Assembly (NCBI GenBank): GCA_963971535.1
Contig: OZ020598.1
Coordinates: forward strand, 98,949,674 to 99,013,673
Origin: Notolepis coatsorum
Lineage: Eukaryota > Chordata > Actinopteri > Aulopiformes > Paralepididae
Reading direction: 5' to 3'
DNA length: 64,000 bases
Part shown: piece after piece, positions 1 through 64,000 of the stretch
How the letters are laid out: every line of letters starts with the position of its first letter
Position numbering within the stretch: position 1 is the first letter of the stretch
Notes under the pieces: generated by a model
What the model was told of the DNA's origin: nothing
The model's input: only the letters and a program-made list of their open reading frames with translations
Databases searched by the model: none
Made by a program: the position numbers and the translations under genes

Positions 1-540
1 TGTTATTGAATGATCTCTCTCAATTTCCGACCTCTATACAGGTGAAAAGACTCATTTTGGCCGGCCTCACAGCCGCAAAAAAATGTATTGCCTCACGTTG
101 GTTTCACCCAGACAAACTCTGCCCGAAGGTATGGTTTCTCACCTACCTTGATGTGATCTATTTGGAGATATCCACGGCACGTGTTGTAGGGGTTAAGGAA
201 TCTAATATCGCAATTTGGTTGGCTGCAGTGGCAAAGTTAAAAGAACGCATATAAGTTTGGGAATTTGTTTAGTTTTGATTTGTTTTGATTTTAGTTTTTT
301 TTTTACTGAATAATGTATTGTGATTGTGACTCATGTTGAGGTCCTTGGGTGAGCGGGGGGGGGGGGGGGAGAACGAGCGAGTGTCCATGTAGGATGATCA
401 CTGTACAGTCTGTATCAGTTATTGTCTTGTCATGTGGTGTTAAGTTATTGTCTTGGGAAGTCTTTTTATGTATTATTATTGTATTGTTTGTGATATATGT
501 GTTGTTTCATGTTGGAGAAAAAAAATTAAAAATTAAATAA
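1..540 (+). mobile_element. L1-type LINE, 3' end of ORF2 and 3' UTR
   Basis: An 82-codon frame at 6-254 reads like the last residues of fish L1/Tx1-like ORF2: a hydrophobic 'LAGLTAAKKCIASRW' block followed by a helical segment ending in a stop. About 285 bp of AT-rich 3' UTR with a G run (near 356-369) and an A-rich tail (about 520-545) follow. The element enters from the left edge, so its full length is unknown. No catalytic motif lies inside the window. The family assignment rests on the C-terminal block only. Confidence 0.6.
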
Positions 541-960
541 AAAAGATACACTACACGACTAAGGTACCCATGTACATGTCAAAATACTTCCCAAAGGTCA
601 GTGAATACCACGATTACAACACCAGAGGGAGCTCCACAAATCATGTTAAACCCAGATTCGGCTCAAACAAGGGACTAAACATGTTTCACAATTATGCCAC
701 ATCAATGTGGAACGCCCTACCCAAAGCTGTAAAGGAATGTGAATCACTACCCACGTTCAAAACCACTCTCAAAGAACACCTACGGGAGACTGCAATTCGA
801 AACTGGCCCCTGTAAATGTCCTAACCCAACCCCCTCCAATGTACAGTAAATTACCTAACCCAAGAATACACGAGACCCACCTCTTGGAACCAAGTATGGT
901 TTTGTCAATATTCCAATGTACAGTCTTGCTTGTACAGTTGTACAGTTTCCCTTGCTCAAG
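541..960 (+). mobile_element. CR1/L2-Jockey-group LINE, C-terminal RT end plus 3' UTR
   Basis: The frame at 570-815 carries the conserved C-terminal signature of CR1/L2/Jockey-group reverse transcriptases: 'YNTRG', then 'FHNYATSMWNALP', then 'FKTTLKEHL' and a stop. The 3' UTR (from about 800) is the same family as 31205-31690 on this strand and 4176-4570 on the opposite strand: all share 'ggcccctgtaaatgtcc' or the 'caatattccaatgtacag' block. The copy is cut off before its terminal repeat and runs into a TG microsatellite. Family known, clade inferred. Confidence 0.7.
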
Positions 961-984
961 GGCACCTCAATGGTAGTTGTTGAG

Positions 985-1026
985 GGTGTGTGTGTGTGCG
1001 TATATTTGTGTGTATGTATGTATGTA

Positions 1027-1078
<52 letters not shown>
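985..1078. repeat. (TG)n/(TGTA)n microsatellite
   Basis: Alternating TG with an internal block of TATG tetranucleotides and a flanking G run. Frames read through it are simple-sequence artefacts. Confidence 0.95.
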
Positions 1079-1079
<1 letters not shown>

Positions 1080-1189
1080 TGGCGGGGGGGGGGTTCACTT
1101 CCTGATGTTCTGTGCCATTCCGTGGATTCAAACCAGTAAACTTCTGGCCTCAAGCCTGTTTCTCTAACCTTTACTTTAGCCTGCTGCTG

Positions 1190-2100
1190 CTACACCCAGC
1201 TGGAAGAAGAGAGGGATGAGGAGAGGAGAAGAAGAAAGAAGCTGGGGATAGGGGGATGATGGAGGCGAGGGAGATGATAAAGGAAGGAGGGAGGGAGAGG
1301 GAGAGAGAGTTTCAGGTGTTTGAACAGAGAACGCCGTCTCCATCTGGTCTGCTACTATAGAGGGCAGAGCACTTTAACACTGTAGGAAGGCAAGGATAGA
1401 GATGCTTTATGTTTATGCTGTAATTATGTGCAAGGCTGCGTGTGTGTTTGTGCGTGTGCGCAAGCGTGTGTGTGTGTCAGAGGGCCAGCTGCTAGCATAG
1501 CGGGGTACAAGCCTCTGACAGGCGACAACATTAGCTGCTTTAAAACCTTCTGGCCAACAGAGCAGGGTCACATTGTGTCCAGGGGCGCTCGTTTAAACCC
1601 GCCTGACATCCCATATGGCCACCTGACCAGTGTCACATTGTTAGCTAAAGACTCTGACACTCTAGGGGCGCTCGTTTTAACCTCCACAGCAGGCCACAGG
1701 GACAACGTTAACGAGGTGCTTTCAGAAGTGTTGGCAGCTGTTGTTTTAAAAGCTGTGATAATAGGGACGGGCATTTCCAATTTTCTCCTCGCAGATAAAA
1801 GTGACGGTGTGAACTTGAGAACTTAATCGAGTACTTGAGTACTTATCTAATCTACTTGAGTACTTATCTAATCTACTTGAGTATGAAGTAACAATTATGT
1901 TAATATGGCAAATAGATTTGATACCATAGTGTATTTTTGATTGATTATTAATGGTTATTCAGCATGATACTAGTTACTAATGTGTAAGGCCAAACAGACC
2001 CGACCAATTTGTTTATTGAGAACACAGCCCCCAACTGTCTCATCACTCAACAGGTTAAACTGGTCATTCACGCACCTCGAAAGAGCCAAATGCAAATGTT
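1190..2100. other. Unassigned intergenic DNA
   Basis: No gene recognised. It holds a GA-rich stretch (1200-1310), a short TG run (1435-1475), a weak direct repetition of 'aggggcgctcgttt' (about 1580 and 1666), and a 21-bp direct repeat containing 'acttgagtacttatct' at 1830-1880. The open frame at 1428-1826 shows no domain that I recognise. Confidence 0.5.
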
Positions 2101-2104
2101 TAAT

Positions 2105-2229
2105 CACACACACACACTCTCACACACACTCTCACATTCAAACACTACACACTAGCGACACACACACACACACACTCTCTCACACACACACTTACACACG
2201 CACACTAGCCACACACACACACACACACC

Positions 2230-2301
<72 letters not shown>

Positions 2302-2305
2302 CTCT
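2105..2305. repeat. (CA)n microsatellite, compound
   Basis: About 200 bp of CA with CTCT and TA interruptions, ending in CTCTCT. Purely simple sequence. Confidence 0.95.
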
Positions 2306-2315
2306 AAGTGGATAA

Positions 2316-2800
2316 TAATAATAGAACCATTTGTAATGCGCTTTACAGTTACGGGGCAAATCTCAAAGCGCTACAGTTAAAAGAACTTAAAAACTAGCAA
2401 GAATAAAGGAAAGAAAGAATATAAAAATAGGCAAGACTAAAACATAGAATAACATAGAATAAATAAAACTGATAAAAGAAATTGGTAAAAGAACATAAAA
2501 TGTGTGGAGCAAAAAATTTGATAAAAAGTCAACAGAAGGCTCTAATAAAAAGGTGAGTTTTGAGGCCTTTCTTAAAAGCATCCACAGTCTGTGGTGCTCT
2601 CAGGTAGTCAGGGAGAGCATTCCACAGACTGGGAGCGGAAGAGCAAAAAGCCCGATCTCCCATAGTGCAGAGATTTGTCCTTGGGCGCTGGAGGAGGTTT
2701 GCCTGGCCAGAGCGGAGATGTCGAGAGGAGGTGTGAGGGGTGATGAGTTATTTGAGGTATAGGGGGGCGTTTCCGTAGAGGCATTTGTGGGTGAGCAGGG
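2316..2800 (-). mobile_element. LINE 3' end (CR1/L2 group), C-terminal RT fragment
   Basis: Read on the minus strand, the frame from about 2690 down to a TGA at 2529-2531 encodes a LINE C-terminus with 'DRAFCSSAPSLWNALP' and 'FKKGLKTHLFIRAFC'. The 3' UTR then runs to a terminal pair of 'aaagcgc' motifs and an (ATT)n tail at 2316-2330, a 3' end typical of fish CR1/L2-like LINEs. This is a different subfamily from 541-960. It is 5'-truncated at about 2800 next to a CA tract. Confidence 0.7.
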
Positions 2801-2818
2801 ATCACACAAACACATTAT

Positions 2819-2999
<181 letters not shown>

Positions 3000-3354
3000 G
3001 ACCATTATTGTTAAAACCTGTTTATCAAAGAAACCTTTGTAATACATGATTTGGAGCCGCTCATTTTGGATGAGAATAGGGGTTTTGATTTGATTTGATT
3101 TTTATTTGTCTCGAACATAGAAACATAAAACAAGTTTAAAAAACAAAAAGGTAAATAGTCAAAGACTATTTCCATACAATAAGTGTTTGAGAAGGAACAG
3201 GGGGAAGTAAAACAACTTATCAAGCCCTGCCCCTTCCTTACAATATTTGACATTATAATTTAATAAAAATAATATAACAAATAAAAAATAAAATAAAAGT
3301 ACAGTTTTTTATATATATAAATATTCAAATGAGAAAAATTAATAGGCAGTCACA

Positions 3355-3561
3355 TTACTGCTCAAGCTCCTCTCTCTTATATGTGTCCATAAGTGCTTGT
3401 TTATAGCTACCTTTAAATGTATTGATATTTTTGCTTAATTTTATATTCGCATCCAGACCATTCCAGAGTGATACCCCACAAACTGCAATGCACATACTTT
3501 TAGGAGTTGTACGTACCGTAGGTTGCTTTAAAGCTAATGTCCCTCTAAAATTATAAACACT
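3355..3561 (-). pseudogene. C-terminal piece of the split LINE RT
   Basis: The minus-strand frame ends with 'GVSLWNGLDANIKLSKN', then 'FKGSYKQAL' and a stop: the usual LINE C-terminal WN.L/FK signature. It is in frame with the piece beginning at 5357 once the 3562-5353 insertion and one ACT copy are removed. Confidence 0.75.
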
Positions 3562-4175
3562 GGGTCTCATTCTCGAATGAAGTTACGACAAAATATTTCG
3601 TCTTAGCCAGATTTCGGCCTATTTAAGACATATTAGGGCTGGGAGTGGGAGTCCTCAAATTTTCCTGAGATCTTATTTGAGAGCAGATCTAAGAGTGCTG
3701 AGGAGCACACTTAAATATGCTCTCAGCCCACGATCAAATCTCATGATTGATTGACTCATTTAAAATGTTATTATAACTTGACAGACTGTGTTCTCATAGT
3801 GATTCCTTCACGTCAACGCCACAGGCCTCCTTGGAATTAATTACTTAATCATAATTAAAATAAATATGACAATATTTGTACGATAAGAAATTACGAATTT
3901 GATGTCGGAAAAATAAATAATATGGATTCATCTGATCACAGGGCAGCTGGATTAACCATATCTGAAACAGCTATTTTGGACAAATAATTACTCAGATATT
4001 CAAACACAATTATGCAATTATTGTGAAATGATTGAAAATAATAATAATTTAATGCCTTCTGTGGAATTTGTATTTCTTATTTGTTACACATCTGTTTTAA
4101 TGATTAATTATATACATTTGAAAGAATGCAGGTCAACATGCAATGTATCCCATTGATTGGTATACAATGGGACAG

Positions 4176-4570
4176 ACCTTTGTTTGATTGATTGATTGAA
4201 AACTTTATTAACAGATTGCAGAATGACAGCTCAATTACATAAGGGGATGCAGACCAGAGAAATAATTTCGTCTTGTTTACATCAGGGTCCCCCATTTTCA
4301 ATTCATCATAACATATATGACACATGACACAGATAGAAAGTACTGCTACATCTATAATCTGGTATGACATACCAGATTTGCAAATACAGTACTGTTTGTG
4401 ATACAAAAAGAGTCCAGAAAAGAGAGTACATTTGACGTAGAAACTGTTGGAGGAGGTTGGGTAGGGGTGGGTGGGGGATAGACTTACACTGTACAAGCAA
4501 AACTGTACATTGGAATATTGACAAAACCATACTTGGTCATTTACTGTACATTGGAGGGGGTTGATATAGC
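4176..4570 (-). mobile_element. LINE 3' UTR fragment nested in the DNA transposon
   Basis: Reverse-oriented copy of the 3' end seen at 31205-31690, ending at the left in a (TTGA)n tail (4180-4198) after 'aataaagtttt'. No coding sequence remains. It lies inside the transposon 3562-5353 and so is younger than it. Confidence 0.75.
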
Positions 4571-4970
4571 TATAAACCTGCATTCCTTCGAATATATCAT
4601 TAATCAATTAAACTTATATTGAAATACACTATATAGCCTATACACCAACACTGAAATGACAGTGGATAAATAAATAAGAACTAAAGCTAATCGTTGGAAA
4701 TAGACTGCATTAATATTCCATAACAAGTCTTGTGTGCGCCTACGAATGAACAGTAGCCTATAGGCTTAATTATGGAATAATAAGCCATACTGCGTTCATT
4801 CATTACGCCCGCCGTAGGCTATATATATTATATGTCATTCATTCATTCATATACAGTACTGCGCGCGCGCGCGCGTGTGTCTGTGTGTGCGCACGCGCTG
4901 CGGCAGGTGTGTACCGCGAGCTGTATATGATGCCAATACATTAATCTAATCTAGTTTTGATGGGCGCAAG

Positions 4971-5048
4971 CGTGATTACGAAACCTAGCCGCATTTCTCG
5001 GAGACGCTCTCTGATTGGCACTGACTGACGCTAGGTTTCGTAATCACG
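4971..5048. repeat. 19-bp inverted repeat
   Basis: Perfect arms 4971-4989 (cgtgattacgaaacctagc) and 5030-5048, separated by 40 bp, inside the DNA transposon. It may be the ends of a small nested MITE or a hairpin of the host element. Confidence 0.7.
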
Positions 5049-5620
5049 CGGCTCGCAAAGCACTTCCGCCATTCCATTTCACACAGTTGCGTCACCAGTT
5101 GCCTTATAAGGAGCTATGGAGGCGGTGTTTTGTATGCAAATGAGCTGAACGGGAACGCGCTTTGGAGTTTACGACAGAATGCCATTCTCCAAGCAGATAT
5201 CAGATCATATAATTTCTGCGACCGTTTCAGCCACTTAAGACATATCTCCAGCACGTTCAGGACTCAGAGTGTACTTGTCATAGATTATGTCTCAGTGGTT
5301 CCAAGATAAGTCTTTCAGAATATATCTTTGAAAAAATTTCGGGAATGAGACCCACTCTCTCTAGCCGTGATTTTTTTTTAATGTTGCTTGGTAATTAGTT
5401 TTTTATTGACAGAAACATAATTTGTGCAGATTTGAATTTGATTAAGTCCATGAATTCTTATGTTTGACTCCTTACAAACAGAATATTTGTGTGATCTAAA
5501 TATCTACCATAATGTACTATCCGTATGGCTATTTTTTGCAGTGTGCATATCTTTTGTAAGTTGCTTTTAGAAGTATTTCCCCAGATTTCAACACAATATG
5601 ATAGATATGGTACAATGAGT

Positions 5621-5870
5621 CAAGTCAAGTCAAGTCAAGAGTTTTAATTGTCACGGCATACAGGTATACAATGAAATGCGGCTGGTCTTGCCCGCGACGA
5701 TGTGCAATACAGTGGTACAACATATAATAGAGTCCAATAAAAATACAGTGGTACAACATATAATAGAATCCAATAAAAAACAACAGTGCAATAAACAGGT
5801 TCATGGTGTGCCATCTCGGTATCTGTACATAGTATTTACAGAGCATATAGGACATGCTAGGTAGCTTTTG
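5621..5870 (-). mobile_element. L2-type LINE 3' tail with 8-bp target duplication
   Basis: Minus-strand 3' UTR ending in a (CTTGA)n tail. The terminal 'tcattgtatacctgtatgcc' block matches the 3' end of the L2 copy at 48100-48185. The insertion is bounded by CAATGAGT at 5613-5620 and 5871-5878, so it is a short, severely 5'-truncated insertion. Confidence 0.85.
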
Positions 5871-5936
5871 CAATGAGTGTGCAATATAATGTATATAGAG
5901 TTTTCTGATTCATGATATATCTAGTCTTGCCCAGTA

Positions 5937-6929
5937 GGGGAGAGTGGGGTGAGTAGTGCCAAGGGGCATGTAGTTCCACCCCTGTTATCTAGAAAACCAT
6001 AGAAGAAGTTGGTCATGTGACAACATATTTTTGAAGAGGCATCCATTTCACTCAACCTGCAGAGAAGGGAGACACCTGGCTTGAGAGGTAAGCACATTTA
6101 AGTTAAAAAAAACAGTTTCTTGCCCTCCAAAGTAAAATTTGTATGATCAAGGTTTTTTGATTGCTGTGTTTGAACAATTATAGACAACTTTGAAAACGGT
6201 TCACACATGTTTTAGTGCTTTAGTAAGCTACACCATGAGTCTATACAGTTAGCATGATGCTAGCTCAAAACAGCTAGGGGATGAATCTTTTTCAAAATGG
6301 TAGGCTTGGGGTGATTTGTGCCAAAGGGCCTGGGTTAAGTTGTGCCAGATATTCTCTTTGTTAAGTTACCCCAACTTATTTTATTAACTATATATATTAC
6401 TTTATTGTATTTTATTGTTATTGTACATTGCATTCTTGCATTTGATCACTAAAACGATGTGATATTCTTAATTTTAGACCAAAATCCATCATGCCACGCA
6501 GATATACAAACGGAAGACAGACAGGGTTTCAACTCCTCTTGAGAAGTTGGAAAGAGCAGTGAAAGAGGTGCAACAGGGGAAGACTATACGTCAGGTTGGA
6601 AAGGAGATGAAGATCTGCAGGATGCTTTTACCGCTTTTGAGATTAAAATGATCTGTTTTACGTCAAATTATCAATGGCACAATTTACCCCAGTGTATTCT
6701 CTCTAATGTCACAACTTACCCCGCACCGGGGGCAAGTTGTGCCACAAAACCACTTTTTTTTCTAAAGCTATATTTCTGAAACAGTTTATTTAAGATCCAA
6801 AGTGATTGTCCCCAGGGATGCACAACATCCTAAACTATATGTACATATTTTAGTTGGGGGCATTACTGTAATCCCCTTGCTTTAAAGGCACTTTAAGTAA
6901 AAAGTGGCACTACTCACCCCACTCTCCCC
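5937..6929 (+). mobile_element. pogo-like (Tc1/mariner superfamily) DNA transposon, deleted
   Basis: Inverted ends 'ggggagagtggggtgagtag' and its near-perfect complement at 6905-6929 are flanked by TA dinucleotides (5935-5936, 6930-6931), the duplication expected for the Tc1/mariner/pogo superfamily. Variants of the end motif ('ggggtgatttgtgcc', 'ggttaagttgtgcc') recur internally. Only the first part of a transposase survives (see 6491-6640), so it cannot move itself. Confidence 0.75.
6491..6640 (+). pseudogene. pogo-like transposase N-terminus (psq-type HTH relic)
   Basis: Starts MPRRYTNGRQTGF, then after a one-base frameshift continues 'TPLEKLERAVKEVQQGKTI' and 'QVGKEMKI'. This is the amino-terminal helix-turn-helix (psq/CENP-B type) layout of pogo-family transposases. 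The remainder, including the DDE domain, is absent: roughly 50 codons against several hundred normally. Confidence 0.6.
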
Positions 6930-7882
6930 TATACCAATACTTCTCGCTAACTTTGAACACAAATATTTTATATGGGGTTTCCAGCAGAGTTTGTGGTCTA
7001 TTAAGACCCCTAGAAACTTGTTTGTATGTACTCTCTAAATTTTTACATTATCAATTTTCAGTTGAGGATCAGTGATTATTTTACAATTTCCAAATATCAT
7101 GAAGTTTTTATTTTTTTTCAAATTTAGTGATAACTTATTTGTGTTGAACCAACCTTTTAATTTGTCCATTTCTATGTTTGCCACTTGTGAAGTGCCACAG
7201 AACAAGTGACACTTTTGGACAATGACATCCTGGGTCGTTCCTATATGACCAGTATAAATCTTTAAACTAAACTCTGGAAAGATAGCTCTATGATGGCTCT
7301 ACTTATAAAAAATGGAACTGAGCCTTTAAATGTCTCCATAGAAGGGGCCGGTGTCTGTGAAAAGGGAGTGAACCTGCGGAATGTGGGCCCCAGCAAAGGA
7401 GAGAGAGAGCTGTAAGATGTTAACCCTTTCAGACGAGGAGGGGATTAAGGGTTGAGGGTTGAAAGACGGAGTCCGGAAACTATTGAGGAGATCTTAAAAA
7501 AAGAAACTATATAACAATTAAATGTTTAATGTGTACAGTAAAAGTTTTCAAAATGGCATGCTTATAATTGACTGTCAATAGAGAATAATACTAAAAGAAT
7601 AATGTGTAAAAACTGTTTGTCTGGAGGGATTCTTTAAGAGATACTATGGATGGCTTCGTGCCCGGTACCATGTCACGTGATCCCCACAGACAAAGCAGTT
7701 GTCTGTTCTGAAGGAATAAGGGACTTTCTGTTACTTAAAACCACTAGGTAACGAGAAGTAACGTTAGTACCAAGAAGGAGGAGCTCATACGAATTACGTA
7801 TTGTACTCTGGTTTGCTAAAACAAAAATGACATCCCTGTGACTTCACTGTGTTTAGACCAATCGGAAATATTGTAAGATGGA

Positions 7883-7890
7883 TATAAAAG
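7883..7890 (+). promoter_or_regulatory. TATA box of the LTR promoter
   Basis: TATAAAAG in the LTR about 700 bp from its start. It would place the transcript start near 7915. The same box is repeated at 15816-15823 in the 3' LTR. Inferred from motif only. Confidence 0.6.
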
Positions 7891-8447
7891 GGACGGTTGC
7901 CCTTTCAAGGGCCAGACTTTTTTGAGAGATGGAGATCCTGCTGCCAGACACGGGGCACAAGCCGTGCATGATGAGATGTTCTGTTTTCTGCTTATTTTAA
8001 ACTGAATTGGGTGCTTTCCACTTCAGTCTCTTCTTGTAACTAGCTTTTTCTAATTAAAATTACCTCTTTATAAATATGATTTGTATCCTTTCTTCTGACC
8101 AGACGACCGGGTAAGCATGAAATGTGTTTTGCCTTGTAACTTCACCCTATTGCGTTTTGATTAATGATGTAAAAACTTATGCATTAAGGCTTTATCCATA
8201 TGGAGGCCTAAAGAGAAATATGTCCACCACGCGGTCCCGTATTGCGTTTTGATTAATGATGTAAAAACGTATGCATTAAGGCTTTATCCATATGGAGGCC
8301 TAAAGAGAAATATGTCCACCACGCGGTCCCGTATTGCATTTTTGATTAATGATGTAAAACTTTAGAAGTGTGGCTTTATCCCTACGGAGTAAAAGGAGAC
8401 ATAGGATTATGAATAGAATGAAAATGAATAAGTGGCTTTATCCCTAA

Positions 8448-8872
8448 CTATAATGGGATTATCAAGTAAAGCCATATAGTGATAATACGTGTACTGTATA
8501 ATGGGATTATCAAGTAAAGCCATATAGTGATAATACGTGTACTGTATCATGGGATTATCAAGTAAAGCCATACAGTGATAATATGTGTAAGTGGCTTTAT
8601 CCCTAGCTATAATGGTATTTTCAAGTAAAGCCATACAGTGATAATACGTGTACTGTATAATGGGATTATCAAGTAAAGCCATATAGTGATAATACGTGTA
8701 CTGTATCATGGGATTATCAAGTAAAGCCATACAGTGATAATATGTGTAAGTGGCTTTATCCCTAGCTATAATGGTATTTTCAAGTAAAGCCATACAGTGA
8801 TAATACGTGTACAGTATAATGGGATTATCAAGTAAAGCCATACAGTGATAATACGTGTAACGGATAAAGGAA
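8448..8872 (+). repeat. 48-bp tandem array inside the LTR
   Basis: About nine units of 48 bp carrying 'gggattatcaagtaaagcc' and 'gtgataatacgtgtactg'. They form a 144-bp higher-order pattern in which every third unit is the variant 'ggctttatccctagctataatgg'. An identical array lies at 16381-16805. Confidence 0.9.
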
Positions 8873-8911
8873 ATGGACCTCATCTAATTAAAGAGAGTCC
8901 GTCCCAGTGCA

Positions 8912-8917
8912 AATAAA
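8912..8917 (+). terminator. Polyadenylation signal in the LTR
   Basis: AATAAA (in aaataaaataaaag) located 230 bp before the LTR end; duplicate at 16845-16850. With the TATA box at 7883 it would give an R region of roughly 1 kb, which is unusually long. Confidence 0.5.
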
Positions 8918-9145
8918 ATAAAAGATTCCGCAACTTCAATCACTCGACCTAAGGTCGATGACTGACGGGGGTCGGAACGGTGCATTCGCTGTCTCTTGTC
9001 GGTCAGTGGTAACAACAACATTTTGTAGACTCGTTTGGTTCTGCGTGTCAACCACTTCACAGGACGCTGTTTGAGGTCAAGATAGGCAGACCAATGAGTT
9101 ATGAAGTTATCGATCTGACATAAGAGCAAGCGTGGGCATTCAACA

Positions 9146-9163
9146 TGGCGTCCCTGGGTGGGC
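9146..9163 (+). promoter_or_regulatory. Primer-binding site, tRNA-Asn
   Basis: tggcgtccctgggtgggc directly abuts the 5' LTR and is an exact 18-nt complement to the 3' end of vertebrate tRNA-Asn(GUU) including CCA (known sequence, recalled). Reverse transcription would be primed here. Confidence 0.9.
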
Positions 9164-9470
9164 ATTTATACTAACCAAAATAGGTGCTAAACGGCCGAAG
9201 AAGACAGGACTACTGTCAAAAGCCTCTGGAGTAAAATTAAATCACAGATTTGGCTAAAATTAAAGTAGAAAGCTCTACTGGCGACTCGAGTAGAAGGCTC
9301 TACTCGGGGATATCACAAATGAATAGAAAGCTCTATCTTGGTGATTAAAGCAACGTTTACTCACAACTAAAGGGTAACATAATGTTTATAGAGCTCTGGG
9401 GGGAGTTACAAGTGCAGCATAATTTCGTGCTTTGCCCACAGGAAGCGAACTGGAGAGCCAACTACCCAAG
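9164..9470 (+). other. Retroelement leader, 5' part
   Basis: Between the primer-binding site and the 85-bp array. Contains repeated 'agaaagctctac'/'agaaggctctac' motifs (9260-9340). No long coding frame recognised; presumed untranslated leader. Confidence 0.5.
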
Positions 9471-10430
9471 AGACACTGTTTGTAAGGTGGGGAGACTGGA
9501 TGTGAAGCGAAGTCAAAACGACCGTTCACAGAAAAGCGAGGGCTCCCTAGCCCAGAGACACTGTTTGTAAGGTGGGGAGACTGGATGTGAAGCGAAGTCA
9601 AAACGACCGTTCACAGAAAAGCGAGGGCTCCCTAGCCCAGAGACACTGTTTGTAAGGTGGGGAGACTGGATGTGAAGCGAAGTCAAAACGACCGTTCACA
9701 GAAAAGCGAGGGCTCCCTAGCCCAGAGACACTGTTTGTAAGGTGGGGAGACTGGATGTGAAGCGAAGTCAAAACGACCGTTCACAGAAAAGCGAGGGCTC
9801 CCTAGCCCAGAGACACTGTTTGTAAGGTGGGGAGACTGGATGTGAAGCGAAGTCAAAACGACCGTTCACAGAAAAGCGAGGGCTCCCTAGCCCAGAGACA
9901 CTGTTTGTAAGGTGGGGAGACTGGATGTGAAGCGAAGTCAAAACGACCGTTCACAGAAAAGCGAGGGCTCCCTAGCCCAGAGACACTGTTTGTAAGGTGG
10001 GGAGACTGGATGTGAAGCGAAGTCAAAACGACCGTTCACAGAAAAGCGAGGGCTCCCTAGCCCAGAGACACTGTTTGTAAGGTGGGGAGACTGGATGTGA
10101 AGCGAAGTCAAAACGACCGTTCACAGAAAAGCGAGGGCTCCCTAGCCCAGAGACACTGTTTGTAAGGTGGGGAGACTGGATGTGAAGCGAAGTCAAAACG
10201 ACCGTTCACAGAAAAGCGAGGGCTCCCTAGCCCAAAGACACTGTTTGTAAGGAGGGGAGACTGGATGTGAAGCGAAGTCAAAACGACCGTTCACAGAAAG
10301 GCGAACTGGATGGCTACCTAGCCCAAAGCTACGTGACACGCAGCCAAGACGACCGTTCACTGAATGTTCCCTGGATGGCTACCTAGCCCGAGGCTACGTG
10401 ACGCTAGCTAAAACGGCGTGTTCACTGGAA
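9471..10430 (+). repeat. 85-bp tandem array in the retroelement leader
   Basis: Ten copies start at 9471 and every 85 bp to 10236. The first nine are nearly identical; the last copies are degenerate and trail off by 10430. Each carries 'gagacactgtttgtaaggtg' and 'caaaacgaccgttcacag'. The array sits between the primer-binding site and gag, where a packaging signal would be expected. That role is only a guess. Confidence 0.95.
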
Positions 10431-10477
10431 CATGGGCTGACAAGCCAGGAGTGAACTGAATGCTAACTGGATGACAA

Positions 10478-10857
10478 CCTCCAGCTCCAGGAGACGCTGA
10501 GGCAGCAGGAGCGGGAGCTCACGGCCCTGAAGGGGGCGCTGAAGGACGAGGTGGCCACGCACGACCGGGAGATCCGAGACCCTCAGGGAGCAGTACAGCA
10601 CCGACATGGAGAGGCTGAGGAGCAGCATGGAGCAGGTGTCCCAGTCTCAGGCAGGTATCGAGGCAGAGCGGCAGCGTGTGAACACCTCGGTGCGCTCCCT
10701 GCAGCAGCAGCTAGAGGACTGCAGGGACGAGAGTGCCCACTGGATGGAGCAGTTCCACACCACCAGAGACGAACTGCGAAGCACCAAACAGGAGCTGCTG
10801 CAGTCTCGTCTGGAGAAGGAGGAGTTTGAGGAGGAGCTGAAGGAGCTGCAGGAGCGA
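10478..10857 (+). pseudogene. cgn (fragment): Captured host cingulin coiled-coil coding segment
   Basis: About 380 bp encode a heptad-rich segment that I recognise as part of the rod of cingulin, a tight-junction scaffold. Hallmarks are 'ERELTALKGALKDEVA', 'HW..QF', 'RSTKQELLQSRLEKEEFEEEL'. The known vertebrate protein has the same order (TALKGALKEEVA, AERQ, HW..F, LRATKQELLQ.RMEKEE.EEEL). A one-base insertion near 10572-10577 shifts the frame, so only the part from 10606 is fused to the gag-like ORF. No intron interrupts it, although this part of CGN normally spans several exons, which suggests an mRNA origin (inference). It lies wholly inside the LTR element. Confidence 0.85.
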
Positions 10858-13041
10858 GATCACTCCCTGCAGTGCATAAGCCCAGGACCACGTGGTCACG
10901 AGGAAGTGAGGCAAGCGAGAGCAACCTATATATCTCCCCGTGGTGAACACTCAGGGGTGAGAGTGACATCTACAAGGTCTCACAGACAATCACCAAACAT
11001 AACAGTCACTAACTACCCAGTCTGGACCGATAACTCTGATACACCATGGTCAATCCTCACCTTCACTGGACCGTCATTGACGAACTATGGTAGATGGGAA
11101 ACAAGCATGGTAACGGCAGGAGGCTCTTACTACCGGAACCTGAGGAAACAGGTAATGGAAAAAAGGACCAAAAAGCCCCTGAAACCAGGCAAGGCAGTAA
11201 TCACAGAGTGTGATTATGAGGTGTTTCACGCGGAGAAAATTGTCCATGTGACACTAAGTCAAGACCAATACAAGGAGATAGAGTCCTCACACATAAACTG
11301 GGACAGACTGGTGTCCCGTATAAAGGAACTACTGCAGAAAAGGGAAATCTATGCTGGCCACGGTACTAAGGACATGCCCTACCGACTAGCCATAAACCTG
11401 ATGTGGGGCAGGTCTCGAGGATATGGCCAAAGAGGCATATGGTTGGGGAAAGCCGTAATCAGCGCGATCTCAAGCCTAAGGAGTGCAGGGCACACGGAGA
11501 TCCGTCTCATGATGGAACCTAGGGACCATGAGTCAATAACCCTGGCCGTGGATAGAGCCGGGGAGGGTGAGGAAGACGAGGACGATGAGCCTGCATTGGT
11601 ACCTCTCACTCCCCCTCCGAACCCTAAGGGATCGGGACCTGTACCCAGGAAAGAAAGGTCCAACTCCCAGAACTCCTCCCGAGCAGCGGAGAGAGGGAGA
11701 TCATCCACACCCAGGAGACCGACAGTACCGTTCGAACCTGAAAAGGCGGAACCTGCGCGATCTCAGGCCAGGAGTATCCATAGACTTCTAGGCCGTCCCC
11801 CGGACTCAGGGGACGACCCAGCAAGTAGCGAACAGGAGTATACTGATCTAAATCAGGACTCAGGAATGGAGGGAGACCGGGATAGGTCAAGCTCCAGAGC
11901 ATCCTCCAAGTCTTCATCTCGATCAAGATCTAGGGAGAGAGTTCGGTACCCGAGGGGCGAACCTCCTAGACCTCGAAACAGGAGAGCGAAACCGGTCAAA
12001 CTGAGACCTATAGGCAAGGGGCCTACTCTGAAAGGCACCACCTTTCAGTCACCCTCGGGCTTGACCTGGAGCTCAGGATTGGAGGACGTCTCCGAAGAGA
12101 GTGAAGGAGACTTGGAAGGAAAGGAAACAGGGGATATTATGCCAGCATATCCCGTGAGATGGGGAACGGCTCAGGCCTTAGCCCGGTCACCCGTGGCAGA
12201 AAAAGTGTTGTCTCACCCTGGGGTAACAGAACCATACAAGCATGCACACTTACATGCAGGCTATGACATACTACGTGAACAGGTGTACAAGCTAGACAGG
12301 GCTATGGCTGAAATAGCCAGGAGAGAAAGAAACTGGTTGAACGAGGCCCCGTCCATAAGCCCCATCCGAGCCCTGAGACACAGCACAGAGGAACACCGAC
12401 CGGAAGTGAGCCCTCACTCCATACTAGCCCAATCTCCCGGAGACATTTACCGACCGAGAGGAAAGAGTTCACATACAGGCAGGAGTCTGCGTGACAGCAC
12501 CCAATATGGAGAAAGCAACAAAGCACAAGAATTGTTAAGCAAAACCCAAGTGCTCAAAAAACTGGCCCCAGAAATGCTTCGAGGGGAGACCCAGGCTGCT
12601 TATATCCATAAGTGTGCTCAGATTTTCCATGGGTCACCTCTCTATGATGACCCGGAGGCCGCTCGCATTTTGAGACACCTCAAAGGACTGGAGGTCCCCG
12701 AAGGGGCTTCAATGGCCCAGATGATGGAAATGGAAGTAAGAATCCCCGGTCAAGATCCAGGGGAAAATATGGTGGAGAAACTAATCCCACAGGTGCGAGA
12801 CGGGAGCTTGTCTCTCACTGTTGCAGCAGAATCAGTCATACGTGGAACGCCTAGGCAAAGATCAGGCTTACTGCTTGAAAAGCTATTCATCGGTGTACCA
12901 GGTGGTAACCGTCTTGCAGCCAAATGCGCAGCATGGTCCCGAGACCAGTTACGGACGGAATGCATGCTGTATGACCAAGTCAAAATGCTTTCTCAACACA
13001 AATACTGTAAAGATGTCCGTCTTTTCTCTAAACCAGAGTAG
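10606..13041 (+). CDS. gag: Gag-like polyprotein fused to cingulin coiled coil
   Basis: 811 codons. Residues 1-84 are cingulin coiled coil. Residues about 110-320 form a globular basic domain with a 'NLMWGRSRGYGQRG' stretch that I cannot assign. Residues 325-470 are acidic, then Ser/Arg- and Pro-rich ('SSSRASSKSSSRSRSRERV'), probably RNA-binding. Residues 545-811 are helical and capsid-like in position (inference). I see no major homology region and no CCHC knuckle. The start at 10606 is the first ATG in this frame after the frameshift; the native gag start may have been lost when the host segment was acquired. As the only long plus-strand ORF between primer site and 3' LTR, it is taken as gag. 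Confidence 0.7.
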   Translation: MERLRSSMEQVSQSQAGIEAERQRVNTSVRSLQQQLEDCRDESAHWMEQFHTTRDELRSTKQELLQSRLEKEEFEEELKELQERDHSLQCISPGPRGHEEVRQARATYISPRGEHSGVRVTSTRSHRQSPNITVTNYPVWTDNSDTPWSILTFTGPSLTNYGRWETSMVTAGGSYYRNLRKQVMEKRTKKPLKPGKAVITECDYEVFHAEKIVHVTLSQDQYKEIESSHINWDRLVSRIKELLQKREIYAGHGTKDMPYRLAINLMWGRSRGYGQRGIWLGKAVISAISSLRSAGHTEIRLMMEPRDHESITLAVDRAGEGEEDEDDEPALVPLTPPPNPKGSGPVPRKERSNSQNSSRAAERGRSSTPRRPTVPFEPEKAEPARSQARSIHRLLGRPPDSGDDPASSEQEYTDLNQDSGMEGDRDRSSSRASSKSSSRSRSRERVRYPRGEPPRPRNRRAKPVKLRPIGKGPTLKGTTFQSPSGLTWSSGLEDVSEESEGDLEGKETGDIMPAYPVRWGTAQALARSPVAEKVLSHPGVTEPYKHAHLHAGYDILREQVYKLDRAMAEIARRERNWLNEAPSISPIRALRHSTEEHRPEVSPHSILAQSPGDIYRPRGKSSHTGRSLRDSTQYGESNKAQELLSKTQVLKKLAPEMLRGETQAAYIHKCAQIFHGSPLYDDPEAARILRHLKGLEVPEGASMAQMMEMEVRIPGQDPGENMVEKLIPQVRDGSLSLTVAAESVIRGTPRQRSGLLLEKLFIGVPGGNRLAAKCAAWSRDQLRTECMLYDQVKMLSQHKYCKDVRLFSKPE

Positions 13042-13774
13042 AGAGGACGAAAGAATTTGTAATCTATTTCATGCAAAGGGGATTTCCTGACAGCTACCAT
13101 CTGGTAGGTTAGCACCTGTACCAACCATATCAGCTGCGTGAGATGTACACTCACCAGCGCCTATGGATAAAAATTGAGACTCTGCAAACTCTCATCAAGC
13201 TTAGCACCTTGACGCGGGGGGACAGAGCGAGCATCAGGGTCTCTATATCCGACGGGCCTATCAGATTTGTGGGGACTCGGAAGCTTCAGCATACAGGACG
13301 CTGTGGTGCTTGGGCGGCCGAGTCACTGGTTTATAGGTCTGTCAAAACGGATTGGAGGTTCTGGGGCTTAAAACATTCGTGAGTTGGGCTTTATGCTAAT
13401 TGAATAGGTATCAAAAGCCGAAAGAATATGAACTGAAATAACTGCGGTCAGGGGCCTCTGGAGTAAAATTTATTACAGATTTGAGTTAAAACCTTACTCA
13501 AGTGTGATCTTATCAGCAAGCAATCCTCTCCAACCAAGACTCCTCCTAAGTGCTCGAGATCTGGAACAATGAGTGACGTAGAGGTCTGCAAAGCGCAGCA
13601 GACAGCCTAAGAGGTAAAAAATCTATCAGGAACAAGAGAGGGTTCATAAGAAACCACTTGAAGTGGCGTTTACTCGCGACTAATAGGGCTAGGGAGCCCT
13701 AAAGTCACTTGAACTTGAAGTAACTAAATGCTTACTTAAAGTCAGAACTTAAGTAGAAAAAACTCTACTTTGTG
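13042..13774 (+). other. Retroelement interior without recognisable pol
   Basis: Where protease and reverse transcriptase should follow gag there are only short frames (such as 13143-13382) with no motif that I recognise. Degenerate AG-rich sequence resembling the leader ('gcctctggagtaaaat', also near 9222) recurs at about 13453, hinting at rearrangement. Confidence 0.5.
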
Positions 13775-13965
13775 AATAGCAGGCTGAAATAGCCATTGCG
13801 AATAGCAGGCTGAAATAGCCATTGCGAATAGCAGGCTGAAATAGCCATTGCGAATAGCAGGCTGAAATAGCCATTGCGAATAGCAGGCTGAAATAGCCAT
13901 TGCGAATAGCAGGCTGAAATAGCCATTGCGAGCAGGCTGAAATAGCCATTGCGAACAGGACGAGG
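13775..13965 (+). repeat. 26-bp tandem array
   Basis: About seven units of 26 bp, each with 'aatagcaggctgaaatagcc', the last shortened. It directly precedes the integrase zinc-finger relic. Confidence 0.92.
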
Positions 13966-13967
13966 CT

Positions 13968-14120
13968 ACTCACATGATCAGACAGGTATATGATAACCTT
14001 GGACATGCCGGAAGTAGGAGGATGTTGGTATACCTGAGAACTAACAACATTCTCATACATAAAGCCAAACAAAGAGCGATAACAGTCCGAAAGGCCTGTG
14101 AACAATGTGCGCTGGTAAAG
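13968..14120 (+). pseudogene. Relic of integrase N-terminal zinc-binding domain
   Basis: 51 codons read 'HMIRQVYDNLGHAGSRRM' then, after a helical stretch, 'ACEQCALVK'. This is the HHCC integrase zinc-finger layout (LGH.G ... C..C). The first His of the usual motif appears to be Tyr in VYDNLGH. Nothing of the catalytic DDE core follows. It is the only pol remnant found in the element. Confidence 0.65.
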
Positions 14121-14969
14121 GTGCGCTGGTAAAGGGACAAAACCTGAACCAGTGCCGCATTCTTAGACAGGGGGGGGGGGGTCCCCCGGAGTCAGCGGAC
14201 GACGCAGCGAATGGCAAGAAGGAATATACTGACTCAGGTCAGAAATCGGAAATGGAGGAAGACCGGGATAGGTCAAGCTCCAGAGCATCCTCAAGGTCCT
14301 CATCTAGACCTCCCAGACCTCCCAGACCTCCCAGACCTCCCAGACCTCCTAGACCTCCCAGACCGGACAGAGAGACATCGGCCTGGACCCAGGTTACAGG
14401 GCGACGAGAGCCCTGAATGGACCTGAAAGAGAGCAAAGGAATGAGTCCTCTGTGGACTGTATCTGTGATGTCCTGCGAGGCCTACGGACAGGGTCACAAG
14501 ACCAGGCCAACCACACTTCAATAGAGGAATGCTGCTACAATTCTCGGGGATCCGTGGGGGTCGCCCGAGAAGTGACAAATCAACCTACCTCAAACTATGG
14601 GAGAGATCCAAGAGGTCAGAGGGGGCGACCCCAAGATGACCAAGATGACCAAGATGACCAAGGTGACCAAGATGACCAAGGTGACCAAGATGACCAAGAC
14701 GACAACAGCCTGGGTGCATCGGCCGGGAACAACAGATGCAAGTCTTCCCGCCGGATACCACGCAACAACGTGACCCCTATCCTGTCGAGCCGTCCAGCCA
14801 GGGAACAACAGATGCAAGTCTTCCCGCCGGCTACCAGGGTAACAAGGTACCGAGATGGCAGAGGGGGTGTGGAGAGTCACAGCCACGTGACCCCACAATC
14901 GCCATCTCGTCCCCCAGTACAGACGCTATTAAGACAATGGAAAATGACCGCCCAGAATGACAGAGTGGG
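14121..14969 (+). other. Degenerate gag-like and low-complexity region
   Basis: Frame 14105-14416 repeats the gag Ser/Arg region ('EDRDRSSSRASSRSSSR', compare gag near 11871-11940), then passes into a 9-bp repeat 'cctcccaga' coding Arg-Pro-Pro (14315-14367). A second 9-bp repeat 'gaccaagat' coding Asp-Gln-Asp lies at 14636-14705. A duplicated 'gcaagtcttcccgccgg' (about 14737 and 14814) follows. It reads as a duplicated, decayed copy of part of gag, not a working gene. Confidence 0.6.
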
Positions 14970-15118
14970 TGTGAAGTGCCACAGAACAAGTGACACTTTT
15001 TGACAATGACATCCTGAGTCGTTCCAATATAGCCGTATATACCTATTTTTCACATGTAATTATATGCTTCATTATTCAATTGATGATGGACAATGATCTC
15101 CCAGAATGACAGAGTGGG
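14970..15118 (+). repeat. Partial LTR start duplicated just before the 3' LTR
   Basis: The first ~70 bp of the LTR plus its upstream 'cagaatgacagagtggg' occur at 14953-15040 and again at 15102, a 149-bp tandem shift. This duplicates the 3' priming/LTR junction. Confidence 0.8.
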
Positions 15119-17078
15119 TGTGAAGTGCCACAGAACAAGTGACACTTTTGGACAATGACATCCTGGGTCGTTCCTATATGACCAGTATAAATCTTTAAAC
15201 TAAACTCTGGAAAGATAGCTCTATGATGGCTCTACTTATAAAAAATGGAACTGAGCCTTTAAATGTCTCCATAGAAGGGGCCGGTGTCTGTGAAAAGGGA
15301 GTGAACCTGCGGAATGTGGGCCCCAGCAAAGGAGAGAGAGAGCTGTAAGATGTTAACCCTTTCAGACGAGGAGGGAATTAAGGGTTGAGGGTTGAAAGAC
15401 GGAGTCCGGAAACTATTGAGGAGATCTTAAAAAAAGAAACTATATAACAATTAAATGTTTAATGTGTACAGTAAAAGTTTTCAAAATGGCATGCTTATAA
15501 TTGACTGTCAATAGAGAATAATACTAAAAGAATAATGTGTAAAAACTGTTTGTCTGGAGGGATTCTTTAAGAGATACTATGGATGGCTTCGTGCCCGGTA
15601 CCATGTCACGTGATCCCCACAGACAAAGCAGTTGTCTGTTCTGAAGGAATAAGGGACTTTCTGTTACTTAAAACCACTAGGTAACGAGAAGTAACGTTAG
15701 TACCAAGAAGGAGGAGCTCATACGAATTACGTATTGTACTCTGGTTTGCTAAAACAAAAATGACATCCCTGTGACTTCACTGTGTTTAGACCAATCGGAA
15801 ATATTGTAAGATGGATATAAAAGGGACGGTTGCCCTTTCAAGGGCCAGACTTTTTTGAGAGATGGAGATCCTGCTGCCAGACATGGGGCACAAGCCGTGC
15901 ATGATGAGATGTTCTGTTTTCTGCTTATTTTAAACTGAATTGGGTGCTTTCCACTTCAGTCTCTTCTTGTAACTAGCTTTTTCTAATTAAAATTACCTCT
16001 TTATAAATATGATTTGTATCCTTTCTTCTGACCAGACGACCGGGTAAGCATGAAATGTGTTTTGCCTTGTAACTTCACCCTATTGCGTTTTGATTAATGA
16101 TGTAAAAACTTATGCATTAAGGCTTTATCCATATGGAGGCCTAAAGAGAAATATGTCCACCACGCGGTCCCGTATTGCGTTTTGATTAATGATGTAAAAA
16201 CTTATGCATTAAGGCTTTATCCATATGGAGGCCTAAAGAGAAATATGTCCACCACGCGGTCCCGTATTGCATTTTTGATTAATGATGTAAAACTTTAGAA
16301 GTGTGGCTTTATCCCTACGGAGTAAAAGGAGACATAGGATTATGAATAGAATGAAAATGAATAAGTGGCTTTATCCCTAACTATAATGGGATTATCAAGT
16401 AAAGCCATATAGTGATAATACGTGTACTGTATAATGGGATTATCAAGTAAAGCCATATAGTGATAATACGTGTACTGTATCATGGGATTATCAAGTAAAG
16501 CCATACAGTGATAATATGTGTAAGTGGCTTTATCCCTAGCTATAATGGTATTTTCAAGTAAAGCCATACAGTGATAATACGTGTACTGTATAATGGGATT
16601 ATCAAGTAAAGCCATATAGTGATAATACGTGTACTGTATCATGGGATTATCAAGTAAAGCCATACAGTGATAATATGTGTAAGTGGCTTTATCCCTAGCT
16701 ATAATGGTATTTTCAAGTAAAGCCATACAGTGATAATACGTGTACAGTATAATGGGATTATCAAGTAAAGCCATACAGTGATAATACGTGTAACGGATAA
16801 AGGAAATGGACCTCATCTAATTAAAGAGAGTCCGTCCCAGTGCAAATAAAATAAAAGATTCCGCAACTTCAATCACTCGACCTAAGGTCGATGACTGACG
16901 GGGGTCGGAACGGTGCATTCGCTGTCTCTTGTCGGTCAGTGGTAACAACAACATTTTGTAGACTCGTTTGGTTCTGCGTGTCAACCACTTCACAGGACGC
17001 TGTTTGAGGTCAAGATAGGCAGACCAATGAGTTATGAAGTTATCGATCTGACATAAGAGCAAGCGTGGGCATTCAACA
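15119..17078 (+). repeat. 3' LTR
   Basis: 1,960 bp, matching 7186-9145 throughout at constant offset, including the 92-bp duplication, the 48-bp array and AATAAA. Preceded by a weak purine-rich tract (agaatgacagagtggg). Followed by CCACT and the resumed LINE. Confidence 0.95.
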
Positions 17079-17094
17079 CCACTTCTAAAAGCTG

Positions 17095-18180
17095 CTAAAG
17101 GTCATCCCCCGAACATAAAATGTTTGTGTCATCCGCAAAGACAACAAGTTTCAGTATGTTAGATACTTTACATATATCATTTATGTATAAAATGAACAAT
17201 TTGGGTCCCAATACTGACCCATGTGGAACACCACAGGTAATGTTTAAGCATTGTGACTTGTGCTGACCCATCAGAACAAATTGCTGCCTGTTACTAATAT
17301 AGCTTTTCAGCCAGTCTAGAGCAACCCCTCTGACACCAAACCTGTCCATCTTTTTCAGTAAAATCTCATGATCTATTGTATCAAAAGCTTTTTTTAGGTC
17401 AATAAATATTCCTAATACATATTTCTTTCTCTCTATACCGTCAGTTATTTCCTCTACAAGCTCCATTAATGCCATGGAGGTAGATCTAGCTGTTCTAAAA
17501 CCATACTGGCTGTCCATTAGGAGATTATGTTTTTCAATGAAAGTGTCTAATCTTGCAACATATAGTTTTTCGAGTATCTTTGAGAACTGTGATAGCAGGG
17601 ATACCGGTCTATAATTGGTAAACAAATGCTTGTCTCCAGCTTTAAATAATGGTATAACCTTTGCAATTTTCATTTTTTGAGGGAATGCTCCCATTTTGAA
17701 CGACAAATTGAATATATGAGATAGTGGCTCCACAACTCCTTGAATAATATTTTTCACCAGAGACACATCAATGTCATCCCCATCTGTGGAGGTTTTATTC
17801 ATGCATTTGTTTACCATCTCAATAATGTCCTCTTTCTCCACAGATCCCAGAGATATTGAAGCAGGGTTTCTTTCTCCACAATCTTCCACCGCAAAACTCT
17901 TCCCAGTGTTGACTATTTCATTGGCTAGTTTTGGTCCCACATCAACAAAAAAGTTGTTGAACCCATCCACTACTTCATTTATAAGAGTAATCTTTCTGTC
18001 CTTTTCTGTAAAATAGTCAGGGTAAGCTAGGTTGGTTGGTTTATTTCTAATAATACTATTTAATATGTCCCATATTCCTTTAACATAATTTTTATTTGTA
18101 TCCAATAATTTGGTATAATAATCCTTCTTGCATTTCCTCATAATACTAATTAGTTTGTTTTTGTATTTTTTATATTTCAA
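17095..18180 (-). pseudogene. Reverse transcriptase of the split LINE
   Basis: 361 codons on the minus strand. RT signatures: 'NYRPVSLLSQFSKILEK', 'QYGFRTARSTSMAL', 'GIFIDLKKAFDTIDH', 'CGVPHGSVLGPKLF' and catalytic 'VVFADDTNI'. Upstream residues 'LYRIFIKDKTKEAELKYKKYKN' continue in frame to about 18237. The frame is closed at 17095 by TAG where a CAG codon is expected, and the ORF resumes beyond the LTR element at 7185. Truncated and interrupted, so inactive. It belongs to the CR1/L2/Jockey group of LINEs. Confidence 0.85.
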
Positions 18181-18237
18181 CTCGGCTTCTTTTGTTTTGT
18201 CTTTAATAAATATCCTATATAAAGTATTCTTTTTTTT

Positions 18238-18650
18238 GCATGGAGGGGGGAAACAGGGGGTGATGAGGCCTGTTTGTCGAACCGGGCATAGAAGTGGTTG
18301 AGCTTGTCAGGGAGGTCCGGGTCATCATCTGTAGGGGGGGGGGGGGGTTTGTAGTTTGTTATTTCCTGTAGGTTTTTCCAGACTGCTCTGGGATTGTTGG
18401 CAGCGAATTGATCTTCCAGTTTTTTTGCATGATTTGATTTGGCCTGCCTGATGGCAGACCGTAGTTTATATTTTGCAGATTTGTACTGCTCTTTATTTCC
18501 ATTTATGTAGGCTGTGTTCTTTTCTTTACGTAGTGATGCTATGTCCTTGTTGAACCAGGGTTTATTGTTTCCATGTGACGTGACGGTCTTAGTGGGGATG
18601 CACATCTCCACACAAAACCGGATATAATTATGACGTCACGGTTTTGGCGC
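18238..18650 (-). mobile_element. L2/Maui-type LINE fragment upstream of RT
   Basis: Frame 18611-18237 reads 'KPWFNKDIASLRKEKNTAY', 'AIRQAKSNHAKKLEDQF', 'NNPRAVWKNLQEITNYK' and 'LPDKLNHFYARFDK': the linker between endonuclease and RT in fish L2 elements. It joins directly, without a visible 3' end, to the split LINE at 18237. It lies about 100 bp past the b4galnt stop codon, so it may form part of the transcript's 3' end. Confidence 0.75.
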
Positions 18651-18739
18651 TCAACGGTTGGCGAGATAACCAGACTATAGTCGTGGTTGGCTGTGAAAGT
18701 GTTAAAAGGCGTAGTGGACACATTTGAGATGTTTCTTTA
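18613..18739 (-). other. b4galnt 3' UTR start with partial CDS duplication and MITE end
   Basis: The 23-bp block ggcgtagtggacacatttga.. occurs at 18743-18765 (coding) and 18708-18730 (after the stop). Next, TTAACAC plus 'gttgagcgcc' resembles the ends of the TTAA-type MITEs here. No AATAAA outside repeats is evident on this strand nearby. Confidence 0.55.
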
Positions 18740-18936
18740 CTAGGCGTAGTGGACACATTTGAGATAGTTCTTATAGAAATGCAGCCGTAGTGACTTCTCT
18801 TGATCGGCTGCTGGTGGATGTCTGAAGGATTTATAGAGAACAGCATTTTTGCCCCCCTTAGATGCTCCCTGATGGCCAATGGAGATGTCGTCACAACTGG
18901 CAACGAGAAAGGTTCCTAGACCATCCATGAAGAATT
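18740..18936 (-). CDS. b4galnt1/2: b4galnt last coding exon
   Basis: Acceptor gttgacag; encodes '[16 protein letters not shown]' to the C-terminus '[10 protein letters not shown]' and stop TAG at 18742-18740. The last 23 bp of coding sequence are duplicated just past the stop (18708-18730). Confidence 0.9.
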
Positions 18937-21900
18937 CTGTCAACACACAGATAGATAGATTTAGGAACTCATTGGAACATTAATAAAGTATAAGGCAGAA
19001 TTAAGGCCAGTCATTTCTTCTTATTGTCAACATGGCCTACAAAAAGACCAAAACCAACAATGCATTTCTTCTACTTACAAATATGGCCCATCCAGTCAAC
19101 AGCATATATTCATAAGTCATAGAACTCCATCGCTTTCAAAAAAAAACATTTTGTATAATTCATGCACAGCTTTTACGGAATTACTTTATAAAGTAACAGC
19201 TATCACGTGGATGTTCCAGCCACAGCCAGGGCTTTTCTCTCCCCTGTGTGTTTCAGCAGATTCCCAGGCCCATACATGGTCCTTCCTGTCCCCACGGGTA
19301 GACCACTGTCTACCTGGGCGCGGCCTACACACCTGAGAACCCTCACATCATCAAGGAGCCAGGATAAAGAGGCCTGCACTCCTGTCACTCCTTGTCCGAG
19401 TGTTGTTTTCACCTCCTATTGTATAGGACTCTATTCAGACCTCAGCGTTCATGGAATCATGTCTTCTTGTGCCCAGTGACTTTTTGCTTCATACTAACTA
19501 TTGTTCTCTAATGTCCAGGATCTCACCTCTCCGGACTACACCTCAACCACAGACCCTCACCAGCCTGAACCAGTTGTCTGTTGCTCCTCCACTCCTTGAT
19601 CCCTTGTCTCTGAGCTCCTCTCACCACCTTGGACCTTGCTTCCCATACTCTCATATATTCTAAACCGCTCTATTCTCCTGTGCCTGTGTTCCGCTCCTGG
19701 GTTCTAGAAAAGACACCTAACCCTAACAGTGGAGTGATGTTGCTTGTGTTCATTGCAGTGATGAATTATACCGACCAAAACAAAAGGTATGGCTCTGTGA
19801 CTTGTTTGAATGGTTTCTGGAAAACTATGACTTCTGGATATGAGCTATAATCTGGTGTTGGCTGGACGGATCATACTTGTAAGTAATAATAATAAACATT
19901 ATAAGAAGAACAAGAAGCCCAAAGTGTTTCATAGCAGAAAAATAAACATAAAATGGATGTAAAATAGACATAGGCATATCATTTGCATAACATGTACAGA
20001 ATAAAAGCAATGCAGAGAGGAAGACAAGGGTAAAAGCAATGCAAGTACAATAAGTCTGGTTAATTAATTAACAGAATAGCATTACACCTGTGGACTAGAT
20101 TAGCCGCTTCTTCACACCCAAGCCTGATGTGGAATAATGAAGTACCTGTCTATTTCAGCATAATGCCAACCTTTTTCTATTTTCTAGCAGTAAAAATAGA
20201 CATAAAAATAGAAGTACAGACATAAAATGCTGTAAAATAGATGTAAAAGTAGCATAAAATAGACAGAATAAACGTAGTGCAATAAAATAGCTCTCATTTA
20301 CAGTACAATAATCAGTGTGGATGTAATGAGTCTAAGTGGAAGAATGTATTAAAAGGTCTTCTTTTGGCCGTTGCTGGGAACCTTACTACTAAACCAGTAG
20401 TAAATGATTGTAATGTTCTTGGGGGCACGTAGAGACAAGATAATTGGCAATGTAGCTTGGTCATGTTCCATTTAGTGCTTTGTATATAAGGAGTAGGACC
20501 AAATACATTTTAAATGTTACTGGAAGTTCTAGTTAACACATTCAGTGCCATGCCCCTTTGACCATATTAGGGCTACCGTGCCAATAAGGAAGTCAATGGG
20601 AGGTTGGGGAAATTTGCGAAGGCTTAAACTATATCTTAAATTATGGCTATGGGTCTAAAACACCCCTCGCTTATCAATGACTTGCTTGCCGTTTTATACC
20701 GTTTTGAATACGAGTATAGTTTTGGAGATTTCTAGTAATTCCACAGAAATTCCGTGATAATAGCTCTTTAGTGGAATACACAAAACACGTTGTAATTTTT
20801 CAACTGATTTATGAATCGTTTTAAAATAAACGCTAGATTATCGATAGTATATGTGTACTTATGCACGCTAGAGAAGCGGGCTGAAAAAAGTATTATCCAT
20901 GACCTGGTCAGTGCTAACGTCATACACACACACACACACACACTCACACACACAGACACGCTGCGATGGCTGAGAAAAAAACATCTGATTAACCCAATAC
21001 TGGTAAAATAGAGTCCTTACCTCACATCAGATGTTCTGCAAAAAGATTAATCCAATTCCTGATCGCCATTCCAAATATTGATTGCGTTTATTGATCCAAC
21101 GTTATAGCACCAAAACACATAATCGACGCTGCTCCGAGCCTCGCCAGTGAATGTGATAACATGATACTGCTTGCCAGAGAAGGAAAAAACCCTGACCGGA
21201 CTTTTTTTCTGAGGCATATGCCCACCCAATCCAATCCAATGATGTGCATTACCATCCGGGAGACGATAGGCGGCGGTATTTGCCCTTTTCGAGCTCAGAC
21301 CCATTCACAATGATAACGTCAGGCTGGATGGATGAAAAATTAATGGATATCGCTAATAAAAGAAATAACGATTAAAAGACGAGAACTCGTCATTGGCACT
21401 CAACGCATGGCGAGTTAGCGCGACTAATCTTGTCGTTGGCACACAATGTGTTAAGTCCACTGTACCAGGATAAGCAGGTGTAATCAATTTTTCCGACATC
21501 AAATTCGTAATTTCTTATCGTACAAATATTGTCATATTTATTTTAATTATGATTAAGTAATTAATTCCAAGGAGGCCTGTAGCGTTGACGTGAAGGAATC
21601 ACTATGAGAACACAGTCTGTCAAGTTATAATAACATTTTAAATTAGTCAATCAATCATGAGATTTGATCGTGGGCTGAGAGCATATTTAAGTGTGCTCCT
21701 CAGCACTCTTAGATCTGTTCTCAAATAAGATCTCAGGAAAATTTGAAGACTCCCACTCCCAGCCCTAATATGTCTTAAATAGGCCGAAATCTGGCTAAGA
21801 CGAAATATTTTGTCGTAACTTCGTTCGAGAATGAGACCCATTGATTATGTCTCAGTGGTTCCAAGATAAGTCTTCCAGAATATATCTTTGAAAAAATGTC

Positions 21901-24900
21901 GGGAATGAGACCTATTGATACTAACTACTATTACTATAATACAATGCTAGACACTGAAAAAAGCCATTTAAACATTTTTCTTTCACCTTTAAGATTTACC
22001 AAAAATAAGAATTTATCGGAAAAATGCTAATTCTATCTCTCTTTTATCGTAAAACCAAGAGGAAATGACTAAATCCAGATTTAACACTGCCATTGGAAAG
22101 GGGATCTTATTCCCTATCCATAGATGTATGATTTGGCCATAATAAGGTCAAGGTCAAGTTCAAGGTCAAATATGAATTCATAATTAAAATGGATTATAAT
22201 TTATTACTGTATCTACAAATCCTTCTGTTTAATCATCTTCCCTTCATTAGTTAGCTTTGATCTTTTGTAAACTTGATCTCAAGAAGGTGCTGAATGAGCT
22301 CAATGAGCGTAATCAAAAGAACCTCAATGTCTATGGTGTTATTCACCGGTAAAGATGCAAAAGAAAATCATAATTTATATTCTCCTTTGTTTCATCACAA
22401 TTTACTCAAGCCTAGTAACAGACACAATATTTCTGACACTGGGAATACATACCCCCAGGTCCCTAGATGTTCCTAGAATGTGCAAATTGACCTTGTAGAA
22501 GTGGAGCAATCTTCCATTTACTTGGGCATGTACCTTTAGGCAGAATTTCTGAAAATAGGTTAATTAATCAGTTAATTCCCCAAAAAATGTTGAATACACA
22601 AATGTGGCTGGGGGAACTGATTAACTCAGCATGAATGGACTATAGGTCAATAAAAACAATACACAAAAAAAAATCGATTCTAACTTTTTCAAATCGATGC
22701 AGTTGAAAATAAATGTCACATTAGGATCGATGCATCGTTACACCCCTATTTAATACCATTTCATGTTGGCTCATCCTACCTGAAAGATACTTTAATACCA
22801 TTTACTAGTTGGCTCCCCCTACCTGAATGATCCTTTAATAACATTTTCCAGTTGGCTCCTCCCACCTGAACAATACTTTGATATAATTTACTATTTGGCT
22901 CCACCCACGTGAATGAGCAACTCGCTGTAGATTGGGGTCAAACCCCACCCTGCGCACAGTGTCGGTACGACCCAGGAAGAAGTTGACTACTCCACCAGTC
23001 AAAAAGCATTTGGAGAAACCAGGCAGCGTGTGGAACCTTCCGCCTGACTTCCTCTTCAAACAGCCTCCCACCTCTGGATCTCCTTCCTCATATTCCATTG
23101 AAAAGTAGAACCGGTTTCGACCTACAGAACCCCCTACCTGAGGAAGAGAGAAAGAGAGAGGGGGATGGAGAGACAGAGACTTGGGTCTATATATACAGTA
23201 GACTTTGATCTATATACAGTAGACTAGGGTCTATATACAGTAGACTAGGGTCTATACAATAGACTAGGGTCTATATACAGTAGACTAGGGTCTATACAGT
23301 AGACTAGGGTCTCTATAACGTAGACTAGTGTCTTTACAGTAGACTAGGGTCTATATACAGTAGACTAGGGTCTATATACAGTAGACTAGGGTCTATACAG
23401 TAGACTAGGGTCTATATACAGTAGACTAGTGTCTTTACAGTAGACTAGGGTCTATATACAGTAGACTAGGGTCTATATAACGTAGACTAGGGTATATACA
23501 GGCATGCAGTGGTGGTCAAACGCAGTTAAACGCCGTTTAGGCTACGTCACTGAGGGAGATTGTTTTGATTCAGTTTTCTTTAATGAAATCTGTTCTCTCA
23601 AATCCCAGCTAGAGAACCTCGTCGCGCCGTATACCCCGGCCGGCACTTATCACCTAGACTTTGCATAATAATAGGATACTGCGACAACCAAAATACAAGC
23701 CCTGTAGGTGGGGGGCTGCTTGATCTCCCGACTGGAAGGATGAGACAAGTTGTGCTTCAGTCTGAAGGAAACTGTCCTTCAGTAAACTAACTCTAAGTTA
23801 CATTGTTAATTTAGTTTGTATTTACTTTTCTAGTTTAAGTTAATTCAATTAAAGAAATTGTAACTACAATTACATTTAAAACATTGTTATGCATAATAAT
23901 CATCTGTTCTGTGCGCAACCGAGGGAACATGTATGCGCGTGCGCTGGAGCGCGCGTGCATGTGGCGTTTGGCCTACTGTCATATTACGACTGCACCACTG
24001 GGTATATATACAGTAGACTAGGGTCTATATACAGTAGACTAGGGTCTATACAGTAGACTAGGGTCTATATACAGTAGACTAGGGTCTATATAGTAGACTA
24101 GGGTCTATATACAGTAGACTAGGGTCTATATACAGTAGACTAGGGTCTATATACAGTAGACTAGGGTCTATATACAGTAGACTAGGATATATACAGTAGA
24201 CTAGGGTCTATATACAGTAGACTTTGATCTATATACAGTAGACTAGGGTCTATATACAGTAGACTAGGGTCTATATACAGTAGACTAGGGTCTATATACA
24301 GTAGACTTTGATCTATATACAGTAGACTAGGGTCTATATACAGTAGACTAGGGTCTATACAGTAGACTAGGGTCTATATACAGTAGACTAGGGTCTATAT
24401 ACAGTAGACTAGGGTCTATATACAGTAGACTAGGGTCTATACAGTAGACTAGGGTCTATATACAGTAGACTAGGGTCTATATACAGTAGACTAGGGTCTA
24501 TATACAGTAGACTAGGGTCTATATACAGGAGACTAGGGTCTATACAGTAGACTAGGGTCTATATACAGTAGACTAGGGTCTATATACAGTAGACTAGGGT
24601 CTATACAGTAGACTAGGGTCTATATACAGTAGACTAGGGTCTATACAGTAGACTAGGGTCTATATACAGTAGACTAGGGTCTATATACAGTAGACTAGGG
24701 TCTATACAGTAGACTAGGGTCTATATACAGTAGACTATGGTCTATATAGTAGACTAGGGTCTATATACAGTAGACTAGGGTCTATATACAGTAGAGGGTC
24801 TATATACAGTAGACTAGGGTCTATACAGTAGACTAGGGTCTATATACAGTAGACTAGGATATATACAGTAGACTAGGGTCTATATACAGTAGACTAGGGT

Positions 24901-27900
24901 ATATATAGTAGACTAGGGTCTATATACAGTAGACTAGGGTCTATATACAGTAGACTAGGGTCTATATAGTAGACTAGGGTCTATATACAGTAGACTAGGG
25001 TCTATATACAGTAGATGGTCTATATACAGTAGACTAGGGTCTATATACAGTAGACTAGGGTCTATATAGTAGACTAGGGTCTATATACAGTAGAGGGTCT
25101 ATATACAGTAGACTAGGGTCTATATACAGTAGACTAGGGTCTATATAGTAGACTAGGGTCTATATACAGTAGACTAGGATATATACAGTAGACTAGGGTC
25201 TATATACAGTAGACTAGGGTCTATATACAGTAGACTAGGATATATACAGTAGACTAGGGTCTATATACAGTAGACTAGGATATATATACAGTAGACTAGG
25301 GTCTATATACAGTAGACTAGGGTCTATATACAGTAGACTAGGATATATATAAAGTAGACTAGGGTCTATATACAGTAGACTAGGGTCTATATACAGTAGA
25401 CTAGGGTCTATATACAGTAGACTAGGATATATACAGTAGACTAGGGTCTATATACAGTAGACTAGGGTCTATATACAGTAGACTAGGGTCTATATACAGT
25501 AGACTAGGATATATATACAGTAGACTAGGATATATACAGTAGACTAGGATATATACAGTAGACTAGGATATATACAGTAGACTAGGGTCTATATACAGTA
25601 GACTAGGGTCTATATACAGTAGACTAGGGTCTATACAGTAGACTAGGGTCTATATACAGTAGACTAGGATATATACAGTAGACTAGGGTCTATATACAGT
25701 AGACTAGGGTCTATATACAGTAGACTAGGGTCTATATACAGTAGACTAGGGTCTATACAGTAGACTAGGGTCTATATACAGTAGACTAGGATATATACAG
25801 TAGACTAGGGTCTATATACAGTAGACTAGGGTCTATATAGTAGACTAGGGTCTATATACAGTAGACTAGGGTCTATATACAGTAGACTAGGGTCTATATA
25901 CAGTAGACTAGGGTCTATATACAGTAGAGGGTCTATATACAGTAGACTAGGGTCTATATACAGTAGACTAGGGTCTATATAGTAGACTAGGGTCTATATA
26001 CAGTAGAGGGTCTATATACAGTAGACTAGGGTCTATATACAGTAGACTAGGGTCTATATAGTAGACTAGGGTCTATATACAGTAGACTAGGGTCTATTTA
26101 CAGTAGACTAGGATATATACAGTAGACTAGGGTCTATATACAGTAGACTAGGATATATATACAGTAGACTAGGGTCTATATACAGTAGACTAGGGTCTAT
26201 ATACAGTAGACTAGGATATATATAAAGTAGACTAGGGTCTATATACAGTAGACTAGGGTCTATATACAGTAGACTAGGATATATACAGTAGACTAGGGTC
26301 TATATACAGTAGACTATGGTCTATATACAGTAGACTAGGGTCTATATACAGTAGACTAGGATATATATACAGTAGACTAGGATATATACAGTAGACTAGG
26401 ATATATACAGTAGACTAGGATATATACAGTAGACTAGGGTCTATATACAGTAGACTAGGGTCTATATACAGTAGACTAGGGTCTATATACAGTAGACTGG
26501 GGTCTATATACAGTAGACTAGGGTCTATATACAGTAGACTAGGGTCTATATAGTAGACTAGGGTCTATATACAGTAGACTAGGGTCTATTTACAGTAGAC
26601 TAGGGTCTATATACAGTAGACTAGGGTCTATATACAGTAGACTAGGGTATATATACAGTAGACTAGGATATATATACAGTAGACTAGGGTATATATACAG
26701 TAGACTAGGGTCTATATACAGTAGACTAGGATATATATACAGTAGACTAGGGTCTATATACAGTAGACTAGGATATATATACAGTAGACTAGGGTCTATA
26801 TACAGTAGACTAGGGTCTATATACAGTAGACTATGGTCTATATACAGTAGACTTTGATCTATATACAGTAGACTAGGGTCTATATACAGTAGACTAGGAT
26901 ATATATACAGTAGACTAGGGTCTATATACAGTAGACTAGGATATATACAGTAGACTAGGGTCTATATACAGTAGACTAGGGTCTATATATAGTAGACTAG
27001 GATATATATACAGTAGACTAGGGTCTATATACAGTAGACTAGGGTCTATATACAGTAGACTAGGATATATACAGTAGACTAGGATATATATACAGTAGAC
27101 TAGGGTCTATATACAGTAGACTAGGATATATATACAGTAGACTAGGGTCTATATACAGTAGACTAGGATATATATACAGTAGACTAGGGTCTATATACAG
27201 TAGACTAGGGTCTATATAACGTAGACTAGGATATATATAAAGTAGACTAGGGTCTATATACAGTAGACTAGGGTCTATATACAGTAGACTAGGGTCTATA
27301 TACAGTAGACTAGGATATATATACAGTAGACTAGGGTCTATATACAGTAGACTAGGGTCTATATACAGTAGACTAGGGTCTATATACAGTAGACTAGGGT
27401 CTATATACAGTAGACTAGGATATATATACAGTAGACTAGGGTCTATATACAGTAGACTAGGGTCTATATAACGTAGACTAGGATATATATACAGTAGACT
27501 AGGGTCTATATACAGTAGACTAGGGTCTATACAGTAGACTAGGGTCTATATACAGTAGACTAGGGTCTATATAAAGTAGACTAGGGTCTATATACAGTAG
27601 ACTATGGTCTATATACAGTAGACTAGGGTCTATATACAGTAGACTAGGGTCTATATACAGTAGACTAGGGTATATACAGTAGACTAGGGTCTATATACAG
27701 TAGACTAGGGTCTATATAACGTAGACTAGGATATATATACAGTAGACTAGGGTCTATATACAGTAGACTAGGGTCTATATAACGTAGACTAGGATATATA
27801 TACAGTAGACTAGGGTCTATATACAGTAGACTAGGGTCTATACAGTAGACTAGGGTCTATATACAGTAGACTAGGGTCTATATAAAGTAGACTAGGGTCT

Positions 27901-30900
27901 ATATACAGTAGACTAGGGTCTATATACAGTAGACTAGGGTCTATATACAGTAGACTAGGGTCTATATACAGTAGACTAGGGTATATACAGTAGACTAGGG
28001 TCTATATACAGTAGACTAGGGTCTATATAACGTAGACTAGGATATATATACAGTAGACTAGGGTCTATATAAAGTAGACTAGGGTCTATATAAAGTAGAC
28101 TAGGGTCTATATACAGTAGACTAGGGTCTATATACAGTAGACTAGGGTCTATATACAGTAGACTAGGGTCTATGGGTGTATTTCTCACCACATCTAGTTC
28201 TGGTGTGGCTTCCATCACCTCCACCATCTTCTCTATCTTGGTGTTTGCAGTAAACAGGAAGTCATCATCCACCCACAGGAAGTACTTGGTGGTAACCTGG
28301 GATATGGCCAGGTTCCTGCCAGCGAACCAGCCCTGAGGGAGGAATGACGTTTCCAGGTTAAAAGGGTGTCTTGATTTTTAACATGTTAGTCAGGCAAGTG
28401 CTACCGGAGTCTGTACAGAGAGACTCAAAAGGAGCTTCTCTCCCCAGGCCATCAGGATGCTCAATGACTCTATGCAACACTAACCCATCCATCTACATTC
28501 ATTGTGCACACATCCACATGCACACACTCACTTTAAACATTCACCTCTAACATTCACTTTAGACACTTAAACACTTTTTAACACTACACCGTATTTTATC
28601 TATTTATTACTAAAAGATTTGCACTACCTCTCTACCTCATTTTAGCATTTTGTTTGCATTTTGTACTTTAGTTTTGTATATTGTATATTTTGTATAGTGT
28701 TTGGTCTATTCTTCTACTTTTTTTCTGTATGAAGCACAATCTTAGGGGGCTCATGCAGAACCAAGCATTTCACTGTAATGCGCATGTACCTATGAATCGT
28801 TTTCAAATAAACGCTAGATTATCGATAGTATATGTGTACTTATGCACGCTAGAGAAGGGGGCTGAAAAATCGATTATCTATGACCTGGTCAGCGCTAACG
28901 TCATATACAGACGTACACACATAGGGGACACGTTGTGAAAAATGTGAAAAAAACATCTGATTACCCCAAGACTGGTAAAATAGATTCCTTACCTCACATC
29001 AGATGTTCTGCAAAAAGATTATTCCAATTCCTGATCGCCATTCCAAATATCGATTGTGTTTATTGATCCAACGATCCAACCTCGAAACACATATCACGCT
29101 GCTCTGAGGGTCCCCAATGAATGCAATCGTCTCGGGTTACATGCCTGAGAAGTAAAATGTGGAATCCGGGTTTTTTCCTCCCCATGGATTTCCATTGAAT
29201 CCAATCCAATGGGTGCATTACCATCCGGGAGACGATAGGGGGCGGTATTTGCCCTTTTTGAGGTCAGAGCCAGTCCCAATGATAACGTGAGGCTGGATTG
29301 ATGAAAAATGTATGGATATCGCTAATAAAAGCAATAACGATTAAATAACGAGATTTCTCGTTGTTGGCACTCAGCGCATGGTGGCCAACAATGAAATTTC
29401 TCGTTGTTGGCATGGCACTCAAAGTGTTAAGGAGCTCACGATTCATCAGAAAATGCCAAAATGTTGCGCAATTCAGAAATAGGTCAAAATCGAGATATTG
29501 GCAATTTTGAGTTATTTGAAATGGTCTCTATCGGTCTCCTTATTTGCTAAACGTAATACAACTTGTAAATATTTTATTGTTACATAGTCCAACAGTATTA
29601 TTTCCCTCACTGCAACTCTCCTAGCACAGAATGCTGCGTCGACGCTAGAGAGGGCACTGTTGTCATGCAGATTGGACCCATTCAGTAAATTATTGTCGGG
29701 GAACGAAATCTCAACAGATTCTTGAAGGTGAGGATTTCCCCTTTAATTTATATAATAGTCTCATTCAGCAAGTGCCAACAGGGACGCTAGGGGAGCTCTC
29801 GGTAAAACGCTCATGTCATTTGAAGAAATGTTCAGATCGCCCGGTCTTGAAAAATAATTCTACCCAGGAATAAAGCTGCAGCATGCATTTTGAAACGCCG
29901 ATGTAAGTAGTGTTTTTAATAAATTATAGGCAGTTGTTGGACATATTATAGCATTTGTTCAGTTTCCGACAGTTTATAGTGTTTGTGAGAATGTTTTTGC
30001 AGAGATTTTGGTAATATTTTCCGTTCCAAAAATTTTTCTAAAGCAGCGATGCGAGTGGAAAAATAGCCAGGAAAAAGGGCTCATGTATGTCGCGCGTGCT
30101 AGTCCCCTGTGCGCCGGCGCTCGTGCCCGAGGAATCATTGATGTATTTTATTTAGCGTATGCAATGTTTTCAAATAGCCACATTGCTGTTATTAGTTTAT
30201 TCATTACTGGGTCATATTCTATATATAATATATTTAATTTGATCAGCACAAAACGGACGATGAGTGTGACCGGGTCGGTGCGGCCCACATGCACAGAGAT
30301 GAAGCTTCCTGCCGGCAAGCATTCAGTAGCCCAGCTAGCTCTGAGGCTCGCTGCCGCCTCCTCGTAGCTGGCTCGTAGCTAACGTCGAGCTAGCCCATGA
30401 ACCAGAGCCCCCTCCCACCCTTGTTTACCCAGAGAAGAGGCTTCGTAGAGAGGCAGAGAGTCATGGTGGAAGACGAGGCTCGAGGAAGAGAACAGGGTAC
30501 GTTTGAATAAAAATTTTAACACACACATTAAATTATTACATAATGTGTAATAGTAAAATAAAAAAATGAATAAATCAGGGTCTAAATTATAATCAATTAT
30601 TTTTCGTGATATTTTGTTTCATTCATTCATTCATAACATTTCAAGTTTCAAGTTTCTTTAATAGTTGTCATACAGAAGTACAGAATACTTTTATACAAAA
30701 TGCTTCTTACTGTTACGCTCCTGAGACTGTGCTAGACAAGATAAGTATGAAATAAAAGAAATTATTATATTATATATTAAATTATATTTTTTAAACATCC
30801 CCAACGCTGCAACACCCCCATTCCTCCCAGGTGTCAGGCTCCTCATTCGCTTCCATTCATTTTGGGGACCATGTTTAAATATCATCCTTCTGAAGTATAA

Positions 30901-33900
30901 ACAAACTATACTGCTGTGACGATTTCAATAAAACAGACCATTCTGAGTCAATGGTATGCAGTGGCGTTGCGCAATATGTCGGGGCCCCCCCGCAGGGCAG
31001 ACCACTCCCCTAAATCAAACCAAGCAGACCATGTACAGTATACAGTGGCTCGGCGGCCCGATCAAACCAAGCAGACCATGTACAGTATACAGTGGCTCGG
31101 CGGCCCGATCAAACCAAGCAGACCATGTACAGTATACAGTGGCTCGGCGGCCCCTGATCAAACCAAGCAGACCATGTACAGTATGGCTCGGGCCCATCAA
31201 AAAATAACACAGTATGCTATGACTGGCCCCTGTAAATGTCCTAACACAACCCCCTCAATGTACAGTAAATGACCAAGTATGGTTTTGTCAATATTCCAAT
31301 GTACAGTTTTGTTTGTACAGTTGTACAGTGTATGTCCCCCACCCCCACCTCCAATGTACAGTCCCGTCCCCCCCCTACCCAACCTCCTCCAATGTACAGT
31401 TTCTACGTCAAATGTATATACTCCCTTTTCTGGACTATTTTTATATCACAAACAGTACTGTATTTGCAAGTCTGGTACATGTCATAAATGTATAGATGTA
31501 GCAGTACTGTCTATCTGTATGTCATGTATGTCATATATGTTATGATGAATTGAAAATGGGGGACCCTGATGTAAACAAGACGAAAGTCTTTCTCTGGTCT
31601 GCATCCCCTTAACAATTGTATGTATTGAGCTGTACTGTACTGTACCCATTCTGCAATCTGTTAATAAAGTTTTACAATTCAATTCAATTCAATTCACGGC
31701 AGAATGTGTAGACAATAGACAGACAGTGCAAACAAAGTTCTCCTCCAAGTCCTGTGGGTATTGTCTCCTCAACGTTTCTGCAGCTGAGCGAATTGCAGTT
31801 CTGCTCAATGAATGAATCCGAGAGGAATCCGAATTTCCCCTCTAACTAGTGCTATATGCTTCATTGCGTCATTAATAAAGTTTTCAATCAAACAATGCCG
31901 TTTGTTTAGACATTCACAAGACTTGCATAACGTTACAACTGCACGGCGGCAGTTTAAACAACAACATTATTATTGTCCCTTACCTTAGATGAGCCGCACC
32001 TGCTGCATGCATCCCACAATGTCATCTTTTCCATTCATTCATTCCAGATAGGGCCATGGAGAGGCATTGTTGTTATTGATATCATCTTCATCAATGCCAT
32101 CAGCCCTGTTTAGACATTCGCAAGACTTGCATAACGTTAAACATAACGTTAGCTGAAGCAAGCTAGTCGACAATATCTCCTTCCTCCATTGCAACGCTAT
32201 CTACAGTACTAGAGAATTCAAAGTGCCCACGAGGCGATGACGTTGTTGTTGTTGTCACGTTTAGCTTTTATCGCAGGTGTATATATATATCATCAAACGA
32301 TGCACAATAAGTTCATGAACAATAACAAAACACTCCACCCTGGGCCTGATAGCTGCGGTGGTAGCCCTTTAGCTACGTTAGCTCCAACAAGTTATCTTCT
32401 TAAACTGAGATAAAAATAATTTTGTAAACAAGCTCGTTGCAGAGCCGCAGTACGGCACAAGATAAACCATTATCTGATTGGGCCACAAGGCTGTCAATCA
32501 TGCTAGCTGCAGAGCCGCAGAGCAGCAAAAGAGAAACCATTAGCTGATTGGATAACAAGGCTGTCAATCATTCAATCCACCATTCAATGGCAAGAGTTTA
32601 ACTGCACAGACCGTGCTTAGATGACGTTAATAGCCTATTTTGATTGGCTATTATTTATTATTTATTTAACCCTGGTCAACCTGTGCAGATATTCTGCACG
32701 AATAATTACTGCAGTGCAGGCCTGCTCAGAGCGGTCAATTTTGGGCATTTTTGAAGAAAAAAGATTCACTGGCATTTTTTTTACATAGGAAAACATTTAT
32801 AATAAAAAATAATAATAATAATAATAAAAAAAAAAAAAATATATATATATATAGGTATATGTAAATTAATAATAATTATGAATTATGAGTGAATTTGTAT
32901 TTCACGTGTTGTCATAGAGAAACCTCCACTGCTATATAGTGCAAAGCAGAAATGGGATGAGGTACAATTTAGGTATAATTTACAGTAAGGTGTACGAGTT
33001 GTAGTGCAAATCCTTTACCAATAAATATAAAGTGTGTTTAGGTGATCTAAAGTGTGGAGAGTGGGTGCTGCAGTGTGTTGTTTGTTTAAAGTGAGTGTGT
33101 GCGTGTGGATGTGTGTGCTGTGTGCATTTGATGGTTGTTGCATAGTGTTTATTGTTCGTTGAGCAGCCTGATGGCCTGGGGATAGAAGCTTCTTCTGAGT
33201 CTTTCTGTGCTCGCCATGAGACTCCGGTATCGCTTGCCTGACCGCAGCAGTTCAAAGAGGCAGTTGTTTGGGTGGCTGGAGTCCTTGATGATTCTCTTAG
33301 CCTTACCCCTGCACCGCTTGTTGTAAATGTTCTGGAGAGTGGGAAGCCCCCCTCCAATTGTGCGTTCGGCTGAAAGTGTCACTCTCTGTAGTCTGCTTCG
33401 GTCTTGTGCAGTGCTATTCCCGAACCAGGAGGTGATGTTGCCAGTCAGGATGCTCTCTATTGTACATGAGTAGAAGTTCTTAAGGATCTTCTGACTGACT
33501 CGGAACTTCCTTAGGCGCCTGAGGAAGTAGAGGCGTTGTCGTGCCTTCTTCACAACACTGTCAATGTGTGTGGTCCATGTCAAGTCCTCGGATATGTGGG
33601 CTCCGAGGTACTTAAAACTGTTCACTCTCTCAACCGTCGATGCTGAGGGGGCTGTAGTCTCTGACCCCCGACCTCCTAAAGTCCACAATCATCTCCTTTG
33701 TTTTGCTGACATTCAGGGAGAGGCTGTTCTCCTGGCACCATCCCGCCAGGACCTTGACCTCTTCCAGGTAGGCCCTCTCGTCGTTTGCAGAGATCAGGCC
33801 CACCACTACTGTGTCGTCAGCAAATTTGATGATTGTGTTGTTACTCCGCTGAGCCACACAGTCATGTGTGTACAGGGAGTAGAGGAGGGGGCTCAGAACA

Positions 33901-36900
33901 CAGCCCTGGGGGGCCCCTATGTTGAGGATGATGGATGAGGAGGTGCAGTTGCCTGCTCTCACCACCTGGGGTCTGCCCGTCAGGAAATCCAAGACCCACT
34001 GGCAGAGGTCATAGTTCAAGCCCAGGTCCCTGAGCTTGGCTATGAGTTTGGAGGGGACTATGGTATTGAATGCTGAGCTGTAGTCGATGAATAGCATTCT
34101 CACATAGTTCCCCTTCCTCTTGTCCAGGTGTGATGCTGCTGTGTGCAGCACATGGGCTATGGCGTCCTCCGTGGACCTGTTGGGGTGGTATGCAAATTGC
34201 AGGGGGTCCAGGTTGATGGGGAGGGAGGAGCAGATGTAGCCCTTTACTAGCTTCTCAAAGCACTTCATGGCTATGGAGGTGAGAGCTACAGGGCGGTAGT
34301 CGTTGAGGCAAGCAGGCTTGGATTTTTTAGGTACAGGGATGATAGTGGACTTCTTCAGGCAGGTGGGGATGACAGCCTGTTCTAAGGACAGGTTAAATAT
34401 GTCAGTGAATACCGGGGCCAGTTGGTCGGCACAGACTTTTAGGACGCGGCCGGGGATGCCGTCCGGTCCTGCTGCCTTCCTGATATTCACTTTTGAACAA
34501 TAGATGCTATTTCTAATCTGTCATCTGTCAGCTGTTCTATATATATTCACTATAATTTATTATTATAATCCAATGTGAGTAAAGGGGTTGAAAATTCATT
34601 TGTATCTTCAAGTTTAACAAGTTCAAGTTCAACTACATCGGAAGAATAATAACAATAATAATGATGATAATCATACACATATTTTATATCATTGGAAAGC
34701 CCTAGTTGATAGCTTCAAAATGGTACCAAATATGAGGTACTTTGAAATACCCAGTAACTAATAATCTATCACAAACTGATGAAGTTCAAGTTCAGGGATT
34801 TTCTAAACTGGGCCTGGTTAGGAGCAGACTACAGTTGTGTCGGAGGGGATTGGCTAAGTACTTTCTGTCTGAGATGTCAGAGACAGAGACACACAGAAAT
34901 GACAGCTGGCACCAAAATCCATTCTGAGACAATGGCCCCAGTACTTTGTTGGCGGTGTGAAAATATGCAGAGAAACATTAACCTGTTCCACACGATGTGA
35001 AAATCTGCATAAAATATATACCTAGGTAAATGGAATATTGCTCCACTTCTACAAGGGCTATTTGCATATTCTTGGTATCTAGGTACATCTATGGACCTCA
35101 GGGAATGTATTCACAGTGTCAGAAATATTGTGTCTATTACTAGGCTTGCTTAATTTGCTCGCCAATGACTTGTTAACACGTCATTCTCCGCCATGCGTAA
35201 TCTGCCAATGACGCCGTAAGGCATCTTTGAGATCAATATTTCATATTTTCGTCATGGTATTCACATTTCACCCACAGAGTTTTGGCTGGTGCTGTAGGAC
35301 TCCGCTCAACTCTGCAACGCTTCAATACCGCCACCTCGTGGCCGATCGACGAGTTGCCAAACTGGAAGTGGCCGGAAGTGCTTGGTCCGTCCCCTATTTT
35401 CGTCCGGCCCGGGGCTCAATACAGACACCGTGGATATGGATCTATGCCATAACTCAATAATCAACATTATTTGGACGTGTATTAGTAATATACAACCCGG
35501 CAATGAATCGCATCGATCAACATCCTATAATAGCAATCTTTTTGCTCCAGTGTGATCGCCCAACGCTACGAGGAGACTGGGGTGAGTTTCAGCGTTTTTC
35601 TTTACCATTTTCGATACAAACTGCTCTGATCAATATATCACCCATACTACATGAATCATTTAACGTCGGTCATTGAATTATAAACGACCCCCCCCCTCCG
35701 TTCATCCGTGCATGATGAGTCATAACGTCTAGGATCATGTACAGTTGACATTTTTTATCTGGCATCGATCGGTATCAAACTGCATTTGATGATCTAATAT
35801 ATGCATTTATAGCTATATCTCACGTTCTATGAAATACTGCAGAAAACGATAAAAACATATTTATACTCTAGACTGTATTTTTGTATGAATGTGTGAATGA
35901 AAAAGTAAAACGTTCCTACATCCTGAACGATAGATAATTGATGTTGAATGGGCCATAGTAATGTCAATTTAGCAATACAATTTAAAAGGTTATAGCCCTG
36001 CAAAGAAGGTGAACATCTCCATAGACAAATAGAGCTGGCAGAGGATGGTTTAGGATGGGTACAATGCCCGGCGGAGAATGGGTTAAATTGTGATGAAACA
36101 AAGGAGAATATGAATTATGATTTTTCTTTGCATCTTTGACAGTGAATAACACCATGATAATAATGACCAAACTTAAAGAACTGCCACTGATGTTGTTCAG
36201 TACCCTCTTGAGATCATGTGTAAAAAAAATCTAAGGACATTAATAAAGGGAAGATGATAAAACCGAAGGTTCTGTAGATACAGTACTGAATTCTCCCATC
36301 CGGACCAATGCAATTTGAAATATTATTATAGAATATAGAATAGATGCTTATAAATTACCTTATTATAGCCAATTCGCACATTTATATATATATACATATA
36401 TTATCTTTCAAATGCCTGAGTTCAATTTGGATTTAGTATCACCAGGCGTGCATAAGAACAGATAATGATATCTACTGTAATTTACTGTACCTTTTTATTT
36501 TCACCACAGTGCAACCATTTTTAAACTAATTTCAGATCTAATTGTTGCTACATGCTAACAATAGGGAGGAGAAACGTTACCTTTTGTGGCTTATTATCCC
36601 GAATAATAACAGTTATTGATATTATTCATTCAGAACGCTGAACTTTGAACCCCCATAGTATCTGCCAGGAAGTGTAGTTTGGCAAAATTCCAACGCTGAT
36701 CCACAGCTATGCATCCCCTCAACAAAATGGCAGCAAAAAAACTACAATTCCCATGATTCAAATTTTCCAAAATGGTCGCCGTCTTTGAATAGACTTCAGC
36801 TAATCGAAAACTTAAAACGATATAATGACACTTTTAACCTATTGCTAAACTAACATATTGATGATAATATACATTCTACATGCTTTTGTGACATGTTAGT

Positions 36901-39900
36901 GATGTTAATACGTTTGATTTTAAAATCCCAAATTTTTCATCATGAATGCATGAAACGGGGAGGGGGGTCGTTTCTGATTATTGCCAGTAACGGCATTCGT
37001 ATTGAACACTAAAAACGCAAAAGCATTGCACGATCAAGCAAAAATTTACGTCAGATAGTCCTTACCTGTGATCGGGAGTATTCCAAAAATAATATTCCAA
37101 TTGTTTGATCGCCATCTGGTACATCCGATGTCCATTTGGTCCACGACAATATCGAAAAACGATCCAAAAACTACTTATTTTTTTTATCTACTTTTTCTCC
37201 CCCTTTTTCAATTTTTCTCCCATCCCAATTTTGTATTATCCAATTCTACCCTCCCCTGTCTCGAACGTTGTTAGACCATGCCTCCCACTGGTCGGCTGCA
37301 ATGTGGACCAAGCCTTGCATCACGTGTCCCCTCCGGTACACGAGGAGGCAGCTGTCGCATCTTTTCACCTGTACAGCGCGATCTCTCAGCGGCGAGGAGT
37401 AACGCGTGGGAGGCTCACGCTGCCCCCGTTGCTTCCTGATTCTGCTGTACAGGCGCACCAACCGACCTGTAGGAGTGGCTGTCCACAACGTCCGATCCCC
37501 ACCCACCGGCTTTCCCACCCCCTAATACTGCCAATTGTATTAGTATGAACGACCAGCCAAGCCGGAAGCAACGCAGAGAGCTGGGCTCGAACCCAGCATC
37601 TCCTGCGTTAGTGGCGAGCGCCTTGCCCACTGTGCCACTTAGCCACCCTCAAAAACAACTTTTTACGTTTTTTTGGCACTCAACCGTTGGCGCCCAATAA
37701 CGACTTTTTACATTTTTGGCACTGATAGTGTTAAAGACCGGGTTTCTGTGTTTTGCCTTGGCAGTGGAAGGGTTCGAGGATGGGGGGTGCGGGGAGGGCG
37801 GTGTTATGCTATTGTCCATTGTCTCTGGAGGTGTGGTGTTAGCAGCTGTATTATCCATTTTTTGGTGAGATGTGGTAGAATGGAGACCAGTGATGTTTTT
37901 GACACTATTATTAGGTGATCCTAGCCCAATTGCAATACTATAGTACATGGAGGAACTATTGTGGTAGGGGCTGGGATCAGGGGGACGTTAATGCTTCAAG
38001 ATGTCTACCATTATCCCGGTACCAAAGAAATCCTCCCCAACAGGTCTCAATGACTACAGACCGGTGGCACTCACCTCTGTGGCCATGAAATGTTTTGAGA
38101 GGCTGTTCAAGGATCACATTTGTGCCTCCCTCCCCAGTGATATGGACCCTATGCAATTTGCATACAGGCCAAACAGGTCCACTGATGATGCGGTCTCCCA
38201 AGTACTGTAATATAGTTTTAGCACTACAAACACCGGCATGTACCCCCATTTCATTACAGCCCTGGCACACACAGCCATACACCCACAGCGACCTCTGGCG
38301 TCCAATGACTTAACTCAATCTGCGCCATTCACGTATATATATACATGTTTTCTTGCCAACCGCTGAACGCCAATCACGTGTATATATACGTTATTTGGTA
38401 AATTTTTTATTTTTTTTTTACGATTTTAATATTCTATTCAGTGTCACAGACCTCTATGTTACCGTTAAAAGCCATACTGAGACCCCGAGAGTGCAATGCT
38501 GGCCAGATCCTGTTATCGCCCACCCTTTAAAACCCTGTTCCAGACTGTGTCACATCTAATGTCGTCCAGGTGGAGAATTTCTGTCCAGGCAAGGCTAGCG
38601 GTTCATCCGAACACATTGGAACGCGGCCATGGCCCCTCGATGCATGTGTTGTGCCAGATTATGTCGGGGACCCGATGGACATCAATACTGGAAATCGTGA
38701 TCAGACAATTGGAATATTCTTTTTGGAATAACCCTGATCAAATGTAAGGACTATCTGACGTCAATTCCACCTTGATCCTACAATGATTTCATATCAATCC
38801 AGCCGATCAACGTATGTAGTATTCAAAACGAATGCCGTTGCTGAAGAATGAATACCGGAGGGGCAGACTGGTGAACATGGGGGATATGTTTTCACCAGGG
38901 ATGGCCCTGACCAGCCAAAGACCGCAGGTCCGGGGTGGAGCTTGTGGGGGGCCGCTTGGACTTGGCCCCCTCTCGGGTCCAGCGCTCTTCAAGCTGTGCG
39001 CACAGTACTGTCTTATCCAACTCCTCCATAACTGAGGTACCAGCTACACAACCCAGAAAATCCCAGATGAATCTGCACATGCAGGGGGTGGAGCTGAGTG
39101 GGTCGGATCTGGGGGAGGGGGTAAGAATACCAAGCCAGATGCCCTCTCCAGGCAGTTTGTCCCCGAAGAGGGTTCCGCACACCCGGACACTATCCTCCCC
39201 TCCTCCTGCCTGGTGGCCACAGCCACCTGGGAGATCCAGTCCGTTGTCCGGGAGGCCCAGCGCGTCCAGCTTGATCCAGGTAGCGGCCCACCTAACCGGC
39301 TTTTTGTCCCCGACCTTGTCCGCTCCCAGGTGCTCCAGTGGGTCCATGCCTCCCGGTTCGCCTGTCATCCTGGGATCAACCGTACCCTGTCCCTGCTGAA
39401 ACGGCACTTGTGGTGGGTCTCCATGAGGGAAGACACCCGCGACTTCGTCCTGGCATGCACCATCTGTGCTCGTGGGGCTCCTCTGTCCGCTCCCTGTTCC
39501 CGGTCGGCCCTGGTCGCACTTCGTCCCTGCCTTCCTCACACGGTAACACAGTCATTCTCACTATCGTGGACCATTTCTCGAAGGCCGTGCACTTTGTTGC
39601 TCTCTCCAAACTCCCCTCTGCTTCAGAAACCGCGGACCTGATGGTGCTCCACGTCTTCCGCCTCCACGGGATCCCGGTGGACACCGTCTCTGACAGGGGT
39701 CCGCAATTCATCTCCCAAGTCTGGAAGGCCTTCTGTCGGGCCCTGGGGGCCACGGTCAGTCTCTCCTCCGGGTACCACCCCCAGACCAACGGTCAGTCGG
39801 AGCGGGCCAACAAGGACCTGGGGTCCGCCCTCCGCTGCGCGACGACCCGGGACCCCTCCGGCTGGAGTACGTTTCTGCCGTGGATTGAGTACACCCACAA

Positions 39901-42900
39901 CTCACTGTCCTCCGCGGCCACAGGTCAGTCTCCCTTCGAGTCCTCTCTGGGCTACCAACCCCTGCTGTTCCCTGCACAGGAGGAGGAGATCGCTGTTCCA
40001 TCGGTGCAGGACCACCTTCGCCGCTGCAGGAGGATATGGGAGGACACGAGGGCCGCGCTGCTCCGCTCCGCTGAGCAGAACCGTCGCTTCGCCGACCGCC
40101 ACCGGACCCCGGCTCCCGACTACCAACCAGGTCAGATGGTTTGGCTCTCGTCCCGAGACCTGCCACTCAAGTCCTTGTCCCGCAAACTTACCCCCCGTTT
40201 TGTTGGTCCCTACAAGATCTTGTCCATTATTAACACCTCGGTCGTTAAACTCCAGCTCCCCTCCATCATGCGCATTCACCCCTCCTTCCATGTCTCACAG
40301 CTGAAGCCGGTGGTCTCCAGTCCCCTGTCTCCTCCAGCTCCGGAGCCTCCCCCTCCGCTGGTCATCCACGACCACCCGGCCTACATCGTCCGGCAGCTGC
40401 TGGACGTGCGTCCTCGCAGTCGTGGGCATCAGTACCTCGTGGACTGGGAGGGCTACGGCCCGGAGGAGCGCAGCTGGGTCTCCCGCGGGATGATCCTGGA
40501 CCCGACCTCATCCGGGACTTCCACCAGCGTAACCCAGACAAGCCTGGAGGGCCGCCAGGAGGTGCCTGTCGAGGGGGGGGGTCCTGTCACGATCGGGGCT
40601 CGAGCCTTCCTCTGCCGTCAGCCTGACGCGCCCATACATGGGCTTCCTGCTGGAGCGTTCCCGCGCTGCCAGATGAGGAGCAATCAGCACGGCTGCAAGG
40701 GATTCCCTCATCAAGCGGTCCCTATATCATCTGGCAGATCCTGTCATCCGGCGTTGCAGTGTTAAACTGCCTACCTAGGTACAACGATTCCACCTGTTGT
40801 ATCTACTCCTGTTGTATCCCTTCTCTAACCTCCTGTCTCTTGTGCCCCAGGACCCCCGCTCCAGCGCCCTTCCTGCCTGGACGTCTCGAGCCTAACAAGG
40901 AGCCCCCCTGCTCTCTCTCTCAATGCAAGACCTGTTCTCTCTGCCTACAGCTGCACTGGAAGTGCACCTGTTCTCATTCCCCCCCAAGAACATTATAACC
41001 CCTGTCTATCGCACATTCCTGTTATAACTCTGCCTGTTTGGGGAAGAACAATTAAAGAACCCTAAACCGCTCCATTCTCTCTCCTCCTGTTGTTCGCTAT
41101 TGGGCTCCACAAAAACCCCTATCCTCACACTGGGTGTGTTGACTAGGTGCAAGAATGAGTTGGATGCGCTGTTTGACGGACTTGATGACATGGATGTGGG
41201 AAAGGTGAATGAGAAATTGCAAGCCTTTGCTGTTTTGATGAATAAATTTGAGAAAATGCATCAATCTGTTCAAGCACTGTTATCTGATGATGAAAAAGAG
41301 GGTGATGAACATGACTGGTATAAACCAAAGGTTAATCAATTCAATGCATTTATGGATGATGTCCAAAACAGATTAAAACCTGATTAATAGTGAAACTGTT
41401 AATAGCCTCCAAGCCTCTCTGTTTCTCGTGTGTTACTGTAACGTCCCACCCATCCATGGACTGTTCCCCTGCTCTACCTCCCCTTAGTGTTGTTGCTTGT
41501 AGTTCTTTGTCAGTCTGTTTCCCCTCCCAGGGTGTTTGTCGTTTGTCATTTGTCCCTGTGTATTTGAGTTCCTTGTTTCCTGTTCTGTGTCGGTCCATTA
41601 TCTCTGTTACTCTGTCGATGTTGCGCTGTCCTTGTTTCACGTTCCATGTTTCAAGTAAGTGTGCCCCGTGTTAGATGTTAGTTATTGTGTTTTCCTCTTT
41701 TCCCCCTCTTCCAGTTGTTACTGAGGTGTTTATTTATTATTTATTATTCTGTTTATTATTCTTGTTCATTAAAAACCCTTGGACTTGCTGCCCGCCTCCA
41801 CTTGTCTGCTCTTGGGTCGTGTTACACCACCACATTGTGACAGTTACATGTTTGAAATCAAATCAATTAAATTAAATACATTTTCCAATATTACAGTAAT
41901 ACACCAGATGTACAGAATCAGCTGTAACCAGCACTGTTCACTCTTATAGAGTATAATATTTAACTACTCTGTCTCACCCTTATAGAGTAGGATACAATAG
42001 AATACTTAACTCTGTCTCACTCGTATAGAGTAGAATACTTAACTACTCTGTCTCACTCTTATAGAGTAGAGTAGAATACAATATAATACTTAACTACTCT
42101 GTCTCACTCGTATAGAGTAGAGTAGAATACGTAACTACTCTGTCTCACTCTTATAGAGTAGAGTGGAATACAATACTTAACTACTCTATCTCACTTGCAT
42201 AAAGTAGAGTAGAATACAATAGAATAATTAACTACTCTGCCTCACTCTTGTAGAATAGAATACTTAACTACTCTGCCTCGCTCTTCTAGAGTAGAATACA
42301 ATGGAATACTGAACGACTGTGTCTCAGTCGTATAGAGTGCAACAGAATAGAATAGAGGAACTCATCTTTACCTTTAATGGTGGCATGATGTACTGCTCTA
42401 TATTCTTGCCGGATACGCTTTCTGGCTTAATGCTGTCATCTGCTATGATGATCTTAATGTCTTTATAGAAACGTCGTATGCTTTGAATCAGCACATTCAG
42501 GTTGTTGTAACGAACAAACGTCTTGGTGGTGATGGTCACCTGGGAGTTGATGTCTGAGAGAAAGAGAGAGATACAGAGAGATAGAGATGGAGATAAAGAG
42601 AGAGAGAGATAAAGAGGGAGAGGCCGCATATTTAGGCCACCAATGGCCCTTGTAGAGGACAGAGAGACTTTTTCCTATATCGTAGAGAACAGACAGACAG
42701 ACATGTATTTTCCTTTATCATAGAGGACAGATAGACAGACCTTTTCCTATATCGTAGAGGACAGGTAGGGACGGCTGCTGGATGACAATGGGGAAGACAG
42801 CCTTGTAGTTCTCAAACAGGAAGTGAGCTGAGGACAGAGTAAACAGGAAGTGAGCTGAGGATAGAGTAAAGAGGAAGTGAGCTGAGGAGGGAGTAAACAG

Positions 42901-45900
42901 GAAGTGAGCTGAGGAGAGAGTAAACAGGGGGGTGGGCTGAGGAGAGAGTAAACAGGGGGGTGGGCTGAGGAGGGAGTAAACAGGAAGTGAGGAGAGAGTA
43001 AACAGGAAATGAGCTGAGGAGGGAGTAAACAGGAAGTGAGCTGAGGAGGGAGTAAACAGGAAGTGAGGAGAGAGTAAACAGGAAGTGAGCTGAGGAGGGA
43101 GTAAACAGGAAGTGAGCTGAGGAGGGAGTAAACAGGAAGTGAGCTTAGGAGGGAGTAAACGGGAAGTGAGCTGAGAAGGGAGTAAACAGGAAGTGAGGAG
43201 AGAGTAAACAGGAAGTGAGCTGAGGAGGGAGTAAACAGGAAGTGAGCTGAGGAGGGAGTAAACGGGAAGTGAGCTGAGGAGAGAGTAAACAGGAAGTGAG
43301 CTGAGGAGGGAGTAAACAGGAAGTGAGGAGAGAGTAAACAGGAAGTGAGCTGAGGAGGGAGTAAACAGGAAGTGAGCTGAGGAGGGAGTAAACGGGAAGT
43401 GAGCTTAGGAGGGAGTAAACAAGAAGTGAGCTGAGGAGGGAGTAAACAGGAAGTGAGCTGAGGAGAGAGTAAACAGGAAGTGAGCTGAGGAGGGAGTAAA
43501 CAGGAAGTGAGGAGAGTAAACAGGAAGTGAGCTTAGGAAGGAGTAAACTAGAAGTGAGCTGAGGAGGGAGTAAACAGGAAGTGAGCTGAGGACCAAACAG
43601 GAAGTGAGCTGAGGACGGAGCAAATCATTCAACCTTTATTTCAATCTCGAAAAATCTTTGAGGGGCTGTCCCTCATTTCCAATGATACCGAAATACAAAA
43701 GGACACAAGACAAAAGAAACAAAAAAGAGTATTAAAACAAGTACATACCTGTAAATGAGGGTGAATGGTTACTGAGGTTACTATGGTTACTACGGATGCA
43801 TTTTAGGGTGCTTTATAGTAAGTTCCATGGAGGCCAGAGTATAAAAGCTTTTCAATCTCTGGATCATGCCCCTTGAGTTTATACAATCATCAGAGTGAGT
43901 TTGGTATGGTCCATAAATATAACTAACATACTGTAGATGCAATACAGGATGGTAACTTTAAAAAAATGTAAGAGCTTTATAGATAAACTGTTAACACATT
44001 GAGTGCCACGCCCCTTCCGGGAAGTGACCACTTCCGTGCCATCCATTAACCACATGTAAACGTAGTTGTACTTTGTAGACCTAAACCTATATTTTATAGT
44101 ATAGCTATGGGTCTAATAACGCCGTCGAGTCTCATTGAGCTGCTTCTGGTCAACGTGCAAAAAAAATATTATTTTTTCATCCGTACATTTCCGTTTTATA
44201 CCGTTTTGAATATGAACATAGTCCGGCCGCTTCTGAGCAATTCCAGGGAAAAGACACGAAAACAGCGTTTTTGTGTAATTCAATAAACATGTTTCGCCTG
44301 ATTATCGGATCTTCCTGAAATCAACGCTAGATCATCACTAGTATCCTTTGTCGTGCACGCATGCAATGTGATTTAGACCGGCGCCCCCCCCTCCTGCAAC
44401 CCAACTGAAAACAGCCAAACAGCTATAACACAGATATTATCCACAGCGATCGTGCCTCCGACGTTGTTGGACATTGCTCTTCAACGGGCGGGTGGGGTCA
44501 GTAGTCCAAAGCATCCCTACAAGCGTGTGTTTTGCCGGAGTGTTTAGGACCCGCCCCCATGCCGCAGCTCGGTAGAGAAAAGAAACCAACCCGTTTCTAA
44601 CGGGGTGCATTACTGGCCGAAGGCGTTAGAGGGTGGTATAATACCGTCTGCCAGCTCAGACACACTCAGAACAGTATGCACAAGGTGCCCCGCTGAATTA
44701 TGAATGGCAATAGATAATAAAAGAAATACCGTGACAGAAACGTAGATCTACGTTTCCGGCACTCAACCGTCGGGCGACAGAAACGTAGATCTACGTGAAC
44801 GGCAGTCAATGTGTTCAGAGTAAGGGTATACAATTGTCCTCAGTTGTACTAAATGTGGCAATATATACTGTTTGTGTTCAATGTATATTAACACATTGGC
44901 GGCCACTGGGATGCGCCTAATATCACTCTAGACGACCAGCATATGTAAACAGACTTTGGGCTGTTTGTAGAGCTAAATCTATACTTTATAGTATTGCTAT
45001 CTGTCCATTCTCATTGTCAATTGAGACCATAAACCGTCCCTTCAAAATGGCTTAAAGAAAAAAAAATATCATCAATACGTTCTCATTTTATAGCGCAGTG
45101 AATATAAGCGCTATACGGGATTCCGGCTAGGATAGTTCCTGGAAGGCGAGATAAAGGGCTAATAGCTACTAACGTTATATCCAATGGCATTTCCCTTATA
45201 CATAAGCTACAGTTAAAACTCAAACTGCATATGATCGGCACGATCCTCAAGCATGTATGCATAAAGGGGGGGGGGGGGATGTCGTTTCTTATTATTGATT
45301 ACCAATAACCGTGTTCGTCTAAGTAGCCACATACGCTGGTCGCCTGGTTGAGTATCATAACAAGGCCCGATCGGGCTGTAATTTACGTGAAAAAGATCTT
45401 ACCATGAGCCGGTTGGATTCCCCCGAGCATTTCCCCGTTATCGATCGGCATCTGGTAGATCGATATGTCCATTGGCTGATGATAAATCCCCTTATTGCAT
45501 AGTGAAATCCAAAACGTATTCCAAGCTACAGGCTGCACATCCAGAATCCAGCTAACTGGAAACTCCATTGAAAGTAAAAAAAAAGAATACACCGTTCAGC
45601 CACAGGGCACACTGCATTATCGCGACAGCGCCCCTAAGAGGATCTGGCCAGTAATGCACTTTGTCGAATTCAAAGAGTAGGGTACATCTGCAGTGCAGCT
45701 CGGCGACCTTGAATAGGTTATTAAAATGTAATAAAAGCCAAGCATGGAATCGAAACACGTATATATCTGTGGTCGGGCGCCATTGTGTTAAGAGTGCCAT
45801 CGTCTCTCATCAATTCCTTTCCTCCGAATGCAATGTAGGAGAAGCTGCAATCCTTATCCTAACAGGTTATGGGCCCAGGAGTCATTCGGAGAGAATTAAT

Positions 45901-48900
45901 GATGTTTAACCAACGTTAGAAAGTCGCAACGGACCGCATGCTAACGGGATAGTAAGACAAGCGTACATGGAACATCGAGGAATCAGCTGGAGGGCATGGG
46001 AATGGGACCCTTCCATCCTGCCCTCCAGCGAGGAACATCGCTGGAGGGCAGGATGGAAGGGTCCCATTCCAGCGAGAGGTGAGGGACTGTAACATCATGT
46101 GCTTCACGGAGACATGGTTGAAACCAGCGACTCCGGATCACAGCGTCTCTTCTTCGGACTCCTTCACCATCTTCCGAGCGGACCGTACAGAAGCCTCCGG
46201 TAAGAGCATCGGCGGGGGTGTCTGTCTCCTTACCAACAACGGCTGGGTAAGCCCAAAGGAGATAAAGATACTCTCCAGTTCATGCTCCCCGGACCTGGAA
46301 CATCTGGCCATTCAATGTCGACCGTTTCATCTTCCCCGAGAGTTCACCGCGATCATCATGACTGTGGTGTACATCCCTCCCCAAGCGAACACCGCCAGGG
46401 CCCTGGCGGAGCTACAGGGACATCTCAACATCCACCAGATCAAACATCCAGACGCAGCAATGATCGTAGCCGGCAATTTCAACCAGGCGAATCTGAAGAA
46501 AGTGATGCCATCCTTTTTTCAGCACATCGCCTGCTCCACCAGGGGAGGAAACACGCTGGATCATTGTTACACCCCGTTCAGAGCCGGCTACAAGGCTGTA
46601 CCGGCTCCGCCATTAGTGGGGGCTACTAGCACATGACTAGATCATGACTCCATCTTGCTCATTCCTGCTTACAGGCAGAGATCACGTGACGCCGTTGTGA
46701 CGCTCCCAAGTACTGCACAGCACCCTCTCTCACCTAGACCGCCAGAAAGGGGGCTATGTGAGACTGTTGTTCATTGACTACAGCTCAGCGTTCAACACCA
46801 TAGTCCCCACCAGACTGGTGGACAAGCTGATCGAGCTGGGTCTGAGCTCCGCTCTGAGCGCCTGGATACTGGACTTTCTGAGTGAAAGGCCCCAGGCGGT
46901 CAGGGTGGGGGGTCAGACCTCCAACACCATCACCCTGAGCATCGGGTCCCCCCAGGGCTGTGTTCTGAGCCCCCTGCTGTACTCACTATACACACATGAC
47001 TGTGTGGCCAAGTTCAGCTCCAACTCCATAGTGAAGTTTGCGGACGACACAGTGGTGGTGGGGCTGATCTCGGACAACGACGAGAAGGCCTACCGGGAGG
47101 AGGTTGAGGTACTGGAACACTGGTGCCAGGACAACAGACTGCTCCTGAACATTGGTAAAACCAAGGAGCTGATCGTGGATTTTAGGAGGAGACAGCAGGG
47201 GACACACACACCACTGAGGATAAACGGGGCTACCGTGGACAGGGTGAGCAGCTTCAAGTACCTGGGGGTCCACATCTCAGAGGATCTGACATGGACAACA
47301 CACATAGACTCAGTCGTAAAAAAAGCAAAGCAGCGCCTCTACCACCTGAGACAGTTAAGGAAGTTCAGAGTATCTGGGAAGATACTCCAGTCCTTCTACT
47401 CCGGAGCTGTAGAGAGCATCTTGCATCACTGCCTGGTATGGAAACAGCATGGCACAGGACAAGAAGGCCCTACAGAGAGTGGTGCGCTCAGCCGAGCGTA
47501 CCACGGGTATTGCACTACCACCCCTGCAGGTCCTATACAACAAGAGGTGCAAATCCAGAGCCTGCAGAATAATGAAAGACCCTCACCACCCCAACAACAG
47601 CCTGTTCAAGCTGCTGCGGTCAGGCAAACGCCTGCGAACACCAGCAACTAGGACAGAGAGACTTCAGCTCAGCTTCTTCCCCCAGGCCATCAGAGCCTTG
47701 AACACTGAACTCTCCACACACAAGCACACATGAGCACACACACAACACACACACTGTACACGCTCACACACTAGCAGCCACTTTAACATGAGCACACACA
47801 CACTCATGCTGCACACGCTCACACTTATGGTCACTTTACAAAAGGAAAGGTCACTTTAAGAATAGTATAGTATAACTTGAGATTGTATAATATAGCATTG
47901 TATAGCAGTGTACATAAAGACCCAGTGCCTCATCTGTAGCTAACAGTGTATTGCACTACCACAGGACCTAGCATGTCCTACCATGCTCTGTAAATAACTC
48001 ATGTATACCGATATGCCCTACTTTGATTACTTGTATTATTGCACAATGTCGTTCTATTGGATTCTTATTATATTATTATATATTACTATTGTATTATGCA
48101 CAATCGTTGCGGGCAAGACCCCCCGCATTTCATTGTATACTTGTATGCCGTGACAAATAAAACTCTTGACTTGACTTGACTTGAGGAACAAGCCGGTTGC
48201 CACGACTGATGCTTGACGGAGATGAGACTAAGTATGAACTATGGGAGACCAAAGTGTTGGGGCACCTTCACTTATTAGGGTTGAAGAAAACTATTTTGGG
48301 ACAACCGAATAATGAAGCAGAGGTAGCGACAGACGCAAATAAAAATGCTGATGCCTACGCAGAGCTAATTCAACTGCTAGACGACAAGAGCCTTTCATTA
48401 ATTATGAGATGCGCGAGAAGACGCAAGAGAGGGCACCCAAGTGGCGACCCATGTAACGTGCTGCGTCGCAAAGCGACCGACCCCGGTTCGATTCCCGGAC
48501 CCGGCGTCCTTTGCCAAATGTCTTCCCCCCGCTCTGTCTCCCGTTCTTCCTCCATCTCTCTCTCTACCGGACTGCCCGGTAGTACAAACAAATAAAAATA
48601 TCGACCAATTATTTTTTTTTTTTAAGAAGACACAAGAGAAGCCTTGAAAATATTAAGGCAGGAGGGGAAAACCTTGGATAATTAACTTGTACACCATGCT
48701 AACGTCGCTCCAGAAGACGGGTAGCGAAAGTGTTACAGACTATATCAACAGCCACACCTGCCCTGGGTCAAGTTAATTAAGATCTGGGAACAGCCACATC
48801 TGTTGTTACGCACCCCAGTGTGGGGGCGCAACACAAGGCAACAGACATAGTAGGTGAGGGTGCAGCGACACAAAATCAGGAAACAGTTTGCAAAATAATA

Positions 48901-51900
48901 GTATTTATTTACAAACACAAAGCAACACAGAGAGCAAGGAGGACTACCAGTGGCACCAAATCAATACACAAAAAGGAAAAGAAAACCCACCCGCCTTTAC
49001 AGGCGCCAAGCGCCCAAAAGTACAGCGGGTGGTGCTCACTCTAAGCTGGTGTCTCTAACATCAGGTCATCTACACTACGTGATGCAAAATGTAGACCCCA
49101 GGGTATCTTCCTGTCCTCAATGTGTGCGAAAACAAAAGATTAGCATACAGAAAAGTAATCACCATAGGCTGGATGACAAAATGACAAACACATATACAAA
49201 GGGGTTAGGGTTAAACGGAAATGTGCAATAAAAGACAATGACTCTACTAAACAACTCAAATGAACCAGAGCTTTAGGTACCAGCTCTGTACCAACCTAAT
49301 GCCCAAAAGGCCACAGCTCTACACAAAATGACACCAAAAACGGCACAGCTCTACAATAAAGTATAACACAAAAGATATTCCTACAAACTAACAGCGCAAA
49401 GAAACAGAGCCTTCACCAGCTCTACCAAACATACCCCAAAGAGCCACGGCTCTATACCAGAAGACAGAGAGAGGGAAGTGACACAAAGACTAGGACATAT
49501 GAAGGGAGTGTGGAGGTTGATTGCAGATTGGGATCAGGTGCTGCTGGGGAAGGACTGAGGTACTGATTGACCAGCTGGTGCTGGGGCCTGGAACCAGGAG
49601 ATGCATCTGGGAAAACATATGGAGAAAAAGGGGGAGAGACAGAGGACAACAACAACCAAAACCAGACTACTGTACATACATAACACATAACATACATAAC
49701 TCCCCATACACAAAAGGACAGTGTCCGTAACGCCTGTCCTGTTTCAAGATAATTAAGACCTGGGAACAGCCACACCTGCCCAGTGTCAAGTTAATTAAGA
49801 CCTGGGAACAGCCACACCTGCCCTGGGTCAAGTTAATCCTGGTCCCCAGCTCTCCCTCCAAAGAAGCAGCCGAGCAGTTACCACAACTGCCTAGCTGCCC
49901 CACAAAGTAGCCTGTAAGAGCCTGAGGCCCAGCTATACCTTCGCCAGCTATAGTGTAGCAGCCCAAGGCCTACTTGCTCCGACAGGGAGGATGGAGAAGG
50001 GTGTTTTCAGCAGCCCACAAGTCTGGCCACTCCAAGCAGCAGCCCATGCCTATAGCTACAGTTCACATCCCAACAGCCAGCAGATCAGCCCAGGGTCCAC
50101 TGCGCTCAAAGTGAGAAGGGGGAGGGCTGCCCATCACCCTGGGAGTGTCACCGCACTCACCACAAGAGGACTGTTTTGTTTATTTCAGATATGGGAACCC
50201 TGTATCAGAGTCTGGTGTTTAGGTATTGTGGCAGATATCATCCCCCGTCCCATGGCTACATGGAGGAAGGGAGATACTACTGCCACGGCCAGAGGAGAGT
50301 TAATTAGGGAGTTGATTAGGACTGATGGAACACACATGTGCACCACGTGATCACCCACATCCCACACACACACAGAGACACCCATAGCTTAAAGCCCGAG
50401 GAGAGACAGAGACAGGCTGAGTGGGGGTGAGGAAGGAGCAGAGAGCAGGGAGAGAGATTGTGATACGGAGTTTGTGAGGTGAGAGGTAGTTAAGAGGAGA
50501 GGTGAAAGCGAGAAGGTGTTCCTGGTACTGGACTGGCTGAGATACCCCCTTGTGAAACTGACCCTGGACCGGAAGACTGAGTATTGAAAATTCCCTTTTT
50601 GTACGAGAGCCTGATATGTGTTTTGACCCTGGACTGTTATTCGACTACTCTATTGCCCATCGGACTTTGTGCTGTTAACGATAGGTTATGTAGATAACCT
50701 AGTTATATTAGTATAGGCTAAGCTCCCGCTCTGAGCCTTACGAGATACTCTATATCGCCTGTGATACCTAATGTATCTCCCACGAACAAAAACACATGCA
50801 CCCCACCTGTATGGGGCCCCGCCCCTTATGGTGGTACCACCCATATAATCATGACTCTGGTCATGACACACCCTTCCTCGCCAAAAACCCGTCCCAGGAA
50901 AAGATCCCTCAAGAGGGAACTCAGGGCGCGCAGAGCGGGAGCTTAGCCTATACTAATATAACTAGGTTATCTACATAACCTATCGTTATATTTCGTATGG
51001 CATCGCTCCCGCTCTGAGCCTTACGAGATAATGGGGAAGAGCGGGTGCGAGACCCGACAGATGTACCCCCTGAGGACCCGTAAGCCCACATCAAGGGGTG
51101 CGGGGAGCCCTGTCACCCCATCCTTCCTAACGAAGGGGGGGCGCAGTCAACTCCACCTGAATGCGAACAAGAGGGAGCCAGAACCCCTTGAACACACCGT
51201 ACAGGCGGAACCACGTGTGACTCAACACACTGCGGCCCATACCCATACACTCCCGCTACCCGACCAAAGGACGGGAAGCAGGAAAGGCCACAGACCCCAG
51301 AACCGCCTGGGAGACAGAACCCCCGGTCATGTCCATGAGGTAAAACCTTACAAAGGGGCCCGGTGAGGACCATGAAGCTGCAGCACAGATGTCCTCCACC
51401 GAGGCCCCACCCAGGAGAGCGGCAGAGGCAGCCACCCCACGAGTGGAGTGCGCCCTGACGCCCCCAGGGGGATCCTGCCCAGCCAACGTGTAGCAGAGGG
51501 CAATACCCTCGCACAACCAATGGGACAGGCGCTGCTTCGACAGTGCCTTACCAGCACGAGCCCCACCGTAACAGACAAAAAGCTGATCGGTAACCCTGAA
51601 GTCCTGAGTACGGCTGAGGTAAAACCCCAAAGCACGGACTGGACATGACAGGTGAAGGCCCGCATCTAACTCACTAGTGTGAGGAGGAGGACGAAAAGCC
51701 TGAACCACAATATCCCGGGAGCGGAAGGAACTCCGGATATTCTTAGGCACGAAAGCAGGATTAGGTCGCAGAGTGGCACCGCAATCGGTCCGAAAAGACA
51801 GGCACTCTGGACGTACCGAGAGAGCACAGAGCTCACCCACGCGTTTAGCGGAAGTGACAGCCAGTAGGAACGCGGTCTTGAAAGACAGCCGTCCCAACGG

Positions 51901-54900
51901 CGCCTGCTCGAGCGGCTCAAACGGGGCCAAGGACAACCGACCGAGGACCAATTGAAGATCCCAAGTCGGAGCCAAGGAGCGTTGCACCGGCTTAACGCGT
52001 CGAGCGCCAAGCAGGAAACGCTTCACAAGAGGGTGGCTGAACAAGACATTCCCCTCAAATCCCTCATGATAGGAGGATATAGCTGCTGCATATACCCTCA
52101 CTGTCGAAGCCGACAGACTATCAAGGAGAGACTGGAGATAACCCAGAACAGCATCCAGGGGGCAGGAGACTGGGTCCCAGCCCCCCCCCCTTACACCATT
52201 CTTGGAACGCACGCCACCTGCCCGCGTAAACCGCGACAGTGGAGGGAGCATGCGCACACCGGATGGTATCAACCACTGCGGGATCCATCCTCTCCAGACT
52301 CACCCTCCCACCAGCCACACCACCAGGCGTTGACCCAACACCGGAGGCTGGACAAGCACTCCGTTGTGCTGCGAGAGGGCCGTCGCTGACCACGGAATGA
52401 CCCAAGGAGGAGCGACCAGAAGCTGGATTAAGACCGGGAACCACACTGACGTGCCCCGGTCCGGCGCGACCAGGATCACCGTCCTGCGCTCCCTCCGTAT
52501 CCGCTCCAACAGCTGACTCAACAGCTGTACAGGAGGGAAGGCGTACAGAAGACCGGGCGGCCACGGAAAGGTCGAGAAGGCATCCACCCCCAAGGGGGGA
52601 TGATCCGCTCGACTGAGCGAGAACCACAAGGGGCACTTGTGAGAACGTCGGCACGCAAACAGATCTACCGAGGCCTCCCCGAACCGATCCCAGATCTGTC
52701 TGACTATGTCGGGGCGGAGTTCCCACTCGTCGTGACGAGGACCGCCCCGAGACATTATATCCGCCGCCACATTTTCCGTACCAGGAACGTGGAGCGCCCG
52801 CAGACTGCGCAGCCTGCGGGATGCCCATAGCAACAGTTCGCGCGCCACCCGGAGCAGGCGGGCGGAACGAGTCCCACCCTGCCTGTTGATATACGCCGCC
52901 GCCGTCACATTGTCCGTCCTGATCAAAACATGCTGGCCTACCACCAGGTGGCCGAGCCGTTTGAGGACCAGGAGGACCGCCTTCAACTCCAACACATTGA
53001 TATGCAGGACAGCTGGGTCGGCATGACCCGTCCAGCTGCCCCCCACTGCGTGGGTCCGAAACGCCCCTCCCCAACCTGTGAGAGAGGCGTCGGTGAAAAC
53101 CGTGACGTGGGAGCCTCTGCTGCCCATGGGGACCCCAGCGGAGAGGATACCCAGCCTCCCCCAGTGGGCGAGATCCCCCCATATCGACAAAGGAACCGTC
53201 AACCGTCTCCCTTTGCCCCACACCGGATCTATTCTCAAAGAGAGAAACCACCTCTGTATCCGCCTCATAAAGAGGAGGCCAAGAGGAACCACCGTGTGGG
53301 CCGCCGACATAAGGCCCAGCAGACGCATCACCTGCAGCGCCGTAACCGTCCCTCCCAGACGGAAACCCCCGAGCGCGTGACGGAGATCCCCCCGACGCTG
53401 CTCCGAGAGGGTCGCAAGCATGGGCTTCGACCTCAATGTCAAGCCCAAGTACTCCACCTGTTGACTGGGAAGAGGGGTACTCTTCTTCCAATTCACAGCA
53501 AAACCCAAGCTGGTGAGGAATTCCACCACCAGTCGAGTATGAGACCTGGCAACCTCCTCTGAACGGCTGAGGAGCAGAATGTCGTCGAGATAGAACAAAA
53601 CTCGTATCCCCCGACGACGTAAAGGCCCCAGAGCAGCCGCCACGCACTTGGTGAATGTGCGGGGAGCCAGAGAATAACCGAACGGCATTCTGTGGTACTC
53701 GTACGCTACGCCCTGAAACAGGAACCGTAGGAACTTCCTGTGAGGAGGGAAAATGGGTATGTGAAAATACGCATCCTTCAGGTCTATGGAGGTGAACCAG
53801 TCCCCCCTCCTGACAGCAAGCAGAAGGAGTCGGACGGTCAACATCCTGAATGGTCTCACTACAATCAACCGATTGAACATGGACAGATTCAGTATAGGTC
53901 TGACCCCCCCAGTTTTCTTGGGCACCAGAAAATAACGGGAGTAGACGCCTGACATTGCGTCCTCTCTCGGGACCACAACGACGGCCTGCTTCGCCAACAG
54001 AGATTGAATCTCGTCGGCCAGGGCTGTCACCGCGCCCGACCCTAACAATAGGGTCGGCACCAAACCTGAGAACGGAGGATGGGGCCGCGCAAACTGCAAA
54101 ACCAGCCCCGCCTCTAACGTTCTCCTCATCCACCGATTCAAGGGACATTCCCGTCGCCATATGTGAATATAATCCCACAGCGCCCCCGCCGTCAACTGAC
54201 GCTGGGCCGCAAGGAACAGCAGATAATTGGCCCGGTCCCCCCCGTCGTGCAAAGCACCCAAGGGGGGACCCCGACAGAAAGGGCCGGTTTGATACGGGAG
54301 GAGCGGTCATCAAACCTGTGGACACACACTCACCCCCTGAACACCCCTCCAGCACACGCTGAGGAGCCGTTCCGCAGCCAGACACGCAAGGCCTGAGGAC
54401 CCCATGGGCTCCTACACGCCGAAGCCCTGCAGTGATATTGCTACCACTCAAATCACGCCAGCCTCTCCTTTGCAGACCACTGCCGGTTTGACGGGAGTGG
54501 GAGGCAACAGCGCGATACCCCGCCTGGCGAGGGCGAAGCCGGGGTAACCCCTGCTGAGCATTCAACAGAAGAGGCACCGAGTCCCCCTGCTGACCACTGA
54601 AGCTAGTGGCAGCTGCAACACCAGGTTCCACCCACCCACAACCTGCGGTGTAGGAACCACGCGACGACGGAACATTCTCACGGACAGACCCAGGCTCAGC
54701 CATCAACTGGGTGTCAGCCCCTGTCTCCATGAGAAGTGAAGAATGGGGCCGCATACGCTTCAAAGAAGGTTCGCAGCCCGCAGCCAAAGGAGAACGCTCA
54801 AAGCCCCGCTTCTGGGGATACCAGAGAGAGGACCGAACGGGGAGCGGGCTGCTCGCGGCAAAATGACGACGGGGTGGTTTACCAACCCCGAAATCACCAA

Positions 54901-57900
54901 AAATGGCCGATCCCTCGGCCGCCAAGACTGTCGGCCTTGCGAAACCCTGTCGATTCTCCAACCAGGGCACCACTGGCGGGGGAAACATGGCCGCCTGTCG
55001 AGGATCTCGCCACAGTCGTTGACGAGACCGTGCTCCCACCCCTGGCTGCACAGCGTGAGGCGGTGTAGGACCCGAATCAAAAACCCGCCTGCGCCTCCAC
55101 AGAACGCCCAAAAAGACTATCTGTGGAAAAAGGAGTCGTGAGGAGAGAAAACCTATCCTCTTCCCCAAGAGGAGACTGCTCCAACCAAAGATGCCTAACA
55201 ACCAAAGTCGATAGCATCCGAATCCTCCCCGCAGTTATAGCTTGCGACTGAGTCAAGATCTCTATAACACCACAAACATGAATCACGTTCATAGTGTCGG
55301 TTGGACTCAAAGACCTACAACCCGACGCCATCTTGGATAGGAAAGTAGCCAGCTGAGCCACAACACTGGCCGCCGCTAAATGCCATCCTGCAGCAGTATA
55401 CCACTCATTCGTCCATACTGCCACCCTCCGAGCCGACATGCTATCAAGCAACGGCCGGGCGGAACGTCGTTCATCCCCGCCTGGGCACAACAAAGAAGCT
55501 ACCTGGCTACTTAGCCAAGGTACCCCCGGGCTGCACCCCGTCGTCAGCCCCTTCACCCGCAAAAAAGGTAAATAGAGCTCAGCGAACCCCCCCACACCCA
55601 CCACCGACTGACCTTCATCAATGAAGGTGGCAAGAGGAGGGAAAAGCGGAATCCCGCGGCGGGGATTATTAGACATTCCAGCGTCAACATCAGCGTTAGC
55701 AGAAGAAGCAGCAGTAGCATTAGCATTAGCAGTAGCAGTAGCATTAGCGTCAACAGCATGTTCCAGGATCGCCAAGACATCGCCCACTACAGTGGAACGA
55801 TCGCCAAGCCGCCCCGGCCCTGGTGCCGAAACATACTCCACAGCACGACCAACACCGACATCGCCGCCTACTGACACAGACCTCACCTTTGTACAAGCCG
55901 ACCCGATAGCCAAACCTTGCACGCTGCCCCTCGGTCCGTCGCCGTCAGCCGAGGAACCACCAGCATAGGTCTGCGTCGTCGAAACAAGCTCCGGAGAATC
56001 CAGGGAAACACAATCCTCCGGTAAGCCCTCAACATTATTAACCTTCCTTAATCTTTTCATTCCGCTAGCTCGCATGGTGCATAGCATCCAGTACGCTGGG
56101 ACGAAAATAGAGGAAGGGTGTGTCATGACCAGAGTCATGATTATATGGGTGGTACCACCATAAGGGGCGGGGCCCCATACAGGTGGGGTGCATGTGTTTT
56201 TGTTCGTGGGAGATACATTAGGTATCACAGGCGATATAGAGTATCTCGTAAGGCTCAGAGCGGGAGCGATGCCATACGAAATATAACCTCTTCCACCCGA
56301 CGGGACCGGTACCGGTCCCAAAAGTATTGTTTTTTTGTCAGACGTATTCAAGTATAAACATCATAACCATGTCACAACAGCATTTATAATGTATATTATC
56401 ATCAATACGTTAGTTTAGGAATAGGTTAAAGTGTTATTATATAGATTTTCCAGTTATTTAATATTCCATTTACTTAGGTATGTATTTTAGGCGGATTTTC
56501 TGAAAATAGGCTCCGGCTTAAGAGGTTAACACATTCCCCACCAAAAACGAGTGCCATTTCATGTATGGACGAGGAGACCTAATAGTGATAATCTAGCATT
56601 GATTTCAGGATGATTAAATAATCAGCCGAAAAATTACAACGTGATGACTGGATTACAGTAAATGCATTTTTCTCGCCTTTTCCTGGAATTACTGAAAAAC
56701 ACCCAAACCATACTCTATTCAAAACGGTATAAAACGGAAATGTACAAATGAAAAAACAATCTGTCTTGGCAATGTTGACTAGAAGCAGCTCACTGAGACC
56801 CGACGGCGTTATTAGACCCATAGATATAATATAAGATATATTTTAAGCACTCGCAAATGTCACAGTCTAAAACTATATCCATTGAATAAAGACCTGGCAA
56901 TGAATGGGGTATCAGCGCCCCCTGCTGTGGCGGTCAATGTGTTAATCAATAAATATATTTTATTTATTGAAATTGTGCTTGTGTGGAACTTGGATTTGTT
57001 TGTTTTGCACCGTGTCGAGCCTGAACACCACCAGGCTCGTCACAGTATAATAACCTGTAGTCTGGTGTTTAGGTATAGTAACCTGTAGTCTGGTGTTTAG
57101 GTATAATAACCTGTAGTCTGGTGTTTAGGTATAATAACTTGTATCAGAGTCTGGTGTTTAGGTATAATAACTTGTATCAGAGTCTGGTGTTTAGGTATAA
57201 TAACTTGTATCAGAGTCTGGTGTTTAGGTATAATAACCTGTAGTCTGGTGTTTAGGTATAGTAACCTGTAGTCTGGTGTTTAGGTATAGTAACCTGTAGT
57301 CTGGTGTTTAGGTATAATAACTTGTATCAGAGTCTGGTGTTTAGGTATAATAACTTGTATCAGAGTCTGGTGTTTAGGTATAATAACTTGTATCAGAGTC
57401 TGGTGTTTAGGTATAATAACCTGTAGTCTGGTGTTTAGGTATAGTAACCTGTAGTCTGGTGTTTAGGTATAATAACTTGTATCAGAGTCTTTGGTATAAA
57501 GCAGTCTCCAGTATGTACTCAGTAGATCGTACAGATTTAAACTACTAAGTCGTACCCAGGTCTCCAGTATGTACTCTGTAGATGGTGCTGGTGTAGGTGA
57601 CTGTAGCCAGCAGGGCGTTGAGTTCCGCAAGGCTGCTGTGATTCAGGATCAGCTCCTTCTCACCATTACCTTTTGTTAGAAGGAGAAATAAGCAATCACT
57701 ATCTTCACACATCACAACAACCCCGGTTTAACCTGTTTCAGTCATTAAACATACCCGGTTTAACAATAGGTTATGTATATAACCTAGTTATATGAGTACT
57801 GGCTGAACGTCTCGCTCTTTCGCCATATTGAGATATACCTCATCTCCAGTACCTACTGTACTTCATTAACGAAACAAATGCACCCATGCACTTGACCAGG

Positions 57901-60900
57901 CCCCGCCCCAGTGTCCTCCTATAAGACACCAGGCATGATCACACTCGCCCTTCTTCGGGAAAAAGCTTTCCATCAAGAAAAACCCCACCAAGGGACCTCA
58001 GGGATGTGGAGCGCCCTCAGGCTGCGCAGATTGCGAGACGCCCACAGCCAGAGCTCGAACGCCGCCCGGTGCAGACGGATGGAGCGTACTCCACCCTGTC
58101 TGTTGATATACGCCGCTGCCGTCGTGCTGTCCGTCCTGACCAACACGTGCTCGCCCACCACCAAGTGGCCGAGCCGCTTGAGGACCAGGAGGACCGCCTT
58201 CAATTCCAACACATTGATGTGCATAGCAGACCGGGCAGCATGCCCCCCACTGCGTTGGTCCGACACGTCCCCCCCATCCCGTGAGGGAGGCGTCGGTGAA
58301 GACCGTGACGTGTGACCGCCTGTTGCCCATGGGGACCCCGCTCGTGAGGGTACCAGGTCTCCTCTAGTAGTCGAGATCCCCCCGTATCGACAAGGGAACC
58401 TTCAAACGTTTCCACTTGCCTCTCACCGGGTCTATTCTCAGACTGGAAAACCACCTCTGTATCCTCCTCATGAAGAGGAGGCCAAGAGGGACCACCGAGT
58501 GAGCAGATGCCATCATACCGAGCAGGTGCATCACATACAGCGCTGTAACCATCCAGCCAGGACGGAGACCCCCGAGCGCGTCGAGGATAGTCACTCGCCG
58601 CCGCTCCGAGAGGGTTGCCCTCATGGGCCTTGAGCTTAGAACCAAGCCCAAGTACTCCACCTGTTGACTGGGAAGAGGCGTACTCTTCTTCCAGTTCACA
58701 GCAAAACCCAGCTTGGTGAGGAATTCCACCACCAGCCTGGTATGAGACCTGGCGACCTCCTCCGACCGGCTGAGGGGCAGAATGTCATCAAGATAGAAAA
58801 ATATTCGTATCCCCTGACGACGTAGAGGCTCCAGCGCGGTCTCTACGCACTTGGTGAATGTGCGCATCCTTCAGGTCTATGGAGGTGAACCAGTCTCCCA
58901 CCCTGACAGCGTTTAGCAGGTGTTTGACGGTCAACATTCTGAACCATCTCGCCACAATCAGACTATTGAACGCGGACAGATCCAGTATAGGTCTGACACC
59001 TCCAGATTTTTTGGGCACCAGAAAATACCGGGAGTAGACGCCACACATCACGTCCTCCCGTGGGACCATGACTATGGCTTGCTTCGCCAACAGAGATTGG
59101 ATCTCGTCGGCCAGAGCTGTCACTGCTGCCGACCCTGACAACAGGGTCTGCACCAAACCTGAAAACGGAGGGTGGGGTTGTGTGAATTGCAAGACAAGCC
59201 CCCGCCTCAACGTTCTCTCCATCCACTTCGACATATGGCACTGCTGTAGCCATATGTGATAATACTCGCAAAGCGCACCCACCGCCATTTGGCGCTGGCC
59301 CGCTAGGAACTGTAGATAGGCGGCCCGGTCCCACCCGCTGTGCGTAGCCAACCCTGGACCCGCTAACCGTGCGGGCAGGGCGTTTCGTGGAGTCGGGACA
59401 TCGGTCCCTGATACAACCCACGAGGCAATCGCACCCAAGGGGGGACCCCGACAGAAAGGGCCGGTTTGATACGGGAGAAGCTGACATCATACCAGGTGAC
59501 AAGAGCTCCCCCACTGAACACCCCTCCAGCATGGACCGCTGAGGAGCTATTCTGCAGCTGGACATGCAAGGTGTGAGGCCCCCATGGGTTCCTACACACC
59601 GTAGCCCTGCAGTGATATTACTACCACCCAAATCACGCGCGCCTGCCAGACCACTGCCGGGCTCTCCGGAGTGGGAGGCACCAACGTGATACCCGGCCTG
59701 GCGAAGGCGAGGTCGGGGAAACCCGCGCTGAGCCTGAAGAGGCCTCGAGTCCCCCTGCTGACAACCTTTGAAGGTGACAAACGTAACACCAGGCTCACCA
59801 ATCGCAGACGCAGAACGTGTGGCGAGGGAGCCACGTGATAGCACAACATTCTCACGGACAGACCCAGTCTCAGCCATCAACTGGGTGTCAGCCCCTGTCC
59901 CCATGAGAAGCGAAACGTGGGGCCGCCTGCGCTTCATTGAAGACCCGCGGCCCGCAGCCAAAGGAAACAAATCAGAGCCCCTATTCCGCTGGTGTTGGGG
60001 GAGGGATTGATCGGAGAGCGGGCTGCACACAGCAGGACGGCGACGTTTTTTTAGGGCGTGCTCATCCAATGTAGTCGATCCCTCGGCCGCCAAGGCTGTC
60101 GGCCTTGTGGACACCTGTTGACGTAGAGCCCAGGGTACCTCAGGCGGGGGAAACATGGCCGCTGGTCAAGGGCCTCGCCATAGTCGCTGACGAGGCCGTG
60201 CTCTCACCTCTGGCTGCATGCACAACAACAAGATCACTAACGCTGTGGCGTCCTTGACGAAGACGGACAGGAGCACTTGGATTGGTCCCCTGGCGCGGCT
60301 CACGTTGCGCCTGTCTGCTCCCGGCTGCCCATGGGGGGGAAGGACGACGGGATGGGTTAATCGCAGAGACGAATCGCATACATGCATCGCATGCATGCCG
60401 ATTAATGACCTCTGAGCAAGTCCTAAATTATTATTATTATTATTATGGTGTGAGGCGGTGTGGGGCCCAGGTCAAATACCGCCCGCGTTTCTGCAGAACG
60501 ACAAAAAAGTCCTTCCGCGGAAAGAGGAGCCTTAAGGAGAAGAAACATTTCCTCCTCCCCAAGGGAAGACTGCTCCAACCAGAGATGCCTATTAATAAGA
60601 GTTGATAGCATCCTGATCCTTCCTGCGGTTATAGCTTGCAACTGATTCAAGATTTCTATAACCCCAAAAACATGCATGATGTTTTCAGCGTCGGCTGGCC
60701 CTGCAGCCCCACTACCCGACAGCAATGTGGACAGAAAAACAGTCAGCTGAGCCATGACACTGGCCGCAGCTAAATTCCATCCTGTGGCGGTATAAACATC
60801 ATCAGTCCATACTGCCACCTGCCGGGCCGACTTGCTCTCAAGCGTCGTCTTCCGGGTGGGACACCGTTCAACCCTGCCAGGGCAAAGGATCGATGCTACC

Positions 60901-63034
60901 TGGCTCTCAAGCCAGGGCACACCTGCCTTGCGCCCTGTTGTCAACCCATCTACCCGTAAAAAGGGTCAATAAGTTTCAGCAAAACCCCCCACATTAGCTA
61001 CCGACTGACCTTCATCAATGAACCGGTTAAGAGGAGGGAAAAGCAGTGACATCCCACAACGGGGAACAACGTAACAGTGACCCAGCATTACAGCATTAGC
61101 ATTAGCAGCGCGCTCCAGGATAGCCGGGAAAACGTCCAACTCAGAGTCACGTTTACCCAGATATCCTGCCCCATACGCCAATACACAACTCGGTTGTCTC
61201 ACAGGACAACAAGCAGTATTACTAACGCCAACATTAATGCCTGATGGCACAGGGCCTACCTGATCGCGAGTTAGCCCGACAGCTAAACATCGCGCAACGT
61301 CCCTCGATCCACTGTCAGAAGACGAGGAAACCCCAGGACAGGCCCGTCGCGCCGTTGGAACATGCCGAGAAGATTCCAGGGGCTGGCAAATCCGGCGAAA
61401 ACCCAACATTGTTAAATTTCTCTCTGCATTTCATAACAGCTAGTTCATGGGATGCAATGCACGTCCATGATGGAAAACAAAAAAAGAGGAAGGGCGAGTG
61501 TGACCATGCCTGGTGTCTTATAGGAGGACACTGGGGCGGGGCCTGGTCAAGTGCATGGGTGCATTTGTTTCATTAATGAAGTACAGTAGGTACTGGAGAT
61601 GAGGTATATCTCAATATGGCGAAAGAGCGAGACGCGATTCGCCAGTACGAATATATAACCCCTTTCCGTCATTAAACATCCCCGGTTTAACCCCTTTCAG
61701 TCATTAAACATCCCCAGTTTAACCTGTTTCAGTCATTAAACATCCAGCAGCTACTGTGTCAGAATGAGGAGGAGGAGGAGGAGAGAACATTTGCTGTGTC
61801 AGAATGAGGAAGAGGAGGAGGAGGAGGAGATAACATCTGCTGTGTCAGAATGAGGAAGAGGAGGAGGAGAGAAGAGCTACTGTGTCAGAATGAGGAACAG
61901 GAGGGGGAGGAGAGAACAGCTGCTGTGTCAGAATGAGGAAGACCTCACCTGTGAACCCTACTCCTTTATCTTGACTGTCCAGATGACTGTCCACACCAAG
62001 CACACCACTGGACACACGGAGAGATACCTGGACACACACACACGCGCGCGCGCACACGCACACACGGAGTACGGTAAGATTGGCTGTACTGTGTAGGAAG
62101 TGCTCCCCTAGCTTCAATCTCATTGGCTGTACTATGTAGATAGGAAGTGTTCCCCTAGCTTTAATCTCATTGGCTGTACTATGTATATAGGAAGTGCTCC
62201 CCTAGCTTCAATCTCATTGGCTGTACTATGTAGATAGGAAGTGCTCCTCTAGCTTTAATCTCAGGTTGGATTGTTTTTCATGACAAGTTAATGGAACCAT
62301 GTATAGCGACCATCTTCAGTGTGCCAATGGAGTACTGTGATGACGTATACAAACCTACCTTGTAGCCGTTAGAGTTCCCAGCATGCAGCATCAAACCTGA
62401 AATCATGTAGCTGGTTACTATAGGGCTGGGCAATATGGCCAAAATATCATATCACATTTACATATAGGCTTACAATTAGTCATTTAGCTGACGCTTTTAT
62501 CCAAAGCGACTTTCAAATTGTGTACAACAAGTCAGCAGGAGGGGAATACCTCTGGCAGCAATGGGCAAGTGGTATTGTTCCTCATACAGTGTCAAACCTG
62601 AGTGCTACACTCTGAGTGCATAGTTGCATAGTAGCATAGTAGGCAGTAGTATAGGTATAGTAGCAATAGGGTTGTAGCTAATGTTTAGTGCTTAGTGTTT
62701 TCCACCACTCCACGGTACCAGCTCAGTTCAACTCGACTCGCCTTTGGTACCAGCCAGTACTTTGTTTTCCACTGCAGATAGTACCCCCCTGTACTGCATC
62801 AAAGGTACAGTGCTCGTACCCTATGGTACCACTGGAGCGACAAAGCCTATGTACCTTTAGGTCCATTCCTGTACTTTGATTTCTGTGTGGTATGGTAGTT
62901 TTGGTGAGAGGGTTAGGGTTAAGATACCTGGTATGGTGGTCTTGGTGAGAGGACGTACGAAGAAACCCTGGATGGGGTACTGCAGAGGAGAGTTGGCTGG
63001 AGAAAACAGAAGGGTGTCCAAATCAGACCTGGTC
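18740..63034 (-). CDS. b4galnt1/2: b4galnt-family beta-1,4-GalNAc-transferase, nine exons (5' end outside)
   Basis: Golgi type II glycosyltransferase adding beta-1,4-GalNAc to sialylated or lactosyl acceptors (family function: GM2/GD2-type gangliosides for B4GALNT1, Sda/Cad for B4GALNT2). Nine exons in order: 63034-62928, 62396-62359, 62027-61949, 57669-57556, 42827-42741, 42553-42372, 28332-28189, 23137-22909, 18936-18740. They total 1,177 nt with compatible phases (1/0/1/1/1/0/0/1) and GT-AG borders. Motifs: '[11 protein letters not shown]', '[10 protein letters not shown]', 'IIIADDS', '[17 protein letters not shown]', metal-binding 'VDDDF', '[12 protein letters not shown]', 'VGFDP'. No stop or frameshift is seen. 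Both paralogues resemble it; 'LQRVAHS' and 'DGLGTFLV' lean towards B4GALNT2. First exon(s) with the membrane anchor are beyond 64000. Confidence 0.9.
19240..19731 (+). mobile_element. LTR-like fragment (Ty3/gypsy style)
   Basis: Pyrimidine-rich sequence ending 'ctaaccctaaca', with 'taaaccgctctattctcctg' close to the 3' end of the gypsy LTR at 40585-41111 ('ctaaaccgctccattctctc'). No coding sequence. Boundaries approximate; inferred. Confidence 0.4.
19732..20532. other. Intronic DNA, nothing recognised
   Basis: AT-rich sequence in the last b4galnt intron. Short runs of 'agacataaaa' (20185-20275) recur. No gene, repeat family or RNA recognised. Confidence 0.5.
20537..21450. mobile_element. TTAA-flanked piggyBac-like MITE, copy A
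   Basis: Starts CACATTCAGTGCC and ends with GGCACACAATGTG, flanked by TTAA at 20533-20536 and 21451-21454, the duplication of piggyBac elements. No transposase. Shares 'aaacgctagattatcgatag' with copy B (28791-29426). Confidence 0.7.
21485..21909 (-). mobile_element. Inverted partial copy of the 3562-5353 transposon
   Basis: 21485-21838 is the reverse complement of the left ~350 bp of the 3562-5353 element, ending gaatgagaccc. It is followed at once (21841-21909) by the other terminus of the same family in direct orientation, ending gggaatgagacc. The two ends thus stand back to back with no interior. Confidence 0.75.
22190..22560 (+). repeat. Unclassified interspersed repeat (uninterrupted copy)
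   Basis: Homologous to the minus-strand copy at 34985-36290 ('attgtgatgaaacaaaggag' in complement). Serves as the empty-site reference for the MITE at 35154-36082. No coding capacity. A short related piece is at 56460-56520. Confidence 0.6.
22909..23137 (-). CDS. b4galnt1/2: b4galnt exon 8 of this window
   Basis: Acceptor cctcag, donor TCAC/gtgggt. Encodes '[19 protein letters not shown]', '[20 protein letters not shown]' and '[15 protein letters not shown]': the conserved acceptor-side region of the GT12 domain. 229 nt, ending phase 1. Confidence 0.9.
23183..28172. repeat. Giant ~21-bp minisatellite in a b4galnt intron
   Basis: Over 200 tandem units of about 19-21 bp with core 'tatatacagtagactagg', alternating 'gtctata', 'gatata' and 'tttgatcta' variants. 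Interrupted once by a hAT element (23499-24000). The right edge is about 17 bp from the donor of the exon at 28189. Higher-order blocks (for example four units with one 'gatata' variant) recur in 25100-27900. Confidence 0.97.
23499..24000. mobile_element. hAT-like non-autonomous element inside the minisatellite
   Basis: 502 bp flanked by the 8-bp duplication GGTATATA (23491-23498, 24001-24008), taken from the minisatellite itself. Ends start CAG and share CAGTGGTG in inverted orientation (left offset by 8 bp: caggcatgcagtggtgg). No transposase frame. Confidence 0.7.
28189..28332 (-). CDS. b4galnt1/2: b4galnt exon 7 of this window (catalytic)
   Basis: 48 codons, phase 0 at both ends, acceptor cctcag, donor GTG/gtgaga. 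Encodes '[20 protein letters not shown]' then the metal-binding 'VDDDFLF' and 'EATPELDV'. The DXD-type aspartates that coordinate UDP-GalNAc/Mn2+ lie here. Confidence 0.93.
28385..28790 (+). mobile_element. L2-type LINE 3' end
   Basis: Begins with the L2 C-terminus ('[18 protein letters not shown]'-like, degenerate) and runs through a T-rich 3' UTR to 'cactgtaatgcgcatgtacc'. No RT core. It abuts MITE copy B directly. Confidence 0.6.
28791..29426. mobile_element. piggyBac-like MITE, copy B (left-truncated)
   Basis: Matches copy A from 'tatgaatcgttt' onward and ends 'ggcactcaaagtg' before TTAA (29427-29430). The left terminus is missing at the junction with the L2 tail. Confidence 0.65.
29431..30640. 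other. Unassigned intronic DNA
   Basis: No gene or repeat family recognised. The frame at 30008-30367 lacks any domain. A short GC-rich segment (30090-30130, 30265-30420) stands out from AT-rich surroundings. Confidence 0.5.
30641..30915 (-). mobile_element. Probable LINE/SINE 3' tail
   Basis: Minus-strand sequence ending in (CTTGAAA)n at 30646-30655 after 'tatgacaactattaaaga', resembling L2-type 3' ends in this window. No coding part; family uncertain. Confidence 0.4.
31013..31190. repeat. 47-bp tandem array
   Basis: About 3.5 units of 47 bp, each with 'atcaaaccaagcagaccatg' and 'tacagtggctcggcggccc'. It immediately precedes the LINE 3' end. Confidence 0.92.
31205..31690 (+). mobile_element. 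CR1/L2-group LINE 3' UTR with (AATTC)n tail
   Basis: Same 3' UTR as 800-960 and 4176-4570 (complement). Ends 'gttaataaagttttacaatt' followed by four AATTC units. Coding sequence absent. Confidence 0.75.
31691..32984. other. Unassigned intronic DNA with small duplications
   Basis: Holds two diverged copies of 'tttagacattc(a/g)caagacttgc' (31907, 32107), a 70-bp tandem duplication at 32439-32578 ('gcagagccgcag'), a TA run (32278-32292), and an AAT/TA simple stretch (32800-32855). No gene recognised. Confidence 0.6.
32985..34495 (-). mobile_element. L2/Maui LINE, 5'-truncated, RT to 3' UTR
   Basis: RT in two frames: 34490-33630 ('[14 protein letters not shown]', '[20 protein letters not shown]', '[13 protein letters not shown]', '[19 protein letters not shown]', 'IKFADDTVV') and 33688-33149 ('[19 protein letters not shown]' to the C-terminal '[13 protein letters not shown]'). 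A single frameshift lies near 33660. Endonuclease is missing. Inactive copy. It shares the family of 46079-48185. Confidence 0.88.
34985..36290 (-). repeat. Unclassified interspersed repeat split by a MITE
   Basis: Two halves (34985-35149, 36087-36290) together match the complement of 22190-22560 and are separated by a TTAA-flanked insertion. No coding capacity. Confidence 0.6.
35154..36082. mobile_element. piggyBac-like MITE, copy C
   Basis: Lies between TTAA at 35150-35153 and at 36083-36086 and interrupts a repeat whose uninterrupted copy is at 22190-22560. A second TTAACACG at 35173 with 'cattctccgcc' pairs with the right end 'ggcggagaatg', so the original terminus may be at 35177. Confidence 0.65.
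36291..37160. other. Unassigned AT-rich DNA
   Basis: No gene recognised. 37020-37140 ('gatagtccttacctgtgatc', 'tattccaattgtttgatcg') is an inverted relative of 38630-38770, so both belong to the TTAA-type MITE group. Confidence 0.5.
37165..37648 (-). mobile_element. tRNA-derived SINE
   Basis: On the minus strand the head (37648-37575) reads ggctaagtggcacagtgggc.. and contains a clear B box GGTTCGAGCC and an A-box-like TGGCACAGTGG. The body is about 400 bp and ends in a pyrimidine/AT-rich tail (37165-37215). It is a repeat, not a tRNA gene, since no acceptor stem closes. Confidence 0.65.
37649..37730. mobile_element. Right end of a TTAA-type MITE
   Basis: 'ggcactcaaccgttggcgcc' and terminal 'ggcactgatagtg' before TTAA (37731-37734), matching the ends of copies A, E and F. 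The left terminus was not found. Confidence 0.5.
37977..38219 (+). pseudogene. L2 LINE RT fragment
   Basis: Encodes '[20 protein letters not shown]', '[19 protein letters not shown]' and '[17 protein letters not shown]', then stops: RT domain blocks 1-2 of the L2 family, with no catalytic FADD. Confidence 0.8.
38314..38830. mobile_element. TTAA-type MITE, left end and body
   Basis: TTAA (38310-38313) followed by 'ctcaatctgcgccattcacg' and later an inverted relative of 37020-37140. Right terminus unclear. Confidence 0.4.
38831..39117 (+). other. Decayed sequence 5' of gypsy pol
   Basis: GC-rich, base composition like the adjoining gypsy element, with no frame that I can align to RT. Probably rearranged pol. 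Confidence 0.35.
39118..40584 (+). pseudogene. pol: Ty3/gypsy pol 3' part: RNase H end, integrase, chromodomain
   Basis: Frame 1 (39118-39480): RNase H end '[12 protein letters not shown]', then the integrase zinc finger '[15 protein letters not shown]' ... 'CTICARG'. After a frameshift/deletion near 39480, the frame to 40630 has the integrase core ('[14 protein letters not shown]', '[14 protein letters not shown]', '[15 protein letters not shown]'), a GPY-like '[12 protein letters not shown]' and a chromodomain-like '[15 protein letters not shown]'. RT and protease are absent, so this is a truncated chromovirus-type element. Confidence 0.88.
40585..41111 (+). repeat. 3' LTR of the gypsy element
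   Basis: Begins TGTCACGATCGG right after a polypurine tract (40571-40584, G-rich) and ends ..GGGCTCCACA. About 527 bp. The 5' LTR is not in the window. Confidence 0.7.
41112..41394 (+). pseudogene. Gag-like coiled-coil fragment of an LTR element
   Basis: The frame ending at 41387 reads '[19 protein letters not shown]', '[17 protein letters not shown]', ending '[10 protein letters not shown]'. I take it as an N-terminal gag-like helical piece, possibly BEL/Pao, because a second LTR-like end follows. Function not established. Confidence 0.35.
41430..41838 (+). mobile_element. LTR-like segment ending ..TTGTGACA
   Basis: T/C-rich segment with 'tgttactgtaacgtcccacc' near its start, a 'cattaaaaaccctt' polyadenylation-like site, and a terminal TGTGACA. 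Boundaries by eye; no second copy in the window. Confidence 0.4.
41934..42345. repeat. Minisatellite next to a b4galnt exon
   Basis: About eight imperfect units of 45-60 bp with 'cttaactactctgtctcact' and 'atagagtagaata'. It ends 27 bp from the donor of the exon at 42372. Confidence 0.88.
42372..42553 (-). CDS. b4galnt1/2: b4galnt exon 6 of this window
   Basis: 182 nt; acceptor tctcag, donor AAAG/gtaaag. Encodes '[20 protein letters not shown]', '[17 protein letters not shown]' and '[15 protein letters not shown]', the nucleotide-sugar-binding start of the GT domain. Confidence 0.93.
42660..42740 (-). repeat. Repeated copies of the exon 3' end and donor in the intron
   Basis: 'ttttcctatatcgtagag' (end of the exon at 42741 in complement) recurs at about 42669 and, more diverged, at about 42704, each followed by cagacagac. 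The exon end plus donor region therefore seems to be triplicated. Confidence 0.7.
42741..42827 (-). CDS. b4galnt1/2: b4galnt exon 5 of this window
   Basis: 87 nt; acceptor cctcag at 42828-42833, donor AAAG/gtctgt. Encodes '[17 protein letters not shown]' and '[11 protein letters not shown]'. Its first 14 nt and its acceptor are the unit of the adjacent minisatellite. Confidence 0.9.
42828..43625 (-). repeat. 27-bp minisatellite made of copies of a 3' splice site
   Basis: About 30 units, most of 27 bp, some shortened to 23 or lacking 'gctgag'. Read on the gene's strand each unit is pyrimidine-rich ..ctccctcctcag followed by CTCACTTCCTGTTT. That is identical to the true acceptor and first 14 nt of the exon at 42827. 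Confidence 0.93.
43626..43990. other. Intronic DNA with LINE-tail-like sequence
   Basis: 'cctttatttcaatctcg' to about 43920 resembles a LINE 3' UTR in reverse ('aatgataccgaaatac'). No coding sequence; family not assigned. Confidence 0.35.
43995..44813. mobile_element. piggyBac-like MITE, copy E
   Basis: TTAA (43991-43994) then CACATTGAGTGCCACGCC; right end 'ggcagtcaatgtg' followed by TTCA, probably a mutated TTAA. The internal 'cgtagatctacg' palindrome occurs twice (44741, 44787). Confidence 0.65.
44892..45787. mobile_element. piggyBac-like MITE, copy F
   Basis: TTAA at 44888-44891 and 45788-45791. Ends CACATTGGCGGCCACTGG and the complement of CACAATGGCGCCCGACC. 896 bp, no transposase. Confidence 0.72.
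45999..46070. repeat. Perfect 33-bp palindrome with 6-base loop
   Basis: Arms 45999-46031 and 46038-46070 are exact complements around GGAACA. It sits just before the L2 endonuclease frame and would form a very stable hairpin in RNA or extruded DNA. Confidence 0.97.
46079..48185 (+). mobile_element. L2/Maui LINE with endonuclease, RT and (CTTGA)n tail
   Basis: Endonuclease part 46079-46636: 'CFTETWL', 'VVYIPPQAN', '[15 protein letters not shown]', '[10 protein letters not shown]'. The sequence between endonuclease and RT core is deleted (46637-46757). RT 46758-47450: '[15 protein letters not shown]', '[19 protein letters not shown]', '[13 protein letters not shown]', '[19 protein letters not shown]'. 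After a frameshift near 47440 the C-terminal part follows (47449-47733, '[14 protein letters not shown]'). 3' UTR to 48170, then the pentanucleotide tail. Confidence 0.9.
48187..48780 (+). pseudogene. gag: Copia-type gag relic (UBN2-like)
   Basis: Frame from 48197: '[18 protein letters not shown]', '[11 protein letters not shown]', '[18 protein letters not shown]'. After the SINE insertion it resumes with '[12 protein letters not shown]' and, in another frame, '[16 protein letters not shown]'. This is the order of the Copia/Ty1-type gag (UBN2) domain. The zinc knuckle and pol are missing and frameshifts are present. Confidence 0.65.
48431..48624 (+). mobile_element. tRNA-derived SINE inserted in the Copia relic
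   Basis: About 194 bp with a perfect B box GGTTCGATTCC (near 48485), a C/T-rich body and a T-rich end. Flanked by 15-bp duplications agaagacgcaagaga (48416-48430) and agaagacacaagaga (48625-48639). Confidence 0.85.
48756..49855. repeat. 42-bp tandem repeat split by an unclassified insertion
   Basis: Units with 'ctgggaacagccacacctgc' and 'tcaagttaattaag' occur at 48756-48805 and 49737-49835. The 48806-49735 segment between them begins gttacgcac and ends with its rough complement gtccgtaac, so it is probably an inserted element with short inverted ends. It also contains a recurring 'ccacagctcta' motif (49311-49470). No gene recognised. Confidence 0.5.
49856..50676 (+). other. Unassigned DNA, partly LTR-like
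   Basis: Holds one unit of the 57035-57490 minisatellite ('tatcagagtctggtgtttag' at 50203). A GA-rich then T-rich segment (50390-50676) resembles an LTR 3' part. No coding domain recognised. Confidence 0.35.
50677..51033. repeat. DIRS inverted terminal repeat and internal complementary region
   Basis: A 56-bp inverted pair (cgataggttatgtagataac.. at 50677-50732, complement at 50936-50991) encloses about 160 bp complementary to the 5' end repeat (56110-56270). 50998-51033 repeats the outer end of the 5' repeat. This is the arrangement used for rolling-circle-like completion in DIRS. Confidence 0.8.
51256..52375 (-). pseudogene. DIRS tyrosine recombinase (frameshifted)
   Basis: N-terminal SAM-like part '[20 protein letters not shown]' is in one frame (to about 52190). 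The rest is in the next frame (338 codons): '[19 protein letters not shown]', the catalytic block '[12 protein letters not shown]' with the first Arg, '[19 protein letters not shown]' (HxxR) and 'FVRFYLMD' with the presumed nucleophilic Tyr. The frame change sits at a run of ten C (52181-52190), so a homopolymer indel, real or from sequencing, explains it. Confidence 0.85.
52300..54261 (-). CDS. pol: DIRS reverse transcriptase/RNase H
   Basis: 653 codons. RT: '[19 protein letters not shown]', '[18 protein letters not shown]', '[19 protein letters not shown]' and catalytic '[10 protein letters not shown]'. RNase H: '[13 protein letters not shown]', '[14 protein letters not shown]', '[17 protein letters not shown]', '[15 protein letters not shown]'. 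The C-terminal '[18 protein letters not shown]' to 'YAFPPVQLL' matches the DIRS region often described as methyltransferase-like; I see no clear catalytic motif there. The frame is intact. Start at 54261 is the first ATG; true translation may begin upstream. Confidence 0.88.
   Translation of the reverse strand: MGALHDGGDRANYLLFLAAQRQLTAGALWDYIHIWRRECPLNRWMRRTLEAGLVLQFARPHPPFSGLVPTLLLGSGAVTALADEIQSLLAKQAVVVVPREDAMSGVYSRYFLVPKKTGGVRPILNLSMFNRLIVVRPFRMLTVRLLLLAVRRGDWFTSIDLKDAYFHIPIFPPHRKFLRFLFQGVAYEYHRMPFGYSLAPRTFTKCVAAALGPLRRRGIRVLFYLDDILLLSRSEEVARSHTRLVVEFLTSLGFAVNWKKSTPLPSQQVEYLGLTLRSKPMLATLSEQRRGDLRHALGGFRLGGTVTALQVMRLLGLMSAAHTVVPLGLLFMRRIQRWFLSLRIDPVWGKGRRLTVPLSIWGDLAHWGRLGILSAGVPMGSRGSHVTVFTDASLTGWGGAFRTHAVGGSWTGHADPAVLHINVLELKAVLLVLKRLGHLVVGQHVLIRTDNVTAAAYINRQGGTRSARLLRVARELLLWASRRLRSLRALHVPGTENVAADIMSRGGPRHDEWELRPDIVRQIWDRFGEASVDLFACRRSHKCPLWFSLSRADHPPLGVDAFSTFPWPPGLLYAFPPVQLLSQLLERIRRERRTVILVAPDRGTSVWFPVLIQLLVAPPWVIPWSATALSQHNGVLVQPPVLGQRLVVWLVGG
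54262..55076 (-). other. DIRS region between gag and RT
   Basis: Open in the frame of the 55201-52121 ORF ('[18 protein letters not shown]', '[20 protein letters not shown]', '[14 protein letters not shown]') and conserved with the second DIRS copy at 60156-59440 ('[14 protein letters not shown]', '[20 protein letters not shown]'). Probably the continuation of gag or the pol leader. Beyond about 54280 the RT is in the other frame. Confidence 0.6.
55077..56075 (-). CDS. gag: DIRS gag-like ORF
   Basis: The open frame extends into the terminal repeat (to 56351), but I prefer ATG 56075 ('[14 protein letters not shown]') because the upstream codons lie in the inverted repeat. Features: Ala/Asn-rich low complexity '[19 protein letters not shown]', then '[20 protein letters not shown]', '[20 protein letters not shown]' and '[20 protein letters not shown]'. 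The same order recurs in the second DIRS (60423-61409), supporting real coding. No known fold. Confidence 0.7.
   Translation of the reverse strand: MRASGMKRLRKVNNVEGLPEDCVSLDSPELVSTTQTYAGGSSADGDGPRGSVQGLAIGSACTKVRSVSVGGDVGVGRAVEYVSAPGPGRLGDRSTVVGDVLAILEHAVDANATATANANATAASSANADVDAGMSNNPRRGIPLFPPLATFIDEGQSVVGVGGFAELYLPFLRVKGLTTGCSPGVPWLSSQVASLLCPGGDERRSARPLLDSMSARRVAVWTNEWYTAAGWHLAAASVVAQLATFLSKMASGCRSLSPTDTMNVIHVCGVIEILTQSQAITAGRIRMLSTLVVRHLWLEQSPLGEEDRFSLLTTPFSTDSLFGRSVEAQAGF
56530..56941. mobile_element. piggyBac-like MITE, copy G
   Basis: TTAA at 56526-56529 and 56942-56945. Ends CACATTCCCCACC and the complement of CACATTGACCGCC. 412 bp; shares 'ccgttttataccgttttga' (complement) with copies A and E. 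Confidence 0.7.
57035..57490. repeat. 28-34-bp minisatellite
   Basis: About 14 units with 'gtctggtgtttaggtat', alternating a 28-bp form ('aataacctgta') and a 34-bp form ('aataacttgtatcagagtct'). It ends about 65 bp from the donor of the exon at 57556. Confidence 0.92.
57556..57669 (-). CDS. b4galnt1/2: b4galnt exon 4 of this window
   Basis: 114 nt; acceptor after ttctccttctaacaaaag, donor CTGG/gtacga. Encodes '[18 protein letters not shown]' and '[18 protein letters not shown]', the conserved 'TYTSTxY' stem region of the family. Confidence 0.9.
57973..59438 (-). pseudogene. pol: RT/RNase H of the second DIRS, deleted
   Basis: 59438-58788 holds RT blocks to '[13 protein letters not shown]'. 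58867-58364 restarts at '[11 protein letters not shown]' with '[12 protein letters not shown]'. 58330-57973 has RNase H ('[13 protein letters not shown]', '[14 protein letters not shown]', '[10 protein letters not shown]'). The '[19 protein letters not shown]' segment of the intact copy is missing at a short shared 'tgcg' sequence. Confidence 0.85.
60423..61409 (-). pseudogene. gag: Gag-like ORF of the second DIRS
   Basis: Two frames (61409-60966, 60944-60423) aligned with the first DIRS gag: '[17 protein letters not shown]', '[20 protein letters not shown]', '[20 protein letters not shown]'. A stop between the frames disrupts it. Confidence 0.75.
61669..61747. repeat. Short tandem repeat at the DIRS flank
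   Basis: Three units of about 33-36 bp with 'cagtcattaaacatcc' and 'gtttaacc'; the sequence left of the element (57728-57763) belongs to the same array. Confidence 0.85.
61748..61940. repeat. Minisatellite adjoining an exon donor
   Basis: About five units of 40-50 bp with 'tgctgtgtcagaatgaggaa' plus variable GAG runs. The last unit reaches to within about 9 bp of the donor at 61948. Confidence 0.9.
61949..62027 (-). CDS. b4galnt1/2: b4galnt exon 3 of this window
   Basis: 79 nt; acceptor gtccag preceded by a TG/CG alternating tract, donor ACAG/gtgagg. Encodes '[19 protein letters not shown]' and 'KGVGFT', matching the family's 'V.LTASLG...GV.L.G' segment. Found by phase: it fills the gap between the neighbouring exons exactly. 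Confidence 0.82.
62078..62265. repeat. ~57-60-bp tandem array in a b4galnt intron
   Basis: Four imperfect units with 'ctcattggctgtactatgta' and 'aggaagtgctcccctagct'. Confidence 0.92.
62359..62396 (-). CDS. b4galnt1/2: b4galnt exon 2 of this window (38 nt)
   Basis: Acceptor gatttcag, donor CAAG/gtaggt. Encodes '[12 protein letters not shown]' after a split Gly codon, matching the family's short 'PGL.L....' exon. Both phases fit. Confidence 0.8.
62410..62900. other. Intronic DNA
   Basis: Contains a short 'tagtcatttagctgacgctt' SINE-like/fish repeat block (62475-62530) and 'ggtaccagctcagttcaact' (62715-62790) like hAT/MITE interior. Not assigned with confidence. Confidence 0.35.
62928..63034 (-). 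CDS. b4galnt1/2: b4galnt exon 1 of this window (stem region)
   Basis: 107 nt; acceptor ctccag immediately downstream of a (CT)n tract, donor CCAG/gtatct. Encodes '[18 protein letters not shown]' and '[17 protein letters not shown]', the hallmark '[11 protein letters not shown]' motif. Upstream exons lie outside the window. Confidence 0.9.
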
Positions 63035-63035
63035 C

Positions 63036-63091
<56 letters not shown>

Positions 63092-63620
63092 GGGAAGAGA
63101 GAGTGAAGTAGGAGAGAGAGTGAAGGAGGAGAGGGTGAAGGATGAGAGAGAGTGAAGGAGGAGAGAGAGTGAAGGAGGAGAGAGAGTGAAGGAGGAGTGA
63201 GAGTGAAGGAGGAGAGAGAGAGAAGGAAGAGAGAGTGAAGGAGGAGATAGAAGGAAGAGAGAGAGTGAAGTAGGAGAGAGAGTGAAGGAGGAGAGAGAGA
63301 TAGAAGGAGGAAAGAGAGTGAAGGAAGAGAGAGAGAAGGAGGAGAGAGAGTGAAGGAGGAGAGATAGAGTGAAGGAGGAGAGAGAGTGAAGGAGGAGTGA
63401 GAGTGAAGGAGGAGAGAGAGAAGGAAGAGAGAGTGAAGGAGGAGGAGAGAGAAGGAAGAGAGAGTGAAGTAGGAGAGAGAGTGAAGTAGGAGAGAGAGTG
63501 AAGGAGGAGAGAGAGAGTGAAGGAGGAGAGAGAGTGAAGGAGGAGAGAGAGTGAAGGATGTGAGAGAGTGAAGGAGGAGAGAGAGTGAAGGAGGAGAACG
63601 GGGAGAGAAAGAGGGTAAAG
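63035..63620. repeat. (GA)n tract and GA-rich minisatellite
   Basis: Pure (GA)n from 63037 to about 63087, then roughly 18-bp units 'gagagagtgaaggag' to 63600. On the gene's strand it is an extreme polypyrimidine tract before an exon. The long Ser/Leu/Pro frames across it are not genes. Confidence 0.96.
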
Positions 63621-64000
63621 GAGAAAGGAAAATATGATAGATCAAGCTGTGCCACATCATTAAAAATGTACAGCAATTATATTATTTTATCATGTAATAT
63701 AAAATAAATATGAATGTAGTATTAAAGGCACTACTAGGTGGATTCAATTTATTGTAGCTACGGTGCAATGCTGGAGACGGTTGGCCAGCCACTCCCTCCA
63801 TTCCACCATGCTTTGCGGTTACAGCTAAATGTGTGATTCTGGTTGTTTTCTAAGATGGCAGGTGGTCGCTCTGTGTTGCAAATGTTATAGTTGTGTGGTT
63901 TATTGTTTCTTTCCATGTAAACAAACTATTTGGCTCATGAGTTCAGATAATACTTGAAATACTTAATACATAAAAAAAATACCTAATCATGTACTTCTTG
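63621..64000. other. Unassigned DNA at right edge
   Basis: AT-rich. No exon or repeat recognised; presumably intronic. Confidence 0.5.

What the first reader, a model, noticed from the sequence alone, without database searches (positions are those of the whole stretch)
10478..13041. Host cingulin coiled coil captured and fused to a retroelement gag
Seen: about 380 bp of intronless cingulin-like coding sequence sits inside an LTR element, the last 84 codons in frame with a 727-residue gag-like protein. Known: cingulin (CGN) is a cellular tight-junction protein; acquisition of host coding sequence by a retroelement is rare. Inference: capture occurred through a spliced mRNA, and a coiled coil at the N-terminus could drive gag oligomerisation, a role for which foamy-virus gag also uses a coiled coil.
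Basis: partly seen in the sequence, partly recalled or inferred. Interest (0 to 1): 0.92.

Follow-up and report, generated by a model that had tools for sequence, protein, structure and literature searches.

The report
Tight-junction gene piece inside retroelement gag
A fish retroelement carries a copied piece of the spliced messenger of the host gene cingulin in place of the front of its own capsid-type protein, and it has spread to about a hundred near-identical places in the genome; capture of host genes by retroelements is known, but a tight-junction coiled coil as the new front of a gag-like protein is an unusual and testable case.

Summary
Confirmed. 7186-17078 is a young LTR element: 1960-bp LTRs with 3 differences, 5-bp target duplication, primer site. 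Its 811-codon ORF (10606-13041) begins with 84 codons of teleost cingulin (86/92 residues identical to Lampris over 10579-10857). The same genome's cgn gene lies on contig C46; the captured stretch spans at least three of its exons without introns and ends inside an exon, so spliced cgn mRNA was the source. At least 119 loci besides the gene carry it; 92 of 119 keep an open frame of 828 codons or more. It replaces the N-terminus rather than adding to it: cgn-free relatives have 1305-1401-codon gags whose first ~580 residues include a macrodomain. The remaining gag probably holds a second, cryptic macrodomain (low-confidence model). Longer and unshifted forms of the capture survive. No pol or env ORF was found, so mobilisation in trans is inferred. 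That the coiled coil drives gag assembly is plausible but unproven: the cgn codons show no purifying selection (1 S, 11 N).

The parts
7181..7185 (.). 5' copy of the 5-bp target-site duplication CCACT
   Evidence: 5-bp duplications also legible in 7 of 10 other copies
7186..9145 (+). 5' LTR, 1960 bp, TG...CA
   Evidence: 3 mismatches to the 3' LTR (at 7443, 7951, 8269)
9146..9163 (+). primer binding site TGGCGTCCCTGGGTGGGC, directly after the 5' LTR (fits the 3' end of tRNA-Asn; tRNA identity is recalled)
   Evidence: (single match, 0 expected); its first 12 bases follow AACA in 6 of 10 other copies' 5' stretches
9462..10304 (+). leader minisatellite, 85-bp unit x 9.9
10467..10493 (+). probable start of the captured cgn (reading LDDNLQLQE), joined by an internal deletion to the TLRQ part
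   Evidence: sequence; order in the relatives (inference)
10478..10605 (+). captured cgn, 5' part, mostly out of frame with the ORF because of one extra base at about 10577
10606..10857 (+). captured cgn coiled coil, 84 codons, in frame with the gag-like ORF; one host exon-exon junction at about 10777-10800, at least one more between about 10648 and 10695
10606..13041 (+). 811-codon ORF: cgn coiled coil (1-84), linker, probable macrodomain fold (about 128-320), RS-rich stretch, helical capsid-like part (about 635-804)
14181..14308 (+). second, 81% copy of gag piece 11795-11922 (remnant; rearranged 3' internal region)
   Evidence: family D8
14937..15030 (+). second copy of the internal/LTR-start boundary, 94% like 15086-15179
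   Evidence: family D7
15108..15118 (+). short purine-rich stretch next to the 3' LTR (candidate polypurine tract)
   Evidence: reading of sequence
15119..17078 (+). 3' LTR
17079..17083 (.). 3' copy of target-site duplication CCACT

Best explanation
A fish LTR retroelement of a macrodomain-gag lineage picked up an internal piece of the host's spliced cingulin (cgn) mRNA, most likely by co-packaging and template switching during reverse transcription (inferred). The piece replaced the N-terminal ~580 residues of gag, Macro domain included, and was later trimmed and shifted by one base. The product is a non-autonomous element whose protein is [cgn coiled coil]-[cryptic macrodomain]-[RS-rich]-[capsid-like helices]. 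It spread recently to about a hundred places, with reverse transcriptase and integrase supplied in trans by an unidentified relative (inferred). The coiled coil may supply dimerisation of the truncated gag in place of the lost N-terminus (inferred, about 0.35); otherwise it is a passenger.
For: LTR pair, TSD and primer site; in ten other copies whose ends were fetched, 9 pairs are 99.1-100% alike over the aligned part (394-2234 bases; three pairs were cut by the fetched ends), the tenth (L036/L037) matched only in short tandem repeats. Homology to cingulin. Host exons versus contiguous element. 119 loci besides the gene; 30 of 30 loci picked by gag DNA, window copy included, carry cgn, one of them with a 45-base deletion. 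Relatives without cgn: P0121-P0123 with Macro domain and 34 loci of this genome that match P0123, 30 of them with a 1305-codon frame. Sister elements: 28 of 40 loci with the same leader and 17 of 100 listed exact capsid-part matches have no listed cgn locus nearby (from; the cgn list is itself capped). Macrodomain matches. Longer and unshifted forms.
Confidence: 0.85

Rival explanations
1. Passenger: the capture is real, but the cgn codons do nothing; they were fixed by chance in the founder of a fast-spreading non-autonomous element. (Rival to the last step of the best explanation only.)
For: cgn part 1 S / 11 N, no constraint; the first ~40 captured codons were put out of frame without stopping the spread; 92 of 119 open frames is compatible with youth alone (within-copy LTR differences of 0-0.9% in 9 of 10 pairs).
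Against: The in-frame fusion persists in three structural forms (C48 long, C7 short unshifted, window type); the rest of the ORF shows mild constraint (33 S / 48 N, p = 0.019), so the protein is probably used.
Confidence: 0.5
2. A LINE-made processed pseudogene of cgn landed in the element and was then carried along.
For: Would also give intronless sequence; LINE-type reverse transcriptase ORFs are nearby (recognised from recall).
Against: The piece is internal to the mRNA: it begins near codon 420 (Lampris numbering) and ends mid-exon at codon 623, with neither the 3' part of cgn nor a poly(A) run after it (sequence); and it coincides with loss of the gag N-terminus.
Confidence: 0.06
3. Assembly artefact joining cgn to an LTR element.
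For: None found.
Against: 119 loci on many contigs; the ten copies examined have different LTRs and flanks.
Confidence: 0.01
4. The coiled coil is not cgn-derived but a generic coiled coil that arose in the element.
For: Coiled coils look alike; Pfam gave only weak coiled-coil hits below cut-off.
Against: 86/92 identity to Lampris cingulin and E 1.6e-35; 96% between the C48-based query and the exon of the same genome's cgn.
Confidence: 0.01

Closest known systems
Crocodilian ERVs with captured KIT-ligand (CrocERV29) and nectin3 (CrocERV31) mRNA; PMC4299795 (abstract and passages seen)
   Same: Spliced host mRNA captured by an ERV and multiplied with it; nectin3 replaces a viral gene (env).
   Different: There whole ORFs of cell-surface proteins or ligands; here an internal coiled-coil fragment replaces the N-terminus of the gag-like protein and is read in frame with it.
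Teleost retroviruses with cellular genes (CNPase, macro domain), Basta et al. 2009, J Virol; not held, known here only from a sentence in PMC4977317 (passages)
   Same: Fish retroelements with a macro domain; the relatives of this element may belong near that description.
   Different: The review speaks of additional open reading frames; here macrodomains are part of the gag-like ORF, and the cingulin variant lost one of two. Identity with Basta's elements was not tested.
Zebrafish ERV-like elements whose interior is replaced by cellular genes; PMC8672886 (one passage seen)
   Same: Cellular sequence between LTRs in a fish genome.
   Different: No fusion to gag is described in the passage; the genes named there are others.
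Acute transforming retroviruses (gag-onc fusions); recalled, no call
   Same: Spliced cellular sequence fused in frame to gag, replication-defective, helped in trans.
   Different: There gag is normally the N-terminal part and the cellular part follows; here the cellular part is N-terminal. The element is germline and high-copy.
Non-autonomous LTR elements (LARD/TRIM and similar); recalled
   Same: No pol, LTRs and primer site intact, high copy number.
   Different: Carries a long chimeric ORF.
   Different: The coiled coil here is host cingulin. Kinship not shown.

Membership tests
LTR retroelement | paired LTRs with TG..CA ends and target-site duplication | tested here: met
   other copies: 5-bp duplications in 7 of 10, none matching in 1, not legible in 2
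LTR retroelement | tRNA primer site next to the 5' LTR | tested here: met
   assignment to tRNA-Asn is recalled
LTR retroelement, autonomous | pol (protease, RT, integrase) ORF between the LTRs | tested here: not met
   the only + strand ORFs of at least 120 aa between the LTRs are 811 and 183 aa; neither matches a pol family in Pfam
Retroviral/retroelement gag | sequence homology to a named gag family | tested here: inconclusive
   no Pfam gag hit for the ORF or its relatives; homologous to unnamed ENA proteins P0001, P0121-P0123
Retroviral/retroelement gag | capsid fold | tested here: inconclusive
Macrodomain-gag lineage | Pfam Macro domain in the N-terminal part of a ~1300-1400 aa gag-like ORF | tested here: not met
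   present in P0121-P0123; the window ORF has no Pfam Macro hit and starts at their residue ~580
Macrodomain-gag lineage | homology over the remaining gag | tested here: met
   40% over 734 columns to P0122
Macrodomain fold in ORF residues ~128-320 | structural match to solved macrodomains | tested here: met
   Foldseek prob 1.00, E 7.0e-5 to macroH2A1.1; PARP9, PARP14 next; model of low overall confidence; the aligned range is not printed, so the place is inferred from the part with several strands
Captured spliced host mRNA | host gene with introns where the element has none | tested here: met
   three exon pieces on C46 contiguous in the elements; two further exons contiguous in C48/C1; by protein match, not base by base
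Coiled-coil assembly domain of gag | oligomerisation by the N-terminal coiled coil | not testable with these tools
   heptad a/d positions 16 of 24 hydrophobic; helix 2-84 in AF2 at low confidence
Coiled-coil assembly domain of gag | purifying selection on the captured codons | tested here: inconclusive
   1 S / 11 N among 30 sequences; p = 0.20 against neutrality, p = 0.05 against the rest of the ORF in the direction of less constraint

The most novel reading that the evidence does not exclude
A satellite retroelement that swapped its gag N-terminus for a host tight-junction coiled coil, so that the hybrid protein co-assembles by a cellular oligomerisation module with a second, sequence-cryptic macrodomain attached, and parasitises a macrodomain-gag helper; the coiled coil would be the innovation that made the element win. 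It could also pair with cingulin itself and tie element particles to junctional or cytoskeletal complexes.
Probability: 0.2. Interest if true: 0.88.

Novelty: new variant of a known kind. Interest (0 to 1): 0.66.

Why it matters
It is a recent host-gene capture with donor gene, longer and intermediate forms, and cgn-free relatives all in one genome, so the steps of capture, trimming and spread can be read in order. It also asks whether a cellular coiled coil can replace the front of a gag protein. The relatives show that macrodomains are built into the gag-like ORF of a fish retroelement family, one of them visible only by fold.

Tried and rejected
Assembly artefact and chance coiled coil were rejected (rivals). 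A first impression that cgn is more conserved than gag between copies was an effect of picking copies by cgn match; in gag-picked copies cgn diversity (0.0042) lies within the range of the flanking ORF parts (0.0020-0.0053). IMG/VR scan with P0001: no locus. PDB sequence search with the ORF: none at E <= 1. Foldseek on the capsid-like part: nothing at E <= 0.001. Three fetched stretches of the host locus (L082, L083, L085) did not hold the captured exons; one search then placed them in a part whose letters I could not fetch. None of the 28 leader loci without cgn had a listed exact capsid-part match within 8 kb (lists cut at 40 and 100), so what those sisters carry is unknown, and no helper was found; none of the 34 P0123-like loci lies at a leader hit or a cgn locus (compared by eye). 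Literature searches. One search found 5 papers holding both 'cingulin' and 'endogenous retrovirus'; judged by titles and abstract starts only, none is about such a fusion. The library holds only part of the literature.

Limits of counts: the genome search scores only the best candidates (40 of 126; 40 of 825; 150 of 198; 150 of 287; 150 of 3811; 34 of 16848; 40 of 1055), so copy numbers are lower bounds and a locus 'without cgn' means without a listed one. The 119 rows are called element loci by inference; a minority was fetched and seen to be in the element. Open-frame lengths were copied by hand into. In one search, 29 fetched gag-picked loci plus the window were used; L052 (the window copy itself) was left out. 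In one search, 23 sequences were used; the shorter L001-L008 and the window copy L011 were dropped. A whole-genome count of the cgn pattern did not complete.

Full report
What is there. The window lies in a 3.42-Gb genome, a teleost by its protein relatives (inference). 7186-9145 and 15119-17078 are a pair of 1960-bp direct repeats with 3 differences, TG at the start, CA at the end, flanked by CCACT on both sides. TGGCGTCCCTGGGTGGGC follows the 5' repeat directly; I recall it as complementary to tRNA-Asn. The unit is a young LTR element of 9.9 kb. Between the LTRs, the only + strand ORFs of at least 120 codons are 10606-13041 (811 aa) and 14452-15003 (183 aa). Neither matches pol or env in Pfam.

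The cingulin part. The 811-aa protein finds 239 proteins at E <= 0.001; of the 120 listed, nearly all are named cingulin, with E down to 1.6e-35. Piece by piece, 10479-10577 matches Lampris cingulin at 26/31 and 10579-10857 at 86/92 residues. One extra base separates the two frames; the sequence around it is the same in 29 of 30 sequences, and the base is absent from the C48 relative. The match to cingulin ends at ..LKELQER; after that the gag-like sequence begins.

Host gene and splicing. The gene lies on C46, minus strand; weaker matches on C7:41.17-41.20M look like a paralogue. With a query made from the element's cgn part and the next host residues, exon pieces were found at 79476530-79476751 (query 12-85), 79475879-79475986 (102-137) and 79473464-79473583 (129-168). 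The elements hold all this without interruption; the gaps between the gene's pieces are about 0.54 and 2.3 kb. The last piece runs on through VSTMKQQIPDPSH, so the capture ends inside an exon. Upstream, pieces at 79484586-79484714 and 79484164-79484298 are 287 bases apart in the gene, but contiguous at C48:644950 and C1:103921943. Hence the source was a spliced mRNA. Two of the three exon rows report a stop inside the matched stretch (TAG and TGA), and one of the two upstream rows a TGA; I take these as matches running into intron, but this was not read base by base. Query residues 86-101 were in no gene row.

Copies. 119 loci besides the host gene carry the cgn piece; 92 of 119 have an open frame of 828 codons or more. 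Among fetched copies long enough to tell, the ORF from the 10606 ATG is exactly 811 codons in 15 of 22 (L009, L010, L012-L031) and in 22 of 29 gag-picked loci (one more reads 826, and in one the start motif was not found). All 30 loci chosen by gag DNA (one is the window copy) carry cgn, one with a 45-base deletion in it. Of ten copies whose ends I fetched, nine LTR pairs are 99.1-100% alike over the aligned part, one pair (L036/L037) matched only in simple repeats. Five-base target duplications can be read in 7 of 10 (GGAGG, GATCC, GTTTC, ACCGC, CTACT, CTGTG, GTAAC; my reading of the ends printed); one pair (L032/L033) has no matching duplication, and two were not legible. LTR ends differ widely between copies (last 320 bases: mean 64% over 7 copies) while cgn and gag are 99.5% alike or more on average. 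That contrast suggests recombination between LTR lineages or fast LTR turnover, and is not explained.

Replacement, not addition. Residues 505-800 find P0001 and P0121-P0123 (ENA, no name). The last three are 1382-1401 aa with a Pfam Macro domain at about 173-295. The window ORF aligns from its residue 116 to P0122 residue 583 onward at 40%, and lacks their basic C-terminal ~100 residues. P0001, which may be incomplete, starts at window residue ~184-188. The own genome holds full-length relatives: 34 scored loci match P0123 53-1383, in one piece (19) or two (15); 30 of 34 have a frame of exactly 1305 codons, and a few rows report one stop. So cgn stands where ~580 residues with a macrodomain are in relatives. 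The 35-base capsid-part pattern occurs 349 times with up to 3 mismatches, reversed control 0; of the 100 exact places listed, 83 have a listed cgn locus within 6 kb and 17 do not. Of 40 loci matching the leader at 98-100%, 12 have a listed cgn locus within 4 kb and 28 do not.

Forms of the capture. C48:645100-647300 (L084) carries a longer cgn part in frame with gag, 98.4% like the window over 2114 aligned bases, without the extra base, with a 9-base deletion near the end of cgn; its frame is 928 codons, and its match contains one TAA. The window also has a TAA directly before LDDNLQLQE, and counting codons from there to the end of gag gives about 928 for C48 and 857 for C7, so both frames seem to start at that point (arithmetic; letters not read). 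C1:103921943 is similar to C48, reaches 9 residues further, and is interrupted (TGA, TAA). C7:90669140 matches query 21-166 in one frame (857 codons, one TAA in the match), as expected of the short form before the base insertion. The window reads LDDNLQLQE then TLRQ, as if ~75-80 codons were lost between two similar coiled-coil stretches. The order long, short, shifted is inferred; it was not tested by a tree.

Selection. In gag-picked copies: cgn codons 1 S / 11 N, rest of ORF 33 S / 48 N; the rest departs from neutrality (p 0.019), cgn does not (p 0.20), and the difference between them is at p 0.05. In the cgn-picked sample, cgn had 1 S / 2 N and the rest 29 S / 47 N. The model has no CpG correction, and relatedness of copies is ignored. 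So the ORF is probably used, but the data give no support for a conserved role of the coiled coil.

Mechanism, marked. Shown: spliced cgn sequence, replacement of the gag N-terminus relative to homologues, in-frame fusion, recent multiplication. Inferred: co-packaging of cgn mRNA and template switching; trans-mobilisation; oligomerisation by the coiled coil. Known examples of the kind: captured KIT-ligand and nectin3 in crocodilian ERVs (PMC4299795, abstract and passages), CNPase and macro domains in fish retroviruses (one sentence in PMC4977317).

Noticed in passing
ORF residues ~128-320 (about 10987-11565): A probable second macrodomain, not seen by Pfam, found by fold; P0121-P0123 align over this part too and have a Pfam-visible one as well, i.e. 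probably a tandem-macrodomain gag.
   Followed up: partly
C48:645100-647300 (L084), C1:103921943-103922617, C7:90669140-90669565: Longer and unshifted forms of the same capture, giving a likely order of events.
   Followed up: partly
L032-L051 against L012-L031: LTRs of different copies differ greatly (last 320 bases mean 64%, 7 copies) although cgn and gag parts are 99.5% identical or more on average; unexplained.
   Followed up: partly
14181-14308 and 14937-15030: Remnant second copies of a gag piece and of the LTR-start boundary inside the element.
   Followed up: no
9462-10304: 85-bp minisatellite in the leader; copies of the element align there only with shifts and lower identity.
   Followed up: no
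C23:88234126/88242098, C35:60655063/60661727, C7:1175384/1181849: Leader matches without cgn come in pairs 6.5-8 kb apart, as in tandem elements sharing an LTR.
   Followed up: no
51256-56360 and 58200-61430: Two related stretches with RT and recombinase-like ORFs that look like DIRS-type elements (recognised from recall; ORFs).
   Followed up: no
17095-18611, 33149-34520, 45956-47651, 39036-40765: LINE-type reverse transcriptase ORFs and a gypsy-type integrase ORF (recognised from recall).
   Followed up: no
24000-28173: 21-bp satellite array of about 203 copies.
   Followed up: no
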